Source of the DNA: Thiomicrorhabdus arctica DSM 13458
GTDB taxonomy: Bacteria; Pseudomonadota; Gammaproteobacteria; Thiomicrospirales; Thiomicrospiraceae
Direction of reading: 5' to 3'
Assembly (NCBI RefSeq): GCF_000381085.1
Contig: NZ_KB905899.1
Coordinates: forward strand, 1,364,001 to 1,428,000
DNA: 64,000 bases
Within the stretch, counting starts at the first letter, position 1. Each line of letters opens with the position of its first letter. Below, piece after piece: positions 1 through 64,000 of this stretch. Below the pieces are notes generated by a model, which was not told the origin of the DNA, ran no database searches, and was given only the letters and a program-made list of their open reading frames with translations. The position numbers and the translations under genes were made by a program.

Positions 1-15
1 GAATTCTATAAATCA

Positions 16-915
16 TTATTCCAGACCTTTTACCGTTTCTACAGATGTCATAAAATTCCAGGTCAGGGTTAAGCCAAACATATTACTGAAATGCGTTTCA
101 ACTAGAGGGCTCTTTTTAAAAACCGCTTGACTCATGTCAAATCCACGCCAAAAACCGCCTAGCCAGAATTGGTCAAAATGATAATTCACTGAAAGATGAT
201 AGCTAACACCAGAAAAACCATCAGTCGTTTTATAGGCCGGTCGGTCTGGTGTTGCATCACGAGAATCAACGCCATAATAATAGTTATGATTTTCTGAATC
301 AGCGAAGTTAGCCGCAGCGCCAACCGTGATTTTAATACGTTGCTTATGACTCAGAGCCTTTCTGTAATAGTAGAAGACACCTGGATTAGCTACCCATCCC
401 TCTTGATGAATGCGTTTGAAATCAGAAGCAATAATCGCCCTAATGGGCAATTCGAATTTTAGTTCATTTAATTGATATTGGTACAAACGATAGGTTAAAA
501 CAGGCCCCAAACCGATAGAGCCATCCAGATCACTCATGCCAGCACGCTTTTTATTATCTCTACTCGCAACAGGGATACTGCCTGATAAACTTAAATCTAA
601 CTCAATCGTAGGGGTTTTCAAAAAAGGCTTGGTAAGCGCTTGCTGATTAATGGAAAAATGCTTGCCGCGATAGACAATATAAGGAAGTGGGATAAGTAAC
701 TGATTCTGTTCTTTTGATCCAGGGTAGTCGGGATAAGAAAGTAGCGCGGGTCCCAACCCAAACTCCCATTTTGGGAGAACTTGCTCTGCTAGAGCATTAT
801 TCGAAAATATGAATGATATACACAAAAAAGAGACTCTAATGAAGAGTCGCTGAACATACAGATTGTACAAACAAGCTTTGACCTTTTCACTTGCAATTAA
901 TTTGTGTAAATTCAT
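16..915 (-). CDS. MipA/OmpV family outer-membrane protein
   Basis: Predicted outer-membrane beta-barrel of the MipA/OmpV family, whose members act as scaffolds for murein enzymes or as poorly defined porin-like proteins. After an N-terminal hydrophobic segment (roughly residues 24-40, ending Ser-Asn-Asn-Ala-Leu-Ala) comes the family-typical opening of the mature protein, Trp-Glu-Phe-Gly-Leu-Gly-Pro, then alternating beta-strand patterns with a Tyr-Pro-Asp-Tyr-Pro-Gly-Ser motif. The protein ends in an aromatic strand (Leu-Thr-Trp-Asn-Phe) shortly before the stop. The frame stays open ten codons further upstream to 945, but I prefer the ATG at 915 because an AGGA lies six bases before it. It is a single gene with no co-transcribed neighbour visible. 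The family call is based on sequence style; the exact function is unknown. Confidence 0.75.
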   Translation of the reverse strand: MNLHKLIASEKVKACLYNLYVQRLFIRVSFLCISFIFSNNALAEQVLPKWEFGLGPALLSYPDYPGSKEQNQLLIPLPYIVYRGKHFSINQQALTKPFLKTPTIELDLSLSGSIPVASRDNKKRAGMSDLDGSIGLGPVLTYRLYQYQLNELKFELPIRAIIASDFKRIHQEGWVANPGVFYYYRKALSHKQRIKITVGAAANFADSENHNYYYGVDSRDATPDRPAYKTTDGFSGVSYHLSVNYHFDQFWLGGFWRGFDMSQAVFKKSPLVETHFSNMFGLTLTWNFMTSVETVKGLE

Positions 916-945
916 GTAATGTCCTAAGGATAAAGAGTCCAACAT

Positions 946-1246
946 AATAAAATCAGACTTTTTATAGCTTGCTACTTATTCTTTTATGTCATTATACAGT
1001 GGCTTAGCCTACTATAATTCAACAACACATAAGAAGTCGCTTTGGCAAGTCATGCTAGTATGAATAAACACTCAAAAAATTGTTTAAAGTGAACTTTGCG
1101 TAAACACTAAAATACTTTTCATATCATATGATGCTGCGAGAGGTTACTAAAAATCTTAGACATTAGAAAAGAATGAGAAAGAATCTGCCGTAAAGCGCCT
1201 CAAAGATAATGTCGACCCGTTATTATGGGTTATTTTAGGCAATAAA
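946..1246. other. Intergenic stretch left of the tRNA terminator
   Basis: About 300 bases without a convincing gene. The only structure seen is an imperfect hairpin at 1197-1240 (GCCT...AGGC outer stem, ACCC...GGGT inner stem) just beyond the tRNA terminator. A TATAAT-like element on the minus strand at 991-996 could belong to the mipA-like gene, but no good -35 box accompanies it. Confidence 0.4.
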
Positions 1247-1291
1247 AAAGCCAGGCTTCAAATAACATAAGTCATTGAAAAACCTGGCTTT
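1247..1291 (-). terminator. Rho-independent terminator of the tRNA-Asn gene
   Basis: On the minus strand a 9-bp stem AAAGCCAGG/CCTGGCTTT with a 27-base loop is followed by a run of T. It lies directly downstream of the tRNA 3' end. Confidence 0.75.
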
Positions 1292-1297
1292 AGAATG

Positions 1298-1373
1298 TGG
1301 CTCCCGATTCAGGATTCGAACCTGAGACATACGGATTAACAGTCCGGTGTTCTACCAGCTGAACTAATCGGGA
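1298..1373 (-). tRNA. tRNA-Asn (anticodon GTT)
   Basis: The minus strand folds into a standard 76-nt cloverleaf: the acceptor stem TCCCGAT pairs with ATCGGGA, the anticodon loop reads CTGTTAA (anticodon GTT), and the T-arm contains GGTTCGAATCC. The terminal CCA is encoded. It is a single gene with its own promoter and terminator. Confidence 0.97.
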
Positions 1374-1382
1374 GTGATAGAT

Positions 1383-1436
1383 ATCAAACAACTCGTTTGA
1401 TGTGGCGTATTATAGGGAAATAATTTTAGCGTGCAA
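1383..1436 (-). promoter_or_regulatory. Promoter of tRNA-Asn with a leader hairpin
   Basis: On the minus strand a -35 box TTGCAC (1431-1436) and a perfect -10 box TATAAT (1409-1414) are separated by 16 bases. The short leader between promoter and tRNA contains an inverted repeat ATCAAAC-aactc-GTTTGAT (1383-1401) that could be a processing signal. Confidence 0.75.
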
Positions 1437-1595
1437 GTGTTTTTTATAAAAAAACATGACTTTTTACAAAGCTTAACCAATATCAAAAGCTTAACGTCGT
1501 TTATATCGTTTTTTATGAACAATTCATAAACTCATCACATATATATTCGTAATTTCTCCCAGTTTAAGGATCTCTTATATTAGAATATTACTTAT

Positions 1596-1601
1596 TATAA
1601 T
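1596..1601 (+). promoter_or_regulatory. Possible -10 box ahead of galU
   Basis: A perfect TATAAT lies 47 bases before the galU start in a very AT-rich leader. No clear -35 hexamer is visible at the right distance, so this is only a candidate for the promoter of the galU-pgi-ugd-manB operon. Confidence 0.35.
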
Positions 1602-1648
1602 ATTTAGTAAAATTCCTTATCAAATTTCTATAAACATAGAGAGCTATT

Positions 1649-2524
1649 ATGCCTATCAAAAAAATTGTCATTCCAGTAGCGGGTTTAGGTACCCGTTTTT
1701 TACCCGCCACTAAAGCTATCCCAAAAGAGATGATTACTTTGGTTGATAAACCTTTAATCCAATACGTTGTTCAAGAAGCTGTGAATGCAGGATTTACGGA
1801 TATTATTTTAGTCACCCACTCTTCCAAGCAAGCAATTGAAAACCATTTCGACCACCATTTTGAGCTTGAGACGACGTTAATTAATAAAAAGAAAACCGCT
1901 CTATTAGAAACTCTTAGAAATATCATTCCTGATACCGTTAATATTATTTCTGTGCGCCAGCCTGAACCTCGTGGTTTAGGGCATGCTGTTTTATGCGCCG
2001 CTTCAGTGATCGGAGATGAGGATTTTGCCGTCATGCTTCCGGACGTTATCCTTAATAGTGAATCCACCGATTTAACCAATATGGTCAATGCATTTCACCG
2101 TTCGAATCAAAGTCAGATTATGGTTGAACCCGTCCCTGAATCTGAAGTCGATAAATACGGCATTGCTGACTGTATGGGGAAAGCCCTGAACCCAGGAGAG
2201 TCTCGTAAAATGGTCGGTATTATTGAAAAGCCGTCTTTGGATAAAGCACCCTCTAACTTATCAGTGACAGGCAGGTATGTTTTAAGCAATCGCATCATGA
2301 AGATTTTAGAAACAACCCCTAGAGGCGCGGGGAATGAAATACAATTAACGGACGCAATTGCGCAACTAATGCAAGAACAGGATATTCAAGCGTATTGTCT
2401 AGAAGGTAAAAGTTTTGATTGTGGTGATAAAATGGGTTATTTAAAAGCGACGGTTCAATTTGCCATGAAGCACTCAGAAATCGGGACTGACTTTACTCGC
2501 TGGTTAAAGGATTTGACGAAATGA
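1649..2524 (+). CDS. galU: UTP--glucose-1-phosphate uridylyltransferase
   Basis: Cytoplasmic enzyme that joins UTP and glucose-1-phosphate to give UDP-glucose, the donor for galE and the dehydrogenase-like gene downstream. The N-terminal nucleotide-binding signature Gly-Leu-Gly-Thr-Arg-Phe (residues 12-17) is followed by Pro-Ala-Thr-Lys and the Pro-Lys-Glu-Met stretch typical of GalU. The C-terminal half keeps the Gly-Asn-Glu-Ile-Gln-Leu-Thr-Asp motif. The length of 291 residues is normal for the family. It is the first gene of a four-gene operon and its stop codon overlaps the pgi start as ATGA. Confidence 0.96.
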   Translation: MPIKKIVIPVAGLGTRFLPATKAIPKEMITLVDKPLIQYVVQEAVNAGFTDIILVTHSSKQAIENHFDHHFELETTLINKKKTALLETLRNIIPDTVNIISVRQPEPRGLGHAVLCAASVIGDEDFAVMLPDVILNSESTDLTNMVNAFHRSNQSQIMVEPVPESEVDKYGIADCMGKALNPGESRKMVGIIEKPSLDKAPSNLSVTGRYVLSNRIMKILETTPRGAGNEIQLTDAIAQLMQEQDIQAYCLEGKSFDCGDKMGYLKATVQFAMKHSEIGTDFTRWLKDLTK

Positions 2525-4086
2525 TCGAAACGCAAGCATTCTCTAAATTAAAACCCTTAGCAGAATCCATCAAACAAATTCACTTAAAGAGTTTGTTTAC
2601 AGGTGACGTTAACCGTTTTGAGCAGTTCCATGTTCAAACTGAACATCTTCTTTATGATTTTTCTAAACAAAAAATAAACTCAGAAGTTCTGCACGAGTTG
2701 CTTAATCTAGCCACAGAATCTGACCTACAGCCATGGATTGAAAAACTATTTTCTGGTGAGAAAATTAACCAAACAGAAGACCGGGCTGCATGGCACACGG
2801 CCTTAAGGGATATTAATAACCCTTTGACAGAAGTCGCGCAACAATGGCGTAAGATGGAGCATATTGTTGATTTAATGCACTCACATCAACTGCGTGGATT
2901 TTCAGGGAATGCGATTACCGATGTCGTGAACATTGGGGTAGGCGGGAGTGATTTAGGCCCTTTAATGGTCACCTATGCGCTTGAATCTGACAAGCTATCC
3001 ATTGCGCCAGAAATTCATTTTGTGTCGACCTTAGATGCACGCCAATTACAACGTTTACTGAAGAAGCTTAATCCCTCCACCACACTCTTTATTATTGCCT
3101 CCAAGTCCTTTACCACGATTGATACCTTGTCTTTAGCAGAAACGGCAAAGGAGTGGATTGAAGAGGCCTCCCCTTCAAACGAATCGACTCTGCGCCACTT
3201 TATCGGCATTTCAACCAACCCCACCAAAATGACAGAGTGGGGCATATTGCCACAACTTCAACTTGAATTCTGGGATTGGGTTGGCGGCCGTTATTCTTTA
3301 TGGTCTTCTATCGGTTTGAGCATCGCCTTTAAGCTAGGCATGCGGGGTTATAAAGATTTGTTAGCGGGTGCGCATGCCATGGATATTCATTTTAAAACCA
3401 TGCCTTTTGCTGAAAACATTCCAGTACTGCTAGGCTTAGTTGGCATCTGGAACACAAATTTTCTAGATTTAAAGGCACAAGCCATACTACCCTATGACTC
3501 TAGATTAAAATACTTTGCCAGCTATCTTGAGCAATTAGAAATGGAGAGTAACGGTAAAAGTACACGTCGAGATGGTACTGCTACCACCTATAGAACTTGT
3601 CCAGTACTTTGGGGAGAAGTTGGACCAAATGCGCAACACGCCTTTTACCAGTTGCTTCACCAAGGCACGGAACGGATCATGTCAGACTTTATCTTATTCA
3701 CACAAGGTCAATCAAACTCTGAACGCGCAAAATTCCATCAAAACCTAAACATTGCTAACTGCCTCGCGCAAAGTCGAGCGCTGATGGTTGGTAAATCCAG
3801 CAAAGACCTTAATAAAAACTATCCTGGTGATCAAGTATCCAATACGTTATTGTTGAATCAATTAGATGCCTTCCATCTAGGGCTGCTGGTCGCACTTTAT
3901 GAACATAAAGTATTTGTCCAATCGGTGGTTTGGAAGATTAACCCATTTGATCAGTGGGGCGTGGAGTTAGGCAAAAAATTGGCCATGGATATTTTGGCAC
4001 ATATTGAAACGCACACCACCGAGAAATTAGACACCTCAACAGCGGGTATTCTTAACACTATCTGGAAACAAAATAATGAAAATTAA
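2521..4086 (+). CDS. pgi: Glucose-6-phosphate isomerase
   Basis: Interconverts glucose-6-phosphate and fructose-6-phosphate, linking glycolysis/gluconeogenesis to the nucleotide-sugar and glycogen genes in this window. Sugar-phosphate binding residues are seen in Ile-Gly-Val-Gly-Gly-Ser-Asp-Leu-Gly-Pro (138-147). The Val-Gly-Gly-Arg-Tyr-Ser block, the Glu-Met-Glu-Ser-Asn-Gly-Lys catalytic segment and the C-terminal Glu-His-Lys-Val-Phe segment are all present. At 521 residues it is about 25 shorter than the enterobacterial enzyme, with the shortening mainly at the N terminus. It overlaps galU by 4 bases and the next gene by 11, so translation is probably coupled. Confidence 0.96.
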   Translation: MIETQAFSKLKPLAESIKQIHLKSLFTGDVNRFEQFHVQTEHLLYDFSKQKINSEVLHELLNLATESDLQPWIEKLFSGEKINQTEDRAAWHTALRDINNPLTEVAQQWRKMEHIVDLMHSHQLRGFSGNAITDVVNIGVGGSDLGPLMVTYALESDKLSIAPEIHFVSTLDARQLQRLLKKLNPSTTLFIIASKSFTTIDTLSLAETAKEWIEEASPSNESTLRHFIGISTNPTKMTEWGILPQLQLEFWDWVGGRYSLWSSIGLSIAFKLGMRGYKDLLAGAHAMDIHFKTMPFAENIPVLLGLVGIWNTNFLDLKAQAILPYDSRLKYFASYLEQLEMESNGKSTRRDGTATTYRTCPVLWGEVGPNAQHAFYQLLHQGTERIMSDFILFTQGQSNSERAKFHQNLNIANCLAQSRALMVGKSSKDLNKNYPGDQVSNTLLLNQLDAFHLGLLVALYEHKVFVQSVVWKINPFDQWGVELGKKLAMDILAHIETHTTEKLDTSTAGILNTIWKQNNEN

Positions 4087-5320
4087 CGTTTTTGGTTCAA
4101 ATATCAGTGCACTAGTGTGCGCGGGTTGCCTGGCTGAGACAGGAAATCAAGTCACTCTCATTGGTAATAGAGATAAAGAACGTTCTGAACCAGGCCTGCT
4201 CAAATTATTAGATACACAATTGGATGCTGGACGTTTAGAACTCTCTACTGGTTATGATATCGATGCTGATTACCAAATCATCTCGCTTGAACCAGGCAAT
4301 TGCTCAGAAGCGAAATTAATTGCTAGATCTTTAGCCGCTGGAACAAATCCCAGTACCTGCTTAATCATCCGCTCTAACTTTACGATGGGTACGTTTAAAA
4401 CGATTACTGAGCTCTCTCAAAAGCCTTGTATTGTGAACCCTGACTTTGCATCAGAGGGACGTGCCATTATTGGCTTTATGCGACCGGACAGAATCATTAT
4501 TGGTAGTCATGCACCTGAGGCCATCAAAAGCTTTAAGCGATTGTTCGCACCATTCAATCGCAACCACAATGTGATTATCGAAATGTCACCAGAATCAGCT
4601 GAATTGACGAAATATGCAACGAATGCCATGTTGGCCACACGTATTTCGTTAATGAATGAATTAGCACAGGCTGCTGAGCATCTTGGTGCCGATATTGAAG
4701 AGGTTCGTCAGGGACTTGGTTCCGATCAGCGTATCGGTCAAGCTTACTTATACGCCGGTACAGGGTTTGGTGGCGCTGACTTTGAAATTGATTTATCGCG
4801 CATCCAAAAAATTATTCATGATTCAGGTTCAGATGAAGGCCTATTGAAAGCGGTCAGCTTGATCAACGAGCAACAAAAAGAAGTTTTATTCCGTAAAATT
4901 TGGCAACATTATAACTGCCAATTGGATGACAAAACGGTCGCTATCTGGGGCATTAGTTATAAACCCAACTCTAATTCAATTGAGGGCGCGCCGAGTCTAG
5001 CTTTGATTAAAGCACTGCTTAATCAAGGTTGTCGTTTAAAGATATTTGACCCCATGCTTGAGACGAATTTTACCATGTGGATGCGTGAAACATTACCGCT
5101 AGAGCAACAAAAACGAATTGAAATCTGTGCTGATATGTATGAAGCGACAGAACAGACTGATGCGCTTTGCGTGATGACAGAATGGCAATCGTTTTATTCT
5201 CCAAATTTTGAAACTCTTAAGACCAATATGCGGACCCCTATCATTCTCGATGGCCGTAACTTATACGATAAGCTGTGGTTGGCAGAGAATCAATTCACCT
5301 ATTATGGCATTGGACGATAA
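4076..5320 (+). CDS. UDP-glucose 6-dehydrogenase homologue lacking the catalytic Cys
   Basis: Clearly of the UDP-glucose/GDP-mannose dehydrogenase family: an N-terminal Rossmann fold, the Asn-Pro-Asp-Phe-Ala-Ser-Glu-Gly motif (121-128), the central Glu-Leu-Thr-Lys-Tyr helix with the conserved Lys179, and a C-terminal UDP-binding domain with Trp-Gly-Ile-Ser-Tyr-Lys-Pro-Asn. Active members carry Gly-Phe-Gly-Gly-Ser-Cys-Phe-Pro-Lys-Asp, where Cys forms the thiohemiacetal. Here residues 230-239 read Gly-Phe-Gly-Gly-Ala-Asp-Phe-Glu-Ile-Asp, with Asp235 in place of Cys. The dinucleotide loop is also odd: Gly-Ser-Asn-Ile-Ser-Ala (7-12) instead of Gly-x-Gly-Tyr-Val-Gly. The reading frame is intact and sits in a conserved-looking operon, so this is a maintained protein. 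It may be a pseudoenzyme or have altered chemistry; production of UDP-glucuronate should not be assumed. Confidence 0.85.
   Translation: MKINVFGSNISALVCAGCLAETGNQVTLIGNRDKERSEPGLLKLLDTQLDAGRLELSTGYDIDADYQIISLEPGNCSEAKLIARSLAAGTNPSTCLIIRSNFTMGTFKTITELSQKPCIVNPDFASEGRAIIGFMRPDRIIIGSHAPEAIKSFKRLFAPFNRNHNVIIEMSPESAELTKYATNAMLATRISLMNELAQAAEHLGADIEEVRQGLGSDQRIGQAYLYAGTGFGGADFEIDLSRIQKIIHDSGSDEGLLKAVSLINEQQKEVLFRKIWQHYNCQLDDKTVAIWGISYKPNSNSIEGAPSLALIKALLNQGCRLKIFDPMLETNFTMWMRETLPLEQQKRIEICADMYEATEQTDALCVMTEWQSFYSPNFETLKTNMRTPIILDGRNLYDKLWLAENQFTYYGIGR
4189..4200. repeat. Near-copy of the ACCAGGCCTGGT palindrome
   Basis: ACCAGGCCTGCT, one mismatch from the recurring 12-bp palindrome. It lies inside the dehydrogenase-like gene and encodes part of Glu-Pro-Gly-Leu-Leu. 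Confidence 0.6.
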
Positions 5321-5381
5321 CCTCAATTTTTCACATAAACCTACTATTAATCAATTCAAACTGAACTTAAAGAAATCTAAA

Positions 5382-6752
5382 ATGACATTAAACGCACAAA
5401 AAATAAGCTGTTTTAAAGCCTACGATATTCGTGGCCGCGTACCTGAAGAACTCAATGCAGATATTGCCTACCAAACAGGCCGCGCTTTCGCGGCTGAACT
5501 TAATCCTAAACAAGTCGTGATCGGCTATGACATTCGTTTAGAAAGCCCTGAAATTGCCAAAGGACTCATGCAAGGATTGGTTGATTCCGGTGTCGACATT
5601 ATTGATATTGGCCTCTGCGGTACTGAAGAAGTCTATTTTGCAACGCCTTTTTATGCTGCGGATGGCGGGATTATGATTACCGCCAGTCATAACCCAAAAG
5701 GTTATAACGGCATGAAGTTGGTGGCGCGGGGTTCGGTTCCTATTAGTGGCGACTCTGGTTTAAGAGAAATTGAACAACGCATTATTGAGAATCGTTTTGA
5801 CAGTGTTGTTTCTGAAAAAAATAAAGGCACTGTCTATCAAAAACCGAGTAAACAGGCCTATATTCAGCACCTGTTAACCTACGTCGATTTAGACCAATTA
5901 AAACCTTTAAAACTGGTGGTCAATGCTGGCAATGGCGCTGCAGGTCCTACGTTTACAGAGTTGGCTAAAGAACTGCCCTTTCAAGTCACGACTGTCAATC
6001 ATGAAGCAGACGGCAACTTCCCTAACGGTGTGCCCAATCCGATGATTATTGAAAACCGTATCATCACCACGGAAACAGTGATTCAGCAGCAAGCCGATAT
6101 GGGCATTGCTTGGGATGGTGATTTTGACCGTTGTTTTTTATTTGATGAAAAGGGACAATTCATCGAAGGTTACTATCTGGTGGGACTCTTGGCCGAGACT
6201 CTGTTAGCTTCTCACCCAGGAGAGAAAATCGTACATGATCCACGTCTGACTTGGAACACAATTGAGCAAGTATCTCAGGCCGGCGGTATCCCTGTGCAAT
6301 CTAAAACGGGCCATGCCTTTATTAAAGAGCGTATGCGTAAAGAAGATGCTGTTTATGGTGGTGAAATGTCTGCACACCACTATTTTAGAGACTTTTATTA
6401 CTGTGATAGCGGTATGATTCCCTGGTTATTAATTGCCGAATTGATCAGTAAAACAGGTAAAACCTTATCAGAACTCATCTCAGAAAGAGCTAAGGCTTAT
6501 CCTTGTAGCGGTGAAATCAACTACACGGTTAAAAACAGCCCAACCATACTTGCTAATGTTCGTGCACATTTTGCTCCTGAAAATCCAGCCATTGATGAAA
6601 CCGATGGCTTGAGTCTGGAGTTTACTCAATGGCGAATGAATATTCGTTCTTCCAATACCGAACCTCTATTAAGACTTAATATTGAATCACGTGGTGATTC
6701 TGACTTGGTTTGGCAAAAAGTTAAAGAACTTGAAGCCATTATTTTGGCTTAA
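5382..6752 (+). CDS. manB: Phosphomannomutase / phosphoglucomutase (CpsG/ManB type)
   Basis: Converts mannose-6-phosphate to mannose-1-phosphate (and probably the glucose phosphates), feeding the ManC enzyme and the GDP-sugar branch 19 kb away. All four alpha-D-phosphohexomutase signatures are visible: phosphoserine loop Thr-Ala-Ser-His-Asn-Pro (100-105, Ser102), metal loop Asp-Gly-Asp-Phe-Asp-Arg (245-250), sugar loop Gly-Glu-Met-Ser-Ala-His-His-Tyr (327-334), phosphate loop Arg-Ser-Ser-Asn-Thr-Glu-Pro (422-428). The sequence closely follows enterobacterial CpsG along its whole length. The frame is open upstream to 5208, inside the preceding gene, but the ATG at 5382 begins the normal family N terminus and gives the usual 456 residues. 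It is the last gene of the galU operon. Confidence 0.94.
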   Translation: MTLNAQKISCFKAYDIRGRVPEELNADIAYQTGRAFAAELNPKQVVIGYDIRLESPEIAKGLMQGLVDSGVDIIDIGLCGTEEVYFATPFYAADGGIMITASHNPKGYNGMKLVARGSVPISGDSGLREIEQRIIENRFDSVVSEKNKGTVYQKPSKQAYIQHLLTYVDLDQLKPLKLVVNAGNGAAGPTFTELAKELPFQVTTVNHEADGNFPNGVPNPMIIENRIITTETVIQQQADMGIAWDGDFDRCFLFDEKGQFIEGYYLVGLLAETLLASHPGEKIVHDPRLTWNTIEQVSQAGGIPVQSKTGHAFIKERMRKEDAVYGGEMSAHHYFRDFYYCDSGMIPWLLIAELISKTGKTLSELISERAKAYPCSGEINYTVKNSPTILANVRAHFAPENPAIDETDGLSLEFTQWRMNIRSSNTEPLLRLNIESRGDSDLVWQKVKELEAIILA

Positions 6753-6788
6753 ATCCTATATTACAATAGTCTTGAGACAGTGATTATC

Positions 6789-6816
6789 GGCTAATCATCC
6801 CCAGATTAGCCCTTTT
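6789..6816 (+). terminator. Terminator after manB
   Basis: Perfect 8-bp stem GGCTAATC/GATTAGCC with a 7-base loop followed by CTTTTCC, 37 bases after the manB stop. Confidence 0.75.
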
Positions 6817-6983
6817 CCAAACGAATAATGACGCCTTTAAAGCCGTTGAAGGTTTGTTAATTCCATACAATATCCTATAATCTCCCCTACGTCATTGACC
6901 TTCAAAGCTATTTACTCAAAGCGCCTCATCAAATAGATACGTCACCAGAGCCGATAAAAATATTTCATTAAAAGAGTTCCACT

Positions 6984-7835
6984 ATGCTCAGTTATTTACA
7001 CTCTTACCATGCGGGTAATTTCGCAGATGTTTTAAAACACACGACCTTAGTGCATGCTTTAGACTATTTTACGCAAAAGCCTAATCCTATTTTTTATCTC
7101 GACACCCATTCAGGCCCGGGAATGTACACGCTCGCGGACGAAGAGGCGCAGAAAAATTGCGAATATAAAAATGGTATTGCGAAACTTTGGAATGAAACAG
7201 ATTTACCGGAGGCAATCACTCGATACAAAGAAGTGATTGAAGCGTGTAATGCACTTGAAGGCTCTAAAACAGATTTGCAACTCTATCCCGGTTCACCGTG
7301 GATTAGTGCTCACCTGTTACGAGAGCATGACCGTTTGAGCCTATGTGAACTCCACCCGAGGGAACAACAAACCCTTATCCAAAATTTTAAATCAGATCGA
7401 CGTATTAAAATTTTTCCTAAAGATGGTTTTCAAACAGCTATTGGCGCATTGCCGCCTAAAGAGCGACGCGGTTTAGTTTTGATTGATCCGCCCTATGAAA
7501 TCAAGCAGGATTATGAACGTGTCGTTGAGGTCTTAATCGCATCGCATAAACGGTTTGCCACAGGCTCTTATGCCATCTGGTACCCCGTCGTTAAACGAGA
7601 CCAAATAGAGCGTATGTTAAGAGCCATTAAAAATAGTGGCATCCGTAACATTCAAGTGTTTGAACTCGGACTGCAAGCCGACACCGTTGAACGGGGCATG
7701 ACTTCAAGCGGTATGATTTGGATCAATCCACCTTGGACATTATGGAAGGAGATGCAGTTAACCCTGCCTTACCTTGCCCAAAAACTAGGTGGCAAGCAAG
7801 GCGTTTATAAAATACAGCAACTGGTCGCGGAATAG
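6984..7835 (+). CDS. rlmJ: 23S rRNA (adenine2030-N6)-methyltransferase
   Basis: Cytoplasmic rRNA methyltransferase of the RlmJ (YhiR/ComJ) family, acting on A2030 of 23S rRNA. The N terminus Met-Leu-Ser-Tyr-x-His-Ser-x-His-Ala-Gly-Asn matches the family exactly. The SAM-binding segment Leu-Asp-Thr-His-Ser-Gly-Pro-Gly (39-46) and the catalytic Asp-Pro-Pro-Tyr (168-171) are in place. The length of 283 residues fits (E. coli about 280). Homologues were also linked to use of DNA as a nutrient in E. coli, but rRNA methylation is the established activity. It stands alone between a terminator and the convergent lptFG genes. Confidence 0.93.
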   Translation: MLSYLHSYHAGNFADVLKHTTLVHALDYFTQKPNPIFYLDTHSGPGMYTLADEEAQKNCEYKNGIAKLWNETDLPEAITRYKEVIEACNALEGSKTDLQLYPGSPWISAHLLREHDRLSLCELHPREQQTLIQNFKSDRRIKIFPKDGFQTAIGALPPKERRGLVLIDPPYEIKQDYERVVEVLIASHKRFATGSYAIWYPVVKRDQIERMLRAIKNSGIRNIQVFELGLQADTVERGMTSSGMIWINPPWTLWKEMQLTLPYLAQKLGGKQGVYKIQQLVAE

Positions 7836-7871
7836 ATATCCACCTACATTTATCCTTGTGCGTGGTGAACC

Positions 7872-8972
7872 CTAGCGGGCTTTTTGTAACCAGACACTAG
7901 CGATCAACAATAAAATAATCGCTGGCATGAAAGCCCCTAACATCACAGGCAAGTGATAGACGACCGTTAGGTTCCCTACTAGTTGATTGAATAAATAGAA
8001 CCCCATTCCCAACAACACGCCTAAAAAGACGCGCTGTCCCATGCTGACCTGCCTAATTGAACCAAAAATCAGTGGGAAGACAATCGCAATCATGGCAATG
8101 ACCATAATAGGCATGGACATTTTGCGCCAAAATTCCAACTCATGGCTGCCTGTTTCTAAATCATTCGCTTCTAAAAACTGAATATATTGATAAAGATCCC
8201 AAGCACTTAAATAGCGTGTTTCAATGTCTAAGTTTTGTAACTCTTCTGGCGTTAATGGAAAACTAGAGACCACTAACTCGGGCCGACTGACTATCAATTC
8301 TAGCTGAGGAGGGAGCAACTTATCTAATTCAATCTGCGGTGTCACAAAACGGAGTTGCTGTTGAAAGGCATCTTTGAACAGCCACTGTCCTCCTTTAAAA
8401 CTGGCCTTTTTAATTTGTGATAATTCACTTAAATGCCCTTCTTCTAGTTCATAGATGGTGATGTCTTTCAGCTCAGTACTCGACATGACCCGTCCGACAT
8501 GAATATAGCGGTTAGCATCTTTAACCCAAAGTCCATCTTTTGAACCTACAGAAAAACTCTGATGTAAGGCCTCTGCACGCATTTTTTTAGCGTAGGCCTC
8601 ACTCGCTGGTGCAACCCACTCACCTACCATAGCAATGACTAGCCACATTAATAAAGCCGTTTTCAATACGGCCCAGAGAATTCTTTTAATAGACCAACCC
8701 GTCACTCGTAACACTGTTAATTCAGACTGATTTGCTAAACTGCCTAACCCCATTAAGGTTCCAATTACGAGAACAATAGGGAAAATTTCATAGCTGTAAA
8801 CGGGGAGTTTTAAGAGTGTATAGAAAGAACCTAAGGCCAGTGTGTAACTATCAGTTAGCTTAGAAACTTGGTTCATAAACTCAAAAAAACCAAAAATGAC
8901 TAATAATACCAACATCACTAACAAGGTGTAGCTAACGACAATACGAGCTAAATAACGTTCTATTCGATTCAT
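7872..8972 (-). CDS. lptG: LPS export ABC transporter permease LptG
   Basis: Inner-membrane permease of the LptB2FG complex that extracts LPS from the inner membrane and passes it to the LptC-LptA bridge. The YjgP/YjgQ fold is visible: an amphipathic N terminus (Ile-Glu-Arg-Tyr-Leu), three hydrophobic segments before residue 130, a long periplasmic beta-jellyroll region (about 130-270), and three hydrophobic segments in the last 100 residues. The Gly-Leu-Gly-x-Leu-Ala-Asn-Gln-Ser-Glu-Leu-Thr-Val-Leu-Arg coupling-helix segment is well conserved. It starts two bases after the lptF stop, so the two are co-transcribed as usual. Confidence 0.93.
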   Translation of the reverse strand: MNRIERYLARIVVSYTLLVMLVLLVIFGFFEFMNQVSKLTDSYTLALGSFYTLLKLPVYSYEIFPIVLVIGTLMGLGSLANQSELTVLRVTGWSIKRILWAVLKTALLMWLVIAMVGEWVAPASEAYAKKMRAEALHQSFSVGSKDGLWVKDANRYIHVGRVMSSTELKDITIYELEEGHLSELSQIKKASFKGGQWLFKDAFQQQLRFVTPQIELDKLLPPQLELIVSRPELVVSSFPLTPEELQNLDIETRYLSAWDLYQYIQFLEANDLETGSHELEFWRKMSMPIMVIAMIAIVFPLIFGSIRQVSMGQRVFLGVLLGMGFYLFNQLVGNLTVVYHLPVMLGAFMPAIILLLIASVWLQKAR

Positions 8973-8974
8973 CG

Positions 8975-10150
8975 TTAATCCTCATTTCCTGAATGTTTTC
9001 TCTTTTGAGGCTCGGAGACCTTAGTAGGTCTGTTATTGGACTTTAAAGTTGGCAATAATTTGAGGTTAAGTTGTCTAAAATCGACCAGTGCCAATATCAA
9101 GAACAAGATTGGAACAGGCCATAAACCTATTGACATCGGCCAGTTCCCAGTCGTCAAACCGTCCCTGCCCACCATTAAAAGTTGGTTGTAGATAATGTAA
9201 AGAACCAGTGCAAAAAACACCTTAGCAAACCGCCCTTCTCTTGGGCCTGTGCGGCTCATTTTCAGACCGATCAAACCCAGTACCAATACACCAAAAGGCG
9301 TGACTAAACGCCATTGCAGTAACGCCTGGGACTCAAGAGCTTCTGAGGCCCATAACACATCCGTGCCCACTTCAAATTTAGCAGGCCTGGTCGGTTTGGA
9401 ACTGAGTTCTGGAATCAATACCTCAAAACGTTTAAAGGATTTAACTTCCACATCTCCAGGCGTGGTTGTTGCATGGTCATGCATTCCTATATAGCTGTAA
9501 CCGTCTTCCAAGACCAACATCAGTTTGCCATCGATCCATTCAAATCGGCCTATGGGCGCGACTAAAATCAAATCCTGCTCTGCATCTTTTGCTTTAGATT
9601 GACGTTGAATCCAAATATTAGAGAGTTCACCCGAATCTGAAATCGATTTAGTATAAAACACGCCTGCTTCGTTCGGTAAAGTGTTAAAACGACCTGGCAC
9701 AAGTCCAGAAATTGGAGAAAGCGTTTGTGCCTCACCAATAATGAGGCGTTCCGTTTTATAACTCCAGGGAGTAACCACTAAAGAAATCCAAGCGGTCACC
9801 AATACCAGTGGAATCAAAAAAAATAACACTCTCTTTTGAAAATACTGTGGAGAAATTCCACAACTGCTCAGAACAACCATTTCTTGATCTTGATAGAGTC
9901 TACCTACCGATAGCATGACGCTTAATAGAGCGACTAAGGGCAAAATGACTTCTAGTGCTGGGGGAATTTTGAGCAACAAGACTTGCAGAACAATTGAAGA
10001 AGGGACTTTCCCTTCCACAGCCATCGCTAATAACTTGGTCGCCTCTGAACCAAAGGTAATAAGAAGCAACACAGTTAATACTGCGAAAAAAGTCTTTAGT
10101 AATTCTATATAAAGGTATTTGTCGAGAATTCGCAAAAAAGCGCTCCACAC
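8975..10150 (-). CDS. lptF: LPS export ABC transporter permease LptF
   Basis: Partner of LptG in the LPS-extracting ABC transporter. The N-terminal segment (Tyr-Leu-Tyr-Ile-Glu-Leu-Leu-Lys-Thr) and the coupling region Gln-Glu-Met-Val-Val-Leu-Ser-Ser-Cys-Gly-Ile-Ser match LptF. Six hydrophobic segments flank a periplasmic jellyroll domain. A hydrophilic C-terminal tail rich in Lys and Arg extends into the cytoplasm. In the periplasmic domain the linker Ser-Lys-Pro-Thr-Arg-Pro is encoded by a copy of the recurring AGGCCT-centred repeat, and the same six residues occur in UvrB. It is transcribed divergently from pepA, an arrangement common in gammaproteobacteria. Confidence 0.93.
   Translation of the reverse strand: MWSAFLRILDKYLYIELLKTFFAVLTVLLLITFGSEATKLLAMAVEGKVPSSIVLQVLLLKIPPALEVILPLVALLSVMLSVGRLYQDQEMVVLSSCGISPQYFQKRVLFFLIPLVLVTAWISLVVTPWSYKTERLIIGEAQTLSPISGLVPGRFNTLPNEAGVFYTKSISDSGELSNIWIQRQSKAKDAEQDLILVAPIGRFEWIDGKLMLVLEDGYSYIGMHDHATTTPGDVEVKSFKRFEVLIPELSSKPTRPAKFEVGTDVLWASEALESQALLQWRLVTPFGVLVLGLIGLKMSRTGPREGRFAKVFFALVLYIIYNQLLMVGRDGLTTGNWPMSIGLWPVPILFLILALVDFRQLNLKLLPTLKSNNRPTKVSEPQKRKHSGNED
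9380..9391. repeat. Near-copy of the ACCAGGCCTGGT palindrome (in lptF)
   Basis: AGCAGGCCTGGT, one mismatch. Bases 9382-9397 are identical over 16 positions to 16195-16210 in uvrB, and both encode Lys-Pro-Thr-Arg-Pro. Confidence 0.7.
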
Positions 10151-10268
10151 ACGTTAAAATAGTGAACATCATTTTTAATAAAGCCATTATACAAACAAAA
10201 AACGTAGAATGACTGTTTTAAACAAACCTGTTCACCAATCTGAATCCTCGATTTTAAGGGCTTAAACT

Positions 10269-11753
10269 ATGAAACATATTCAATTTGCATTCAATACCTC
10301 GTTCACCCACCTTGATACTTTAATTCTCCCTATTAATGATGAAGGCGAGATCATCTCGTTAGAGAACATTCTGCCACAGCAATCGACTTTGAATGCATTA
10401 AGCAAAAGCCTGTCGAAATCAGGCGATTTCAGCGGAAACGTGGGGACAACGCTGCTCCTCATTAAACCAGCGGGTATTGAATTTCAGAGAGTATTGTTAG
10501 TGGGTTTCGGTGCAAAAGACAAGCTGACCACCAAAGGTTACCTCACCTCAATCCAAGCCGCGGCTGATGCATTAGATCATTGTGGTGCAATTCATATTGT
10601 CAATGCCGCTATTTTTGCCAAGCCCGCTGCTGAAAGCATTAAGTGGGCAGTGACCCAAAATGCGCAAATATTTCAACGTAGCTTCTATGATTACAGTCAT
10701 GAAAGCCGTGGCAGCCATTCGTTAAAAGAGCCTAAAGTAGAAAGCATGGTTTTCCCTGCTGATGATTACACGGCCGCAGCACATCAAGGTCAAGCGACAG
10801 CACTAGGTATGGCCTTAACACAAGAATTAGCGAATATGCCGAGTAACTTTTGTACTCCAACCTATTTAGCAGAGACCGCCATTCAATTAGGTCAAGAATT
10901 TGATTTTGATATTAAGATTCTTGATCGCAAAGAGATGATTGAAATGGGCATGGGTTCTTTCATGTCCGTCGCGCAGGGTGGAGATACCCCTCCAAAAATG
11001 ATCTGTCTATCCTATAAGGGAGGAGAATCCTCACAAGCGCCTATCGCTCTGGTCGGTAAAGGCGTGACCTTTGATACAGGTGGAATCTCATTGAAGCCTG
11101 GGGCGGGAATGGATGAAATGAAATACGACATGGGTGGTGCAGCAACGGTCCTAGGCGTTTTTAAAGCGTTAGGTGAGATTAAACCAAATATCAATGTCGT
11201 CGGTGTCATTCCTGCCACTGAAAACATGCCTTCTGGTAATGCCATCAAGCCAGGTGATGTCGTCACGTCCCTTTCAGGTCAAACCATTGAAGTTCTCAAT
11301 ACCGATGCTGAAGGCCGTCTGATTCTGTGTGATGCTTTAACTTACACGCAACAAACGTATAAGCCTTCTAAAATCATTGACATGGCGACCTTAACGGGTG
11401 CTTGTATTATCGCTTTAGGTCATCATGTTTCTGCTATTATGGGCAACAACCAACCCCTTGTGGATGCTTTAAGAACAGCAGGTGAAACAACCTATGACCG
11501 TTTTTGGCAGCTACCACTTGGCGAAGAGTGGGATGAGCAATTGAAATCTAATTTTGCCGATATGGCTAATATCGGGGGGCGTGCGGGTGGATCCATTACT
11601 GCCGCACAGTTTTTAGCGCGTTTTGTGAAAGAAGTTGATTGGGCACATTTAGACATTGCGGGAACCGCTTGGATCAGTGGCGACAAAAAAGGTGCAACGG
11701 GTCGCCCTGTTCCAGCCCTAGTTGAATACTTGTTGACTGAAGCAAAGGCATAA
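10269..11753 (+). CDS. pepA: Leucyl aminopeptidase (cytosol aminopeptidase, M17)
   Basis: Hexameric two-metal aminopeptidase of family M17; PepA in some gammaproteobacteria is also a DNA-binding regulator and Xer accessory factor. The metal/catalytic signature Asn-Thr-Asp-Ala-Glu-Gly-Arg-Leu is present near residue 345, and the Lys in Gly-Lys-Gly-Val-Thr-Phe-Asp-Thr-Gly-Gly-Ile (about 260-270) provides the second half of the site. The length of 494 residues is usual. An AAGGG lies upstream of the ATG. It is followed after 6 bases by holC, the normal gammaproteobacterial pair. Confidence 0.95.
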   Translation: MKHIQFAFNTSFTHLDTLILPINDEGEIISLENILPQQSTLNALSKSLSKSGDFSGNVGTTLLLIKPAGIEFQRVLLVGFGAKDKLTTKGYLTSIQAAADALDHCGAIHIVNAAIFAKPAAESIKWAVTQNAQIFQRSFYDYSHESRGSHSLKEPKVESMVFPADDYTAAAHQGQATALGMALTQELANMPSNFCTPTYLAETAIQLGQEFDFDIKILDRKEMIEMGMGSFMSVAQGGDTPPKMICLSYKGGESSQAPIALVGKGVTFDTGGISLKPGAGMDEMKYDMGGAATVLGVFKALGEIKPNINVVGVIPATENMPSGNAIKPGDVVTSLSGQTIEVLNTDAEGRLILCDALTYTQQTYKPSKIIDMATLTGACIIALGHHVSAIMGNNQPLVDALRTAGETTYDRFWQLPLGEEWDEQLKSNFADMANIGGRAGGSITAAQFLARFVKEVDWAHLDIAGTAWISGDKKGATGRPVPALVEYLLTEAKA

Positions 11754-11759
11754 AAACGC

Positions 11760-12227
11760 ATGACAGTACCACAAACTGAACAGTCCACCTCATTACCAAG
11801 TGCATCAAAGGATGTGCTTTTCTATGTATTGAACAGTACTGATCCACAGTCTCGGGAAGTTTTTTTGAACAAATTGCTTAAAAAGATTTGGGCCGAAAAA
11901 CGCCGCTGTGATGTGCGTTTTGAATCAGAACAAGATGCCTTACGCTATGATTTAATGCTGTGGAATGCACAACCGCAAAGCTTTATCCCGCATGGTGTGA
12001 CTAAACAAATTCCTGCGCCTATTCAATTGTATGGCGAACGGATTCTAAAACCATCGCGCGATGTGCTGATTAATCTGCACCCTGAATTCCCAAGCGTGTT
12101 CGAGCAGTATCAAAGAACTATAGAAATCCTCGATCAATCCGACTATTTAATCCAAATGGGGCGCGAACGCTGGAAGGCCTACAAAGCGAAAGGTATTGAA
12201 GCAACGGTGCATAAAATCGGTTTTTAA
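11760..12227 (+). CDS. holC: DNA polymerase III subunit chi
   Basis: Chi subunit of the clamp-loader complex, which links the replicase to single-strand-binding protein. The core begins at about residue 18 (Asp-Val-Leu-Phe-Tyr-Val-Leu) and carries the chi pattern: a helix with Lys-Lys-Ile-Trp-Ala-Glu-Lys-Arg-Arg, then Leu-Trp-x-x-x-Pro-Gln-Ser-Phe-Ile-Pro-His-Gly. An N-terminal extension of about 17 residues is not found in E. coli chi. No internal ATG would remove it cleanly, and the chosen ATG sits 6 bases after pepA. The C-terminal half (Tyr-Leu-Ile-Gln-Met-Gly-Arg-Glu-Arg-Trp) is somewhat divergent. Confidence 0.88.
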   Translation: MTVPQTEQSTSLPSASKDVLFYVLNSTDPQSREVFLNKLLKKIWAEKRRCDVRFESEQDALRYDLMLWNAQPQSFIPHGVTKQIPAPIQLYGERILKPSRDVLINLHPEFPSVFEQYQRTIEILDQSDYLIQMGRERWKAYKAKGIEATVHKIGF

Positions 12228-12253
12228 GGGGGCTCGTTAATTGACCCTATTTC

Positions 12254-12293
12254 AACCATAAAAAAACGGCTTCTAAGCCGTTTTTTTATGGTT
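12254..12293. terminator. Bidirectional terminator between holC and wzz
   Basis: A 19-bp perfect inverted repeat around a 2-base centre, with core ACGGCTT/AAGCCGT flanked by A7 and T7. It can end the plus-strand pepA-holC transcript and the minus-strand wzz-like transcript. Confidence 0.9.
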
Positions 12294-12317
12294 TATTGAT
12301 TTTCAACTCTCTCAGAG

Positions 12318-12329
12318 ACCTGGCCTGGT
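12318..12329. repeat. Intergenic near-copy of the palindrome
   Basis: ACCTGGCCTGGT, one mismatch from ACCAGGCCTGGT, in the gap just before the wzz-like stop codon. Its right flank (GGTCATT) matches the copy in glgB. Confidence 0.5.
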
Positions 12330-12349
12330 CATTTTAAATCCTCAAGAAA

Positions 12350-13504
12350 CTAGGCTACAGGTAAACTAGCTTGATAATGCTTTTTAATTGCTCGACGAAT
12401 CAAAGCAATAAAAACACCCAACATGAGTCCCAAGACGCCAGCGACAGCTAAAATTATTGATTTTTTAGGTTTGATTTTATCACCATAAACCGCAGCTTGG
12501 TCAATGGTTACGACACCAAAATCAGTTTTTATAATTTTTAAACTTTGTAATTTTTGCAACAGTTCTTGTAAATTACGCAGCTCAGGAATAAAAGCATCAT
12601 CATTTTTTCTCAATTCTAGAACCGTTCTCTCGGCAACCAACAAATCAGAACCGAGCAAATAAAGCGCGGAATTATGGACAGTCTCTGTATTTACATTGTT
12701 AATATTAAGCGTAGGACCTGCAGAAACCGGTTTATTTAACCCCAATTTTTGAGTAATTATAATCGCTTCATCTAACTGAGCCATTCTGTCCAAACGTTTA
12801 TCGGAAGCGATTTGCCTAACGCTAGAGATACGGTCATTCAACAAACCGATACGACTTTGCTTTTTTGATAGTATCTGTTGATAGAATTGCTGAATGGTTT
12901 TCAGTTCCGCTATTTTCACCAAATCATTTAAGATATCCGCGACCTCTTGCTCGGTTAACGGTAAAGCTAAACTGACTGAAATCGCTTTAGATACAGACTT
13001 CCCTGTAGGCATTTTGATAGAAAAATCTTCGATAAATTGATTAAAAGCTTTTTTTTCAATTTTTATTTTCTCTGTTCCAAGCTGTTGATCAATGCCTGAA
13101 TAATAAGTATTTACTAAAGCGTATTTATTGAAAATAAGTTTTAGTGTCTGTCGAGACCCTAAATTTGTTAGGAATTGAGTGAATACAGTATGTGGAGTAT
13201 TCACAGCATCACCAGTCGTAGCAGTAACACCAGCTACAGTCGCCGTCGCCGTCGCCGTCGAGCCCAACACAATTGCCAACTCATTCATTGGCAAAACCTT
13301 TTCCGCAGCAGGTGGCAGTAAATAAGACTCTGACTGATAAACTGGCGTTACATTAAAGGCATATATTGCAGCAAGCAAAACGGTGATGACAAAACTAACT
13401 AAAATGGTCAGTTTTTCAGCCACTAAACCATCCCATAATTCAAATAAGTCAATCTCATCATTATTTATATTGTCTACAGGTTGCGCTTTTAATCTTGAAT
13501 CCAT
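12350..13504 (-). CDS. wzz: Wzz-type polysaccharide chain-length determinant
   Basis: Inner-membrane polysaccharide co-polymerase that sets the chain length of Wzy-made polymers. The architecture is diagnostic: an N-terminal cytoplasmic segment with Asp-Glu-Ile-Asp-Leu-Phe-Glu-Leu-Trp, a first membrane helix (about 33-53), a long periplasmic region with predicted coiled coil (about 200-320), and a second membrane helix (about 345-368) preceded by a Pro-rich Lys-Pro-Lys-Lys. Its genomic partners (wcaJ, wzx, wzy) lie 8-18 kb away. An Ala-Thr repeat at about residues 83-90 is encoded by a hexanucleotide repeat. Single gene, convergent with holC. Confidence 0.85.
   Translation of the reverse strand: MDSRLKAQPVDNINNDEIDLFELWDGLVAEKLTILVSFVITVLLAAIYAFNVTPVYQSESYLLPPAAEKVLPMNELAIVLGSTATATATVAGVTATTGDAVNTPHTVFTQFLTNLGSRQTLKLIFNKYALVNTYYSGIDQQLGTEKIKIEKKAFNQFIEDFSIKMPTGKSVSKAISVSLALPLTEQEVADILNDLVKIAELKTIQQFYQQILSKKQSRIGLLNDRISSVRQIASDKRLDRMAQLDEAIIITQKLGLNKPVSAGPTLNINNVNTETVHNSALYLLGSDLLVAERTVLELRKNDDAFIPELRNLQELLQKLQSLKIIKTDFGVVTIDQAAVYGDKIKPKKSIILAVAGVLGLMLGVFIALIRRAIKKHYQASLPVA
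13239..13260. repeat. In-frame hexanucleotide microsatellite in wzz
   Basis: Three and two-thirds tandem copies of GTCGCC, encoding alternating Thr-Ala on the minus strand. The unit is a multiple of three, so slippage changes length but not frame. Confidence 0.8.
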
Positions 13505-13669
13505 ATCAGTTTTTTACCTTTAGATAATAAGTGAAGCATTAATTTTATACTGCATTATACAGAGAGTTTATTGCTCATACGTAAACAATCTCAATCATAA
13601 AATGCTTTTTATTCATTCGATTGCCTATAATGCATAAAGTTGTTGTTAGCATTTACAAAGGACAGGTCT

Positions 13670-14707
13670 ATGGAAATTACTCAATTATTAGAATTCAGTG
13701 TTCAGCAAGGCGCATCTGATTTACACCTCTCTACCGGACAACCGCCAATCATTCGGAAAGACGGAGACGTTCAGAGAATTGATGCACCAAGTTTAGGTCC
13801 AGAGCAGTTACAGACGATGATTTATGACATCATGAATGATGAACAACGTCGTGGTTTTGAATCTGAGATGGAAGCAGACTTTTCATTTGAACTGCCTAAC
13901 ATTGCACGATTCAGAGCAAATATTTTCCAGCAAAATCGCGGCATTTCAGCCGTGTTCCGAACCATTCCAAGTAAAGTTCTGACCTTAGAAGAACTTGATG
14001 CACCTGAAATATTTAAAGCCATTTCCAGTTTCCCAAGAGGCTTAGTCTTAGTCACAGGGCCGACTGGGTCTGGTAAATCAACGACCCTAGCCGCCATGGT
14101 TGATTACGTCAACAAAGGCATTCCAGGCCACATTCTCACAGTAGAAGATCCTATCGAATTTGTACACGAGCCCATTCGTTGTTTAATTAACCAGCGTGAA
14201 GTCCATCGTGATACCAAAAGCTTTAGTAACGCATTACGTTCGGCATTACGCGAAGATCCTGATGTTATTTTAGTCGGTGAGTTACGTGATTTAGAAACCA
14301 TTCGTTTAGCATTAACAGCGGCAGAAACTGGACATCTCGTATTTGGCACCTTGCACACGAGCTCGGCGGCCAAAACCATTGACCGTATTATTGATGTTTT
14401 TCCAGCGGAAGAAAAAGAGATGGTGCGTTCGATGCTTTCGGAATCGTTACAGGCAGTTATATCTCAAGCGCTTTTGAAAAAAACCACCGGTGGGCGAATT
14501 GCTGTCCATGAAATCATGCTAGCCAATACAGCCATTCGAAACCTTATCCGTGAAGCTAAAATCCCCCAAATGTACTCAGTGATTCAAACATCTACACAAG
14601 CCGGTATGCAAACACTCGATCAAAATCTTAAGGAACTGGTTAATAAAGGCTTGATAAGTTTAGAAGATGCGCGTACCAAAGCCGCAAATAAAGCCAACTT
14701 TAGTTAA
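13670..14707 (+). CDS. pilT: Type IV pilus retraction ATPase PilT
   Basis: Hexameric cytoplasmic ATPase that depolymerises type IV pili for twitching and DNA uptake. Walker A Gly-Pro-Thr-Gly-Ser-Gly-Lys-Ser-Thr (130-138), the Asp box with Ile-Leu-Val-Gly-Glu-Leu-Arg-Asp (about 204), and the His box Ala-Glu-Thr-Gly-His-Leu-Val-Phe (about 225) are all intact, as is the PilT-type ending Ala-Gly-Met-Gln-Thr-Leu-Asp-Gln-Asn-Leu. The ATG at 13670 follows a GGACAGG ribosome-binding site and gives the standard 345 residues. An upstream in-frame TTG at 13640 is not needed. It pairs with pilU 27 bases downstream. Confidence 0.96.
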   Translation: MEITQLLEFSVQQGASDLHLSTGQPPIIRKDGDVQRIDAPSLGPEQLQTMIYDIMNDEQRRGFESEMEADFSFELPNIARFRANIFQQNRGISAVFRTIPSKVLTLEELDAPEIFKAISSFPRGLVLVTGPTGSGKSTTLAAMVDYVNKGIPGHILTVEDPIEFVHEPIRCLINQREVHRDTKSFSNALRSALREDPDVILVGELRDLETIRLALTAAETGHLVFGTLHTSSAAKTIDRIIDVFPAEEKEMVRSMLSESLQAVISQALLKKTTGGRIAVHEIMLANTAIRNLIREAKIPQMYSVIQTSTQAGMQTLDQNLKELVNKGLISLEDARTKAANKANFS

Positions 14708-14734
14708 TTTGCGCACATTGAATGGAGCCATAGA

Positions 14735-15880
14735 ATGACAACCGATAACATTTCTGAATTGCATAAACTTTTAATTTATTTTTCACAACAAGGTGGTTCC
14801 GACCTTTTCATTACCGCTGAACGTCCTGCGACCATGAAAAAGGATCGTCGACTGATCAACATTACGGAAGATAAATTGACTCCAGAAGTTGTCACCAAAC
14901 TTTGTGTTGAAATGATGAATCACGACCAACTGGCCACTTTTCAGAATACCCAGGAAAGTAACTTTGCATACCATATAGAGGGTATCGCGCGTTATCGTGT
15001 CAATGTATTTGTCCAGCGTGGCACCGCCGGCATGGTCATTCGTTCCGTGCATACAGAAATACCTGATTTTAACTCTCTTAACTTACCCGAAATTTTAAGA
15101 GAGTCTATTATGGAACAAAATGGCTTAATTCTGATCGTTGGCGGCACGGGATCGGGCAAGTCGACCACACTTGCCAGCTTAGTCGACTTACGAAACAAAG
15201 AACAAGAAGGTCACATCATTACCATTGAAGACCCAATTGAGTTTGTTCATGCCCATAAAAAATCGATTGTCACACAACGGGAAGTGGGAGTTGATACGGA
15301 TTCTTATGCCAGTGCATTGAAAAATACTCTTCGACAAGCCCCTGACGTTATTCTTATTGGGGAAATTCGTGCTCAAGAAACGATGGAACATGCCATCGCT
15401 TTTGCTGAAACAGGTCACTTATGTCTATCGACATTGCATGCGAACAATACCAACCAAACCTTAGATCGAATTATCAACTTCTTTCCTGCTGACCAACGTG
15501 ACCATATTCTGATGGATTTATCCCTTAATTTGCGCGCAATTGTCTCGCAACGTCTCATTCCTAAAATTGGGGGTGGGCTGGTGGCGGCTATTGAGGTGTT
15601 AATCAATACACCACGTATGTCCGAGCTCATTTTTAAGGGAAAAGTATCAGAGATTAAACAACTCATGCAAGCTTCTCGAGTCGCTGGAATGCAAACCTTT
15701 GACACGGCTTTATTTGAACTTTATGAGAAGGGCTTTATCTGTTATGAAGATGCCTTACGGGGAGCGGACTCGATGAATGACCTGAGGCTTAATATAAAAT
15801 TAAACAGCAAACTCCCACTGCCACAGAGTATGGAGAATGGAGGCTCTCCTGAGGCTCCGCAATTTAATCTAAAATCTTAA
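14735..15880 (+). CDS. pilU: PilT-like ATPase PilU
   Basis: Accessory retraction ATPase that works with PilT. The N-terminal part resembles PilT (Gln-Gly-Gly-Ser-Asp-Leu-Phe-Ile-Thr). Walker A is Gly-Gly-Thr-Gly-Ser-Gly-Lys-Ser-Thr (136-144), followed by Ile-Leu-Ile-Gly-Glu-Ile-Arg and Ala-Glu-Thr-Gly-His-Leu-Cys-Leu-Ser-Thr-Leu-His. Position after pilT and the length of 381 residues, with a C-terminal extension beyond the ATPase core, mark it as PilU rather than a second PilT. Confidence 0.94.
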   Translation: MTTDNISELHKLLIYFSQQGGSDLFITAERPATMKKDRRLINITEDKLTPEVVTKLCVEMMNHDQLATFQNTQESNFAYHIEGIARYRVNVFVQRGTAGMVIRSVHTEIPDFNSLNLPEILRESIMEQNGLILIVGGTGSGKSTTLASLVDLRNKEQEGHIITIEDPIEFVHAHKKSIVTQREVGVDTDSYASALKNTLRQAPDVILIGEIRAQETMEHAIAFAETGHLCLSTLHANNTNQTLDRIINFFPADQRDHILMDLSLNLRAIVSQRLIPKIGGGLVAAIEVLINTPRMSELIFKGKVSEIKQLMQASRVAGMQTFDTALFELYEKGFICYEDALRGADSMNDLRLNIKLNSKLPLPQSMENGGSPEAPQFNLKS

Positions 15881-15902
15881 CAAGACGTTTATTAACGTTT
15901 CA

Positions 15903-15960
15903 TTCTGTCTATCAATGAACTCGATTGCATCCTTAATCCGAGTTCGTATTAAGAACAGAA
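15903..15960. terminator. Possible interrupted hairpin between pilU and uvrB
   Basis: Nested inverted repeats TTCTGT/ACAGAA (outer) and GAACTCG/CGAGTTC (inner) in the gap between two convergent genes. There is no long T run, so its termination role is only suggested by position. Confidence 0.4.
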
Positions 15961-15985
15961 ACGGTCTCTAAATGCCTGCTTTCAT

Positions 15986-18019
15986 CTAGCGCAAATCTCC
16001 AATGCCTACCATGTTTGCTTTTAATGACTTAACATCATCTCTCAATTGAGCGGCTTTTTCAAAATCCAACTCTTTTGCCGCTTTATACATCTCCTTTTCT
16101 AACTTTTTCAACTGACTCAATAGCTCTGCATGAGAAAGCGGTTTTTGATGCTTGACATATTCACCACTACTTTCGGCTACTTTTGGTAACTTACCAGGCC
16201 TGGTCGGTTTAGAAGCATAAGGAGAACCTTCTAAAATATCACTGACTTTCTTATTCAAACCTTGCGGAGTAATTCCTCTTTCCAAATTATATTCAATCTG
16301 CTTTTCACGGCGACGTTCGGTCTCATCAATCGCGGTTTTCATCGACTTAGTGATTTTATCGGCATACAGAATCGCCTTTCCTTCCACATTTCGGGCGGCA
16401 CGACCTATCGTTTGGATTAAAGCGCGTTCAGAACGTAAAAACCCCTCCTTATCGGCATCCAAAATAGCGACTAAAGCCACCTCTGGAATATCCAAACCTT
16501 CTCGCAACAAGTTAATGCCAATCAGCACATCAAACTCGCCAAGTCGCAAGTCTCGAATAATTTCTATGCGCTCTACCGTATCAATATCAGAATGCAGGTA
16601 TCGTACCCTTACACCATGATCTTCAAAATATTCAGTGAGATTCTCAGACATCCGTTTGGTTAAAGTCGTGACTAAAATACGCTGACCTGCTTCTGCTCGC
16701 CAGCGAATTTCGCCCAATAAATCATCCACCTGAGTTAAGGCGGAGCGCACTTCAATAATAGGATCTAATAATCCTGTCGGACGCACCACTTGCTCCACCA
16801 TCGTTGAGCAGTGCTCGGCTTCATACTTGCCGGGTGTCGCTGACACAAAAATAGCCTGCGGCATGGCACGTTCGAACTCTTCAAACATCATTGGTCTATT
16901 GTCCATTGCTGAGGGCAACCTAAAGCCGTAATTGACCAAATTTTCTTTACGAGAGCGATCGCCCTTATACATCCCTCCAATTTGCGGGATAGTAACGTGA
17001 CTTTCATCAATCACCAGCAGAGCATTTTTTGGAAAATAGTCCATTAAGGTCGGCGGTGCTTGCCCTGCTTCTCGTTTAGATAAATAACGCGAGTAGTTTT
17101 CAATTCCTTGGCAGTAACCTAACTCCACCATCATCTCTATATCGAGTCGAGTACGCTCCTCTAACCGTTGTGCCTCAACCAATTTAGTCATTGAACGCAA
17201 TTCAGCCAAACGTTCCACCAGCTCAACTTTGACGTGCTCGACCATCTCTAAAACGCGCTCTTTTGGCGTCACATAATGCGATTTAGGATAGACGGTTGCA
17301 CGGGTCGGACGCGACAAAACCTCCCCTGTGAGGGGATCAAACCAAGCGATGCTCTCGACTTCATCATCAAATAGTTCAATACGAACGGCATATTCATCCG
17401 CTTCTGCCGGAAAAATATCAATAACATCACCACGTACCCGAAAACTACCGCGCCACAGCTCTATGTCGTTACGTTTATATTGCATGGAAATCAATCTGGC
17501 TAGAATATCACGCTGTACAATCCTATCTCCCAAACGAATTTGTAGAATCATCTTCAGATACATTTCAGGGTCGCCTAAACCGTAAATAGCGGACACGGTG
17601 GCAATCAAAATAACATCCTCGCGTTCTAGCAGCGCTTTTGTCGCGGATAAACGTAGTTGTTCTATCTGTTCATTAACGGAGGAATCTTTTGAAATATAGG
17701 TGTCAGAAGCCGGAACATAAGCCTCTGGCTGATAATAGTCATAATAGGAGACAAAATATTCGACTGCATTATTAGGGAAAAAACTCCTCATTTCACCATA
17801 CAGTTGTGCCGCTAAGGTTTTATTGTGGGCAATAATAATCGTTGGCCGCTGCACCTGTTGAATGACATTTGCAATGGTAAACGTTTTACCCGACCCGGTC
17901 ACCCCAAGAAGGGTCTGATAGGCTTCTCCATCCTTCAATCCTTCAACCAATTGGGCAATCGCTGCTGGCTGATCTCCATTAGGAGAGTACGAAGAAACTA
18001 ATTCAAACGATTTAGACAC
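15986..18019 (-). CDS. uvrB: UvrABC excision nuclease subunit B
   Basis: Damage-verifying helicase-like subunit of nucleotide excision repair. Walker A Gly-Val-Thr-Gly-Ser-Gly-Lys-Thr (39-46), the beta-hairpin with [10 protein letters not shown] (about 92-101), a DEAD-type Asp-Glu-Ser-His near 340, helicase motif VI Gln-Thr-Ile-Gly-Arg-Ala-Ala-Arg, and a C-terminal UVR domain (last about 40 residues) are all present. The start codon is GTG, preceded by AAGGAATTAT. In the variable linker before the UVR domain a perfect copy of the palindrome encodes Thr-Arg-Pro-Gly. It is divergent from the aminotransferase gene; no LexA box of CTGT-N8-ACAG type was seen. Confidence 0.97.
16193..16204. repeat. 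Palindrome ACCAGGCCTGGT, exact (in uvrB)
   Basis: Exact 12-bp copy, read as Thr-Arg-Pro-Gly in the UvrB linker between the helicase core and the UVR domain. Confidence 0.95.
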
Positions 18020-18183
18020 AATAATTCCTTTAAAAACCCAGGTAAAATCCAGTAGAATAGGGAGTATTAATAGTTAAATACTAATGCAAAGCTCACTTGA
18101 TTCTACTAAAACTTTTTCCTGGCTTTGATGCCAAACAAAAGACGTATTATACAAGTTCATTCATTCGCGGAGAAATTCAATCA

Positions 18184-19365
18184 ATGGCTAGTTTATCTGA
18201 TCGTGTTAATCGAGTTAAACCTTCCCTTACACTGGTAATTACCGCCAAAGCAGCAGAATTAAAACGCGCCGGTAAAGATATTATAAGCCTTGGCGCTGGA
18301 GAACCAGATTTTGATACGCCACAGCATATCAAAGCCGCTGGCATAACAGCGATCCAAAATGGCCAAACCCGTTATACTGCCGTCGATGGCACGCCTGAGT
18401 TGAAAGAAGCCATTCAAGCGAAATTTAAACGTGATAATGGTTTAGAGTATGCGATGAACCAAATCCTAGTCTCTTCAGGAGGCAAACAGAGTTTTTTTAA
18501 TCTTTGCCAAGCGATTTTAAATGATGGCGATGAGGTCATTATTCCAGCGCCTTACTGGGTCTCATATCCGGATATGGCATTATTAGCCGGTGGTGAACCT
18601 GTTATTATTGAAGCCGGTATAGAGCAAGGTTTTAAAATCACCGCCACTCAACTTGAAGAGGCGATCACGCCTAAGACCAAAATAATGGTCGTGAATAGCC
18701 CATCCAATCCAACGGGGGCTGTTTATACCGCTGATGAGCTTAAAAGCCTAGCGGACGTTTTAGTTAAGTACCCAAACATTATCATTGCGTCAGATGATAT
18801 GTATGAACATATTATGATTAGCGATATGCCTTTTACTAATATATTGGAAGTGTGCCCTGAATTAACAGAGCGTACGGTGGTAATGAATGGCGTATCCAAA
18901 GCCTACTCAATGACAGGTTGGCGTATAGGTTATGCAGCCGGTCCGGCAGAGATTATTACTGGGATGCGCAAGGTACAGTCACAAAGTACCTCTAACCCTT
19001 GTTCAATCTCACAGGCCGCAGCCGTCGCAGCTTTAAATGGCTCGCAAGAGTGCATTCAAACCATGTTGGTCGAATTCAAAAAGCGCCACACTTTTGTGGT
19101 AGAAAGAATCAATCAAATTCCCGGGTTTAAGTGCATAGAAGCGCATGGTGCTTTTTACGCATTTATGGATGTTTCACAAGCATTAACCATGAAAAACATG
19201 GCCACTGATACGGATTTAACAACCGCTCTTTTAGAAGAGAAATTAGTGGCCGTGGTACCTGGTTCAGCATTTGGAGCCGATAAACATCTACGTATCTCTT
19301 TCGCCACGAGCATGGAAAATTTAGTCAATGCATTAGATCGCATTGATGCATTTATGCAATGCTAA
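18184..19365 (+). CDS. Aspartate aminotransferase (class I, PLP-dependent)
   Basis: Transfers amino groups between aspartate and 2-oxoglutarate. The fold-type I pattern is complete: Gly-Ala-Gly-Glu-Pro-Asp-Phe-Asp-Thr-Pro near the N terminus, Asn-Ser-Pro-Ser-Asn-Pro-Thr-Gly in the middle, PLP lysine in Val-Ser-Lys-Ala-Tyr-Ser-Met-Thr-Gly-Trp-Arg (about residue 238), and a C-terminal Arg-Ile-Ser-Phe-Ala. It resembles the Thermus/Rhizobium-like aspartate transaminase subgroup rather than E. coli AspC. The frame is open from 18097, but the ATG at 18184 follows a GGAGA and matches the family start (393 residues). Confidence 0.9.
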   Translation: MASLSDRVNRVKPSLTLVITAKAAELKRAGKDIISLGAGEPDFDTPQHIKAAGITAIQNGQTRYTAVDGTPELKEAIQAKFKRDNGLEYAMNQILVSSGGKQSFFNLCQAILNDGDEVIIPAPYWVSYPDMALLAGGEPVIIEAGIEQGFKITATQLEEAITPKTKIMVVNSPSNPTGAVYTADELKSLADVLVKYPNIIIASDDMYEHIMISDMPFTNILEVCPELTERTVVMNGVSKAYSMTGWRIGYAAGPAEIITGMRKVQSQSTSNPCSISQAAAVAALNGSQECIQTMLVEFKKRHTFVVERINQIPGFKCIEAHGAFYAFMDVSQALTMKNMATDTDLTTALLEEKLVAVVPGSAFGADKHLRISFATSMENLVNALDRIDAFMQC

Positions 19366-19387
19366 GGATATAGATAACTTTCTCTTC

Positions 19388-19410
19388 ACACCCACATTCT
19401 TAGTGGGTGT
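19388..19410 (+). terminator. Hairpin after the aminotransferase gene
   Basis: Perfect 8-bp stem ACACCCAC/GTGGGTGT with a 7-base loop, 22 bases past the stop. There is no T run, so it is a weak or Rho-assisted terminator at best. Confidence 0.45.
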
Positions 19411-19558
19411 CAGGACACACCTGATAGTCATAAAGGCTATTCACCCCAAGGTAATGAATCAAGCAGCCCTGGTGATTTTAAATAAAAGCGATGCCTGTCA
19501 ATTTGCATAAGCATTATGAAATTGTGTAAATGATAACGGAAGAACAGACGCCACCATG

Positions 19559-20518
19559 CTAGTCGTCAGTTCTGACTCTCAAGAATACTGGAAATCTGGG
19601 AAGGCCTTTTTGAGTTAAACCATTATATTGAAACGTAATCACTGAACCTATTTTCGGTGGCTGAGAACGTTGTAGATCGCTTAGACCACTTCCAATTTTG
19701 AGCAGCCTGTCTTTGGAATCTGTTAAGTGCATGAACTGGCCCTCCATTATTTCGCAGGCTAACGCACCGACTTTTCCGAGATATTTTCCTTTACCAGCCG
19801 TATATCTCTTTATCTTACATTCTGCATCCTGTTGTAACTTCACTTTTAAAGCGTCACTTGAGCGTCCAGTCTCATACGAACTTACCGGATTTCTAACGAC
19901 TAAACCTTCACCGTTAAGTGCCAGTATTCGTTGTAATTCGGCTTGTAATTGTGCATCACTATTCACCATCACTTGATCAATAATCCGCACAAAAGGAGCC
20001 GGAAATGGAATTAAATATAATTTAAGCACCTTAAGTCGAGCTAAAAGCCCTCCGGCTTGATTGGGCACTTCAAAAATTTGATAGGTAATATCCCGCCACC
20101 CTTCATGCGCAGTTTGAGTATTTACAATTGAGACAGTTTGTTCAAATTGGTGACGCCCTAACCACAACTCACCATCCAATTCGAAGGGTGGGAAATCCTC
20201 AATAAACCAGGCGGGCACTGCAAATGGTTTGCCACTACGACTCAATAACTGCTTGCCATTCCAATAAGCCCGCACGCCGTCTAATTTCTCACTCATAAGC
20301 CAGCCATTAATATTTTGCCCTGGCTCATATTGCTTTAATAGCAGTAAATTAGGAGCAACTGGCAATATCGCATTTTCAGTCCGAGACGAATTAAGTATTG
20401 ATCCCTGCACATTCCCATCTGATGTTAAGTCAATCGCATAGACGACGAAACTAGAACATAAAAGAACTAACCAAATAACCAGGCCTGGTAGATTACGTGT
20501 CGAATAGGAAGTCATCAA
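19559..20518 (-). CDS. ligE: Periplasmic ATP-dependent DNA ligase (LigE type)
   Basis: Minimal ATP-dependent DNA ligase with an export signal. After a hydrophobic N-terminal segment (about 11-29, ending Val-Tyr-Ala) come the nucleotidyltransferase motifs: I Glu-Lys-Leu-Asp-Gly-Val-Arg (77-83, adenylated Lys78), III Phe-Glu-Leu-Asp-Gly-Glu-Leu, IV Glu-Gly-Leu-Val-Val-Arg, and V Leu-Lys-Val-Lys. A C-terminal OB domain follows (Val-Gly-Ala-Leu, then Ile-Gly-Ser-Gly-Leu). LigE proteins are found mostly in gammaproteobacteria and Neisseriaceae and are thought to seal nicks in extracellular or incoming DNA. A ComEA-like gene lies just downstream of its 5' side and pilTU is nearby. An exact palindrome copy lies in the signal-peptide codons as Pro-Gly-Leu-Val. 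Confidence 0.9.
   Translation of the reverse strand: MMTSYSTRNLPGLVIWLVLLCSSFVVYAIDLTSDGNVQGSILNSSRTENAILPVAPNLLLLKQYEPGQNINGWLMSEKLDGVRAYWNGKQLLSRSGKPFAVPAWFIEDFPPFELDGELWLGRHQFEQTVSIVNTQTAHEGWRDITYQIFEVPNQAGGLLARLKVLKLYLIPFPAPFVRIIDQVMVNSDAQLQAELQRILALNGEGLVVRNPVSSYETGRSSDALKVKLQQDAECKIKRYTAGKGKYLGKVGALACEIMEGQFMHLTDSKDRLLKIGSGLSDLQRSQPPKIGSVITFQYNGLTQKGLPRFPVFLRVRTDD
20478..20489. repeat. Palindrome ACCAGGCCTGGT, exact (in ligE)
   Basis: Exact 12-bp copy in the signal-peptide region of the ligase gene, read in a different frame from the uvrB copy (Pro-Gly-Leu-Val). Confidence 0.95.
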
Positions 20519-20680
20519 TCATTCTCATTTAAGTATAGGTTTGAATGTATTAAGAGCAAACACAAAGAAATATTTCACTTGCAGTCTAATGAAATATACC
20601 AATTGATGAATCTCAGAATAAAAACATAACATCACAGAATATCACCCAAACTCATGGTAAAAAAAAGCCCAATCAGAATG

Positions 20681-20692
20681 ACCAGGCCTGGT
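20681..20692. repeat. Palindrome ACCAGGCCTGGT, exact (intergenic)
   Basis: Exact copy 23 bases beyond the comEA-like stop codon. The flanks extend to TGACCAGGCCTGGTTG, identical over 16 bases to the manC copy. An A7-8 run (T on the minus strand) lies about 15-20 bases away, so it might contribute to termination of the comEA-like transcript. Confidence 0.95.
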
Positions 20693-20714
20693 TGAAATGC
20701 TTTCGCAGTAAAAA

Positions 20715-20978
20715 TTATTTTGCGGTTTTAAACACTAAATCCATCTTGATTTTTTCTAAGGTTTTCTCACCAATGCCTTTTACCTGCAGAAGGTCTTCTG
20801 GCTTTGTACATGGCGTTGCTTGGCACAATTTAGAAATAGCCACGGCTTTGGTAGGACCAATACCCTTTAAGGCCGAAGATATCTCTTCTGCTGATCCCGT
20901 ATTTACATTAACCGGACTGGATAAAACACTTGCACTAAAACTCAATAGTGCGATTAATAACCCTGTTTTCAACAACAT
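20715..20978 (-). CDS. comEA: ComEA-like exported helix-hairpin-helix DNA-binding protein
   Basis: Small (87 residues) exported DNA-binding protein. A signal peptide (1-20, ending Val-Leu-Ser-Ser) is followed by Val-Asn-Val-Asn-Thr-Gly-Ser-Ala-Glu-Glu-Ile and two helix-hairpin-helix turns, Gly-Ile-Gly-Pro-Thr-Lys-Ala and Val-Lys-Gly-Ile-Gly-Glu-Lys-Thr-Leu. This is the standard ComEA layout of Gram-negative competent bacteria, where the protein binds incoming DNA in the periplasm and ratchets it in. Two cysteines between the hairpins (Leu-Cys-Gln-Ala-Thr-Pro-Cys) could form a disulfide. Its neighbour is the periplasmic ligase. Confidence 0.88.
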   Translation of the reverse strand: MLLKTGLLIALLSFSASVLSSPVNVNTGSAEEISSALKGIGPTKAVAISKLCQATPCTKPEDLLQVKGIGEKTLEKIKMDLVFKTAK

Positions 20979-21006
20979 AACAATACTCCCATTTGAAAGA
21001 ACATAA

Positions 21007-21311
21007 CCACATAAAAAACATGGACAAGTTAATCATATCAGAATGCCTAGACCAGGTAAAAAGTAAATATACTTAGCATTGTATTTTTAAATACGCAACG
21101 CAGCATCTATAATTAATATTTCTGCTGTCTAAATTCCCTCACCACACGTCATTTTTTTGGTTTGATAGATGGGTTACACTACACAAGGAGAGATAGCGCG
21201 TCAATCGCGATAATGCCCCTAGAACTCATCTTTTTCCAACGACACTCACGGAATTTTGCATGGCTAAGTGTCACTTGAGAGTAAAATATAAATTTTTATA
21301 ATAACCAAATC
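21007..21311. other. Intergenic stretch upstream of the broken exported-peptide gene
   Basis: No gene seen. It contains an AAGGAGAG ribosome-binding-like motif near 21184 followed by a short frame that I do not consider real. Confidence 0.4.
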
Positions 21312-21470
21312 ATGAATATTCTAAGGTAAATTTTCGCCGTATTGGCGTTTATAGGGTTCGCAAATGCAGACACATTTAAACTATTTAATCCAACACCAGT
21401 CACATTTTTAGACGTACAAAAATTTAAAGTACGGCATAATATAAAAAGTAATCTTACGTATTCAAAGTAA
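21312..21470 (+). pseudogene. Small secreted-protein gene interrupted by a stop at codon 6
   Basis: From the ATG the frame reads Met-Asn-Ile-Leu-Arg, then TAA, then Ile-Phe-Ala-Val-Leu-Ala-Phe-Ile-Gly-Phe-Ala-Asn-Ala-Asp-Thr and 32 further codons to a TAA. Replacing the internal TAA by AAA (Lys) would give a textbook signal peptide: a basic n-region, a ten-residue hydrophobic core, and an Ala-x-Ala cleavage site before Asp-Thr. The mature part would be about 33 residues (Phe-Lys-Leu-Phe-Asn-Pro, later Lys/Arg/Asn-rich). I infer a recently inactivated gene, a sequencing error, or a start I do not recognise. The mature sequence is unfamiliar to me. Confidence 0.5.
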
Positions 21471-21540
21471 TAGAAAAGTGCTATTAGAATATAGAGTGCG
21501 CACAATAAAAGTACTAATTAAATAGATTAACTGGGTTATT

Positions 21541-21603
21541 TTCACAGTAGAGTGTGAAGTTTGAATGGTACAGCTGACCTAACACTTTTCTTTTAGGTAT
21601 AAT
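21541..21603 (+). promoter_or_regulatory. Promoter of wcaJ with an upstream inverted repeat
   Basis: Perfect -10 TATAAT at 21598-21603 with a moderate -35 CTGACC at 21574-21579 (18-base spacer), 27 bases before the wcaJ ATG. Just upstream, TTCACA-N6-TGTGAA (21541-21558) is a symmetrical possible operator. It has the opposite half-site order to a CRP box. Confidence 0.6.
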
Positions 21604-21630
21604 CCTCTCATTAAAAAAAGTGAGTTACTT

Positions 21631-23016
21631 ATGTTATCTGGAATTAAACCCGATCAATCCGGTTTTGTTTGGCTACATCGTTTTACCGATGCAGTGCTTC
21701 CCTTAGCTCTGCTTTCTGCCATTGTCCATTTATCACCTGCGCCATGGCATGACCGTTATCTGGTGATGGGTATTCTTGGTAGCTTGTTCTTCGTTTTTTC
21801 AGCCCAAACTGTTGGCATATATCAAAACTGGCGTGCCCGCCCTCTTTTCTCCAGCGCAAAACTTATCTTAAATGCTTGGTTATTGACTTGGGCGAGTTTA
21901 ATCATCATCGCCTTCTTAACGAAAGATGCTAATAATTTTTCTCGTTTAGCAGTAAGTATTTGGGCCGTAGTCACACTACTTGGCTTAATTAGTTACCGAA
22001 TTCTAATCAGGATACTTTTAGGTAAATTACGCTCTTCAGGAAAAAATGGTCGTACCATTGCTATTATTGGAGCGGGCAACATAGGTAAACGCATTGCCAG
22101 CATCATTAATGACAACTCTTGGTTAGGCTATGAGGTTTCCGCTTTTTATGATGACAATCCTGAATTACACAATTCAGATATTAACAACATTCCTGTTATG
22201 GGATGCACACATAACATTGCTGACAATGTAAACCTAAACAAATATAATGAAATTTACATCTGCCTACCACTTAGAGCGGAATCAAAAATCAAACAAATAC
22301 TCGACGAGTTGACTGATACCACGGCCATTGTAAAATTTGTTCCTGATGTTTTTACCTTTGACCTTATGCATGCAAAGTGGACAGAATTAAAAGGCATCCC
22401 CATCGTTAGCGTTTTTGACACACCTCTAAACAGTAATTCCGCTAGATTCCTTAAAAGAATAGAAGATATTGCGCTATCCTTGTTAATACTAATATTAATA
22501 AGTCCCATTATGTTTATTGTTATTTTAGGTATAAAAATTACATCTCCAGGACCTATTTTTTATAGACAAACACGCGTTGGCTGGAACGGAAAAAACTTTG
22601 AAATGTTCAAGTTTAGATCAATGCCTATCGACACTGAAAAATCGGGTATTCAATGGGGTAGCGCAAAAAGCAAAACAAATACTAAGTTTGGACAGTTTAT
22701 TAGAGCTACTAGCCTTGATGAGCTCCCACAATTTCTAAATGTACTAAAAGGGGATATGTCTATTGTCGGGCCACGCCCTGAAAGAGATATTTTTGTAAAA
22801 CAATTCAGAAAAGAAATTCCACGTTATATGCAAAAACATATGGTGAAAGCTGGCATTACGGGCTGGGCACAAATTCACGGCTGGAGAGGCGACACATCTT
22901 TAGAAAAAAGAATTGAATACGACCTACACTACATTAATGCATGGTCTGTCTGGCTAGATATTAAAATCATCATACTGACTGTATTTAAAGGGTTTATAAA
23001 CAAAAATGCCTGCTAA
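21631..23016 (+). CDS. wcaJ: Undecaprenyl-phosphate glucose phosphotransferase (WcaJ family)
   Basis: Initiating transferase that puts the first sugar-1-phosphate (glucose or galactose) on undecaprenyl phosphate for repeat-unit assembly. It has a full-length polyprenol-phosphate hexose-1-phosphate transferase layout: four N-terminal membrane helices (about 15-130), a CoA-binding-like Rossmann domain beginning Ile-Ala-Ile-Ile-Gly-Ala-Gly-Asn-Ile-Gly (about 142-151), one reentrant helix (about 275-300), and the catalytic C-terminal domain with Lys-Phe-Arg-Ser-Met, Asp-Glu-Leu-Pro-Gln and Gly-Pro-Arg-Pro-Glu-Arg-Asp. It is convergent with the polysaccharide operon and presumably serves it. Glucose is the more likely substrate from family resemblance, but galactose (through GalE) is possible. 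Confidence 0.9.
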   Translation: MLSGIKPDQSGFVWLHRFTDAVLPLALLSAIVHLSPAPWHDRYLVMGILGSLFFVFSAQTVGIYQNWRARPLFSSAKLILNAWLLTWASLIIIAFLTKDANNFSRLAVSIWAVVTLLGLISYRILIRILLGKLRSSGKNGRTIAIIGAGNIGKRIASIINDNSWLGYEVSAFYDDNPELHNSDINNIPVMGCTHNIADNVNLNKYNEIYICLPLRAESKIKQILDELTDTTAIVKFVPDVFTFDLMHAKWTELKGIPIVSVFDTPLNSNSARFLKRIEDIALSLLILILISPIMFIVILGIKITSPGPIFYRQTRVGWNGKNFEMFKFRSMPIDTEKSGIQWGSAKSKTNTKFGQFIRATSLDELPQFLNVLKGDMSIVGPRPERDIFVKQFRKEIPRYMQKHMVKAGITGWAQIHGWRGDTSLEKRIEYDLHYINAWSVWLDIKIIILTVFKGFINKNAC

Positions 23017-23035
23017 AAACAGGCATTTTTTAATT
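23002..23035. terminator. Bidirectional terminator between wcaJ and galE
   Basis: An 11-bp stem AAAAATGCCTG/CAGGCATTTTT with a 7-base loop. The left arm overlaps the last codons of wcaJ. On the minus strand it lies just beyond galE and can end the long polysaccharide operon. Confidence 0.9.
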
Positions 23036-23068
23036 TAAAATCATTATAAAATCATTATAAAATCAGCA

Positions 23069-24064
23069 TTAAATCTTGGCTAGTTTCTTCTCCCATGCCC
23101 AAGCATGGCCAACAATGGTTTTTACATCTTCATATTGAGGCTGCCAATTCAGCTCCTGCTTGGCTTTCGTTGCATCCGCTACCAACGCCGCTGGATCGCC
23201 AGGTCTTCGCTTACCCTCTTCAACCGTTAGACTGCGCCCTTCTTCAGCAACTACATTTTTAACCACATCGATTACTTGTTGAACAGAAAAACCACACCCA
23301 TTTCCCAAGTTATACATCAACGCCTTACCCGAACTCTCTTTCAGGATTTTTTCCAAACCTAAAACGTGTGCTGAGCACAGATCATTAATATGAATATAAT
23401 CACGAATACAAGTACCGTCTTCCGTATCGTAATCACGTCCAAACACAGTTATAGAGTCTCTTCTGCCTGAAGCAGCTTGTAATATTAAAGGAATCAAATG
23501 GGTCTCTGGATCATGGTTTTCCCCTAACTCTCCCTCGGGATCGGCACCACAAGCATTAAAATAGCGTAAAGAGACCGAATTTAAACCATAGGCCGCAGCA
23601 TAATCTTTTAGTATACACTCTATCATTAATTTACTTGAACCATAGGGGTTAATCGGTTCTTTAGGGTGGGCTTCATCTATAGGTGTATATTCCGGCTCGC
23701 CAAAAATCGCCGCCGTTGAAGAAAAAACAAAGTTCTTCACATTGTGACGGACCATAACATCAAGTAGATTAAGAGTATTGGCCACATTATTACGGTAGTA
23801 TTTAGCTGGTAACATCATTGATTCGCCCACCAAGCTATTCGCGGCAAAGTGTATAACACCATCAAATTTATGCTCATTAAACAGATTTTCCAATAAATGA
23901 ATATCTGCTAAATCACCAATAACAAGATGCCCGTATTTAACGGCGTCCCGAAAACCCGTAGACAAGTTATCCAATACAACTACATCATGATGACCACTTC
24001 TAGTCAACATCTTCACCATGTGGGAACCAATATAACCTGCACCACCAACAACTAATACTTTCAT
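23069..24064 (-). CDS. galE: UDP-glucose 4-epimerase
   Basis: Interconverts UDP-glucose and UDP-galactose in the cytoplasm. Extended SDR fold with the NAD loop Gly-Gly-Ala-Gly-Tyr-Ile-Gly-Ser-His (7-15), catalytic Ser-Ser-Thr-Ala-Ala-Ile-Phe-Gly, Asn-Pro-Tyr-Gly-Ser-Ser-Lys (Tyr and Lys), and Arg-Tyr-Phe-Asn-Ala-Cys-Gly-Ala. At 331 residues it is normal. It is the last gene of the long minus-strand operon, 23 bases after manC and just ahead of a strong terminator, so galactose may be part of the polymer. Confidence 0.94.
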   Translation of the reverse strand: MKVLVVGGAGYIGSHMVKMLTRSGHHDVVVLDNLSTGFRDAVKYGHLVIGDLADIHLLENLFNEHKFDGVIHFAANSLVGESMMLPAKYYRNNVANTLNLLDVMVRHNVKNFVFSSTAAIFGEPEYTPIDEAHPKEPINPYGSSKLMIECILKDYAAAYGLNSVSLRYFNACGADPEGELGENHDPETHLIPLILQAASGRRDSITVFGRDYDTEDGTCIRDYIHINDLCSAHVLGLEKILKESSGKALMYNLGNGCGFSVQQVIDVVKNVVAEEGRSLTVEEGKRRPGDPAALVADATKAKQELNWQPQYEDVKTIVGHAWAWEKKLAKI

Positions 24065-24087
24065 TTTAAATTCCAGATTAAATATGT

Positions 24088-25488
24088 TTAACGCCCATAG
24101 ATATCATTGATTCGAACAATATCATCTTCACCAGTGTACTCACCTACTTGAACTTCAATCATAATTAAATCAATCTTGCCTTGGTTTTCCAAGCGATGAA
24201 CTTGCCCCATTTGAATATAGGTTGATTCATTTGGCCTAACTAAGAAAACATCTTCATCAACGGTAACTTTTGCGGTTCCTGAAACCACGATCCAATGCTC
24301 ATTACGGTGAAAATGCTTTTGTAAAGACAGCTTGCTACCAGGCTTCACCACAATACGTTTTACTTTGTATTGTTCAGAATCTTGTAACACTTCATAAGTC
24401 CCCCAAGGTCGGTGTGCTAAGCGATGAATTTCTGCAAGTTCAGGAACCGTTCCCTTAATCTCAGCGACAACCTTCTTCACTTTTTGCGAGCTACCCTTTT
24501 GCGAAATCAAAATTGCATCTGAGGTATCGACGATCAACAAATCGTTAATATCAATCAGCGCGATAGTACGTTCACGGCTCACAATTAAATTATTAGTCGA
24601 ATCCACACAAATAGGTTCAGGTGAATTGGCTAAACGTGGCAAAATGGCATTGACCAGGCCTGGTTGTTTTACTTCGTCATACAAAGCATCAAAACTGCCT
24701 AAGTCAGACCAACCCATCTCACAAGGTACAACCTTCACTTTGTCTGATTTCTCCATCACTACATAATCAATACTGTCATCAGGTATCGCATTCATCGCGT
24801 CTAAAGCAATACGAATCTCATGGTCACTACAGTCTGTTGGCATGGCATTTTGGCAGGCCTGGAACATATCAGGGGCGTACTGTTTTAGCTCTTCTAAAAA
24901 CACGCCGGCTTTAAAGCAGAACATGCCAGAATTCCAGTAGTAGTTACCTTGGTCAATATAAGATTGAGCAACCTCTTCAGAAGGCTTTTCCTTAAAAGAT
25001 AAAACATCATTGCCTTGATTTTTATTCGCTTCAATGTAACCAAACCCTACTTCTGGATAAGTTGGCTTAATACCAAAGGTGACTAAATGTCCTTCTTCTG
25101 CTAAAGACTTTGCCTGTTTTACAGCTAGTTCATAAGATAACTGATCTTTAACCAAATGATCAGATGGCGTCACCAGTACTAAATCATCTGCATCTAAAGC
25201 CATACAGGTCAACGCGATGGCTGGTGCAGTATTACGCCCAACGGGTTCCAATAAGAACTGAGGTGATTCTGAAGAGATTTGTGCAAGCTGATCTACGGCT
25301 AAAAAATATTGTTCATTATTCGAAACTACAAACAGATGTGAGCATACAGATTGATTTCGTAATATTGTATCTTGGAACAATGAGCGGTTATCAAATAAAC
25401 GCACAAATTGTTTGGGTAACATCGTTCGACTTAATGGCCACAAACGTGTTCCTGAACCCCCACATAAAATAACATTGATCATATTCAC
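24088..25488 (-). CDS. manC: Mannose-1-phosphate guanylyltransferase / mannose-6-phosphate isomerase
   Basis: Bifunctional enzyme making GDP-mannose and, through its C-terminal cupin, mannose-6-phosphate from fructose-6-phosphate. The N-terminal pyrophosphorylase motif Gly-Gly-Ser-Gly-Thr-Arg-Leu-Trp-Pro-Leu-Ser-Arg (10-21) with Leu-Pro-Lys-Gln-Phe, and the FxEKP-like Phe-Lys-Glu-Lys-Pro, are seen. The isomerase part begins near Arg-Pro-Trp-Gly-Thr-Tyr and has the metal-site stretch Lys-His-Phe-His-Arg-Asn-Glu-His-Trp. It supplies gmd and colD upstream in the same operon. An exact copy of the palindrome is read as Pro-Gly-Leu-Val in a surface region, and a weaker AGGCCT-centred copy lies at 24852-24863. 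Confidence 0.94.
   Translation of the reverse strand: MNMINVILCGGSGTRLWPLSRTMLPKQFVRLFDNRSLFQDTILRNQSVCSHLFVVSNNEQYFLAVDQLAQISSESPQFLLEPVGRNTAPAIALTCMALDADDLVLVTPSDHLVKDQLSYELAVKQAKSLAEEGHLVTFGIKPTYPEVGFGYIEANKNQGNDVLSFKEKPSEEVAQSYIDQGNYYWNSGMFCFKAGVFLEELKQYAPDMFQACQNAMPTDCSDHEIRIALDAMNAIPDDSIDYVVMEKSDKVKVVPCEMGWSDLGSFDALYDEVKQPGLVNAILPRLANSPEPICVDSTNNLIVSRERTIALIDINDLLIVDTSDAILISQKGSSQKVKKVVAEIKGTVPELAEIHRLAHRPWGTYEVLQDSEQYKVKRIVVKPGSKLSLQKHFHRNEHWIVVSGTAKVTVDEDVFLVRPNESTYIQMGQVHRLENQGKIDLIMIEVQVGEYTGEDDIVRINDIYGR
24653..24664. repeat. Palindrome ACCAGGCCTGGT, exact (in manC)
   Basis: Exact 12-bp copy, encoding Pro-Gly-Leu-Val in ManC. It shares TGACCAGGCCTGGTTG (16 bases) with the intergenic copy at 20681. 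Confidence 0.95.
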
Positions 25489-25513
25489 TCCATTGTTGAA
25501 TAAGGATAAAAAT

Positions 25514-26734
25514 TTAAATGCACTTCACCGACGATCTTGTCTCTATGGGTACCGCCCTTACTTTGAAAATAACTCCTAACAAGACCCAACAAATTGGAGC
25601 TAGAAAATGCAATTCAAGTACAGGTGTCGTCAAGCCCATTAAACACAATACTAATGCTAAAGGTAAAAGTAATAAGACATTTTTATCATAGACAATCTTT
25701 CTTAGTGCAAATACTCTTCCTAGGAGTAATAAAAATGGAACGAGACCAATAACACCAGAGTAATATAAAATCAAAAGATATGAGTTATGGGGATTACTAT
25801 CTATAATTCCGTTACAGTCTGAAACAAACCATGGTGATGAGAAAGAAGAAAAAACAGTATTTGAAAAAAAAGGAGTCACTCCGTTACCATATAATCCACT
25901 TTCAATACTTGTAAACATCAGCTGTACATAATCCTTCCACACTAAAAATCTGTAGCTTATGTTAAACCAAAATATATCCCCATTGTTGGCAAGTGTAATG
26001 ATATGAGGAAGGTCTTCATAAATAAGATATAAAACTCCTGTAACAAACACGACAACAACAAAAGCCATTGATTTTAAATAAGCTTTACATAAAATTAACA
26101 GTAAAGCCAAAATCGCAGCCAGCAGTACACCTTTCACCAATATCAAGTAAGAAAATAAAATAAAAGGTAATAATAAAACTAAATAACGTTTGTTAAACAC
26201 CCAAGCATAGCAAAGAATGGACACCATCAGACCTCCCGCCATAGCGGGTAAAATATCAGAGGAGGCTCGAATCAAAAATGGCAACTGACCATTTTCAATA
26301 TAAAATGAACCGACATAATATGAAATACCTAACAAACAACCTAGAAATATAACACCGAAAATCAAGACTACATCTTTACTTTCAAAAAACAAATAACCAA
26401 ACAAAAAAAATACCGGATAGATAAATATTCCTGAGTGGCCTAAAATAAAGTTTTCAGGGAAAAGGTATATATAACCCCGAATGAGTTGAATAAATCCAAT
26501 AAAAAAAATGACTAGAAGAATCTTAACTTCAAAGAGTTTGAACAATTTGTATTTGAAAAATAAAATTATTGCAACGGGTGAAACTATCAGCATTACCCAT
26601 TGAGATGCTCTTAATCCATTAACCTCAAAAGCTTGTATTTCTTTTCCGGACAAAATTGAAAAAAAAAGATAACAAAGTAAAATTATTTTTAATAAATATT
26701 TTAGATTCTCTTCCGTAAAACCTAAAACTTTCAC
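25514..26734 (-). CDS. O-antigen polymerase/ligase-type membrane protein
   Basis: Integral inner-membrane protein of about 406 residues with 10-12 hydrophobic segments and one larger periplasmic loop (roughly 250-330). That loop contains Asn-Pro-His-Asn-Ser-Tyr-Leu followed by a hydrophobic stretch with Ser-Gly-Val-Ile-Gly-Leu, the pattern of the Wzy_C/O-antigen ligase family. It could be the Wzy polymerase, or the WaaL-like ligase transferring polymer to lipid A-core. It overlaps its upstream neighbour, which has the same architecture, by 4 bases. The two probably split these roles, and I cannot say which is which. Confidence 0.8.
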   Translation of the reverse strand: MKVLGFTEENLKYLLKIILLCYLFFSILSGKEIQAFEVNGLRASQWVMLIVSPVAIILFFKYKLFKLFEVKILLVIFFIGFIQLIRGYIYLFPENFILGHSGIFIYPVFFLFGYLFFESKDVVLIFGVIFLGCLLGISYYVGSFYIENGQLPFLIRASSDILPAMAGGLMVSILCYAWVFNKRYLVLLLPFILFSYLILVKGVLLAAILALLLILCKAYLKSMAFVVVVFVTGVLYLIYEDLPHIITLANNGDIFWFNISYRFLVWKDYVQLMFTSIESGLYGNGVTPFFSNTVFSSFSSPWFVSDCNGIIDSNPHNSYLLILYYSGVIGLVPFLLLLGRVFALRKIVYDKNVLLLLPLALVLCLMGLTTPVLELHFLAPICWVLLGVIFKVRAVPIETRSSVKCI

Positions 26735-28017
26735 TCTGTTTGCCTCCTATGTAATGCTGCAACAACAGCAATAAAACCTAACATAAACCACGTTTGAACA
26801 TGGTACAAGTTGTGATGCATAAAAGAGACTATAATAATAAAAGCTAAAATTGCAATTAAAAGTCCTTTCTGTAATGAGCGTTCCATTCTAAAAATACCGC
26901 CAGTATAGAGAACTATGCCTATAACAAATGTTAGCAATCCTATCAAACCTACTTCATAAAGAAGTTGAAGGGGTACATTATGAACATACATATTGGTTGC
27001 CCACCCAAAACCAAACATAAGCCTTAATACATCACTGGATACAGCGTTAAATACATACTCAAACTTTTCAAGTCTTTCCTGTCCAGATGCGCCCATATTG
27101 AAACTTGTTCTAGAATCAATTAAATATTTTACTTCTTGCGAACTATTATAAATTACAAAAAATATTAATAAGAATAAGACGACAATACTTAAAGTCCATT
27201 TAACATTCTTTTTAAAAATGGGCATGAAAAACGTAGCCAAGAATGTTGAAAGAATTAGTGCAAGCCAAGATGCTCTAGTCAATGTAGCAAATTCGAGGAT
27301 TAAAAACGCTATTATTAATATGTACTTCTTTCTTTTTGAGAACTTTGTGAAAGGCGTGAGAAAAATGGCATAAGCCAATATCATAGAAAACTCGTTTACA
27401 TTTGCCCCTGGGTTAAATCTATAAAAATTTACCCCTGCCATATGGATAATATGGACACCTGCTGAAATCGGCTCCAATCCAGCCGAATCTAGGTTTCCAG
27501 TAAGAACCATTAATGAAATTCCTGCCCCTATAATAGAAGCATAGATGGTCCCTAAAATAAAATATTCTGCAACGGTTGAGAGCATTCTTGGGTTTTTATA
27601 AATAGCACTATAAATGACAGTGGAATACAGAACTAGAATTAAAATGGTCAAAAATCTCAAAGCACTACTTTCATTCTGCTCTGCATTAAGTTTGTATAAG
27701 AATACCCAATTAATATTCTCAATATACAACAACGAAGCCAATGGGATAATTAATATCATAAAAATAAATAATACATTTGAATGAACTCCCCTTACCATTA
27801 GCCAAATAAAACTAACTATCGCTCCATAAATAAATGAAAACTTTAAACCTGTTAAACCTGGTATTGGAAAATAGATTAACTTACCCAATGGAATAAGTGA
27901 AACAGAAAAAATTAATAATTTTTCAACCCACGAATACGTTATCTTTTGGAAAATAAAAATCTTTAAGGCAATAATTACAAATGCAAAATACCCTAGAGAA
28001 TAAAGAATCGACAACAT
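26731..28017 (-). CDS. O-antigen polymerase/ligase-type membrane protein (second)
   Basis: Polytopic inner-membrane protein of 428 residues with about 11 hydrophobic segments. The periplasmic loop carries Phe-Gly-Trp-Ala-Thr-Asn-Met-Tyr-Val-His-Asn-Val-Pro-Leu-Gln-Leu-Leu followed by Glu-Val-Gly-Leu-Ile-Gly-Leu, the characteristic His-Asn...Gly-Leu-x-Gly motif of O-antigen ligases and polymerases. It lies 8 bases after the GT4 gene and overlaps the following similar gene by ATGA. Wzy polymerase is the default guess in a Wzx-containing operon; ligase is the alternative. Confidence 0.8.
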   Translation of the reverse strand: MLSILYSLGYFAFVIIALKIFIFQKITYSWVEKLLIFSVSLIPLGKLIYFPIPGLTGLKFSFIYGAIVSFIWLMVRGVHSNVLFIFMILIIPLASLLYIENINWVFLYKLNAEQNESSALRFLTILILVLYSTVIYSAIYKNPRMLSTVAEYFILGTIYASIIGAGISLMVLTGNLDSAGLEPISAGVHIIHMAGVNFYRFNPGANVNEFSMILAYAIFLTPFTKFSKRKKYILIIAFLILEFATLTRASWLALILSTFLATFFMPIFKKNVKWTLSIVVLFLLIFFVIYNSSQEVKYLIDSRTSFNMGASGQERLEKFEYVFNAVSSDVLRLMFGFGWATNMYVHNVPLQLLYEVGLIGLLTFVIGIVLYTGGIFRMERSLQKGLLIAILAFIIIVSFMHHNLYHVQTWFMLGFIAVVAALHRRQTE

Positions 28018-28025
28018 ATTAAGAG

Positions 28026-29159
28026 CTACCTTTTAATTTCTTTATGAGTCAAGGTGTGATACTCAGCACCAAGAAATTCACACATTCTTTGAAGTGTAAA
28101 ACAATGCGTCACATGAGCATGAGCTTTATTTATTCTTTGTTGAATATCAGATTCGCTCGAATTAATTGCTGCTAAAATTGTAGTTTTCATTGAAACTATT
28201 TCACCCGCTTCAAAAATAAAACCTCTATCGACTCCTAACACATCGACTAGACCACCGACATTTGAACTAATCACTGGCTTGCCCAAAAACATTGCCTCTA
28301 CAGCAACATAACCAAATGACTCAAATAAAGATGGAATTACTATAAAATTCATACCTAGCATCTTCTCGTTCACATTATCAACTTCACCATGAATAATGAT
28401 TGATCCACTTAAATTGTCTTGATGTATATTTTCGATCAACGTATCCTTCATTTCACCTTCGCCAAAAAAATGAAGTTCGACATTAAACTGCTCATCAAGC
28501 AGTTCTTTAATTACTTGGTAAGCCAAGTGGGGGCCTTTTTCCTCGCGCAGCATTCCAAAAACTCCAAATTTCAATGTATTGTCAAAGTGAAACTCTTTGG
28601 CCTTGAGGTTTGGGGGAGTGATACCATTGTAGTTAGTAACTTGTTTAACTTTTTTACAACATATTCTTTTATCAAAAGCTTTTTGTGTATATTTAGATTC
28701 AAAGATAATTAAATCTGTGAACTTACAAAGTATTTTTTCAACACCTCTATATATAAAACTTTCAAGTGGGCTAAACATATCATGCACAATTCCCCCATGC
28801 GGAGTATAAACAACTTTGCATCCCAGTAACTTCCCGGCAATTCTTGCATACATGCCACCTTTAGCTCCATGACCATGAATAATATCGATTTTATTTTTTA
28901 TGATAAATTTCATGATTTTGAAGATATTAAATACATCTGTAACAGCAGGACGCTTGACTATATTTAAAGGTAAATAACCTGAAAGTAACTTCATTAAAGC
29001 TGGTAATTCATTATAAAAAATTTTATCGCCAAACTGTGAAGTCACATAATAAAGATCAAACTCTCCTTGAAGCCCACCGAAAATGTCATGTATATGTTTT
29101 CTGATTCCTCCGGCAGGGTCTCCAACAACATGTAGTACTTTCAACTTATTTTTAGTCAT
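28026..29159 (-). CDS. Glycosyltransferase family 4 protein
   Basis: Cytoplasmic GT-B retaining glycosyltransferase. The start Val-Leu-His-Val-Val-Gly-Asp-Pro-Ala-Gly-Gly-Ile-Arg-Lys-His is typical of GT4 enzymes acting on undecaprenyl-linked sugars. The N-terminal domain has His-Gly-His-Gly-Ala-Lys-Gly-Gly (about 95-102) and Thr-Pro-His-Gly-Gly; the donor domain has Phe-Gly-Met-Leu-Arg-Glu-Glu-Lys-Gly and the Glu-Ser-Phe-Gly-Tyr-Val-Ala-Val-Glu-Ala-Met motif (EX7E). It overlaps the GT2 gene by 8 bases. The sugar specificity cannot be read from sequence. Confidence 0.88.
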   Translation of the reverse strand: MTKNKLKVLHVVGDPAGGIRKHIHDIFGGLQGEFDLYYVTSQFGDKIFYNELPALMKLLSGYLPLNIVKRPAVTDVFNIFKIMKFIIKNKIDIIHGHGAKGGMYARIAGKLLGCKVVYTPHGGIVHDMFSPLESFIYRGVEKILCKFTDLIIFESKYTQKAFDKRICCKKVKQVTNYNGITPPNLKAKEFHFDNTLKFGVFGMLREEKGPHLAYQVIKELLDEQFNVELHFFGEGEMKDTLIENIHQDNLSGSIIIHGEVDNVNEKMLGMNFIVIPSLFESFGYVAVEAMFLGKPVISSNVGGLVDVLGVDRGFIFEAGEIVSMKTTILAAINSSESDIQQRINKAHAHVTHCFTLQRMCEFLGAEYHTLTHKEIKR

Positions 29160-30171
29160 TCCGAAACCTTACTTTTTTGATTAAAGTAACCAAATAAACA
29201 TTTAAAGGCAGTTTAGTTAACAACATTACACCCATTGCCATTACAAAAAATTTCATATGAAATCTTGACGTTAAAATATGTTTAAAATTCATTATTAGAC
29301 TTATATTCTGGAAAGTACTTTGCCCCAAAATGAGTCTATTGAGATTTGTATTAGCTCGATCCTTCATAAGTAAAAAATCTTTTTTAGATTTTAGGTAACG
29401 ACAATAATATAGTTGTTGATCAATAGTGCTGAGGTAATCATTTAAAACTAGAAACAGATCATGATCCTCGACTCTTACCCTAGAAAGGTTAAATGAAAAG
29501 CTTACGTTTGATTCCCTATACTTTATTAAAGGCTTATTAATGAACCCAAAACATTGCTTTTCTGTCACTCTAAACCACACATTCAAATCAGCAGAACTCT
29601 TGAATTGCTCGCCTCTAAAGCTTTGAATATGCGCTTTAAGCAAATCACTCTTAAATAATACACTTGGGCACGTTACAAAGTTTCCATATTTAAATGAGAG
29701 TTCAATCAACTGCTTTCTAGTCAACTCAATAGAAGTCATATTTCTTATTTCATATGGCACAAAGCGTTCACTCAACTCATTATTTTTTTCATCAATTACA
29801 CTTGCATGAGTAGCAACGGCACCACAAGAGGGGTGGCTTTGTAAAAACGCTACTTGCTCAGAAACCATTGTTGCGGTGTAAAGATCGTCCGAGTGAAAAA
29901 TTGCTGAATAATCACCTTCAGCATTCTCTATGCAGGTATTAAAGTTCTCTTCTCCACTAACGGTTTCTTTTCTAGTGAATAACTCAATATTATTATATTT
30001 ATTCACGAATCCACGAATAATATCTCGACTGCCATCAGAAGATGCATTGTCAAACACTTTAATTTTAAGACTAGAGTAGTCTTGAGCAACGATACTGTCT
30101 AAAGTCTCTGATATCGTGCTTTCATTGTTGTAACAAGGTATACATATACACACTAACGGTTGTTTGCTCAT
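29152..30171 (-). CDS. Glycosyltransferase family 2 protein
   Basis: Inverting GT-A glycosyltransferase. It begins Val-Cys-Ile-Cys-Ile-Pro-Cys-Tyr-Asn-Asn-Glu with Thr-Leu-Asp-Ser-Ile and Phe-Asp-Asn-Ala-Ser-Ser-Asp-Gly-Ser, and carries the metal-binding Asp-x-Asp equivalent in Phe-His-Ser-Asp-Asp-Leu-Tyr (about 93-99). The catalytic domain spans about 1-230. A hydrophobic C-terminal segment (about 305-330) probably anchors it at the inner membrane. It sits in the operon between the flippase and the GT4 gene, overlapping wzx by 4 bases. Donor and acceptor are unknown. Confidence 0.88.
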   Translation of the reverse strand: MSKQPLVCICIPCYNNESTISETLDSIVAQDYSSLKIKVFDNASSDGSRDIIRGFVNKYNNIELFTRKETVSGEENFNTCIENAEGDYSAIFHSDDLYTATMVSEQVAFLQSHPSCGAVATHASVIDEKNNELSERFVPYEIRNMTSIELTRKQLIELSFKYGNFVTCPSVLFKSDLLKAHIQSFRGEQFKSSADLNVWFRVTEKQCFGFINKPLIKYRESNVSFSFNLSRVRVEDHDLFLVLNDYLSTIDQQLYYCRYLKSKKDFLLMKDRANTNLNRLILGQSTFQNISLIMNFKHILTSRFHMKFFVMAMGVMLLTKLPLNVYLVTLIKKVRFRND

Positions 30172-31613
30172 TCAATGCCTCTGGCATACTGTCTATATAA
30201 GATAACTGACGAATATACCCCTACAAGCACTATAAAACTACTTGAGAATATTAAACTATCAGAGTGACTCGAAAATAATACAGATAGTAGCCCAACAGGG
30301 GATAAATAGACAATGACACGTAACATAGCCTTAATTGGTAACACAAAAGGTATTAAACGTTTCGCGGAACGTACCATTATAGCCAATGTCGAAAACCAAG
30401 CTATTAATAATGAAGCAATGACCCCATACTCCCACTGTGAAGATTGCACGGCAATAAAAATCCCAATCGTAGCGACAAGTGCACCATAGAAATAAGGCTT
30501 AATGTTCTGAGCTGTTTTATATTCACTGTGTGCCACATGACTAACAATATTGGCGGTGACTCTAAAAAACTCAATCAATAAGCCAAACATCAGAAATTGA
30601 TAAACAACAGAAAACCGGGAGTCAACAAGAAGAGTTAAGATAAAGCCTGCGGAACAAATTAGCACAAATAGGGAGCCTGCCATTATGGGTAAAGTCCCAT
30701 CCACAAACCTTTGAAAAACAATCGTTCTGTCTTCAATTGAGTTTGAACTGGCTAATCCCTTATAAAAAGAAGAATGAAAAACTTGCATCAGGAGTGATTC
30801 AATCGAACCCGCCAAGCTCGTTGACAAAATTAATGCAAGACCAATATATGCCAGTGCTTCAGCATCAATTTGTCCCTCTATGATTAATTTATAGGCATTT
30901 CCCAGTATCCATAAAAAAAGAGTGGCAATTGATAATGGCATCGCAAATCTTATAACTTTTCCTAACTCTTTCAATTCAAAACCAATCTCTAAATTATTTT
31001 GATTTTTCAGAGGTCCAAAAAACATATAAATAAATGCACTTATAAAGCCAAGCGCCAACCCACTCACTTGCCCCATTAACCACCAATATGCAGTTGGTTC
31101 TATAAGCAATACAAACACACTCGCAAGCAATAAATATAAGGAGACGGTTAAGATCGTAAAGACTACGAATGCTTTTCGGTGGAATAACAAATTCAACGAA
31201 GGGATAATGGTTTGATTCCATGTATTAAAAAATACAAAGAGGCTGACTACAATTGAGAAAGAGAGTGTATTGATTGAGGTACCAACTCCAAACAAGGCCA
31301 ACAAATATGGGGCGCCAAAAGCAATTACAGAAACGGTTAATATATATCCACTAAATATAACGAATTTACTTAATACCAAGCCATTGAGATACCATTGATT
31401 TAATTCTCTATTAAGATAACTGCCTACAGGATTAACCAATGCCAGACCAAAAAACATCGTTACGGCCAGAATTAATATTAGATTCCCTATTTCTACATCA
31501 GATAAGTAGTTCGTAAAGAGTCTCACGGCTAAAAAGAGTAACAACATCTGAATGATTTTACCTATAGTCAAAATAAATAAATCTGACTTGATGAAAGTGA
31601 CCACTCTTTTCAT
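30168..31613 (-). CDS. wzx: Wzx-type lipid-linked oligosaccharide flippase
   Basis: Inner-membrane protein of 481 residues with about 12-14 hydrophobic helices and the N-terminal pattern of the polysaccharide/MOP flippase superfamily (a Lys-rich start, then Ile-Gly-Lys-Ile-Ile-Gln-Met-Leu-Leu). Such proteins move undecaprenyl-linked repeat units to the periplasmic face for Wzy polymerisation. It is the only flippase in the operon and sits among the glycosyltransferases, which makes the role likely although flippases are poorly conserved. It overlaps both neighbours by 4 bases. Confidence 0.85.
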   Translation of the reverse strand: MKRVVTFIKSDLFILTIGKIIQMLLLFLAVRLFTNYLSDVEIGNLILILAVTMFFGLALVNPVGSYLNRELNQWYLNGLVLSKFVIFSGYILTVSVIAFGAPYLLALFGVGTSINTLSFSIVVSLFVFFNTWNQTIIPSLNLLFHRKAFVVFTILTVSLYLLLASVFVLLIEPTAYWWLMGQVSGLALGFISAFIYMFFGPLKNQNNLEIGFELKELGKVIRFAMPLSIATLFLWILGNAYKLIIEGQIDAEALAYIGLALILSTSLAGSIESLLMQVFHSSFYKGLASSNSIEDRTIVFQRFVDGTLPIMAGSLFVLICSAGFILTLLVDSRFSVVYQFLMFGLLIEFFRVTANIVSHVAHSEYKTAQNIKPYFYGALVATIGIFIAVQSSQWEYGVIASLLIAWFSTLAIMVRSAKRLIPFVLPIKAMLRVIVYLSPVGLLSVLFSSHSDSLIFSSSFIVLVGVYSSVILYRQYARGIE

Positions 31614-32620
31614 TTTATTACAGTTTTATTTACGACAGTCTGCGCAAATGTCTCAGCTGAAAAATCTTGTATTTTTCCTGAATTCAAAAACAGCTCTATT
31701 TCATTCAATCTAAAGGAGTAATCTTCATCGTTCATCTCTATTAAATACAGATATAACTCTTCATATGAATTAAAGTTTCTCATATCGACATAACAGTTGT
31801 CTGGAATGTAATCAGAAATATTGCTGGCACCCCAGTAAACGGGGATACAACCTGCAAAAAGGCAATCAAATATTTTTTCAGTGATATAGCCTGGTATGTC
31901 TCGTGCATTTTCATAACAAATTGCAAACTTATACTTTTCCAAAGTGGTTTTCTTAACATCAACCCTCCCTTTATAAGAAGGGTATTTAGGTGCAAACAAC
32001 TTAGTAAGAAATGTGACTCGATTTAAAGCTCTTATTATTTTAGGACCAGAAAATCTGTGACGATCCCATCCAACACCATATAGATCAAAGTTTTCCGGAT
32101 GATGTTTTTCAAACCAACGAATCACTTCAATTCTCTTAGAATAGAGCTCTAAAGGGTGACTTACCTTCTTATTACCTGCAATTAAGGTGCAAAGCTTTTT
32201 CTTTTTTGATAAGTCTTTAGAGACCCCTTTAATAATGTCAAAAGAAAAATTTATTTTGGAATAGTTATTGGTCCCCACCAAGTCGTCATGCCAAGTAAAA
32301 ACCGTATTAAAAGCTTTATGATTTTCTACAATCCAATTATCTGGCCGAATTAGCTCACTTTCAAACAGCATTAAAAAAGACTTTTGCTTTTCAGACGGGG
32401 CTGGTAACACCCGGGGCATTTCATTATATAAAACTAATTCTGAATTGCTGGGTAGATTAAGGTCAGAAGTTGATAATTCATACCCATTTTCTAACAATTG
32501 CTTTTGTAATAGGTAAAAAGGGAATAAGCAATTATCTCTATTAGCAATAGGGTCGTCTAAATTAAACAGACGATTGTCAGTATAAAAAGAATCACCCGTA
32601 ACAATACATGCTTTTTTCAT
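31610..32620 (-). CDS. GT10 (alpha-1,3-fucosyltransferase-like) glycosyltransferase
   Basis: The second half has the GT10 signature: Cys-Tyr-Glu-Asn-Ala-Arg-Asp-Ile-Pro-Gly-Tyr-Ile-Thr-Glu-Lys-Ile-Phe-Asp (about 235-252), then Ala-Gly-Cys-Ile-Pro-Val-Tyr-Trp-Gly-Ala and Ile-Pro-Asp-Asn-Cys-Tyr-Val-Asp. GT10 enzymes use GDP-L-fucose. Because the operon makes GDP-colitose (3-deoxy-L-fucose) and shows no second reductase for GDP-fucose, colitose is the likely donor sugar here. That is inference from context. It overlaps the preceding and following genes by 4 bases each. Confidence 0.82.
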   Translation of the reverse strand: MKKACIVTGDSFYTDNRLFNLDDPIANRDNCLFPFYLLQKQLLENGYELSTSDLNLPSNSELVLYNEMPRVLPAPSEKQKSFLMLFESELIRPDNWIVENHKAFNTVFTWHDDLVGTNNYSKINFSFDIIKGVSKDLSKKKKLCTLIAGNKKVSHPLELYSKRIEVIRWFEKHHPENFDLYGVGWDRHRFSGPKIIRALNRVTFLTKLFAPKYPSYKGRVDVKKTTLEKYKFAICYENARDIPGYITEKIFDCLFAGCIPVYWGASNISDYIPDNCYVDMRNFNSYEELYLYLIEMNDEDYSFRLNEIELFLNSGKIQDFSAETFAQTVVNKTVIK

Positions 32621-33606
32621 TTGATTTGCTCTAAAATTTTTTCAAATCTATGTATGTATCCATGCGTATTAGTAGCTCTTTGCTGTCCTGACAATCTAAC
32701 TTTTTCCCTCAATTCTTCATTTTTTAAATAATAATTAATTTGCAAGGCTGCTTCTTCAGGGGTTGAATAGCAAGCAACTTCATTTCCTATATCAAAATAT
32801 GCTTCTAATGATGGGACATAATCAGAAATCTGAAAGCCTCCAAAAAAAGGAATCTCGAAGTTTCTTGCTTTAATCTGACTATTTGATTTTTTAGATCTTA
32901 TGGCAAGAATTAATGCCTTAATAGAAGAGGTTAAATATCTGATATCAAAACTATTACTATTTGAAATATTCAAATTAATTTTTGATTCTCTAAAAAGTTG
33001 GTTCATGCTTTCTGGTGATAATGAACCATTTGGCCACCCATGACCAAAAACCTCTACCGAAATTCCATTTTTAACAAGCTGATTTATGAACCAAGCTCTA
33101 TATGGGTGAAAGCCGCCTACAAAACTTACATCGTGTTTATATTGAATTTCTTGAGGTTTATTATTGTGCGAATCAATCGCTGCCCATTGACTCATTACTA
33201 CTTGATTCTGGCCAATATCCACGTACTTATCAACTGAATATAAATCTGTTGTGACACACCATGTGAAATCATTAGCATAATGCTTAGTAAAAGTATCGAA
33301 ACGCCACTGATCATCACCAAACCAATTTAATGTTACATATTTAGACTTAAGTTCTAAAAGAGTTGCATGTTCAAATTGATCTTTAAATAAGCAGAAAAAA
33401 ATCAAGTCAGGCTTAATCTTATCCGCAAATTTAAGCAGTGCTGACTGCAGGGGTTTCGTATCTGGTAGATACTGATCATAATAAAACGGGATAACTTCAT
33501 GGCCAAGTTTCTCAAAACTGTACTTAAAACCATCATGACCGATTATGTTTTTTCCTCTTGATTCAATTCCGTAGTCAAATTCAAGGTCAACAAAAAGTAT
33601 TCTCAT
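32617..33606 (-). CDS. CgeB-like glycosyltransferase
   Basis: A 329-residue protein with a GT-B look. The N-terminal part (Arg-Ile-Leu-Phe-Val-Asp-Leu-Glu-Phe) and a C-terminal donor domain with Val-Ser-Phe-Val-Gly-Gly-Phe, Val-Phe-Gly-His-Gly-Trp, Lys-Ile-Asn-Leu-Asn-Ile-Ser and Arg-Asn-Phe-Glu-Ile-Pro-x-x-Gly-Gly-Phe resemble CgeB/family-1-like transferases found in polysaccharide loci. The Ala-Arg-Asn-Phe-Glu-Ile-Pro block replaces the Arg-x-Phe-Glu motif of spore-maturation CgeB. The donor sugar is unknown. It lies four bases after colD. Confidence 0.72.
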   Translation of the reverse strand: MRILFVDLEFDYGIESRGKNIIGHDGFKYSFEKLGHEVIPFYYDQYLPDTKPLQSALLKFADKIKPDLIFFCLFKDQFEHATLLELKSKYVTLNWFGDDQWRFDTFTKHYANDFTWCVTTDLYSVDKYVDIGQNQVVMSQWAAIDSHNNKPQEIQYKHDVSFVGGFHPYRAWFINQLVKNGISVEVFGHGWPNGSLSPESMNQLFRESKINLNISNSNSFDIRYLTSSIKALILAIRSKKSNSQIKARNFEIPFFGGFQISDYVPSLEAYFDIGNEVACYSTPEEAALQINYYLKNEELREKVRLSGQQRATNTHGYIHRFEKILEQIK

Positions 33607-33610
33607 TTAA

Positions 33611-34783
33611 TTAGCTCAGTAATTCATGAAGTGATGTTATTTTATCTTTGATATCAACTTGTTGATTTCCTACAAACAAACCATATTCATCAATATATTC
33701 AGCATTTGTTAAAGAACCAGCCACTTCATAATCAAAGAACTCTAATACTTCTTTATTTTTCAAGAAGTTCCCCGTGACAATAGGTCGGCATTCAACACCA
33801 TTATCCTGTAATTTAGCAACTAATTCTTTACGTGTGTATGGTGCATTTTCTTTAAGAATCATGGAAAAACCAAACCAGCTACTTTTTTCTGTTTCTTTTT
33901 GTATTTGGATATATGGGTGGTTTTTAAAAAGATTTACGAATAACCTGGCATTATCTTGTCTATTCTGAATAAAACTAGGTAACTTTTTCAACTGTTCAAT
34001 ACCAATAGCGCCACTCATTTCCAAGGGACGTACATTATATCCAGGCAAAACAAACTTGAATGCCTCTTCGAACATATCATCACTTTTGGTTCCTGTTACA
34101 TGATTTACTTTTGGTAGATTACGTGTCCAACCGTGAGCACGAATGGTTAAGAGTATATGGTAAAGCTCTTCATCATCGGTAACAACACAACCGCCTTCCA
34201 TCGTCGCAATATGATGACTAAAGAACGAGCTATATGTTCCCATTAAACCAAACGTGCCAGCCTGTTTGTCTTGGTAAGTGGCGCCCATCGACTCGCAATT
34301 ATCCTCTAAAAGGGTGATTCCTTTACCTTTAATCATCTTATTAATGGCATTAAAATCGTTAGGATTTCCAAGTAAATTAACGAGTAGTATTGCTTTTGTT
34401 TTTTCGGTAATAGCGGCTTCTAATTTTTTCAAATCGATGTTTAAAGTTTCGCGATCTATATCAACGAACTTAACTTTTAGGCCATACTGTTGTAGTGGAA
34501 AATAAGTAGTTGACCACGAAACTGCGGGTACAATAATTTCATCACCACGCTTCAACTTCAACTCTTTATTTTTGGTAAAAAATAAAGACGCTATCATTAA
34601 TAAATTAGCGGTTGAACCTGAGCTCACCATCAATGCGTATTTTGAACCAAAAAATGATGCAAAATCCTGTTCATACTGTGCAACATGCTTACCCATCGTA
34701 AACATATCTGAGTCAATCACGGTCTGAATGGCATTTAGTTCTTTTTCATCCCATGTGCTACTAGCAAGCGAATAACTAGACAT
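33611..34783 (-). CDS. colD: GDP-4-keto-6-deoxy-D-mannose 3-dehydratase (ColD)
   Basis: PLP enzyme that removes the 3-hydroxyl of GDP-4-keto-6-deoxymannose, using glutamate as amino donor, to give the 3,6-dideoxy precursor of colitose. It follows E. coli WbdK/ColD closely along its whole length (Leu-Ala-Ser-Ser-Thr-Trp-Asp near the start, Val-Pro-Ala-Val-Ser-Trp-Ser-Thr-Thr-Tyr, Arg-Ala-His-Gly-Trp-Thr-Arg-Asn-Leu-Pro). The residue that would be the PLP lysine in aminotransferases is histidine (Ser-His-His at 189-191), the defining feature of ColD and of E1-type dehydratases. It is 390 residues and overlaps the colC-like gene by 8 bases. Confidence 0.93.
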   Translation of the reverse strand: MSSYSLASSTWDEKELNAIQTVIDSDMFTMGKHVAQYEQDFASFFGSKYALMVSSGSTANLLMIASLFFTKNKELKLKRGDEIIVPAVSWSTTYFPLQQYGLKVKFVDIDRETLNIDLKKLEAAITEKTKAILLVNLLGNPNDFNAINKMIKGKGITLLEDNCESMGATYQDKQAGTFGLMGTYSSFFSHHIATMEGGCVVTDDEELYHILLTIRAHGWTRNLPKVNHVTGTKSDDMFEEAFKFVLPGYNVRPLEMSGAIGIEQLKKLPSFIQNRQDNARLFVNLFKNHPYIQIQKETEKSSWFGFSMILKENAPYTRKELVAKLQDNGVECRPIVTGNFLKNKEVLEFFDYEVAGSLTNAEYIDEYGLFVGNQQVDIKDKITSLHELLS

Positions 34784-35702
34784 TTTCTTGTTCCTTTAAA
34801 AATTGAAAGGTGGCCTTCAAGCCTTCTTGTAAGGAAGTTTTATACTGCCAACCAAATGCTTTTAATTTAGTATCGTCAATTAACTTTTGCTTCATACCGA
34901 CAGGTTTGGATAAATCGTGCACAAACTCTCCGTCAAAGCCAATGACCTTAGCGATTTCAGTATAGTATTCATTAATCGTATGATCATGCCCCAACCCTAC
35001 ATTGATGTTTTGGGGCATTACTTCAAAGTTTTGGATGGCGAAATAGATGAAATCCGCTAAGTCACCCGCATACATGAACTCTCGTCTTGCTAATCCATCA
35101 CCCCAAATATCAATTTCTTTTTGACCGCGATTCTTTGCATCAGATATCTTTTGAATGACTGCAGGAATCATATGAGAATGTTTTGGATCAAACTTGTCAT
35201 GCCTGCCATAAAGATTGCAAGGTATCACTGTTTTATATAGGAAGGCATTATTTTCCCTATGAATATATTCACATAGACGGGTACTAGCTACTTTTGCAAG
35301 GGCATAACCTTCATTGGTCGGCTCCAACTCACCTTTTAAAATCAACTCTTCTGCTAGTGGGTTTTTTGCATCCCTTGGGTACATGCATGAGCTACTCAGA
35401 TTCATGAATCGTTCAATGTCTGCATTTTTTGAGGCTGTTAAAATATTTAACCCCATTTGCATATTATCGACTAGAAATCTAACAGGCTCTGCAATATTGG
35501 CCTGAATACCACCAACAACCCCCGCCGCATGAATTACCATGTCTGGTTGATTTTGAGACAGATACGCTTCAACCTGTAATGCATCCAGTAAATTTAACTC
35601 TTTACGATTGGGAGTTAATAACTCATAAGAGCTGGCGTCAGGGTGCTCTAGAATGTTTTGCCCAACCATCCCATTTGAGCCCGTAATTAATATCTTCATC
35701 AA
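34776..35702 (-). CDS. colC: GDP-colitose synthase / GDP-fucose synthase-like epimerase-reductase
   Basis: Extended SDR of the Fcl/WbdJ group: Gly-Ser-Asn-Gly-Met-Val-Gly (8-14), Ser-Ser-Ser-Cys-Met-Tyr-Pro, Tyr-Ala-Leu-Ala-Lys, and Pro-Cys-Asn-Leu-Tyr-Gly-Arg-His-Asp. Fcl-type enzymes epimerise C3/C5 and reduce C4 of GDP-4-keto-6-deoxymannose; ColC (WbdJ) does the C5 epimerisation and C4 reduction after ColD. Because the only fcl-like gene sits directly upstream of colD in transcription order, GDP-L-colitose is the expected product. GDP-fucose synthesis is the alternative or an additional activity. Confidence 0.85.
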   Translation of the reverse strand: MMKILITGSNGMVGQNILEHPDASSYELLTPNRKELNLLDALQVEAYLSQNQPDMVIHAAGVVGGIQANIAEPVRFLVDNMQMGLNILTASKNADIERFMNLSSSCMYPRDAKNPLAEELILKGELEPTNEGYALAKVASTRLCEYIHRENNAFLYKTVIPCNLYGRHDKFDPKHSHMIPAVIQKISDAKNRGQKEIDIWGDGLARREFMYAGDLADFIYFAIQNFEVMPQNINVGLGHDHTINEYYTEIAKVIGFDGEFVHDLSKPVGMKQKLIDDTKLKAFGWQYKTSLQEGLKATFQFLKEQENV

Positions 35703-35706
35703 TTAT

Positions 35707-36822
35707 TTACTCCACTGCAACGGGAATGTCATGGCCATGTTCTTTGAGTAATGCATGACGCTGTGCGACTTTTAGATCAGCGGCAACCATTTCAGTACAC
35801 ATTTCTTGTACAGTGATTTCGGGTATCCAGCCTAGTTTTGCTTTAGCTTTACTTGGATCACCTAACAGCGTCTCGACTTCCGCAGGACGGAAGTATCTTG
35901 GATCGATCTGAACAAGAACATCTCCGACTTTTAAAGCAGGTGCTTTATCGCCGTCAATCGCAATCACAATACCTTTTTCATCAATACCATTACCCGTAAA
36001 CTCAAGTGTAATGCCTAACTCTTCTGCAGACCAGCTAATAAACTGGCGAACAGAGTATTGAACACCAGTTGCAATAACGAAATCTTCAGCGACATCTTGT
36101 TGCAACATCATCCACTGCATTCGCACGTAATCTTTAGCATGACCCCAGTCACGTAATGCATCAATATTTCCCATAAACAAACACTTATCTAACCCTTGGG
36201 CCATATTGGCTAAACCACGAGTGATTTTACGAGTTACAAAAGTCTCACCACGACGAGGAGATTCATGATTGAATAAAATGCCATTACAAGCGTACATACC
36301 ATAAGATTCACGGTAATTTACGGTAATCCAATAAGCGTACATTTTAGCGACGGCATAAGGTGAGCGAGGATAGAATGGCGTAGTCTCTTTTTGTGGAGTC
36401 TCTTGCACTTCACCATATAATTCAGAAGTAGAGGCCTGATAGAATTTAGTTTTCTTCTCTAACCCTAACAGACGAATCGCTTCTAATAAACGCAAGGTTC
36501 CCATACCGTCTACATCTGCGGTATATTCTGGGGATTCAAACGATACTGCAACGTGAGACTGAGCTCCTAAGTTATAGACTTCATCAGGCTGCACTTCTTG
36601 TAAAATTCGCGTTAAATTTGAAGAGTCGGTTAAGTCTCCATAATGCAAAATTAGGTTTTTATTCTCAACATGAGGATCTTGAAAAATATGATCAATACGC
36701 TGCGTATTGAAAGAAGATGCGCGGCGTTTAATGCCGTGGACTTCATATCCTTTTTCCAATAAAAATTCTGCTAAATAAGAGCCATCCTGGCCCGTTATTC
36801 CAGTTATTAAAGCTTTTTTCAT
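35707..36822 (-). CDS. gmd: GDP-mannose 4,6-dehydratase
   Basis: First step from GDP-mannose towards colitose or fucose: oxidation at C4 and loss of the 6-hydroxyl. The NADP loop [10 protein letters not shown] (8-17), the RRXSS-like [10 protein letters not shown], catalytic Ser-Thr-Ser-Glu-Leu-Tyr-Gly, Tyr-Ala-Val-Ala-Lys and Phe-Asn-His-Glu-Ser-Pro-Arg-Arg-Gly are all there. The length of 371 is normal. It begins with an ATGA overlap with the Nudix gene. Confidence 0.96.
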
Positions 36823-37280
36823 ACAACGCCCTTACTGTTAAAATATTTTTTTGTATATGTGTGAACTAAGGGATCACTTTCCAAATCCCTTAAACTAAAA
36901 TAACGATATTCATTGTGCTCTGAGCTTGGCAAAGTCTCGAGAGAGCTATCACCACACTCTAACTCAAATGCTAACACGACATAATGAGTTGTTATGGACT
37001 CAGAAACAAAACTATTGTCATAAAAATGTTCAAAAATGCCTATAAATTTAAAGTTACTCAAACTCTTTTCAAGATTAACTTCTTTTAAAGAAATTCTTTT
37101 AATGGCGTGGGAGAGGCATTCATTTTTTAAAACTCGCCCGCCAGGTACAAACCAAAAGTCCTTAGCAGGCTGATTATTTCGCTTACCTAACAACACACCA
37201 CTTGAGCTTTTGATAATTAAATCAATGGCAACCAGAGGTGCTGTTTCTATAAGGCTTTCAAACTTCGTTAGACTTAACAA
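36819..37280 (-). CDS. gmm: GDP-mannose mannosyl hydrolase (Nudix, Gmm/WcaH-like)
   Basis: A Nudix-fold protein of 153 residues. The Gmm subgroup lacks one canonical Nudix-box glutamate and has Phe-Val-Pro-Gly-Gly-Arg-Val-x-Lys-x-Glu; here [12 protein letters not shown] matches. Gmm hydrolyses GDP-mannose (and GDP-glucose) to GDP and the free sugar and is common beside gmd in colanic acid and colitose loci, probably to tune the GDP-sugar pool. It has an ATGA overlap with gmd and lies 4 bases after the upstream oxidoreductase. Confidence 0.88.
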
Positions 37281-37284
37281 TGGC

Positions 37285-38211
37285 TTATAACTTATCGATT
37301 AGCATCAACTGCTCAACAATACCTTCTAATGAAGTTTTTTGCGGCGCATAACCAATCATTTCAGCAATTTTATTGAGCGAAAAATATTTCAATTTTGAAC
37401 CCGTTGCATTCACTACATCTGTAAAGTCAGAAATTTCAACCGGTAAGCCAAATCTACTTTCTAACTCAGATAATAATACCAACTTTTCAACAGGAGACTT
37501 CGTATAGCAATCAAGTGCTATATTTGTTGGTTTAGCTTTGATAATCGCTTGAACCAAATCAAAAAAACCATCAGGTGTAATAAAATCCCTAACAATATTC
37601 TCAGGCGAAGTTTTAAAAACCTCTTTCATCTGAATTGCACGTACAATATCGGTAATTAAAAATCGCGTATTCATATCTTGCGTATGGCTGAAATAGTTAA
37701 ATACCCGAACATCAATAATTGAATAATCACTTAGTGCTCTATGTTTTGCTTCTGCATATAGCTTTGCAATGGCGTACCAATCAGTCTCTTTCAAGTTATT
37801 TATAGTTACAGTTGCTTGGGTATTTTCGTTAACAGGGGTTTCAAAACTTCCTCCATAAACAGCACCACTACTAATGAAAATATATTTGCAACCTGGATGA
37901 ACTTTCAAGTAATTTAGTGCTAAATTGTCATAATGCTCGGTAATAGCGAATATGTCTGCACCCATTTTCTTAGCGGCGGCTGGGTCACCAACTCCCACAA
38001 AGTTTATAATTACATCATAGGCATCATGTTCAGAAAAAGATTCATAAGTTAAGTTTAAATATGAAATTTTAATATTTAAATCTAAAAACTGTTTATCTAC
38101 TCTTGCAACATCACGAGAAAATAAAACACATTCATAATCTGTGTACTCTGAAAATGAAATGATCAAATCTTTTGCAATTTGACTTGTTGCACCCAATATT
38201 GCAATCTTCAT
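37285..38211 (-). CDS. NAD(P)-dependent sugar reductase/epimerase (SDR), possible YerF role
   Basis: Extended SDR of 308 residues: N-terminal Gly-Ala-Thr-Ser-Gln-Ile-Ala (8-14), Ser-Ser-Gly-Ala-Val-Tyr-Gly (about 117-123), and Tyr-Ala-Ile-Ala-Lys (about 152-156, catalytic Tyr and Lys). It directly follows the TPP-dependent enzyme, sharing one base with it. In the yersiniose pathway of Yersinia the TPP flavoenzyme YerE is followed by the reductase YerF, which reduces the carbonyl of the added acetyl branch. This gene is the best positional candidate for that step, but family membership alone does not prove it. Confidence 0.7.
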   Translation of the reverse strand: MKIAILGATSQIAKDLIISFSEYTDYECVLFSRDVARVDKQFLDLNIKISYLNLTYESFSEHDAYDVIINFVGVGDPAAAKKMGADIFAITEHYDNLALNYLKVHPGCKYIFISSGAVYGGSFETPVNENTQATVTINNLKETDWYAIAKLYAEAKHRALSDYSIIDVRVFNYFSHTQDMNTRFLITDIVRAIQMKEVFKTSPENIVRDFITPDGFFDLVQAIIKAKPTNIALDCYTKSPVEKLVLLSELESRFGLPVEISDFTDVVNATGSKLKYFSLNKIAEMIGYAPQKTSLEGIVEQLMLIDKL

Positions 38212-40022
38212 TAATTTCCCTTTACTGGAGGAATAATCATTTCATCTAAAAATTCTTCTCTTGACAAAAATGGGTACATATCTTCAAATGGTTTAGAAAC
38301 CATCGTTCCATCATCTTTTTTCATAGCTGAAACTGCAGGAATGATTTCCTGAAATGGGGGACAGATAATTTCACAAATTACAGGTCCGACAAAATCCATC
38401 GTTTCTTTTAAAGTACCTTCTAAAGCTACGAATGTTTTGGCTATAAAATATTGAAGACCATATGCCTCTGCTATTTTATGCAAATCAGGAAAAGAAATAC
38501 CTGTTGAAGCTTCTGTTCCCATCAATCTCCCTTCAAAAAATTTCTTTTGTGTAGTCCTTATCGATAAATAGCCATCATTATTCCAGACAAATATTTTTAT
38601 TGGCAACTGGTAATGAACAATAGTTTGCAACTCCTGTATATTCATCTGAAATGAACCATCTCCTGTTATAGCGACGACCTCACCCTTCTTGGCTATTGAA
38701 GCCCCAATGGCAGCAGGAATAGTAAACCCCATATCTGCTTGAGCACCAGAGGTGATATATCTTTGACTTCCTGAAATTCTTAGTGCCTGAGCGGTTACAT
38801 AATATGCAGAACCTGCATCAGCTACAATAGTTGAATCGGGCAATAAATACCTTCCCAAATACTTTATGAAGGTATACATATTAATTGCACCATCTCTATC
38901 TTCATAAGCGTTAAGAGCCACAGGCCATTTATTGCGCCAAATATTACAACGCTCAATCCATTTTTTTCTATCTGAAAAATTCATTTTTTGTGAATTCAAT
39001 ACGTTAAGAAAGCTTTTAATATCCGCATTGATAAAAACGTCTATTTTTACCGTATTTTTTTTGTGTTCAATGGCATCAATATCAACAACAATTATCTTTG
39101 CATTCCTTGCAAACAAGTCATACTCAAACCCACTAACGGCAACAGATAAACGTGAACCTAAAACAAGGACCAAATCTGAATTTTGAAGGGCAAAATTACC
39201 TGCTCGATCACCCTTTATACCCACGCGCCCAACACATAAATCATCCTCACTTGCTATCAAATCAATACCCAAATACGTCGTAACTACAGGTAATCGATAC
39301 TTGTTTATAAATTCAATAAATTCAGAAACTGCATTGCCTAACCTAATCCCATTTCCGGCCAATACAATTGGTCTTTGAGCGTTATCTAAATCTTTAATAA
39401 TAGTAATTAAATCTTTATCAAGTAAATTATCTGTATAGGCCAATCCTTCCTCTAGAGGGGAAAAATGTATTAAATCACACTCTTCAATCATTGCACCTTG
39501 AACATCCTGAGGAATATCAACCCATACAGGACCAGGCCTTCCTGAGATTGCCAAAAATGCAGCCTTTTCTAGATGGTAAGCTATCTGACTAGGCTCGTTG
39601 ACCATGACAGAATATTTTGATATTGAGCTTACAATAGGAATTATATTTGCTTCCTGGACTCCCACTTGCCGTAAACTAAGAGGCGAATTGTGTACTGTTT
39701 CTTTTCTTTTGACTTGTCCAGAAATAAAAAACACTGGTGTATTATCTTGCCACGCATCTAACAATCCAGTTACAGCATTTGTTGCTCCGCACCCACTTGT
39801 TGTCATTGCGACTGAATATGAATTGTTGTATTTTGCATATGCTACAGCAGCCATCGCAGACGCTTGTTCATGATGATTGCAGATAGGATTTAACTTTTCA
39901 TGTTTTGCAACACCATCATTTAAAAACATTGCGCCGCCACCAGTCACTAGAAATACATCTTTAACACCCAGGGTTGAAGACAAAAAGTTAGCAACATAAT
40001 CAGCTACTCTTATTTTACTCAT
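38211..40022 (-). CDS. TPP-dependent acetolactate-synthase-like enzyme (YerE-like candidate)
   Basis: Three-domain thiamine-diphosphate enzyme of about 603 residues: N-terminal PYR domain with the activating glutamate in Asn-His-His-Glu-Gln-Ala-Ser-Ala-Met-Ala (Glu52), a central domain (about 200-340), and the C-terminal PP domain with Gly-Asp-Gly-Ser (454-457) and the closing Asn-Asn (481-482). Being inside a CDP-3,6-dideoxyhexose operon, and not beside an ilvN-type regulatory subunit, argues for an activated-aldehyde transfer to a keto-sugar as in Yersinia YerE rather than branched-chain amino-acid synthesis. The start is ambiguous: consecutive ATGs at 40025 and 40022 overlap the upstream gene. 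I take the second; the frame is open to 40046. Confidence 0.8.
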   Translation of the reverse strand: MSKIRVADYVANFLSSTLGVKDVFLVTGGGAMFLNDGVAKHEKLNPICNHHEQASAMAAVAYAKYNNSYSVAMTTSGCGATNAVTGLLDAWQDNTPVFFISGQVKRKETVHNSPLSLRQVGVQEANIIPIVSSISKYSVMVNEPSQIAYHLEKAAFLAISGRPGPVWVDIPQDVQGAMIEECDLIHFSPLEEGLAYTDNLLDKDLITIIKDLDNAQRPIVLAGNGIRLGNAVSEFIEFINKYRLPVVTTYLGIDLIASEDDLCVGRVGIKGDRAGNFALQNSDLVLVLGSRLSVAVSGFEYDLFARNAKIIVVDIDAIEHKKNTVKIDVFINADIKSFLNVLNSQKMNFSDRKKWIERCNIWRNKWPVALNAYEDRDGAINMYTFIKYLGRYLLPDSTIVADAGSAYYVTAQALRISGSQRYITSGAQADMGFTIPAAIGASIAKKGEVVAITGDGSFQMNIQELQTIVHYQLPIKIFVWNNDGYLSIRTTQKKFFEGRLMGTEASTGISFPDLHKIAEAYGLQYFIAKTFVALEGTLKETMDFVGPVICEIICPPFQEIIPAVSAMKKDDGTMVSKPFEDMYPFLSREEFLDEMIIPPVKGN

Positions 40023-41064
40023 CATTAGACCCTTGTTTATTAACATTCCATTTGATTGTGTGAAGCAACGCCTCTTTAAAGGTGAAATTCTCTTTCACAC
40101 CAAGTTGTGTATGTATATAATCCAAACTTGGAATAAAATTAGACTCTAGCGTGTTATTATTTTTTACAATGATATCTACAGGTATTGATATAATTGAGTT
40201 TATTTCATTTGCAACTTCTAACAAAGAAACCTCTTCAGACGAGCCTAAGTTATAAACTTCACCATCTTTACCATTAGCCAAAATTGCTAGCAACCAGGCA
40301 GCCATATCAGTCGCATACAAGTAACTCCTTTTAGGCTTTCCATTCCCTAAAATCCTGATTGGCTGCCCATTTAATGCTTCTTGCATAAAAGAATTGATTG
40401 CCCATGGCTTATTTAACTCTTGATAAGGCCCTATAAAAGAAAAAGGCCTTACAATTGTTACAGGTAGTTTGTATAAACTCCTATATGCTAAACATAGCGC
40501 TTCAGAGTAACGTTTCGCCTCTGGATAAATAGAATTTATACCCTTTTTTAATAAGTAACCTTGGCTATTCTCACTAATTGCAGCACCATTTCCTGGCGCG
40601 TCACCATAAACTTGTCCAGAGCTTAAATATACAATCCCTTTAATATCAGAAAGCCTTGATGCAGCATCCATAATTGCCTTAGTGCCTATAGCGATAACAT
40701 CCATAGTATTTACAGGATCTGACATATGGACTCGATTATCTGGGTTCGCTGCCGAATGTATAATATAATTAATGTCTTGCGGTAAATCATGCAAACTACG
40801 TATATCTGATTTTATAAAAGATATGTCCGACCTTCCATATAAATCAGGATCAAGCTCCTCTAGTTTTTTAGGATTTCTAGTAAGAATAATAATACTACAG
40901 TCAAAATTTAATTCATCATTTAGCCAAACTAAAGATCTTGCAACCCAAGCGCCGACAAATCCAGTACCTCCTGTAATAAGTATCACCTTCCCCTTTAGCG
41001 AACCAAAGGTTGAAGATAGACCCTGAATAGATCTTTGGATATCATCTTGAATCATTTTTTTCAT
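40015..41064 (-). CDS. NAD-dependent epimerase/dehydratase family protein
   Basis: Extended SDR of 349 residues. NAD loop Gly-Gly-Thr-Gly-Phe-Val-Gly (about 32-38), His-Ser-Ala-Ala, Ser-Ser-Gly-Gln-Val-Tyr-Gly-Asp (catalytic Ser) and Tyr-Pro-Glu-Ala-Lys-Arg-Tyr-Ser-Glu (Tyr/Lys), then Arg-Pro-Phe-Ser-Phe-Ile-Gly-Pro and a substrate-domain Arg-Ser-Tyr-Leu-Tyr-Ala-Thr-Asp-Met. It looks like the dTDP/UDP-sugar epimerase-dehydratase branch. It overlaps the aldolase gene by ATGA and the TPP gene by 8 to 11 bases, so it belongs to the same translational unit. It may epimerise or reduce the CDP-ketosugar before or after branching. Confidence 0.75.
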   Translation of the reverse strand: MKKMIQDDIQRSIQGLSSTFGSLKGKVILITGGTGFVGAWVARSLVWLNDELNFDCSIIILTRNPKKLEELDPDLYGRSDISFIKSDIRSLHDLPQDINYIIHSAANPDNRVHMSDPVNTMDVIAIGTKAIMDAASRLSDIKGIVYLSSGQVYGDAPGNGAAISENSQGYLLKKGINSIYPEAKRYSEALCLAYRSLYKLPVTIVRPFSFIGPYQELNKPWAINSFMQEALNGQPIRILGNGKPKRSYLYATDMAAWLLAILANGKDGEVYNLGSSEEVSLLEVANEINSIISIPVDIIVKNNNTLESNFIPSLDYIHTQLGVKENFTFKEALLHTIKWNVNKQGSNDE

Positions 41065-42074
41065 CTAAAGTCCTTAATGGCCAAAGCTTGAGCTACTTCA
41101 ACTATCAAATCTTCTTGACCAGCTATAGCTCCCAGCCTGCCCAGTTCAAAATAAATATCCCGAGGATCTACATTGTATATTTCTGCCACTCTTGCTACAG
41201 GCTTTGAGAATACAGAAACTACACCACTCATTCCACTGACAATACTCGAGCTAGTAATTTTAGGTAATACACTAAACAGTTTCTCTGCAATATCAGCAGC
41301 ATCCAACAACTTATATAAGTCAACCCCAGTTTTATAACCTTCCATAGAAAACACTGCGGCTAATAACTCTATACTTGCATTACCCGCACCTCCACCAAAG
41401 CCTGAAATTGAGCCGTCAATTATAGTCGCCCCTGCCTTTACTGCAGATAAAGAATTGGCAATTGCCATTCCTAAGTTATTATGCCCATGAAACCCTACAG
41501 GAACCTTTAATGAATCAACCAAAAGACCTATACGTTTCTCTACATCTGCTGGCAAAAAAGTCCCTGCTGAATCTAAAATTGTAATTCCTTCAGCACCATA
41601 TGACTCCATTTTTAAAGCCTCTTGAACCAGCATCTCGGGAGAAATCATATGAGACATCATAAGACCTCCAAATACACGACGCCCAGTTCCTCTTACATAA
41701 GATATATGCTGCTCTGAAGTATCTGCTTCAGTACACTGTGTAGCGATTCTTATTACATCGACTCCACAATCAATTGCCTTAGAAATATCCCTTGATATAG
41801 TTGCATATCCAGGCACAACATGAATCCCTAACAATGAGTGCTTCAAATTTTCTCTTGCCGTAGTCAACATCTGTTCATCAGATAACAAGCTTTTTCCAAT
41901 CTGGAGAGAAGAGGCACCAAGCCCAATGCCATGTCCCACTTCTACAACACCTACCCCTGCACTATCAGCTAATTTTGCATAAGTAGCAATTTGATCTACA
42001 TTCAATTGATGACGAATGGCGTGCGATCCATCCCTTAATGTAACGTCATACAATGAAACTTCTAGATTATCCAT
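41061..42074 (-). CDS. 4-hydroxy-2-oxovalerate aldolase homologue
   Basis: DmpG/MhpE-type class II pyruvate aldolase of the DRE-TIM family. The signature Asp-Val-Thr-Leu-Arg-Asp-Gly-Ser-His (10-18), Glu-Val-Gly-His-Gly-Ile-Gly, and the metal-binding Gly-His-Asn-Asn-Leu-Gly (about 195-200) are seen, as is the C-terminal communication domain. In aromatic degradation it splits 4-hydroxy-2-oxopentanoate to pyruvate and acetaldehyde, which channels to the partner dehydrogenase encoded 3 bases upstream. No other meta-cleavage gene is present; the operon is for sugars. It may instead run in reverse, or supply a precursor for the TPP enzyme. Confidence 0.88.
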   Translation of the reverse strand: MDNLEVSLYDVTLRDGSHAIRHQLNVDQIATYAKLADSAGVGVVEVGHGIGLGASSLQIGKSLLSDEQMLTTARENLKHSLLGIHVVPGYATISRDISKAIDCGVDVIRIATQCTEADTSEQHISYVRGTGRRVFGGLMMSHMISPEMLVQEALKMESYGAEGITILDSAGTFLPADVEKRIGLLVDSLKVPVGFHGHNNLGMAIANSLSAVKAGATIIDGSISGFGGGAGNASIELLAAVFSMEGYKTGVDLYKLLDAADIAEKLFSVLPKITSSSIVSGMSGVVSVFSKPVARVAEIYNVDPRDIYFELGRLGAIAGQEDLIVEVAQALAIKDFR

Positions 42075-42077
42075 AGT

Positions 42078-42956
42078 TTAAACCTTAGCTAGCTTTTTAT
42101 GAGCAAAATGCTCTGCAACTTCAATTGCAGCGCAATTTATAATATCTAAATTTCCTGCAAATTTAGGTAAATAATCTCCTAATCCCTGGACCCGAACAGT
42201 TGTCAATAATTTCCCATTATCAAATGTCGGCTTTACTATTAACTTATACCCTGGCACATATCGCTGTATCTTGCTCACCATTTTTTCTATTTCTACAAGA
42301 ATATTTTCAATATCTGGATTTTTAAGTTCGACCAATACTGTTGTTTGCATATCTATCGCAGGATTAGCAGGATTCAAATTAATCATGGCCTTAGCATGAC
42401 TAACCCCACAAAACAATTTCAATCCCTTCTCCGTTGCTTCAATGTACTCATCAATATTAATTCTGGTTCCTGGGCCTGCGCTTCTAGAGGAAATAGTTGA
42501 CACTGTTTCAATATAGTCTATCTCAGAATGAACTTTACTTATTGCATATGCAATGGGAATTGACGCCTGACCACCACAAGTAATCATGTTGACATTTCTT
42601 GAACCAATAGCCTCTTCCAAGTTCACTTCTGGAACACATAAAACTCCAATTTTCGCTGGCGTCATATCAATCACAAACTTTCCAAGCTGCTCCAGAATCG
42701 AAGCATGCGCTAAATGACTTTTTGCAGATGTTGCATCAAAAACAATATCACAAAGATCTGGCTCCCTTACGATGATATCAATCCCTTCATCGCTTAATCG
42801 AACACCCATTGCGGCGGCCTTACTCATCCCAGAAGATGCTAAGTTTCGGCCAGAAAAAATAGTACATTCTAAAAACTTTGAACGCTGAACTTTCATAAGC
42901 AAATCAGTTCCAATATTCCCAGTCCCTATGATACCAACACGTATTTTACTGCTCAT
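42078..42956 (-). CDS. Acetaldehyde dehydrogenase (acylating), DmpF/MhpF type
   Basis: Interconverts acetaldehyde and acetyl-CoA with NAD. It has the Gly-Thr-Gly-Asn-Ile-Gly dinucleotide loop (11-16) and catalytic Cys127 in Ile-Thr-Cys-Gly-Gly-Gln-Ala. The C-terminal half (Ser-Ser-Arg-Ser-Ala-Gly-Pro-Gly-Thr-Arg, then Asn-Pro-Ala) is typical of the channeling partner of 4-hydroxy-2-oxovalerate aldolase. At 292 residues it is slightly short (about 300-316 usual). It is preceded by a 65-base gap after rfbH, one of the few gaps in this operon, and is followed 3 bases later by its aldolase. Confidence 0.88.
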   Translation of the reverse strand: MSSKIRVGIIGTGNIGTDLLMKVQRSKFLECTIFSGRNLASSGMSKAAAMGVRLSDEGIDIIVREPDLCDIVFDATSAKSHLAHASILEQLGKFVIDMTPAKIGVLCVPEVNLEEAIGSRNVNMITCGGQASIPIAYAISKVHSEIDYIETVSTISSRSAGPGTRINIDEYIEATEKGLKLFCGVSHAKAMINLNPANPAIDMQTTVLVELKNPDIENILVEIEKMVSKIQRYVPGYKLIVKPTFDNGKLLTTVRVQGLGDYLPKFAGNLDIINCAAIEVAEHFAHKKLAKV

Positions 42957-43021
42957 TTACCCACCGACTTTTCAAGCTTTTGAAAAAAGTATTTTTTAAC
43001 TCTAGACATATTTAAATATCT

Positions 43022-44338
43022 TTAAAATCCAACACCAAAAAATTCTTCTAGCTTTTCGGCAACATAATCCAGGTGTTCTTTACCCAGGCCTGGGTAAATG
43101 CCCAACCACATCGTTTGGTTCATGGTGATGTCTGTATTGGTTAATTCACCAACAACACGGTATTCAACATCTTCAAAATATGGCTGACGTGTTAAATTCC
43201 CTGCAAAAAGAAGCCTAGTGCCAACTTTATTCTGGTCAAGATATTTAGTTAAATCCACACGACTAACACCTGAAGTTTCTTTGATCGTAATTGGAAAACC
43301 AAACCATGAAGGCGTTGAATTTTCTGTTGGTTCAGTTAATTCAATAAAGTCCGTTAGGCTCGATAATCGTTTTGATAAGTAATCAAAATTAGCATTACGC
43401 TTTTCAATAAACTCAGGCAGACGTTTTAACTGCGCGAGCCCACATGCGGCTTGCATATCGGTAATTTTGAGATTATAGCCTAAATGAGAGTAAGTATATT
43501 TATGATCATAACCTTGAGGCAAGGATCCTAATTTCATATTAAAACGTGTGCCGCAAGTATTGTCACAACCAGGTTTACAATAGCAATCACGCCCCCAATC
43601 ACGAAATGATTCTGCAATTACTGCAAGCTGTGGATCATTCGTAAATACGGCACCACCTTCACCCATTGTCATATGATGAGCAGGATAGAAACTGAGAGTG
43701 GCTATATCACCCCAAGTTCCAACCATTTTCCCATCATATTTTGCTCCTAACGCGTCGCAACAATCCTCTATTAGCCATAAGTGATGCCTATCGCAAATTT
43801 CTTTTACTTTTGCCACATTAAATGGGTTGCCCAGTGTGTGGGCTAGCATAATCGCTTTAGTTTTTGGTGTAATGGCCGCCTCAATAAGATCGGTATCAAC
43901 ATTATGTGTTTTTAGATCAACATCAACAAAAACTGGAATCGCGCCAAATTGTACAACAGGGTTTACCGTTGTTGGAAAACCTGCTGCAACACCAATAACT
44001 TCATCACCTTTTTTAATCGCTTTTGGACCAAGCTTGGGTGATGTCAAAGCGCTGAATGCAACCAAATTCGCAGAGGAACCAGAGTTGACGGTAATAAGGT
44101 GCTTAACACCAATGAATTCCGCTAACTCTTTCTCAAACATATCATTGAACCGGCCCGTTGTTAACCAACCATCTAATGAGGCTTCAACCATATACTGGAG
44201 TTCAGTTTCTCCAATCACCTTTCCCGAAGGTGGCACCACTGAAACTCCCGGCTCAAAAGGCTTTTCGACATATTGCAATTCGGCATATTTTTTAACAAGT
44301 TCAGAAATTTCTTTTCTAATGGTTTCAGTGGTTTGCAT
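43022..44338 (-). CDS. rfbH: CDP-4-keto-6-deoxy-D-glucose 3-dehydratase (E1, RfbH/DdhC)
   Basis: PMP/[2Fe-2S] dehydratase that, with the E3 reductase, removes the 3-hydroxyl of CDP-4-keto-6-deoxyglucose. The usual PLP lysine is replaced by histidine (Ala-His-His at 220-222). The iron-sulfur cysteines are seen in Asp-Cys-Tyr-Cys-Lys-Pro-Gly-Cys-Asp-Asn-Thr-Cys (252, 254, 258, 262). It is 438 residues, normal for RfbH. Near its end Tyr-Pro-Gly-Leu-Gly is encoded by a 16-bp palindrome. It overlaps the CDP-glucose dehydratase gene by 14 bases. Confidence 0.95.
   Translation of the reverse strand: MQTTETIRKEISELVKKYAELQYVEKPFEPGVSVVPPSGKVIGETELQYMVEASLDGWLTTGRFNDMFEKELAEFIGVKHLITVNSGSSANLVAFSALTSPKLGPKAIKKGDEVIGVAAGFPTTVNPVVQFGAIPVFVDVDLKTHNVDTDLIEAAITPKTKAIMLAHTLGNPFNVAKVKEICDRHHLWLIEDCCDALGAKYDGKMVGTWGDIATLSFYPAHHMTMGEGGAVFTNDPQLAVIAESFRDWGRDCYCKPGCDNTCGTRFNMKLGSLPQGYDHKYTYSHLGYNLKITDMQAACGLAQLKRLPEFIEKRNANFDYLSKRLSSLTDFIELTEPTENSTPSWFGFPITIKETSGVSRVDLTKYLDQNKVGTRLLFAGNLTRQPYFEDVEYRVVGELTNTDITMNQTMWLGIYPGLGKEHLDYVAEKLEEFFGVGF
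43081..43096. repeat. 16-bp palindrome TACCCAGGCCTGGGTA in rfbH
   Basis: A perfect 16-bp palindrome with the same CCAGGCCTGG core as the recurring 12-mer, near the 3' end of rfbH. Confidence 0.9.
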
Positions 44339-45395
44339 TATTAATATCTCTCATATATTCGTTAATTTCTTGCAGGCAAACGGATTGCATATTCTCTTTG
44401 TTTAGCCAAGCCTGATGCCATTGAACAATTTTTTCAAGCGTCTTATCCAAAGGCCAAGTAGGCTGCCAATTGAGTCTTGACTTAGCTTTCGATATATCCA
44501 GTTTTAAATAACCCGCTTCATGTGGATGAGCATCCTTGTCAAGTTCCCAGCTCGTACCAGGCCATTTTTTAACCATGCAATCTAAAATCCAATCAACCTG
44601 CTTTGCATCTTCATCACGTGGCCCAAAATTCCAACCTTCGGCATATTGGTCTGGATGTTGGTATAAATTCTGCGCTAAAACGAGGTAACCTGACAATGGC
44701 TCTAACACATGCTGCCAAGGCCTTGTTGACATAGGATTGCGAATGACAACCGCCTGATGATGTTCAAAAGCTTTTAATATATCTGGAATTAAACGGTCAT
44801 CAGCCCAATCCCCACCGCCGATCACGTTACCAGCACGAGCTGAAGCTAACCCTATACCTTTTTCTTGCATAAACGAACGTCGGTAAGCTGAAGTCACTAA
44901 TTCGGCACAACCTTTTGAACTGCTATAAGGGTCATACCCGCCCATTGACTCATCTTCTCGATAACCCCATACCCACTCTTTATTTTCATAGCATTTATCG
45001 GTCGTGACACTCACAATTGATTTTAAGTTTGGACAATTCCTAGCGGCTTCAAGCACTTTAACCGTACCCATGACATTGGTTTCATAGGTTTCTATCGGTT
45101 GCTTATAAGATAACCTTACTAAAGGTTGTGCAGCCATATGAATAAGAATATCTGGATTAAATGCAATCATACTAGCGCTTAATTGATTTAAATCGCCAAT
45201 ATTACCGATTTCTGAGTCTATTTTTTGTGCAACATTTGCTTCGTCAAAAAGGCTTGGAAAGGTTGGAGGTATTAACGCGTAGCCTTTTACGACCGCTCCT
45301 AATGAACCTAACCACAAAGAGAGCCAACTACCTTTAAAGCCAGTGTGACCTGTTAAAAATACCCTTTTACCTTGCCAGAAAACTTGATCAATCAT
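44325..45395 (-). CDS. rfbG: CDP-glucose 4,6-dehydratase
   Basis: Second step of the CDP-dideoxysugar path. Gly-His-Thr-Gly-Phe-Lys-Gly-Ser-Trp (14-22) is the NAD loop peculiar to this enzyme; Val-Thr-Thr-Asp-Lys-Cys-Tyr-Glu-Asn and Tyr-Ser-Ser-Ser-Lys provide the catalytic residues. The frame extends upstream to 45449, but the family N terminus begins at the ATG at 45395, four bases after the rfbF stop, giving 356 residues. It is coupled to rfbH by a 14-base overlap. Confidence 0.95.
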   Translation of the reverse strand: MIDQVFWQGKRVFLTGHTGFKGSWLSLWLGSLGAVVKGYALIPPTFPSLFDEANVAQKIDSEIGNIGDLNQLSASMIAFNPDILIHMAAQPLVRLSYKQPIETYETNVMGTVKVLEAARNCPNLKSIVSVTTDKCYENKEWVWGYREDESMGGYDPYSSSKGCAELVTSAYRRSFMQEKGIGLASARAGNVIGGGDWADDRLIPDILKAFEHHQAVVIRNPMSTRPWQHVLEPLSGYLVLAQNLYQHPDQYAEGWNFGPRDEDAKQVDWILDCMVKKWPGTSWELDKDAHPHEAGYLKLDISKAKSRLNWQPTWPLDKTLEKIVQWHQAWLNKENMQSVCLQEINEYMRDINNANH

Positions 45396-45399
45396 TGCA

Positions 45400-46173
45400 T
45401 TACTTCCATGTATTCCATGGAGCCTTACCAGACAGCCATAATTCTTCAAGATAAACCTTATCTCTCAATGTATCCATTGGTTGCCAAAACCCCTCATGCT
45501 GAAATGCCATCAATTGGCCGTCTTCAGCTAAACTCATTAAAGGCTTCTGCTCCCAAGTACAGTTATCACCGGTAATGCGCTCCAATACTTCAGGGGAAAG
45601 TACAAAAAACCCTCCATTAATCATCGCGCCATCACCCTTTGGCTTTTCTTTAAATTGCATAATTTGATTATTTTGAATATCTAAGGCGCCAAAACGTCCG
45701 GGAGGATAAGTTGCTGTTAGGGTCGCTTGCTTACCATGAGATTTATGGAACGCGACTAATTCAGTGATATTAACATCCGACACTCCATCACCATAGGTAA
45801 AACAGAATGCCTCTTCATCTTTCACATGATCAGCGACTCTTGCCAAGCGACCACCTGTCATTGAATCATCACCTGTATCCACCAAAGTAACTGTCCAAGG
45901 CTCTGCACGCTCTTCATGAACTTCCATACGATTCTCTTTCATACAAAAAGTCACGTCGGATTGGTGCAAAAAATAATTGGCAAAGTATTCTTTAATCACA
46001 TAACCTTTATATCCGCAACAAATCACGAAATCATTGATGCCATGAGAAGAATACATTTTCATAATATGCCATAGTATCGGCTTGCCACCAACTTCAACCA
46101 TCGGCTTAGGACGCAGACTGGTCTCTTCACTTAAACGAGTTCCAAGACCACCTGCTAGAATCACTGCTTTCAT
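45400..46173 (-). CDS. rfbF: Glucose-1-phosphate cytidylyltransferase
   Basis: Makes CDP-glucose from CTP and glucose-1-phosphate, the entry to CDP-3,6-dideoxyhexoses. The motif [11 protein letters not shown] (8-18) and Arg-Pro-Lys-Pro-Met-Val are typical; Gly-Asp-Gly-Val-Ser-Asp holds the metal-binding aspartate. The length of 257 residues is exact for RfbF/DdhA. It lies 15 bases after the reductase gene and 4 before rfbG. Confidence 0.96.
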
Positions 46174-46188
46174 TATCTACTTCCTTTT

Positions 46189-47169
46189 TTAAAAACTTTG
46201 AACAAATGCATCTGAATAAAACTGTTTTTCTGGTAAACCTATGTCAGAAAATACCTGTTTTGAAGATTGAATCATGGCATTAGAACCACAAGCATACACA
46301 TCACTGACCACTAATTTAGCGCCTAACTTCTCTAACGCAATCATCTGAACATAACCTGTCTCCCCCCCCCAGTCTTTATCTGATTTGGAAATGACTTTTT
46401 CTACACTTACTTCTATATTCTTGAACATCGGTTGCCAAACAAAGTCTTCTTTATAACGATTGCCCCAGAATAAATGGATAGCATGTTGCTGTGTAAACTC
46501 AGAGTCTTGATCTATTTTAGTTAATATCGACATAATCGGAGCGATGCCTGTTCCGGTCGCAAGAAAAACAAGGGGCTTGACTGCATCTCGAATAAAAAAG
46601 GTGCCCTTTGGACCTTCAATTCTTAATAAATCATTCACTTGAGCTTGATCAAACCAATAATCACTCATTTGACCTTGGTCAACTTTCTTAATTAATAATT
46701 TAACCTTTTTGTCCAAAGAGGTACTCGCAATAGAATAACTACGCCTGATATTATTCCACAGTACATCCAAATACTGTCCCTCAAGAAACTTAATACTAGC
46801 AGCAGGAGGGAAACGGAGAACCACCTCAATGATATTTTTAGCAGGAAAATTAATTTCACTAATCCTTACTGGTAAAGTCTTAACATCAATATTTTTTAAT
46901 CGTGTCAAGTCTTCTGCATCTATCACAACATCAGAAACTGGCTCACAACAACATGTCAATATTTTATGATTTTTCTTTTCTTCATCTGTTAGCGCAAACT
47001 GAGACTTTAACTCTAAAACCTTACCCTCAATTAATGTCGTCTTACACACGCCACATAGACCATTTTTGCAACTATATTCAAAGATAAATCCAGCTAACAA
47101 GGCCGAATCCAAAATACTGTTGGCTTCCGTAGACGAAAACTCATTACCTTCAATTGTTTTTATTCTCAT
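46189..47169 (-). CDS. ddhD: CDP-6-deoxy-3,4-glucoseen reductase (E3, AscD/DdhD type)
   Basis: Iron-sulfur flavoprotein that passes electrons from NAD(P)H to the E1 dehydratase. Domain order: a plant-type [2Fe-2S] ferredoxin domain (1-90; Cys34, Cys39, Cys42 and one of Cys73-75), an FAD domain with Arg-Arg-Ser-Tyr-Ser-Ile-Ala (about 138-144), and an NAD domain with Ala-Thr-Gly-Thr-Gly-Ile-Ala-Pro. A GTG at 47172 abuts the glmS stop, but the ATG at 47169 is preferred. A run of nine G in the coding strand (Trp-Gly-Gly near residue 268) makes the gene a candidate for slipped-strand switching. The frame is intact as given. Confidence 0.92.
   Translation of the reverse strand: MRIKTIEGNEFSSTEANSILDSALLAGFIFEYSCKNGLCGVCKTTLIEGKVLELKSQFALTDEEKKNHKILTCCCEPVSDVVIDAEDLTRLKNIDVKTLPVRISEINFPAKNIIEVVLRFPPAASIKFLEGQYLDVLWNNIRRSYSIASTSLDKKVKLLIKKVDQGQMSDYWFDQAQVNDLLRIEGPKGTFFIRDAVKPLVFLATGTGIAPIMSILTKIDQDSEFTQQHAIHLFWGNRYKEDFVWQPMFKNIEVSVEKVISKSDKDWGGETGYVQMIALEKLGAKLVVSDVYACGSNAMIQSSKQVFSDIGLPEKQFYSDAFVQSF
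46362..46370. repeat. Homopolymer C9/G9 tract within ddhD
   Basis: Nine consecutive C on the plus strand (G on the coding strand) inside the NAD domain of the reductase gene. A one-base change would frameshift the last 60 or so codons. Confidence 0.95.
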
Positions 47170-47172
47170 CAC

Positions 47173-49107
47173 TTATTCAACCGTCACCGACTTAGCCAAA
47201 TTTCTAGGTTGATCTACATCAGTACCTTTAATAAGTGCCACGTGATAACTCAATAACTGCAATGGGATATTGAACGTGATCGGTGCTGTGATGCGGCCCA
47301 CATTAGTAGTGGTTTTCACTACTTTAAAACCGGGCTCGGAGCTGATATTTGACTTTTCGTCTTCAAACACGATCATTTGCCCGCCGCGGGCATTAACTTC
47401 TTGAAGGTTTGATTTGAGTTTTTCCAATAAATCATCATGTGGGGCAATTGCGACGACTGGAATATGCTCATCAATTAATGCCAAAGGGCCGTGTTTTAAC
47501 TCTCCGGCAGGATAAGCCTCTGCGTGGATGTAACTAATCTCTTTGAGTTTTAACGCCCCTTCCATCGCAATAGGGTACATAGTGCCTCGACCTAAGAACA
47601 AGGCATTGTCTTTATCGGCGAAGGTTTTAGCGATCTCCATGATTTGATCTTCATGCGCTAACGCATTTTTGACTAGACCTGGCAATTTTTGCAGACCTTT
47701 TACAATAGTGATTTCGCGTTTTTCACTTAGCAAACCTTTGGCTTTACCTAGGCAGGTAAGCAGTAACGCTAACGCAACTAGCTGAGTCGTGAACGCTTTG
47801 GTTGAAGCCACCCCTATTTCTGGTCCAGCATGCGTTAAAAACGTTAAATCGCTTTCTCGGGTCAAGCTAGATTCAGCTACATTGCAGATCGTTAGGGTTG
47901 GGATATTCTGATGTTGCTTAAGACCTTTAATCTGCTGCAATGCGGCCAATGTATCAGCCGTTTCACCAGACTGGCTAATGGTGACAAAGAGGGTATTGTC
48001 AATAATGACTGGATTGCGGTAGCGATATTCACTGGCAACCTCTACTTGGCAGGACATACCTATAATATCCTCAAACCAGTACTTGGCGACCAGACCAGAA
48101 TGATAGCTGGTACCGCAAGCGATAATCTGTACCTGCTGAATGGTCTTGAAAACGTCTTCCGCCTGAAAACCAAATGCTGATATAAGTACATGCTCTTGCG
48201 TGATACGCCCTTCTAAAGTATCTATAACCGCTTGCGGCTGTTCAAAGATTTCTTTGTGCATAAAGTGGCGATGTTCACCTAACTCTACAGCATTTGCTGA
48301 CAGATTAGACTGCTTAATCTCTCTTTCGATGCATTCGCCTGCATGGTTATAAATTTCCAGGTGATTACGTTGAATCTTAGCAACATCACCCTCTTCTAAA
48401 AAGATAAAATTCTGAGTTACAGGTAATAACGCAGAGACATCGGAGGCAATAAAGTGCTCTCCAATGCCAATACCGATGACCAACGGGCTGCCTTTTCTTG
48501 CAACAACCAACGTCTCAGGGTCATCAATAGCAACCACACCTAAGGCGTAAGCACCTTTGAACTGTTTTACGGCTAGTTGTACTGCTCTTACAAGTCTATT
48601 TTGGTCATCTCTTGAAGACGAGCGTCGCTCATTTGAAATGTATGCATTGTCGGTGATAGGCCTCTCGGCTTCAGCGTCCTGCAGTTCAGAAAGGGCTTTA
48701 TGAATGGCGTGTGCAACCACTTCGGTATCGGTTTCAGACGTAAAACGATACCCTTGAGCCAGCTGCTGAATCTTAAGCTCGGCATAATTTTCAATAATGC
48801 CATTGTGCACGACTGCAACACGATTATTACAGATGTGCGGATGAGCGTTATTCTCTGAAGGTATACCATGGGTCGCCCAGCGGGTATGTGCAATCCCGAT
48901 ATGCCCTGAAAAAGTTCCAGAATGGTTTTGAATTTTCTCATCAAGACTTTTAATCTTGCCGATTGAACGTAATCGTTGAATTTGACCGTCTGAATCTAAA
49001 AGCGCAATACCAGATGAATCATAACCGCGGTACTCTAATCTTCTTAGGCCTTCCAACAGAATTGGAACAATATTTCGCTCAGCAACGCCACCAACAATTC
49101 CGCACAT
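47173..49107 (-). CDS. glmS: Glutamine--fructose-6-phosphate aminotransferase (isomerizing)
   Basis: Makes glucosamine-6-phosphate, the precursor of UDP-GlcNAc for peptidoglycan, LPS and probably this polymer. N-terminal glutaminase domain with Cys2 (Cys-Gly-Ile-Val-Gly), Arg-Trp-Ala-Thr-His-Gly and Asn-Gly-Ile-Ile-Glu-Asn; two SIS domains with Cys-Gly-Thr-Ser-Tyr-His and Ser-Gln-Ser-Gly-Glu-Thr-Ala-Asp-Thr; C-terminal Ala-Lys-Ser-Val-Thr-Val-Glu. At 644 residues it is about 35 longer than E. coli GlmS. The extra stretch (about residues 142-172, Asp/Glu/Arg/Ser-rich) falls within the glutaminase domain. It is the first gene of the polysaccharide operon. Confidence 0.95.
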   Translation of the reverse strand: MCGIVGGVAERNIVPILLEGLRRLEYRGYDSSGIALLDSDGQIQRLRSIGKIKSLDEKIQNHSGTFSGHIGIAHTRWATHGIPSENNAHPHICNNRVAVVHNGIIENYAELKIQQLAQGYRFTSETDTEVVAHAIHKALSELQDAEAERPITDNAYISNERRSSSRDDQNRLVRAVQLAVKQFKGAYALGVVAIDDPETLVVARKGSPLVIGIGIGEHFIASDVSALLPVTQNFIFLEEGDVAKIQRNHLEIYNHAGECIEREIKQSNLSANAVELGEHRHFMHKEIFEQPQAVIDTLEGRITQEHVLISAFGFQAEDVFKTIQQVQIIACGTSYHSGLVAKYWFEDIIGMSCQVEVASEYRYRNPVIIDNTLFVTISQSGETADTLAALQQIKGLKQHQNIPTLTICNVAESSLTRESDLTFLTHAGPEIGVASTKAFTTQLVALALLLTCLGKAKGLLSEKREITIVKGLQKLPGLVKNALAHEDQIMEIAKTFADKDNALFLGRGTMYPIAMEGALKLKEISYIHAEAYPAGELKHGPLALIDEHIPVVAIAPHDDLLEKLKSNLQEVNARGGQMIVFEDEKSNISSEPGFKVVKTTTNVGRITAPITFNIPLQLLSYHVALIKGTDVDQPRNLAKSVTVE

Positions 49108-49446
49108 AAAACCTAACTCGCCTGAAAATTAAATAAGCTGAGGATTATATCATCACAAACTGTATTTTATAAGCTCATTAAAGCCTAACTACGTAATACT
49201 CGCCTCTTTTCACTCATTCATTTGATGCGCTATGATTCTAACAAGAGACAGATATTTTAAAAACGATATTTAGAATGGCAGAAAGGTGCGCGTGTTATGT
49301 ATTCAAAAGGAATTAGATGACTAAATTAATTCGTTCTGACTGAGGTCTTTAGGTGAAGACACAAGTTACTGGATCGAGCATGGTGATGATGTGGATGGTG
49401 ATGACTAGGACCAGTCTAGCCATCACACTATTAACGAAATAGGTGA
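49108..49446. other. Intergenic region between glgP and glmS
   Basis: No full gene. A good ribosome-binding site AAAAGGA precedes an ATG at 49317 whose frame stops after eight codons; another frame then reads an acidic tail ending Gly-Asp-Asp-Val-Asp-Gly-Asp-Asp before TAG, so a decayed short gene is possible. A hairpin (GTGATG-a-CTAG, 7-base loop, CTAG-c-CATCAC) lies at 49398-49426 just past glgP without a T run. The glmS promoter should lie in the right-hand half as read here (low coordinates near 49110-49200), but no convincing boxes stood out. Confidence 0.4.
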
Positions 49447-51939
49447 CTAACTCAGCAAAGTTATGGGAGTCAGTTTCCAAATATCGTCGTTATATTCTTG
49501 CATAGTACGATCGGTTGAGAAGACACCACTGCGAGCCGAGTTGATAATACTCATCCTCGTCCAATCTTCTCGGTTTTTATAAGCGGTTGAAACCTGTTGT
49601 TGTACCGTTATATAACTGTGAAAGTCTGCCAAAGTCATCCATGGATCGTTTGAGCTTTTCATGGAGTTAATGATGTCGTTAAAGATGCCTGGTTCGAATT
49701 GGTTGAAATGCCCAGATTCCAATAATCCCATGACAGCTTGTAACTCTAAACTTTCATCAATGTAACCTTGTGGATTATAGTGATGTCGTAAAGTTTCTAC
49801 ATCAGGGGTCTGTAACCCAAATAAGAAGAAGTTTTCATCACCGACGGCTTCCCGAATTTCAACATTGGCACCATCCAAAGTTCCTATTGTTAGAGCACCA
49901 TTCATCATAAACTTCATATTACCGGTTCCGGAGGCTTCTTTACCAGCCGTCGAAATCTGTTCAGAGAGATCGGTCCCCGGGCAGATCACCTCCATCGCCG
50001 AGACTCGGTAGTTTGGAAAGAACACCACCTTTAATTTTTCACCCACATCGGGATCGGCATTAACGATCTGTGCAACATTATTAATCAGTTTGATAATATT
50101 TTTAGCCATCACATAACCCGGTGCCGCTTTACCCCCGAAAATAACACTTCGATTGGTCCAATCAGTGGTGTCACCGCGTTTAATGCGTGAATAAAGATGA
50201 ATCACATGCAACACATTGAGCAATTGGCGCTTATATTCGTGAATTCGTTTGACCTGAACGTCAAACATTGAGTCAATACTCAAGGAGACATCGGTCTCTT
50301 TTTTAATGAGATCGGCGAGGTTTTGCTTATTTGCTTGCTTGACGCCATACCAAGCCTTTTGGAAGTCCAGGTCTTGCGCTAAAGGTTCAATCTTAGATAA
50401 CTGAGTGAGTTCGGTAATCCAACCTTCGCCGATTTTATCTTTCAGGAGCGCTCTTAACTTGGGGTTGCAACCCGCCAGCCAGCGACGCTGAGTTACCCCA
50501 TTGGTTTTATTATTAAATTTTTCTGGCCAAAGCTGATAGAAATCATTGAATAGACCCTCTTTTAGTAATTGTGAATGCAGTGCGGCCACTCCATTGACAG
50601 AGTGACTTCCCACAATGGCCAGGTAAGCCATGCAGATATTGTTGTGCTTATCAATAATTGACATGCGATTTTGACGATCATTATCTGCTGGCCACTTCAT
50701 CGCCACTTGCACCAAAAAGCGATGGTTGATTTCATAAATAATCTCTAGTGGACGAGGTAAGAGCTTTTCAAACAAATCGATTGGCCATTTCTCAAGCGCT
50801 TCTGGCAATAAGGTATGATTGGTATAGGCCATCGTTTTAGAGGTAATTTTCCAAGCTTCATCCCAGCCCATCAACTCTTTATCAATTAATAATCGCATTA
50901 ATTCTGCGACCGCTAAACTTGGGTGGGTATCGTTGAGCTGAAATGCATTTTTTGCCGCAAAGTCGGAAAAATCTTCATGCCTATTTCTCCATTGCGTGAC
51001 GACGTCTTGCAGGCTTGCAGAGACCAGAAAATACTGCTGCTTCAAACGTAATTCTTTACCATTTTCACTGGTATCATTGGGATATAACACCATGGTAATA
51101 TTTTCTGCAGCAGCCTTTTCGGCAACGGCTTCATGGTAAGAACCCGCATTAAACTCTGATAGATTAAACCCTTCTTGAGCGGTTGCTGACCATAAACGCA
51201 AGGTATTCACGGTGTCGTTTTTAAACCCTGGAATGGGGACATCAAATGGCACGGCTTCAACCACCTCGGCATGCTCCCAATGTGCAATTATTTTCCCTGT
51301 ATGAGGATCAATGTATTGACGAGAGTAGCCACCAAACTTAACCACTTGAGTATATTCCGCACGTTGCACCTCCCACGGATAAGGCTCCGCCCCTAACCAA
51401 TGGTCTGGTTCTTCAATCTGGAAGCCATTTTGAATCAGTTGACGAAACATACCATACTCGTAACGCAAACCATAACCCATCACCGGCAGCTGCAAGGTCG
51501 CACAGCTGTCCATAAAACAGGCGGCTAATCGACCTAAACCGCCATTACCCAGTCCGGCATCTCGTTCAGCTTCTTCGATCTCCTCTAGACTCAGACCTAA
51601 ATCATACATAGCCTGTTGAGTTTCATTTTCGATGCCCAGGTTCAATAAGTTGTTGGTCAGCGACCGACCAATTAAAAACTCCATCGACAGATAGTAGGCT
51701 TTTTTGTGATGAGTAGCATTGTAAGCTTCCCAGGTTTTTTTCCAACGCGACATAAGACGGTCACGTGTGGCATGGGAGAGTGCTTTAAATAAATAATAAT
51801 CCTCCGACCCAATATCCCGGCCTAATGTATGACACAAATATTTTAAAAAATCCGTCTCAATATCCTTTTTTTCCATCCCAATATGTTGCAACATACTCGC
51901 GATGATTTCGGTTCGTTTGGCTTCAATTTCCGTTGGCAT
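49447..51939 (-). CDS. glgP: Glycogen/maltodextrin phosphorylase
   Basis: PLP enzyme that releases glucose-1-phosphate from glucan ends. Full-length family pattern: Tyr-Tyr-Leu-Ser-Met-Glu-Phe-Leu-Ile-Gly-Arg near the N terminus, Asn-Gly-Gly-Leu-Gly-Arg-Leu-Ala-Ala-Cys-Phe-Met-Asp-Ser, and the PLP site Glu-Ala-Ser-Gly-Thr-Gly-Asn-Met-Lys-Phe-Met. It is 830 residues, normal. Its start codon shares one base with the glgA stop, so synthesis and breakdown genes are co-transcribed. It is the last gene of the glycogen operon. Confidence 0.96.
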   Translation of the reverse strand: MPTEIEAKRTEIIASMLQHIGMEKKDIETDFLKYLCHTLGRDIGSEDYYLFKALSHATRDRLMSRWKKTWEAYNATHHKKAYYLSMEFLIGRSLTNNLLNLGIENETQQAMYDLGLSLEEIEEAERDAGLGNGGLGRLAACFMDSCATLQLPVMGYGLRYEYGMFRQLIQNGFQIEEPDHWLGAEPYPWEVQRAEYTQVVKFGGYSRQYIDPHTGKIIAHWEHAEVVEAVPFDVPIPGFKNDTVNTLRLWSATAQEGFNLSEFNAGSYHEAVAEKAAAENITMVLYPNDTSENGKELRLKQQYFLVSASLQDVVTQWRNRHEDFSDFAAKNAFQLNDTHPSLAVAELMRLLIDKELMGWDEAWKITSKTMAYTNHTLLPEALEKWPIDLFEKLLPRPLEIIYEINHRFLVQVAMKWPADNDRQNRMSIIDKHNNICMAYLAIVGSHSVNGVAALHSQLLKEGLFNDFYQLWPEKFNNKTNGVTQRRWLAGCNPKLRALLKDKIGEGWITELTQLSKIEPLAQDLDFQKAWYGVKQANKQNLADLIKKETDVSLSIDSMFDVQVKRIHEYKRQLLNVLHVIHLYSRIKRGDTTDWTNRSVIFGGKAAPGYVMAKNIIKLINNVAQIVNADPDVGEKLKVVFFPNYRVSAMEVICPGTDLSEQISTAGKEASGTGNMKFMMNGALTIGTLDGANVEIREAVGDENFFLFGLQTPDVETLRHHYNPQGYIDESLELQAVMGLLESGHFNQFEPGIFNDIINSMKSSNDPWMTLADFHSYITVQQQVSTAYKNREDWTRMSIINSARSGVFSTDRTMQEYNDDIWKLTPITLLS

Positions 51940-53459
51940 TATCTCTTCTCCAAATACAATTCTACATATTGTTTTGCACTCGCTTCCCAGCCGAAATTTT
52001 GTACCATTCCGGTTTTTTGGATCGTTTGCCAGATACCTTTTTTAGTGAACAAGTGTAAGGCATGTAAAACGGTTGATTTTAAGGCTTGTCGACTCGGATC
52101 ATAGAATACAAAACCGGTTGCAACACCCTGCTTAATATGTTCTTCCGTGGCATTGACGACGGTGTCTGCCAGCCCACCTGTATGGAAAACAATCGGCGGC
52201 GTGCCATAGACCAAACTATACATTTGATTTAAACCGCAAGGTTCAAAACGGGAGGGCATTAGAAACATATCCGCCCCCGCTTCAACTCTATGCGCTAATG
52301 ATTCTGAATACCCCATAAAAGCCCAAATCCGGTTAGGATACTTCTGAGCTAACGCTTTCACCTGCACCTCATAGACCTTATCTCCCGCCCCTACAATGAC
52401 GAAATTAGCATGCGTCTGTTCAATGAGTTCCGGTAAAATCTCTAACACTAAGTCGATCCCTTTTTGCTCAACTAATCGTCCAACTAAACCAATTAAAGGT
52501 TTATCCAGGCAGTCCAACATTCGATCATTAGATCTTTTCTCGGTTTCACCGCGCAATCTACACAGGTCACTTAACAAGGATTTTTTATTGGCACGTTTTC
52601 CAGCAAGCCGTCCCTTTTGAGCCGAATAATGCACGGCAATTAGCGCATCCCTCTCAGGATTCCAAACCGTCTTATCTATGCCGTTGATAATACCGACTAA
52701 ACGACCTTCTGCCTGGCGTTTCTGTAACACACCTTCAAATCCATAAGCGAACTCTGGGTAACAAATTTCTTTGGCGTATGTAGGGCTGACCGTCGTCACT
52801 TGATCCGCTTTAATTAGGCCAGCTTTAAGCATCGAAAAATGTCCCCAAAACTCAACGCCCTCACTCTCCCAAAGTGCCCAAGGCAGCTTTAACTGTTCAA
52901 AAAGTGATCTCGGAAAATTCCCAGGATAAGCCATATTATGCACAGTGAACACCGTCTTAGGTCGCTGAGCCTCCAGACTCAATAAGGCAGGCACCAAACC
53001 AGTTTGCCAATCATTCGTATGTACGACATCGGGCTGCCATTTTAGTCCTAGACGGTTCATAGCCAATTCAGTAACGACTTTTGAAAACATCGCAAAGCGT
53101 TCGCCATTGTCCCACCAGTCAGAGCCATCAGCAGCCAAGTAGGGATTACCCGCTCGATCAAATAGATCTGGAATACTGACTAACCAAACTGGCACATCAA
53201 TTCCTGGGACTGCGCCAGCTTTCAACTGCAGAACCTTGGCAGTGAACTCACGACCACAACCTTGAACCGAAATTTCAGCCATTTTTTTAAGCATCACTCC
53301 GGGCGGCAGTTTATCCATAATTGCGCGATAAGCGGGCAAAACCAGACGTATTTTGTGCTTTAAAACGGCCAACGCATTCGGTAAGCTGCCAGAAACATCT
53401 GCCAAACCACCCGTTTTAATAAGTGGGTGGGCTTCAGATGTCGCAAAAAGTATTTTCAT
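51939..53459 (-). CDS. glgA: Glycogen synthase (ADP-glucose)
   Basis: GT5 enzyme that extends alpha-1,4-glucan from ADP-glucose. N-terminal Lys-Thr-Gly-Gly-Leu-Ala-Asp-Val (16-23) is the ADP-glucose-binding signature; Thr-Val-His-Asn-Met-Ala-Tyr-Pro-Gly and the C-terminal Pro-Ser-Arg-Phe-Glu-Pro-Cys-Gly-Leu-Asn-Gln and Gly-Gly-Leu-Ala-Asp-Thr-Val are also present. It is 506 residues, somewhat longer than E. coli GlgA (477), with extra residues in the middle (about 270-310). An 83-base gap with an inverted repeat separates it from glgB. Confidence 0.95.
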   Translation of the reverse strand: MKILFATSEAHPLIKTGGLADVSGSLPNALAVLKHKIRLVLPAYRAIMDKLPPGVMLKKMAEISVQGCGREFTAKVLQLKAGAVPGIDVPVWLVSIPDLFDRAGNPYLAADGSDWWDNGERFAMFSKVVTELAMNRLGLKWQPDVVHTNDWQTGLVPALLSLEAQRPKTVFTVHNMAYPGNFPRSLFEQLKLPWALWESEGVEFWGHFSMLKAGLIKADQVTTVSPTYAKEICYPEFAYGFEGVLQKRQAEGRLVGIINGIDKTVWNPERDALIAVHYSAQKGRLAGKRANKKSLLSDLCRLRGETEKRSNDRMLDCLDKPLIGLVGRLVEQKGIDLVLEILPELIEQTHANFVIVGAGDKVYEVQVKALAQKYPNRIWAFMGYSESLAHRVEAGADMFLMPSRFEPCGLNQMYSLVYGTPPIVFHTGGLADTVVNATEEHIKQGVATGFVFYDPSRQALKSTVLHALHLFTKKGIWQTIQKTGMVQNFGWEASAKQYVELYLEKR

Positions 53460-53494
53460 ACAGGGTTCCTAATGATTCTACTCATAAATTTCAG

Positions 53495-53513
53495 TTTGGA
53501 GAGCCTCTCCAAA
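53495..53513. promoter_or_regulatory. Perfect inverted repeat between glgB and glgA
   Basis: TTTGGAGAG-c-CTCTCCAAA, a 9-bp inverted repeat around one base, in the gap 36 bases before the glgA start. It could be an operator, or an mRNA hairpin setting different levels of GlgB and GlgA. Confidence 0.5.
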
Positions 53514-53542
53514 AACAACATCTGTTTTGCAAAGAGCAAGTT

Positions 53543-55813
53543 TTATTCGGCTGTTAACTTCAAGACAATGGCTGCCAACGGTGGCAGGGTCAATTCAGCA
53601 GAGTAGGCTTGATTCATCCAAGACTGGTTATCAGTGTGAATGAGGCCGCCATTCCCCATATTACCACCCCCAAAGACTTGTGCATCGGAATTTATCAACT
53701 CTATATAACGACCCGACTCGGGCAGACCAATACGGTAATTTTGGCGCGGCACCGGAGTAAAGTTAAAGATACAAACCACTTTTTCGTTATCTGTTTGGCG
53801 GACAAAGCTTAAGATGGATTGTTCATAATCGTGGCAATCAATCCATTCAAAACCGTGACGCTCAAATTCACATCCATATAAAGCTGAATGATTTTTATAC
53901 AGATGATTCAAGGCTTGGGTTAGAAGCTGTACCCCACGATTCAGCGGTTCATCACATAAATGCCAATCTAAAGCACGGGCTTCACTCCACTCGCTCCATT
54001 GTGCAAATTCACATCCCATAAACAATAACTTCTTACCGGGGTGTAATATTTGATAGGCCAGCAATAGGCGTAAATTGGCCGCCTTTTGCCAATCATCTCC
54101 TGGCATTTTAGCGATCAGAGAACCTTTCAGATGCACCACTTCGTCATGTGACAAGGGAAGCACAAAATTTTCAGAATAGGCATACATTTGACTAAATGTC
54201 AGTTGATTATGGTGATATGGACGAAAGATGGGTTTATTTTTAAAATAATCCAGCGTGTCGTTCATCCAGCCCATATTCCATTTCATGGAAAAACCTAACC
54301 CCCCCATCCAAGTTGGTCGCGAAACCATCGGCCAAGAGGTTGACTCTTCAGCCATCACCACCGCCCCCGGACACTGTGCATGCACTTGTTCATTAAGTGC
54401 TTGCACAAAGGCAATGGCCTCTAAATTTTCGCGGCCACCATGCTCATTGGGTACCCACTGACCCGCTTCACGGGCATAATCTAGATACAACATTGAGGCA
54501 ACCGCGTCAACGCGCAAACCATCAATATGCAGCTCTTTAAGCCAATACAGTGCGTTACTGATTAAAAAATTGCGGACTTCATTACGTCCTAAATTAAAGA
54601 TATAAGTGCCCCATTCAGTGTGTTCACCTTTACGTGGATCTTCATGTTCATAAAGCGCTGTACCATCAAAACGCCCTAAGGCAAACTCATCTTTGGGAAA
54701 ATGCGCAGGTACCCAGTCCAAAAACACGCCAATATGGTGTTGGTGACAGTAATCAACAAAATATCGCAAATCATCCGGGGAACCAAAACGGCTAGTAGGT
54801 GCAAAATATCCGGTGGTTTGATAGCCCCATGATTCATCTAAGGGGTGCTCGGAAATGGGTAATAATTCAATGTGGGTATAACCCATCCATTGAACATAGG
54901 CCACCATGCGGTGAGCGATTTCGCGATAGTTTAAAAAACCACCATCCTCAGCTCTTTGCCAGGAACCTAAATGCACTTCATAAATATTAATTGGTGATTT
55001 CTGCCAATCATATGTACTCAGCGATTCTAACCAGGCCTGGTCATTCCATTGGTACTTTGATTCATAAACGATACAGCCAGTCGCCGGACGATATTCCATC
55101 GCCATAGCGTAAGGATCGACTTTAGTAAAACTATCACCTGTTTGACGGTTACGAATTTCAAATTTATAGACATCCCCGGCTTGCAAACCCGGGATAAACA
55201 ACTCCCAAACCCCCGAGCCGCCATTGACACGCATTGGGTGACGCAGTCCATGCCAACCATTAAAATCACCGACCACTGAAACGCGCTCTGCCGACGGCGC
55301 CCAAACGGCAAACTGCACCCCTGAAATGCCATCTATTTTTTTAGGATGGGCTCCCAAGACATTGTATAGTTGCCAATGCTTGCCTTGTGCCAATAAGTGT
55401 AAATCCAACTCACCTAATTGTGGCTGAAAGGTGTACGGAGAGACCATCGAATGTTCAAAACCATCGGACTCTTTCCAATTGACCATATAGTGTTGGGCGA
55501 TTTGGTGTTTTTCTTTATCTGTCAGAAATGCGATAAATAAATCCGTATCCTCTACCCGTTGTAATTCAAATAGACCATCGATATTAGCGGATTCTGCAGT
55601 CGGCAACCAAGCCCTTACCGCCCATTCCACCGTTCTAGGAGTTTTAGCTGCTTTAGATGTTTGCGTCTTTAAAGTCTTGTTTTCTGATAAGAGCTGCAAA
55701 GCTGGCAGTGCATGACACCCTAAGATACCAAACACATCATGGTGACGCCCTTGTTGTAAGGCCTTGAGATCAGTCTGTAACCCCTTATCTAGGGCTTGCC
55801 AACGTATTTGCAT
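53543..55813 (-). CDS. glgB: 1,4-alpha-glucan branching enzyme
   Basis: GH13 enzyme forming alpha-1,6 branches in glycogen. An N-terminal N1-type extension (about 1-110) precedes a CBM48 domain (about 125-220, [17 protein letters not shown]). The catalytic barrel has Asp-Trp-Val-Pro-Ala-His-Phe-Pro, the nucleophile in [11 protein letters not shown] and the acid in Met-Ala-Glu-Glu-Ser-Thr, then His-Asp-Glu-Val. It is 756 residues. An exact palindrome copy lies in the CBM48-barrel linker, read as Asp-Gln-Ala-Trp. Confidence 0.96.
55030..55041. repeat. Palindrome ACCAGGCCTGGT, exact (in glgB)
   Basis: Exact 12-bp copy, read in the third possible frame (Asp-Gln-Ala-Trp). Confidence 0.95.
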
Positions 55814-55872
55814 ATTTTAATCAAACCTTATCTGAGAGCGATTGTTAATTTCATGCTTGGCAGCACCATTAT

Positions 55873-57264
55873 TTAAAGACGATCTGTCTGTTGCAATAAG
55901 ACCCGTAGATTATCTGCTAATACAGCTGACTCTGATGACCAGTCAAACTGCCAACGCCAATTGCCTTCTGCTGTGCCTGGAACATTCATTCGAGAACCAC
56001 TATCCAGCATTAAAAAATCCTGCATAGGCACTATGACACGCTGTGCGACGGTATTGAATGCCGCAGCGATTAGCAACCAAGGCATCCCTCCTGGTAAATG
56101 GGCTTGTTGGATCTGTTCAGCAGCCATGAATTGTAGCTGTTCCAATATCCAATTTTTGGTGCCCTCATCCAAGCTTTGAAACCACCCCAAAGTGGTGTCG
56201 TTATCATGGGTACCGGTATAAGTCACGGAGTTCTCAACCTGCTCATACAGTGAATGTGGGTTATCAGGCAAACCATTAAAGCCAAACTGCAGTACCGACA
56301 TGCCAGGTAGACCATAGCGCTCTTTTAAAGCAACGACTTCTGAGGTAATACTGCCCAAATCTTCTGCGATAATCGGTAAGTTTGGAAATTCTGACTTTAA
56401 CGAATTTAATAACGCAAGACCGGGCGCTTTCACCCATTGGCCATTGATAGCGGTCTCTTCAGTGACCTTGATCTCCCATGCGGCCTCTAACCCTCTAAAA
56501 TGGTCGATACGCAGCAAATCAAACTCGGTCAATGCCTGTGCAATCCGTTTATGCCACCAATTGAATCCATCTAGTTGCATCACGTCCCAGTTATAGTGCG
56601 GATTACCCCAACGCTGCCCGATTTCTGAGAAATAATCAGGTGGTACACCCGTGACCACAGTGGGATTGTGTTCTTCATCTAATTTAAACTGATCCGGATT
56701 CGCCCAAACGTCAGCACTGTCGAAGGCCACAAAAATAGGCATATCGCCAAAGAGTTGAATGCCTTTTTGATTCGCATCCATTTTAAACTGCTGCCAGATC
56801 TTGAATAAAACAAACTGCTGTCGCTTAAAAACGAGCAACTCATGTTGGTGGCGTACTGCAAAACGCTGTAAGGCCTCTTTTTCGTGCATTTTCAACTCGT
56901 GCGGCCAATCTCTCCATGAAGTTTTATTTTGATGATCTCTTATCACCATAAACAAAACATAATCTTCTAACCAATGAGGAGGATGAGTTAAATAATCGGC
57001 AAAGGACCTCTCACCGAACTGCTCAAATTGAATTAGCCAATTATCCGGCAACAGAGCGGGATTCAAAGCAAAAGCAGAAACGGCTTGATAAGGTGAAAGA
57101 TCTTCATGCGGTTGGGTCAATGGCAACATCTGCCAAATGGTCAACCCAGCACGGGCCATCCAATCCAAAAACAACCAGGCCTGCTCATTTAGTTGCCCTG
57201 GTTTACCGTCAGCATTAGGCAAAGAGGAGGGATGCAACAACACTCCAGCTTGTCTTTTATTCAC
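55873..57264 (-). CDS. malQ: 4-alpha-glucanotransferase (amylomaltase, GH77)
   Basis: Transfers glucan segments between maltodextrins, recycling short chains left by phosphorylase. It begins Arg-Gln-Ala-Gly-Val-Leu-Leu-His-Pro-Ser-Ser-Leu-Pro and has Trp-Gln-Met-Leu-Pro-Leu. The GH77 catalytic segments are Leu-Leu-Arg-Ile-Asp-His-Phe-Arg-Gly-Leu (nucleophile Asp), Ile-Ile-Ala-Glu-Asp-Leu-Gly (acid/base Glu), and Tyr-Thr-Gly-Thr-His-Asp-Asn-Asp-Thr (stabiliser Asp). At 463 residues it is a compact form (about 500 usual). It lies between glgB and the GH57 gene; a one-mismatch palindrome copy encodes Glu-Gln-Ala-Trp near its N terminus. Confidence 0.94.
   Translation of the reverse strand: MNKRQAGVLLHPSSLPNADGKPGQLNEQAWLFLDWMARAGLTIWQMLPLTQPHEDLSPYQAVSAFALNPALLPDNWLIQFEQFGERSFADYLTHPPHWLEDYVLFMVIRDHQNKTSWRDWPHELKMHEKEALQRFAVRHQHELLVFKRQQFVLFKIWQQFKMDANQKGIQLFGDMPIFVAFDSADVWANPDQFKLDEEHNPTVVTGVPPDYFSEIGQRWGNPHYNWDVMQLDGFNWWHKRIAQALTEFDLLRIDHFRGLEAAWEIKVTEETAINGQWVKAPGLALLNSLKSEFPNLPIIAEDLGSITSEVVALKERYGLPGMSVLQFGFNGLPDNPHSLYEQVENSVTYTGTHDNDTTLGWFQSLDEGTKNWILEQLQFMAAEQIQQAHLPGGMPWLLIAAAFNTVAQRVIVPMQDFLMLDSGSRMNVPGTAEGNWRWQFDWSSESAVLADNLRVLLQQTDRL
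57174..57185. repeat. Near-copy of the palindrome in malQ
   Basis: ACCAGGCCTGCT, one mismatch, encoding Glu-Gln-Ala-Trp. Confidence 0.65.
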
Positions 57265-57324
57265 TCAATCACCTCAATTTTAATTATTTAAAATTAAACA
57301 TGGCTAATCATGCCAAGCAGTCAT

Positions 57325-59043
57325 TTAATTACGGCGCATCGTTCCCGAATTTTCCATATCCCCACCGCCTTCAGAGATTGGGGTATCTAGGTTTTCAGGT
57401 GCAGTTCGTCTCAATATTTGGTAGAGGCGCGTTAAATGACGGCGATATAACTGATCAAAATCTTTCACACTGTCTGATGGGTTGTATTCTCCAAACCACC
57501 AGAACCAATCCGACCCTTCGCAAATGGCCAGTTGCTCGGTCGCTTGCTGAATCTCAATTTCTGACAACTCGTCTGAAGCCAAGACCAAATCATAGACCTG
57601 CTTAGCTTCTACCAAGAGATCCCAGGCTTTGTTTTTATCGGGCTCACCAATCCAGGTAGAAAACGAACCATAAACCCAACTACCAGATTTCAAAACAGGC
57701 AGGTGTCGAAGTTTAACCCCTTGTTGTAAAGCATCCTGAAAAGTCGTCATTTGTATCTGTGGATGTTCCGTTAACTTGCAGTACATACTGCTCAAAAAAT
57801 GATTGGCATTATCATGGTAATATTCCCAAGCATTTTCGCCATCCAATATCACCGTAACGACATGCTCTTTGACATCATCCCCTAGAAAATTCGCGATATT
57901 TTGCATATGTTGTGCAAAATCATTTGCGGCATCATCAGCGTTCCAATCTTTGTACTGGAAACCGATCATATCGGATAAACCATCATCCCGAAAGAAGATG
58001 GCGCAATTTTGTGAGGCATGTTGTAACGGTTGATATAAGGCTTTTTTACTATTTAAATCATGCTGATCAATATGCGATGCTTCACAAGAATGACGCCAAA
58101 CACCTTCACCCGAAGCGGTCCATTGAATGTCATATTCGTCCAACAAGCCCACAGCCGCACTACTGACAGCACCTTCTGACAACCAGACGCCTTTAGGACG
58201 ATTACCAAAATAGTGTTCAAAAACTTTCAAACCGTGTTGCATATGCCATTTAGCGCGTTCATAACCTCCAGGATATTCTTCATAAACGGGTACTGGTGCA
58301 GTAGGTAAAGCATCCCGCATACTCGCGAAATCAATTAACAATGGAACAATTGGATGTCCATATGGTGTCATCGAGAGTTCAATTTGATCAGACTCCATTA
58401 AAGCACGATAACGCGGAATAATGCTCGCCACCGCATCGGTCATGATTTCCATTAAGCAATGTTGATCGTCAATATTAAAGTTATTTTTTTTAGCCATCAA
58501 CTGATTCACTCTAGGATCTGTATGACGTAAACTCACCCCTATCCAAGCTAAATGATACCAAATCAATAAATCCGTAAAATATTGCGCATTCAAATAGCTG
58601 ATGCAGACGTTATCGAGACCAACAGGCGCACTGGCAGACTGTACCATCTCCACCAATTCACGAAAGTGTGGAAAGATATTGATCATGGTCGGCGCATAGG
58701 CACGTTGGCAAGCGATGATAATTTCTTCACGCCGTTCAGCTTCAGTTGGAATCGGTGTGACACCCGCCACCAGGTTTAACAAAGGGTCTTGCATCGATGC
58801 ACCGGTTTTTAACCAAGCCTGCATCTGCTGCGTGTAGTCATCCAGCTGTTCCAACAATACCGGTGCGAAATTCACCACGACTCTTGCCTCTGGGCAATTC
58901 TCCAAATGCCATGCCATGTCTGCATAATCTTTAATGGCATGTAAATACACCCATGGCAAACGGTAAAGACCATCCAGTCCATCTCGATAATGCGGTTGGT
59001 GCATATGCCAACATAACACGACTTTTAACTTTTTAGGTTTCAT
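57325..59043 (-). CDS. Glycoside hydrolase family 57 protein
   Basis: A GH57 enzyme of 572 residues: N-terminal motif His-Met-His-Gln-Pro-His-Tyr (13-19), the nucleophile motif Gly-Val-Trp-Leu-Ser-Glu-Gly-Ala-Val (about 268-276), and the acid motif Thr-Val-Ile-Leu-Asp-Gly-Glu-Asn-Ala-Trp-Glu-Tyr-Tyr (about 393-405). GH57 includes alpha-amylases, amylopullulanases, 4-alpha-glucanotransferases and branching enzymes. In a glycogen operon it is likely a debranching or maltodextrin-processing enzyme; no glgX-type GH13 debranching gene is seen here, so it may replace it. The exact activity is undetermined. It contains a T8 run (A on the coding strand) near 58482. Confidence 0.85.
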   Translation of the reverse strand: MKPKKLKVVLCWHMHQPHYRDGLDGLYRLPWVYLHAIKDYADMAWHLENCPEARVVVNFAPVLLEQLDDYTQQMQAWLKTGASMQDPLLNLVAGVTPIPTEAERREEIIIACQRAYAPTMINIFPHFRELVEMVQSASAPVGLDNVCISYLNAQYFTDLLIWYHLAWIGVSLRHTDPRVNQLMAKKNNFNIDDQHCLMEIMTDAVASIIPRYRALMESDQIELSMTPYGHPIVPLLIDFASMRDALPTAPVPVYEEYPGGYERAKWHMQHGLKVFEHYFGNRPKGVWLSEGAVSSAAVGLLDEYDIQWTASGEGVWRHSCEASHIDQHDLNSKKALYQPLQHASQNCAIFFRDDGLSDMIGFQYKDWNADDAANDFAQHMQNIANFLGDDVKEHVVTVILDGENAWEYYHDNANHFLSSMYCKLTEHPQIQMTTFQDALQQGVKLRHLPVLKSGSWVYGSFSTWIGEPDKNKAWDLLVEAKQVYDLVLASDELSEIEIQQATEQLAICEGSDWFWWFGEYNPSDSVKDFDQLYRRHLTRLYQILRRTAPENLDTPISEGGGDMENSGTMRRN

Positions 59044-59100
59044 GGTTCGGCTCTGTTTTGATAGTGATAAATTTAGTTAAAGATAAGTAACATCAATAAA

Positions 59101-60369
59101 TTATCGTAATGCATGGAGTTTTTGACCAAGCATTTCAGGCGTGACTAAAACAATCCCACTCTCTACTTCAACATAAAAACGTTTTGCATCTTCTATTGGG
59201 TCTTCTCCAATAATGGTCTCGGGCGGAATCACCGTACCCTTGTCAATAATGGCATTTTGGATACGACAATTTTGACCGACCTCCACGCGTGGCAGTAGGA
59301 CTGAATCCTTAATTAAGGAGTAGCTATGCACACGTGAGCCGCTGCCAATAATCGAACGTTTAATGCGTGCCCCTGAAATAATACATCCTCCCGCAACCAG
59401 TGAATCAATCGCCTCGCCACGTCGTCCCTCGTCATCAAATGTAAATTTGGCAGGCGCCATTTGTGCCTGATAAGTCCAAATTGGCCAATCGCGATTATAG
59501 AGATTTAATTCGGGTTCAATAGAGCATAGATCTAGATTTGCCTTCCAGTAAGACTCAAGTGTCCCAACATCTCTCCAGTAGATAGGTTTTTCCATTTCAT
59601 CGACAAACAGAAAAGCTTGAACTTTACATCCTTCAATAACCGAAGGAATAATGTCTTTACCAAAATCTCGAGTTGAATTTAGGTTGTCTCTGTCTTCAAT
59701 CAACTTTTGAAATAAAAAGTCAGCCGAAAAAACATAAATTCCCATGGATGCCAGGGCTTTATCAGGTTTGCCTGGCATGGCGTCCGGATCAGCAGGTTTC
59801 TCAGTAAACTTGGTGATTTTTAAGGTTTTATCTACCGACATAACTCCGAAGCCTCTCGCTTCCATGCGGGGCACTTCAATACAACCAATCGTCACATCGG
59901 CACCGGAATTAACATGCTCTAACAGCATTTTACTGTAATCCATCGAGTAGATATGATCCCCCCCTAACACCATGACATACTCAGGGGTGTGGCGACGCAT
60001 GATATCTAAGTTTTGATAGAGCGCATCTGCAGTGCCTAAATACCAATCTTTATCCACACGTTGTTGGGCGGGCATTAACTCCACAAATTCACCCACTTCG
60101 TAGCGCATAAAGCTCCATGCACGTTGGATATGACGAATCAAAGAGTGCGACTTGTATTGGGTCAATACCCCAATCTTTCGAAGACCTGAGTTCACGCAAT
60201 TGGATAATACAAAATCGATAATGCGATATTTGCCTCCGAAGGGCACGGCAGGTTTAGCTCGCCAGCGAGTTAAGTCTTGTAAACGACGTCCTTCTCCCCC
60301 CGCAAGCACTAACGCCAGAGTTTTGCGCGTTAAATCTGTAGTCGATTTTGTCTCACAATAGTGCTTCAC
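59101..60369 (-). CDS. glgC: Glucose-1-phosphate adenylyltransferase
   Basis: Makes ADP-glucose, the committed step of bacterial glycogen synthesis. Leu-Ala-Gly-Gly-Glu-Gly-Arg-Arg-Leu with Leu-Thr-x-x-Arg-Ala-Lys-Pro-Ala-Val-Pro-Phe-Gly-Gly-Lys-Tyr-Arg at the N terminus, Trp-Tyr-Leu-Gly-Thr-Ala-Asp-Ala and Gly-Gly-Asp-His-Ile-Tyr in the catalytic domain, Phe-Thr-Glu-Lys-Pro, and a C-terminal left-handed beta-helix are all evident. The N-terminal activator-site Lys lies near Arg-Lys-Thr-Leu, as in enterobacterial GlgC. It is 422 residues, normal, and lies 57 bases before the GH57 gene. Confidence 0.96.
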   Translation of the reverse strand: MKHYCETKSTTDLTRKTLALVLAGGEGRRLQDLTRWRAKPAVPFGGKYRIIDFVLSNCVNSGLRKIGVLTQYKSHSLIRHIQRAWSFMRYEVGEFVELMPAQQRVDKDWYLGTADALYQNLDIMRRHTPEYVMVLGGDHIYSMDYSKMLLEHVNSGADVTIGCIEVPRMEARGFGVMSVDKTLKITKFTEKPADPDAMPGKPDKALASMGIYVFSADFLFQKLIEDRDNLNSTRDFGKDIIPSVIEGCKVQAFLFVDEMEKPIYWRDVGTLESYWKANLDLCSIEPELNLYNRDWPIWTYQAQMAPAKFTFDDEGRRGEAIDSLVAGGCIISGARIKRSIIGSGSRVHSYSLIKDSVLLPRVEVGQNCRIQNAIIDKGTVIPPETIIGEDPIEDAKRFYVEVESGIVLVTPEMLGQKLHALR

Positions 60370-60502
60370 TCAATCATCCTCTCTGATCCCGGTTTATCAA
60401 TACTGGCAATTGATTATTAGTCGCGATTTGCGACAATCCACAAGCAAACCTTACCTTTTATTATTTATTGCCACTTATCACAGCTTAACTTTGCTTTGAT
60501 TC

Positions 60503-61744
60503 TTAACTTTTTTTACAAAAATGAACGCTTTGCTTATTTTCAGATAATAAAACCGCTTCCCACAACTGGTTTTGTAACATCGCCCCCTTTAATCCCAGGC
60601 TTTCATCTATGACCAAAAAGACCGGCATAGTTGCAACCACGGTTGACAGCCTACCCTTCTCTAAAAAAGCCTGTTTAAAACAGGGTTTTTGCATCCAAGG
60701 AAGAATTTTCGCCGCGATTCCACCCGCCAAATAAATCCCTTGTGGCGCATGCCAAATAAGGGCAACGGCACCCACAAAAGCACCATAAATTGTCACAAAT
60801 TCCGTTAAGGTCTTAATGGCAATTGGATCTCCTTGTTCTGCAGCGACACTTATTTGCGCAGCACTGATGCCTTTATCCACTAAATCAATATAGGGAGATT
60901 CAATCGTATCAGTAATAAGCGATATATGTGAGTTATTTTGCGTAGCTATTAAAGATTTTTTTTTAAACTTCAATGCTTGACTATGGCTTTTGGATGCATA
61001 GGAGACGGGACAATCAAATACTGTAAAGAAGTGATAAAGTGCTTCCAGACCCGGACCTGACAAAATTCTTTCATATGAAACATGCTGCCACCTTTGCCAT
61101 AACCAGGTAAGTAACAGCTGCTGAGTTTCCGAACTAGGCGCGAAGTCAAAGTGCCCACCTTCTGAACTCACTGGAATATATTTTTCTCCATCATAGAATA
61201 TCGGTGCGACACCTAATCCTGTCCCGGCACCAATCACTAATCGATTTCCAATTTCATCCGATTGTTCAGGAGGACGATAGAGCGCAATGACCTCGTCTTC
61301 GTTAAGGCATTCGACGCCGCGGGCGGCTGCATAAAAATCATTAATGAAATGAACCGATTGAATAGAGCAGATCTCCTCTATTTTTTGCGCATCGACGACC
61401 CAAGGCAAGTTGGTCAGTTGTACAATGCGTCCATTCACGGGGCCAGGCAACCCAAAACATGCTGACGGAATACTAACCCTATCTATTTCGATATCAATGC
61501 CCGAAAAGAATGACAAATTATCGGCGGAAAGCGCCTGAGAAAGAAACAGGTTGATAATAGATTCGAGTGAATCGAAATGGGCACAAAGATAGCTTTGCTT
61601 GAAGAGTTGGAGAGGTTTACACGATATAGAGTCTGTGTGCGATCTATTCGTGGAAAAAGAGAGATCCGTAGTGTGTTCTGGCTGTCTGCAACTTAATTGA
61701 AGAAGTGCTTTTGTGCCTCCAATATCACCTGCCAGAAATAACAT
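60503..61744 (-). CDS. glk: Glucokinase (E. coli Glk-type)
   Basis: Phosphorylates glucose, for example that released from glucan breakdown. It begins Phe-Leu-Ala-Gly-Asp-Ile-Gly-Gly-Thr-Lys (ATP-binding) and has Phe-Gly-Leu-Pro-Gly-Pro-Val, Leu-Thr-Asn-Leu-Pro-Trp-Val-Val-Asp, Phe-Ile-Asn-Asp-Phe-Tyr-Ala-Ala, Gly-Ala-Gly-Thr-Gly-Leu-Gly-Val-Ala, and a C-terminal Tyr-Leu-Ala-Gly-Gly-Ile-Ala. At 413 residues it is about 90 longer than E. coli Glk, mainly from a Ser/His-rich insert after residue 20 and a longer segment around 245-290 (Lys-Lys-Lys coded by an A9 run). The core residues are intact. Confidence 0.9.
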   Translation of the reverse strand: MLFLAGDIGGTKALLQLSCRQPEHTTDLSFSTNRSHTDSISCKPLQLFKQSYLCAHFDSLESIINLFLSQALSADNLSFFSGIDIEIDRVSIPSACFGLPGPVNGRIVQLTNLPWVVDAQKIEEICSIQSVHFINDFYAAARGVECLNEDEVIALYRPPEQSDEIGNRLVIGAGTGLGVAPIFYDGEKYIPVSSEGGHFDFAPSSETQQLLLTWLWQRWQHVSYERILSGPGLEALYHFFTVFDCPVSYASKSHSQALKFKKKSLIATQNNSHISLITDTIESPYIDLVDKGISAAQISVAAEQGDPIAIKTLTEFVTIYGAFVGAVALIWHAPQGIYLAGGIAAKILPWMQKPCFKQAFLEKGRLSTVVATMPVFLVIDESLGLKGAMLQNQLWEAVLLSENKQSVHFCKKS

Positions 61745-61799
61745 TTACGGCTCCCTGTAAACTTGCGGATTAATGGTGCGCCGGTAGTCGGCCTTTAAT

Positions 61800-62372
61800 T
61801 TATTCATCGGGTTCATAAACGGAATCTAACCCCTCGCAGATCAAATGACTGATAAACCCATGCGCTTCTTGTATACGTGCGGTCTCTTGAGAGGCTATCT
61901 GAAAACAAATATCCGCCAACTCACTCAATTGACTCGGTTGTTTTCCTGTCATGCCAACCGTATAACAACCAAGTTGTTTGGCGACCTCAATCGCCTTAAC
62001 GACATTGGGACTGCTACCCGATGTAGACATGGCAATCACCACATCTTTAGACTTAGCCAACCCTTCAATTTGACGTGAGAAGACCGTGTCAAAATGATAG
62101 TCATTACTGTGTGCCGTTAAGATAGAGGAATCCGTCGTTAAAGCTAGCGAAGCGATAGGTTTTCTATTTTTGACGTAACGCACCATCAATTCAGCCGCCA
62201 TATGTTGTGCATCGGCGGCACTCCCACCATTGCCCAACCAAATAACCTTACCACCCCCTGAAACAGCTTCTAAAATCTGCTCGACGACTTCAATAACTTT
62301 ATCCGATTGATTTAAAACTGACTCGATCGCTTTTTGGTGCTCATTAATTGCGTGCGCAAATTCTATTTTCAT
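61800..62372 (-). CDS. gmhA: Sedoheptulose-7-phosphate isomerase
   Basis: SIS-domain enzyme that starts ADP-heptose synthesis for the LPS inner core by making D-glycero-D-manno-heptose-7-phosphate. Trp-Leu-Gly-Asn-Gly-Gly-Ser-Ala-Ala-Asp-Ala-Gln-His-Met-Ala-Ala-Glu-Leu and Ser-Thr-Ser-Gly-Ser-Ser-Pro-Asn-Val are the family signature. The ATG at 62372 overlaps the hldE stop (ATGA) and gives 190 residues; a GTG three codons earlier is less likely. The order hldE-gmhA joins two steps of the same pathway. Confidence 0.94.
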   Translation of the reverse strand: MKIEFAHAINEHQKAIESVLNQSDKVIEVVEQILEAVSGGGKVIWLGNGGSAADAQHMAAELMVRYVKNRKPIASLALTTDSSILTAHSNDYHFDTVFSRQIEGLAKSKDVVIAMSTSGSSPNVVKAIEVAKQLGCYTVGMTGKQPSQLSELADICFQIASQETARIQEAHGFISHLICEGLDSVYEPDE

Positions 62373-63856
62373 TCGACACACTCTTGTGGAGTTAAATTAG
62401 ATTCAATGGCTTCTGATTCCTGAATTTTATTCACTAGGCCAGTTGTCGAGTAGCCCTTCCAAAAAGAGAGCACTTCAACTTGTCCGCCACTGTCCCAGAC
62501 ACATTTTGAACCCGCTATCTCAGAAGGCTGATAATCTCCACCTTTCACTAAAACGTCAGGTTTGATTTTACAGACCAACCGCTCAGGTGTCTCTTCATTA
62601 AAAGGAACCACCCAATCAACGCAACTTAATGCAGACAACAATTCCATCCGCCCTTCCAAGCCAACGATTGGACGGGTAGGCCCTTTGAGTATTTGCACGG
62701 ACTCATCCGAATTGACTGCAACAATCAAACGTTCGCCTAATTTAGCAGCTTCATTTAAGTAACGGACATGGCCACTGTGCAATAGGTCAAAACAGCCGTT
62801 GGTAATCACGACTCTCTCACCATTTTTCTGTGCGAGCTGAACTAACTCAAGCAGTTCATCTTCATTCATGGCTACATACCCTTTATGGCGCATGGAAGCC
62901 TTAATCACTTCATCTAGCTCTACTTTAGAAACTGTTGATGTGCCTACTTTGCGCACCACAATGCTCGCGGCTTGGTTCGCCAGATGTACTGCATTTTGCA
63001 AACTCATGCCGCTTGCAAATCCCGTTGCCAATGCGGCCATTACGGTATCGCCAGCCCCCGTAACATCAAATACTTCTTGAGCTTGAGACTGTAGTAGATA
63101 AGGCATTTCATTAGACGTCACCAAGGCCATACCATGTTCGCTGCGCGTCACCAGTAAAGCCTCTAATTGCAACTTTTTGATTAATACTTCGGCTTTCGAT
63201 ACCAGATCCGCAGTCTCTAATGCTTCTCCAACAACCGACTCAAACTCACTTTGATTCGGTTTAATCAAAGTGGCACCTTGATAACGGCTAAAATCCAACC
63301 CCTTAGGATCCACCAAAACCGGCACATTGACGGCAATAGCAGCCGTTATCATCTGTTCGACAAACTGTAAGGCGCCTTTAGCGTAATCAGAAATGACCAA
63401 TACATTGTAGTTTGCGATCTGTTCTTTAAGTCTCTCCACCAACTCTAAAGCGGGGGTTTCAGGCACCGGATTTTCGAAATCCATACGAATCAATTGCTGA
63501 TGGTGACTTAAAACTCTTAATTTACAAATGGTGCCGCTGTCTGATAAAGCCCAGTCGTAACTCACACCTGCTTGGGTCATCAACTGGCTTAACTGTTGAC
63601 CGTGTGCATCTATCTGGCCTGAGATATCTTTACCAACAATGCCTAAAAGATGCGCATTTGCGCCTAATGCAGCAATATTCAGCGCCACGTTAGCCGCGCC
63701 ACCAGCACGAACCTCTTCCGTCGCGACCTTAACCACAGGTACGGGTGCTTCGGGTGAAATTCGACCGGCTCGGCCCGTCCAATATTGGTCTAACATTACG
63801 TCGCCAACGACCAAAATATTCGCGTGTGAAAAATCGTGCATAGGATTCATTACCAA
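62369..63856 (-). CDS. hldE: Bifunctional heptose-7-phosphate kinase / heptose-1-phosphate adenylyltransferase
   Basis: Bifunctional enzyme of ADP-L-glycero-D-manno-heptose synthesis. Domain 1 (about 1-330) is a ribokinase-like kinase with Gly-Asp-Val-Met-Leu-Asp-Gln-Tyr-Trp and Gly-Ala-Gly-Asp-Thr-Val; domain 2 (about 350-490) is a cytidylyltransferase-like adenylyltransferase with Thr-Asn-Gly-Cys-Phe-Asp-Leu-Leu-His-Ser-Gly-His. It is 495 residues against about 477 in E. coli. Alternative starts at Met3 or Met6 would shorten it slightly and cannot be excluded. It is the first gene of the glucan operon as read here, and divergent from the exported-protein gene at the right edge. Confidence 0.95.
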   Translation of the reverse strand: MVMNPMHDFSHANILVVGDVMLDQYWTGRAGRISPEAPVPVVKVATEEVRAGGAANVALNIAALGANAHLLGIVGKDISGQIDAHGQQLSQLMTQAGVSYDWALSDSGTICKLRVLSHHQQLIRMDFENPVPETPALELVERLKEQIANYNVLVISDYAKGALQFVEQMITAAIAVNVPVLVDPKGLDFSRYQGATLIKPNQSEFESVVGEALETADLVSKAEVLIKKLQLEALLVTRSEHGMALVTSNEMPYLLQSQAQEVFDVTGAGDTVMAALATGFASGMSLQNAVHLANQAASIVVRKVGTSTVSKVELDEVIKASMRHKGYVAMNEDELLELVQLAQKNGERVVITNGCFDLLHSGHVRYLNEAAKLGERLIVAVNSDESVQILKGPTRPIVGLEGRMELLSALSCVDWVVPFNEETPERLVCKIKPDVLVKGGDYQPSEIAGSKCVWDSGGQVEVLSFWKGYSTTGLVNKIQESEAIESNLTPQECVE

Positions 63857-63909
63857 AGGGTTTTAATATCGATTAAAATAATGGTAATAGTTTATCAGGA
63901 TTCACTTAC

Positions 63910-64000
63910 ATGCATAGTTCCAAAACCTTTTTTTCTAGCTTATTAATGGCCTTATTTACTTTAAGCCTACTATTTTCAACTCAAACACAGGCCAAACAAG
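63910..64000 (+). CDS. Exported protein, 5' part only
   Basis: The window ends within this gene. The ATG opens a frame of 30 codons: a basic start (Met-His-Ser-Ser-Lys), a hydrophobic core (Leu-Leu-Met-Ala-Leu-Phe-Thr-Leu-Ser-Leu-Leu-Phe) and Thr-Gln-Ala just before the cut, which looks like a signal peptide with cleavage after Ala. A weak CAGGA lies upstream of the start. Its function cannot be read from the fragment. It is divergent from hldE across a 53-base gap. Confidence 0.65.
   Translation, partial: MHSSKTFFSSLLMALFTLSLLFSTQTQAKQ

Follow-up and report, generated by a model that had tools for sequence, protein, structure and literature searches.

A gene block of Thiomicrorhabdus arctica that probably encodes an erwiniose-type branched-sugar pathway

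The closest described systems centre on ThDP-dependent carboligases. YerE of Yersinia pseudotuberculosis, which acts with YerF in the yersiniose A route, takes CDP-4-keto-3,6-dideoxyglucose as acceptor, prefers pyruvate as donor and moves chains no longer than C3 (donors pyruvate and 2-oxobutyrate). According to a 2025 review, ErwE of Pectobacterium atrosepticum refuses pyruvate and uses 4-hydroxy-2-oxo acids with the same CDP-sugar, leading to erwiniose, a ten-carbon branched sugar of a plant-disease bacterium. MMAR_2332 of the caryophyllose system in Mycobacterium marinum is likewise described as a YerE-like enzyme with an ErwE-like donor preference, and caryophyllose carries a 1,3,4,5-tetrahydroxyhexyl branch at C4 (PMC5706390). 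JanthE (PDB 8rph) accepts 4-hydroxy-2-oxovalerate with benzaldehyde, plus other donors; when its residue K567 is shortened, the active site becomes accessible through a channel.

We analysed a stretch of 64,000 nucleotides from Thiomicrorhabdus arctica DSM 13458 (contig NZ_KB905899.1, positions 1,364,001 to 1,428,000; the window). Its minus strand carries a block of five genes in the order acylating acetaldehyde dehydrogenase (AcDH), 4-hydroxy-2-oxovalerate aldolase (HOA), SDR1, ThDP enzyme and SDR2, which with good probability form an erwiniose-type pathway, placing a four-carbon branch derived from acetyl-CoA and pyruvate on a CDP-ketosugar to give a ten-carbon product. Between adjacent ORFs, as listed, there is either a gap of 3 bases or an overlap of 1 to 32 bases. 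The initial annotation had described five genes that overlap or lie a few bases apart downstream of the CDP-ketosugar genes, and the ORF coordinates and families confirm this arrangement; its block end at 43021 placed the genes correctly but counted in a 65-base gap before rfbH.

The first two genes encode a pair of the DmpFG type. AcDH (42078..42956, DmpF type) scores 388.5 bits against TIGR03215 (hmmscan, cut-off 282) and 293 bits against PDB 7z3s, with Cys127 at the position given earlier. HOA (41061..42074, DmpG type) contains HMGL-like and DmpG_comm communication domains, scores 365 bits against TIGR03217 (hmmscan, cut-off 286) and 243 bits against PDB 8ih7, and shows the motifs RDGSH at 14 and HGH at 196. 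With both proteins above their equivalog cut-offs, the cluster contains enzymes capable of making 4-hydroxy-2-oxopentanoate. The YerE/YerF route to yersiniose is not known to include such a pair. SDR1 (40015..41064) is an extended SDR (Epimerase PF01370, 141.7 bits); an SDR1-like gene is present in 20 of the 33 related loci (E 1e-8), with varying strand and adjacency to the ThDP gene. The more divergent extended SDR2 (37285..38211; Epimerase PF01370, 54.5 bits) gave no match in the PDB at E 0.001, and its relatives are found in loci L043 (48% identity), L099 (48%) and L041 (58% over 99 residues, the gene being cut there by a contig end).

Upstream of the block, and on the same strand, lies a complete gene set for CDP-4-keto-3,6-dideoxyglucose, as had been proposed: rfbF/ddhA, glucose-1-phosphate cytidylyltransferase (45400..46173; TIGR02623, 476.6 bits, cut-off 300), rfbG/ddhB, CDP-glucose 4,6-dehydratase (44325..45449; TIGR02622, 509 bits, cut-off 278), and rfbH/ddhC, the E1 CDP-4-keto-6-deoxyglucose-3-dehydratase (43022..44338; PRK15407, 753.6 bits, cut-off 423). 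The fourth member, a ddhD/E3-like iron-sulfur flavoprotein reductase (46189..47172), is the likely partner of RfbH by family and position; its top profile in hmmscan is BenC (188 bits, below the cut-off of 430), no curated cut-off was passed, and the protein is 40% identical to the product of the gene immediately preceding rfbF in L043. On the other side, the block adjoins a minus-strand colitose module (33611..37280) comprising a Nudix hydrolase and gmd, both assigned by domain profiles, an fcl-like gene (247 bits against GDP-fucose synthase) and ColD (624 bits against PDB 2gms).

The ThDP gene (38211..40046; the real start may be at about 40022) encodes a protein with N, M and C TPP domains, and by its sequence this protein is a YerE/ErwE-like carboligase and not an acetolactate synthase. 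Its score against TIGR00118 is 353 bits, compared with a cut-off of 538, and it falls below the cut-offs of all 25 NCBIfam families listed (the best 25 of 54 matched). Glu60 and GDGS 462 of the longest ORF correspond to the Glu52 and GDGS 454 reported previously, where counting began at Met residue 9. The closest solved relative is JanthE (420 bits), which has a CDG motif in place of GDG and belongs to a separate clade that includes the DmpFG-linked proteins of L036, L038 and L056. In the ThDP tree, three further ThDP enzymes encoded in this genome lie apart from the window protein (99/99), which groups with that of L043 (98/92).

L043 stands in for the ErwE system. Its genome, G606, encodes an L-asparaginase (L060) identical at 327 of 327 residues to PDB 1zcf, which we take to be the Erwinia carotovora/Pectobacterium enzyme; a second asparaginase of G606 (L061) had no close match among PDB chains. 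Because G606 thus looks like Pectobacterium, the L043 ThDP protein is treated as a putative ErwE, and the comparison with ErwE was made through this presumed Pectobacterium locus. L043 contains, in order, ddhD-like, rfbF, rfbG, rfbH, HpcH/HpaI, ThDP, SDR2, AcDH, HOA and SDR1 genes, so that the CDP-ketosugar genes, the carboligase, the DmpFG pair and both SDRs are common to the two loci, and the donor type reported in the accessible part of the review fits the window genes. The loci differ in gene order, in the colitose module that the window cluster also contains, and in the additional HpcH/HpaI aldolase of L043, which directly precedes the ThDP gene and could make the donor in place of the DmpFG pair. 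The ThDP proteins themselves are only 40% identical, whereas those of L004-L006, where no pair was found in the stretch seen, are nearer to the window protein (51-57%); donor use therefore cannot be read from the ThDP tree alone.

Linkage of the pair to a ThDP gene recurs. In 7 of the 33 other loci, one of them L043, AcDH and HOA genes share the strand of the ThDP gene and are no more than about 2.1 kb away from it, and co-occurrence of AcDH, HOA and ThDP genes with rfb genes was found in other genomes. In L036 and L038, rfbH is represented only by a distant relative (33%), and their acceptor sugar may therefore differ; L099 has the block with no ThDP gene inside it. Among 295 genomes from the order to which G606 belongs, four new ThDP relatives turned up; on plasmids, no relative was found at 1e-80. 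In trees from which two long rows were left out, the sugar-cluster pairs group on a single branch, separate from the 25 other pairs (HOA 97/87, AcDH 100/99); if L107 is included and L097 and L098, the long rows, are retained, they require two (HOA) or three (AcDH) changes instead of one. Like DmpFG/BphIJ of aromatic meta-cleavage, the window pair combines both enzyme families and the communication domain; unlike them, it belongs, as judged from the sequences, to a lineage separate from the degradation pairs, with an aldolase identity of 39-43% to the 25 compared loci. All four of those loci that were examined have degradative neighbours, namely an adjoining FAA_hydrolase-family gene and, in one case, also BphC; no FAA_hydrolase-type match occurs among the 15 cluster proteins scanned.

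The DmpFG-linked carboligases were not recovered as a single clade, and DmpFG linkage requires four changes on the ThDP tree. Constraining the window protein, L041, L004-L006, L043, L008 and L107 to one clade was mildly rejected (p-AU 0.034); L108-L110 fall among them in the unconstrained tree. The site of JanthE K567 is occupied by a small residue (A/T) in 6 of 31 rows (window, L041, L043 and L004-L006) and by K or R in the remaining 25, and the DmpFG-linked L008, L036, L038 and L056 do not have the small residue. A comparison of 7 with 19 rows, which left out L004-L007, JanthE and the later-found loci, yielded only two candidate DmpFG-specific columns, too few to carry much meaning.

From the genes, their families, order and motifs, their conservation elsewhere and the phylogeny, we infer the direction in which the pair works, the donor, its transfer, the reduction, the product and the stereochemistry. 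RfbF, RfbG, RfbH and the E3-like reductase would supply CDP-4-keto-3,6-dideoxyglucose. Working in the building direction, AcDH would convert acetyl-CoA to acetaldehyde and hand it to the aldolase, which would join it with pyruvate to form 4-hydroxy-2-oxopentanoate. The ThDP enzyme would decarboxylate this acid and attach the 3-hydroxybutanoyl unit that results, four carbons long, to the CDP-sugar at its C4 ketone, creating a tertiary alcohol. The new ketone in the branch would be reduced by one of the two SDRs, or by both if two steps are required; the block has two SDRs for a single new ketone, a point against this reading. The product would be an erwiniose-like branched sugar of ten carbons, CDP-activated and destined for O-antigen. 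A four-carbon branch fits erwiniose, since ten carbons equal six plus four; the branch of caryophyllose, as would arise from a longer 4-hydroxy-2-oxo acid, has six carbons and so differs. The four-carbon hydroxyacyl transfer put forward in the initial annotation is accordingly kept as the best-supported reading, being consistent with the ErwE and erwiniose reports, but the novelty claimed for the route is not, as a route of this erwiniose type is already known in kind.

The same pathway might run on another aldehyde, with propanoyl-CoA or another acyl-CoA leading to 4-hydroxy-2-oxohexanoate or a similar donor and to a branch of at least five carbons, and ErwE reportedly accepts 4-hydroxy-2-oxohexanoate. 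Chain-length specificity may also have shifted, since the sugar-cluster pairs have diverged, yet AcDH and HOA score above the acetaldehyde and 4-hydroxy-2-oxovalerate equivalog cut-offs, and we consider this variant unlikely. Acetyl-CoA is, moreover, a commoner substrate than propanoyl-CoA. A DmpFG-type pair is best known working in the degrading direction, as would suit a yersiniose-type route in which the ThDP enzyme adds two carbons of pyruvate while acetaldehyde leaking from it is recycled or detoxified by the pair. The ThDP gene is indeed homologous to those of YerE-like enzymes, and YerE, as stated above, prefers pyruvate. However, the pair is absent from 26 of the 33 related ThDP loci in the stretch seen (several of these stretches being short), and hence is not a general acetaldehyde mop; the recycling role, offered earlier as a fallback, is weakened by this absence and by the separate lineage of the pairs in sugar clusters. 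The presumed Pectobacterium genome also has the pair beside its ThDP gene, and Pectobacterium ErwE, according to the review, refuses pyruvate, which leaves the yersiniose-type route a quite improbable one.

The names of the single gene families would suit branched-chain amino-acid synthesis or aromatic catabolism, with the genes lying in the cluster by accident. This is highly improbable, as AcDH, HOA and ThDP genes recur together with rfb genes elsewhere, and besides HOA just two HMGL-like genes were found in the genome, both in longer ORFs, of 515 and 564 residues. A role in branched-chain amino-acid synthesis, the outcome named at the outset as counting against the proposal, is contradicted by the sub-cut-off scores in the 25 families listed and by a separate IlvB proper elsewhere in the genome (864 bits, C1:181812), and one in aromatic catabolism by the lineage of the pair and its neighbours.

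Beyond the window, enzyme families able to make 4-hydroxy-2-oxo acids (DmpFG, NeuB, HpcH/HpaI and altronate dehydratase) adjoin related ThDP genes in 23 of 33 loci, as a raw count. This suggests candidate donor modules in the form of DmpFG, a NeuB-type synthase acting from PEP, an HpcH/HpaI aldolase or an altronate dehydratase. We give even chances to a general scheme in which YerE/ErwE-like carboligases are combined, cluster by cluster, with exchangeable donor modules and paste the carbons of 4-hydroxy-2-oxo acids onto 4-ketosugars, the DmpFG pair of sugar clusters being a lineage dedicated to building and not one taken over from degradation. A literature text search, with the primary ErwE and genome-mining papers outside its reach, returned nothing that pairs YerE with NeuB; in another, on the aldolase and dehydrogenase in O-antigen or lipopolysaccharide and likewise without the primary ErwE paper, CDP-glucose appeared in none of the matches listed. 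The donor-module idea, which lies outside the window, seems a fresher point than the pathway itself.

The block makes it probable that a gammaproteobacterium, most of whose relatives do not have the genes, produces a branched sugar of ten carbons, and it ties an enzyme pair of the degradation type to the building of a sugar. If the donor-module scheme is true, the module would tell how long the branch of an uncharacterised surface sugar is and how it is hydroxylated, the branched sugar of many unread YerE-like polysaccharide clusters could become predictable from one neighbouring gene, and a wider set of biocatalysts for tertiary alcohols would be at hand.

The block lies in a closely spaced run of genes on the minus strand, extending from position 47172 down to 33611 and comprising, in order, an E3-like reductase, rfbF, rfbG, rfbH, an acylating acetaldehyde dehydrogenase (AcDH; 42078-42956), a 4-hydroxy-2-oxovalerate aldolase (HOA; 41061-42074), a short-chain dehydrogenase (SDR1; 40015-41064), a ThDP enzyme (38211-40046), a second such dehydrogenase (SDR2; 37285-38211), a Nudix hydrolase, gmd, an fcl-like gene and ColD. 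The five central genes, their order and their motifs, as described in the initial annotation, were borne out by the open reading frames, family matches and alignment; its Glu52 and GDGS454 become Glu60 and GDGS462 when numbered from the longest ThDP reading frame. The host genome measures 2.55 Mb. The G+C content of the block is 36.6%, compared to 44% for nearby glycogen genes, and the ThDP gene had no match at E 1e-100 in any of the 57 relatives searched, 31 of them of the same genus (47 of these 58 genomes, own genome included, reach 90% completeness or more with little contamination). Together, these features suggest that the surface-sugar cluster is accessory and perhaps laterally acquired.

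The last four genes of the run (33611-37280, minus strand) form a complete colitose module, the ColD of which scores 624 bits against PDB 2gms. Because this module adjoins the block in the window, and genes 51% and 61% identical to this ColD accompany an erwiniose-type block in two loci of other genomes (L056 and L099, respectively), two types of 3,6-dideoxyhexose-derived sugar are probably present in the polymer.

The ThDP enzyme contains three TPP domains, but for all 25 NCBIfam families shown, out of 54 matched, its score stays below the family cut-off. A proper IlvB is encoded elsewhere in the same genome (C1:181812), scoring 864 bits where the window protein scores 353. The tree separates the window protein and the relatives collected with it from three further ThDP enzymes that the host genome encodes (99/99). 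The best solved relative is PDB 8rph (420 bits), which PMC12188165 identifies as the YerE-like enzyme JanthE.

In the proposed route, AcDH and HOA would supply 4-hydroxy-2-oxopentanoate, which after loss of CO2 would add four carbons to the six of the dideoxyhexose, giving ten. Erwiniose, the product associated with ErwE of Pectobacterium atrosepticum, is systematically a 3,6,8-trideoxy-octose with a 1-hydroxyethyl branch at C4, and this octose-based name is the same skeleton viewed along the other chain. The sugar is described as a ten-carbon branched one in PMC8657720. Since 6 + 4 carbons give the ten of erwiniose, the four-carbon branch foreseen in the initial annotation matches erwiniose chemistry, and the route, regarded there as possibly new, is not new in kind. 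The block is real and, as judged from its genes, is well explained as a putative pathway of the already known erwiniose type. It contains two SDRs, as opposed to one new ketone in the proposed route; SDR2 is common to the window, L041, L043 and L099. According to PMC12247030, YerE extends CDP-4-keto-3,6-dideoxyglucose by two carbons, with pyruvate as their source; ErwE is reported to accept 4-hydroxy-2-oxo acids for this ketosugar and to refuse pyruvate; and MMAR_2332, with an ErwE-like donor preference, serves caryophyllose. The caryophyllose branch, given as 1,3,4,5-tetrahydroxyhexyl in PMC5706390, fits a longer 4-hydroxy-2-oxo acid as donor.

Searches with the window ThDP protein yielded 33 other loci: five from named genomes in a search of close relatives, six among 368 other genomes of the class, 18 among 397 others of the phylum and, at a looser limit, four new ones among 294 other members of the order to which G606, the genome carrying L043, belongs. 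In seven of the 33 (L008, L036, L038, L041, L043, L056 and L107), AcDH and HOA share the strand of the ThDP gene and are no more than about 2.1 kb from it. All seven include an SDR1-like gene and rfbH, the latter only distant (33%) in L036 and L038, and six include rfbF- and rfbG-like genes, the exception being L041, which is cut by a contig end. L041, from another class of the same phylum, shows the gene order of the window with one foreign gene after rfbH, and its identities to the window proteins are 71% (ThDP), 82% (HOA), 76% (AcDH) and 65% (SDR1). The foreign gene (5249-6586), between rfbH and AcDH, is of the Schlafen/AlbA_2 type. An eighth block, L099, was found via HOA and consists of rfbFGH, AcDH, HOA, SDR1 and SDR2 without a ThDP gene in the block (7086-11059); a YerE-like ThDP relative of that genome is located on another contig (L055). 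In L008, a broken second ThDP copy (8894-10344) is 53-67% identical in pieces to the window protein, and the intact copy (4108-5892) is less close, at 42%.

L043 comprises ddhD-like, rfbF, rfbG, rfbH, HpcH/HpaI aldolase, ThDP, SDR2, AcDH, HOA and SDR1 genes. Its ThDP gene is probably that of ErwE, because the asparaginase of its genome is identical in 327 of 327 residues to PDB 1zcf, an enzyme of Erwinia carotovora (today Pectobacterium). The host genome of the window belongs to the same class as G606, which by this reasoning would make it a gammaproteobacterium. In L043, the additional HpcH/HpaI aldolase may be the enzyme that actually makes the donor.

The HOA family was detected in 37 of 398 genomes, at 44 places in total. 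Of the 32 places scoring at least 525 bits, 25 have loci that were used in trees and seven are second copies without a locus. These 25 pairs form a separate branch of their own in both the HOA and AcDH trees. They look degradative, since an FAA_hydrolase-family gene (a family that includes 2-oxopent-4-enoate hydratase) adjoins the pair in all four examined, together with BphC in one. With L097 and L098 left out, the sugar-cluster pairs group together (9/9 for HOA, 97/87; 9/9 for AcDH, 100/99); when kept in, these two long rows fall among them, and the group then needs two (HOA) or three (AcDH) changes. L095, L096 and the distant L100-L102 lie outside both branches. The separation from the degradative-looking pairs is an argument for a lineage of the pair that is dedicated to building in sugar clusters. 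The alternative, that ThDP enzymes leak acetaldehyde and the pair meets a general need to remove it, is argued against by 26 of the 33 related ThDP loci, which lack the pair in the sequence available (short in some cases), although some of these genomes have HOA elsewhere. In L097 (6571-11112) and L098 (6987-10164), AcDH and aldolase are followed by a class I/II aminotransferase, and in L097 preceded by an ATP-grasp amino-acid ligase; the adjoining aminotransferase hints at 4-hydroxynorvaline synthesis, possibly by natural-product genes, and hence at another biosynthetic role for the pair.

Shortening of JanthE K567 opens a channel to the active site; its position was taken as index 568 of the printed chain, by inference off by one from the paper. 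In an alignment of 31 rows, which left out L107-L110, A or T occupies this position in six (window, L041, L043, L004, L005 and L006). The remaining 25 have K or R, among them L008, L036, L038 and L056, which are linked to the AcDH-HOA (DmpFG) pair. All six A/T rows occur in one part of the ThDP tree, so that the residue may reflect ancestry rather than function.

Further putative donor genes accompany the ThDP gene in other loci. A NeuB-family synthase is found within 1.3 kb on the same strand in 11 of the 33 (L035, L039, L040, L045, L049, L051, L052, L053, L054, L057 and L109), adjacent to the ThDP gene except for one intervening gene in L035; ten are confirmed by Pfam, and L052 was assigned by similarity only. 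Among the ten scanned, six carry a cupin domain (L039, L045, L049, L051, L053 and L057) and one an SAF domain (L109). An HpcH/HpaI-family gene lies within 2 kb on the same strand in four loci (L005, L037, L046 and L042), in addition to L043, with weak Pfam scores in L037 and L046 (35 and 31 bits) and similarity only in L042. L006 has an altronate-dehydratase relative 2.7 kb away, L108 an HMGL-like gene 2.6 kb away and L004 an aminotransferase nearby, all on the same strand; no such enzyme was recognised among the neighbours scanned (part of all) in eight loci (L007, L044, L047, L048, L050, L055, L058 and L110). In L006 (2358-11797), rfbFGH precede altronate-dehydratase-like, mannitol-dehydrogenase-like and YerE-like ThDP genes, and its ThDP enzyme may possibly use a 2-keto-3-deoxygluconate-type donor. 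3-Dehydroquinate-synthase-like genes occur near the ThDP gene in L035 (2129-3316), L037 (6652-7806) and L042 (11712-12794), which may point to carbocyclic branched sugars resembling bradyrhizose or caryose.

As 4-hydroxy-2-oxo acids are known products or substrates of DmpG, NeuB, many HpcH/HpaI enzymes and altronate dehydratase, 23 of the 33 loci carry a gene of a family handling such acids. We propose that exchangeable donor modules supply 4-hydroxy-2-oxo acids to YerE-like carboligases. This remains a proposal because surface-sugar clusters often contain NeuB for unrelated purposes, and it is this general reading of donor modules that could still surprise.
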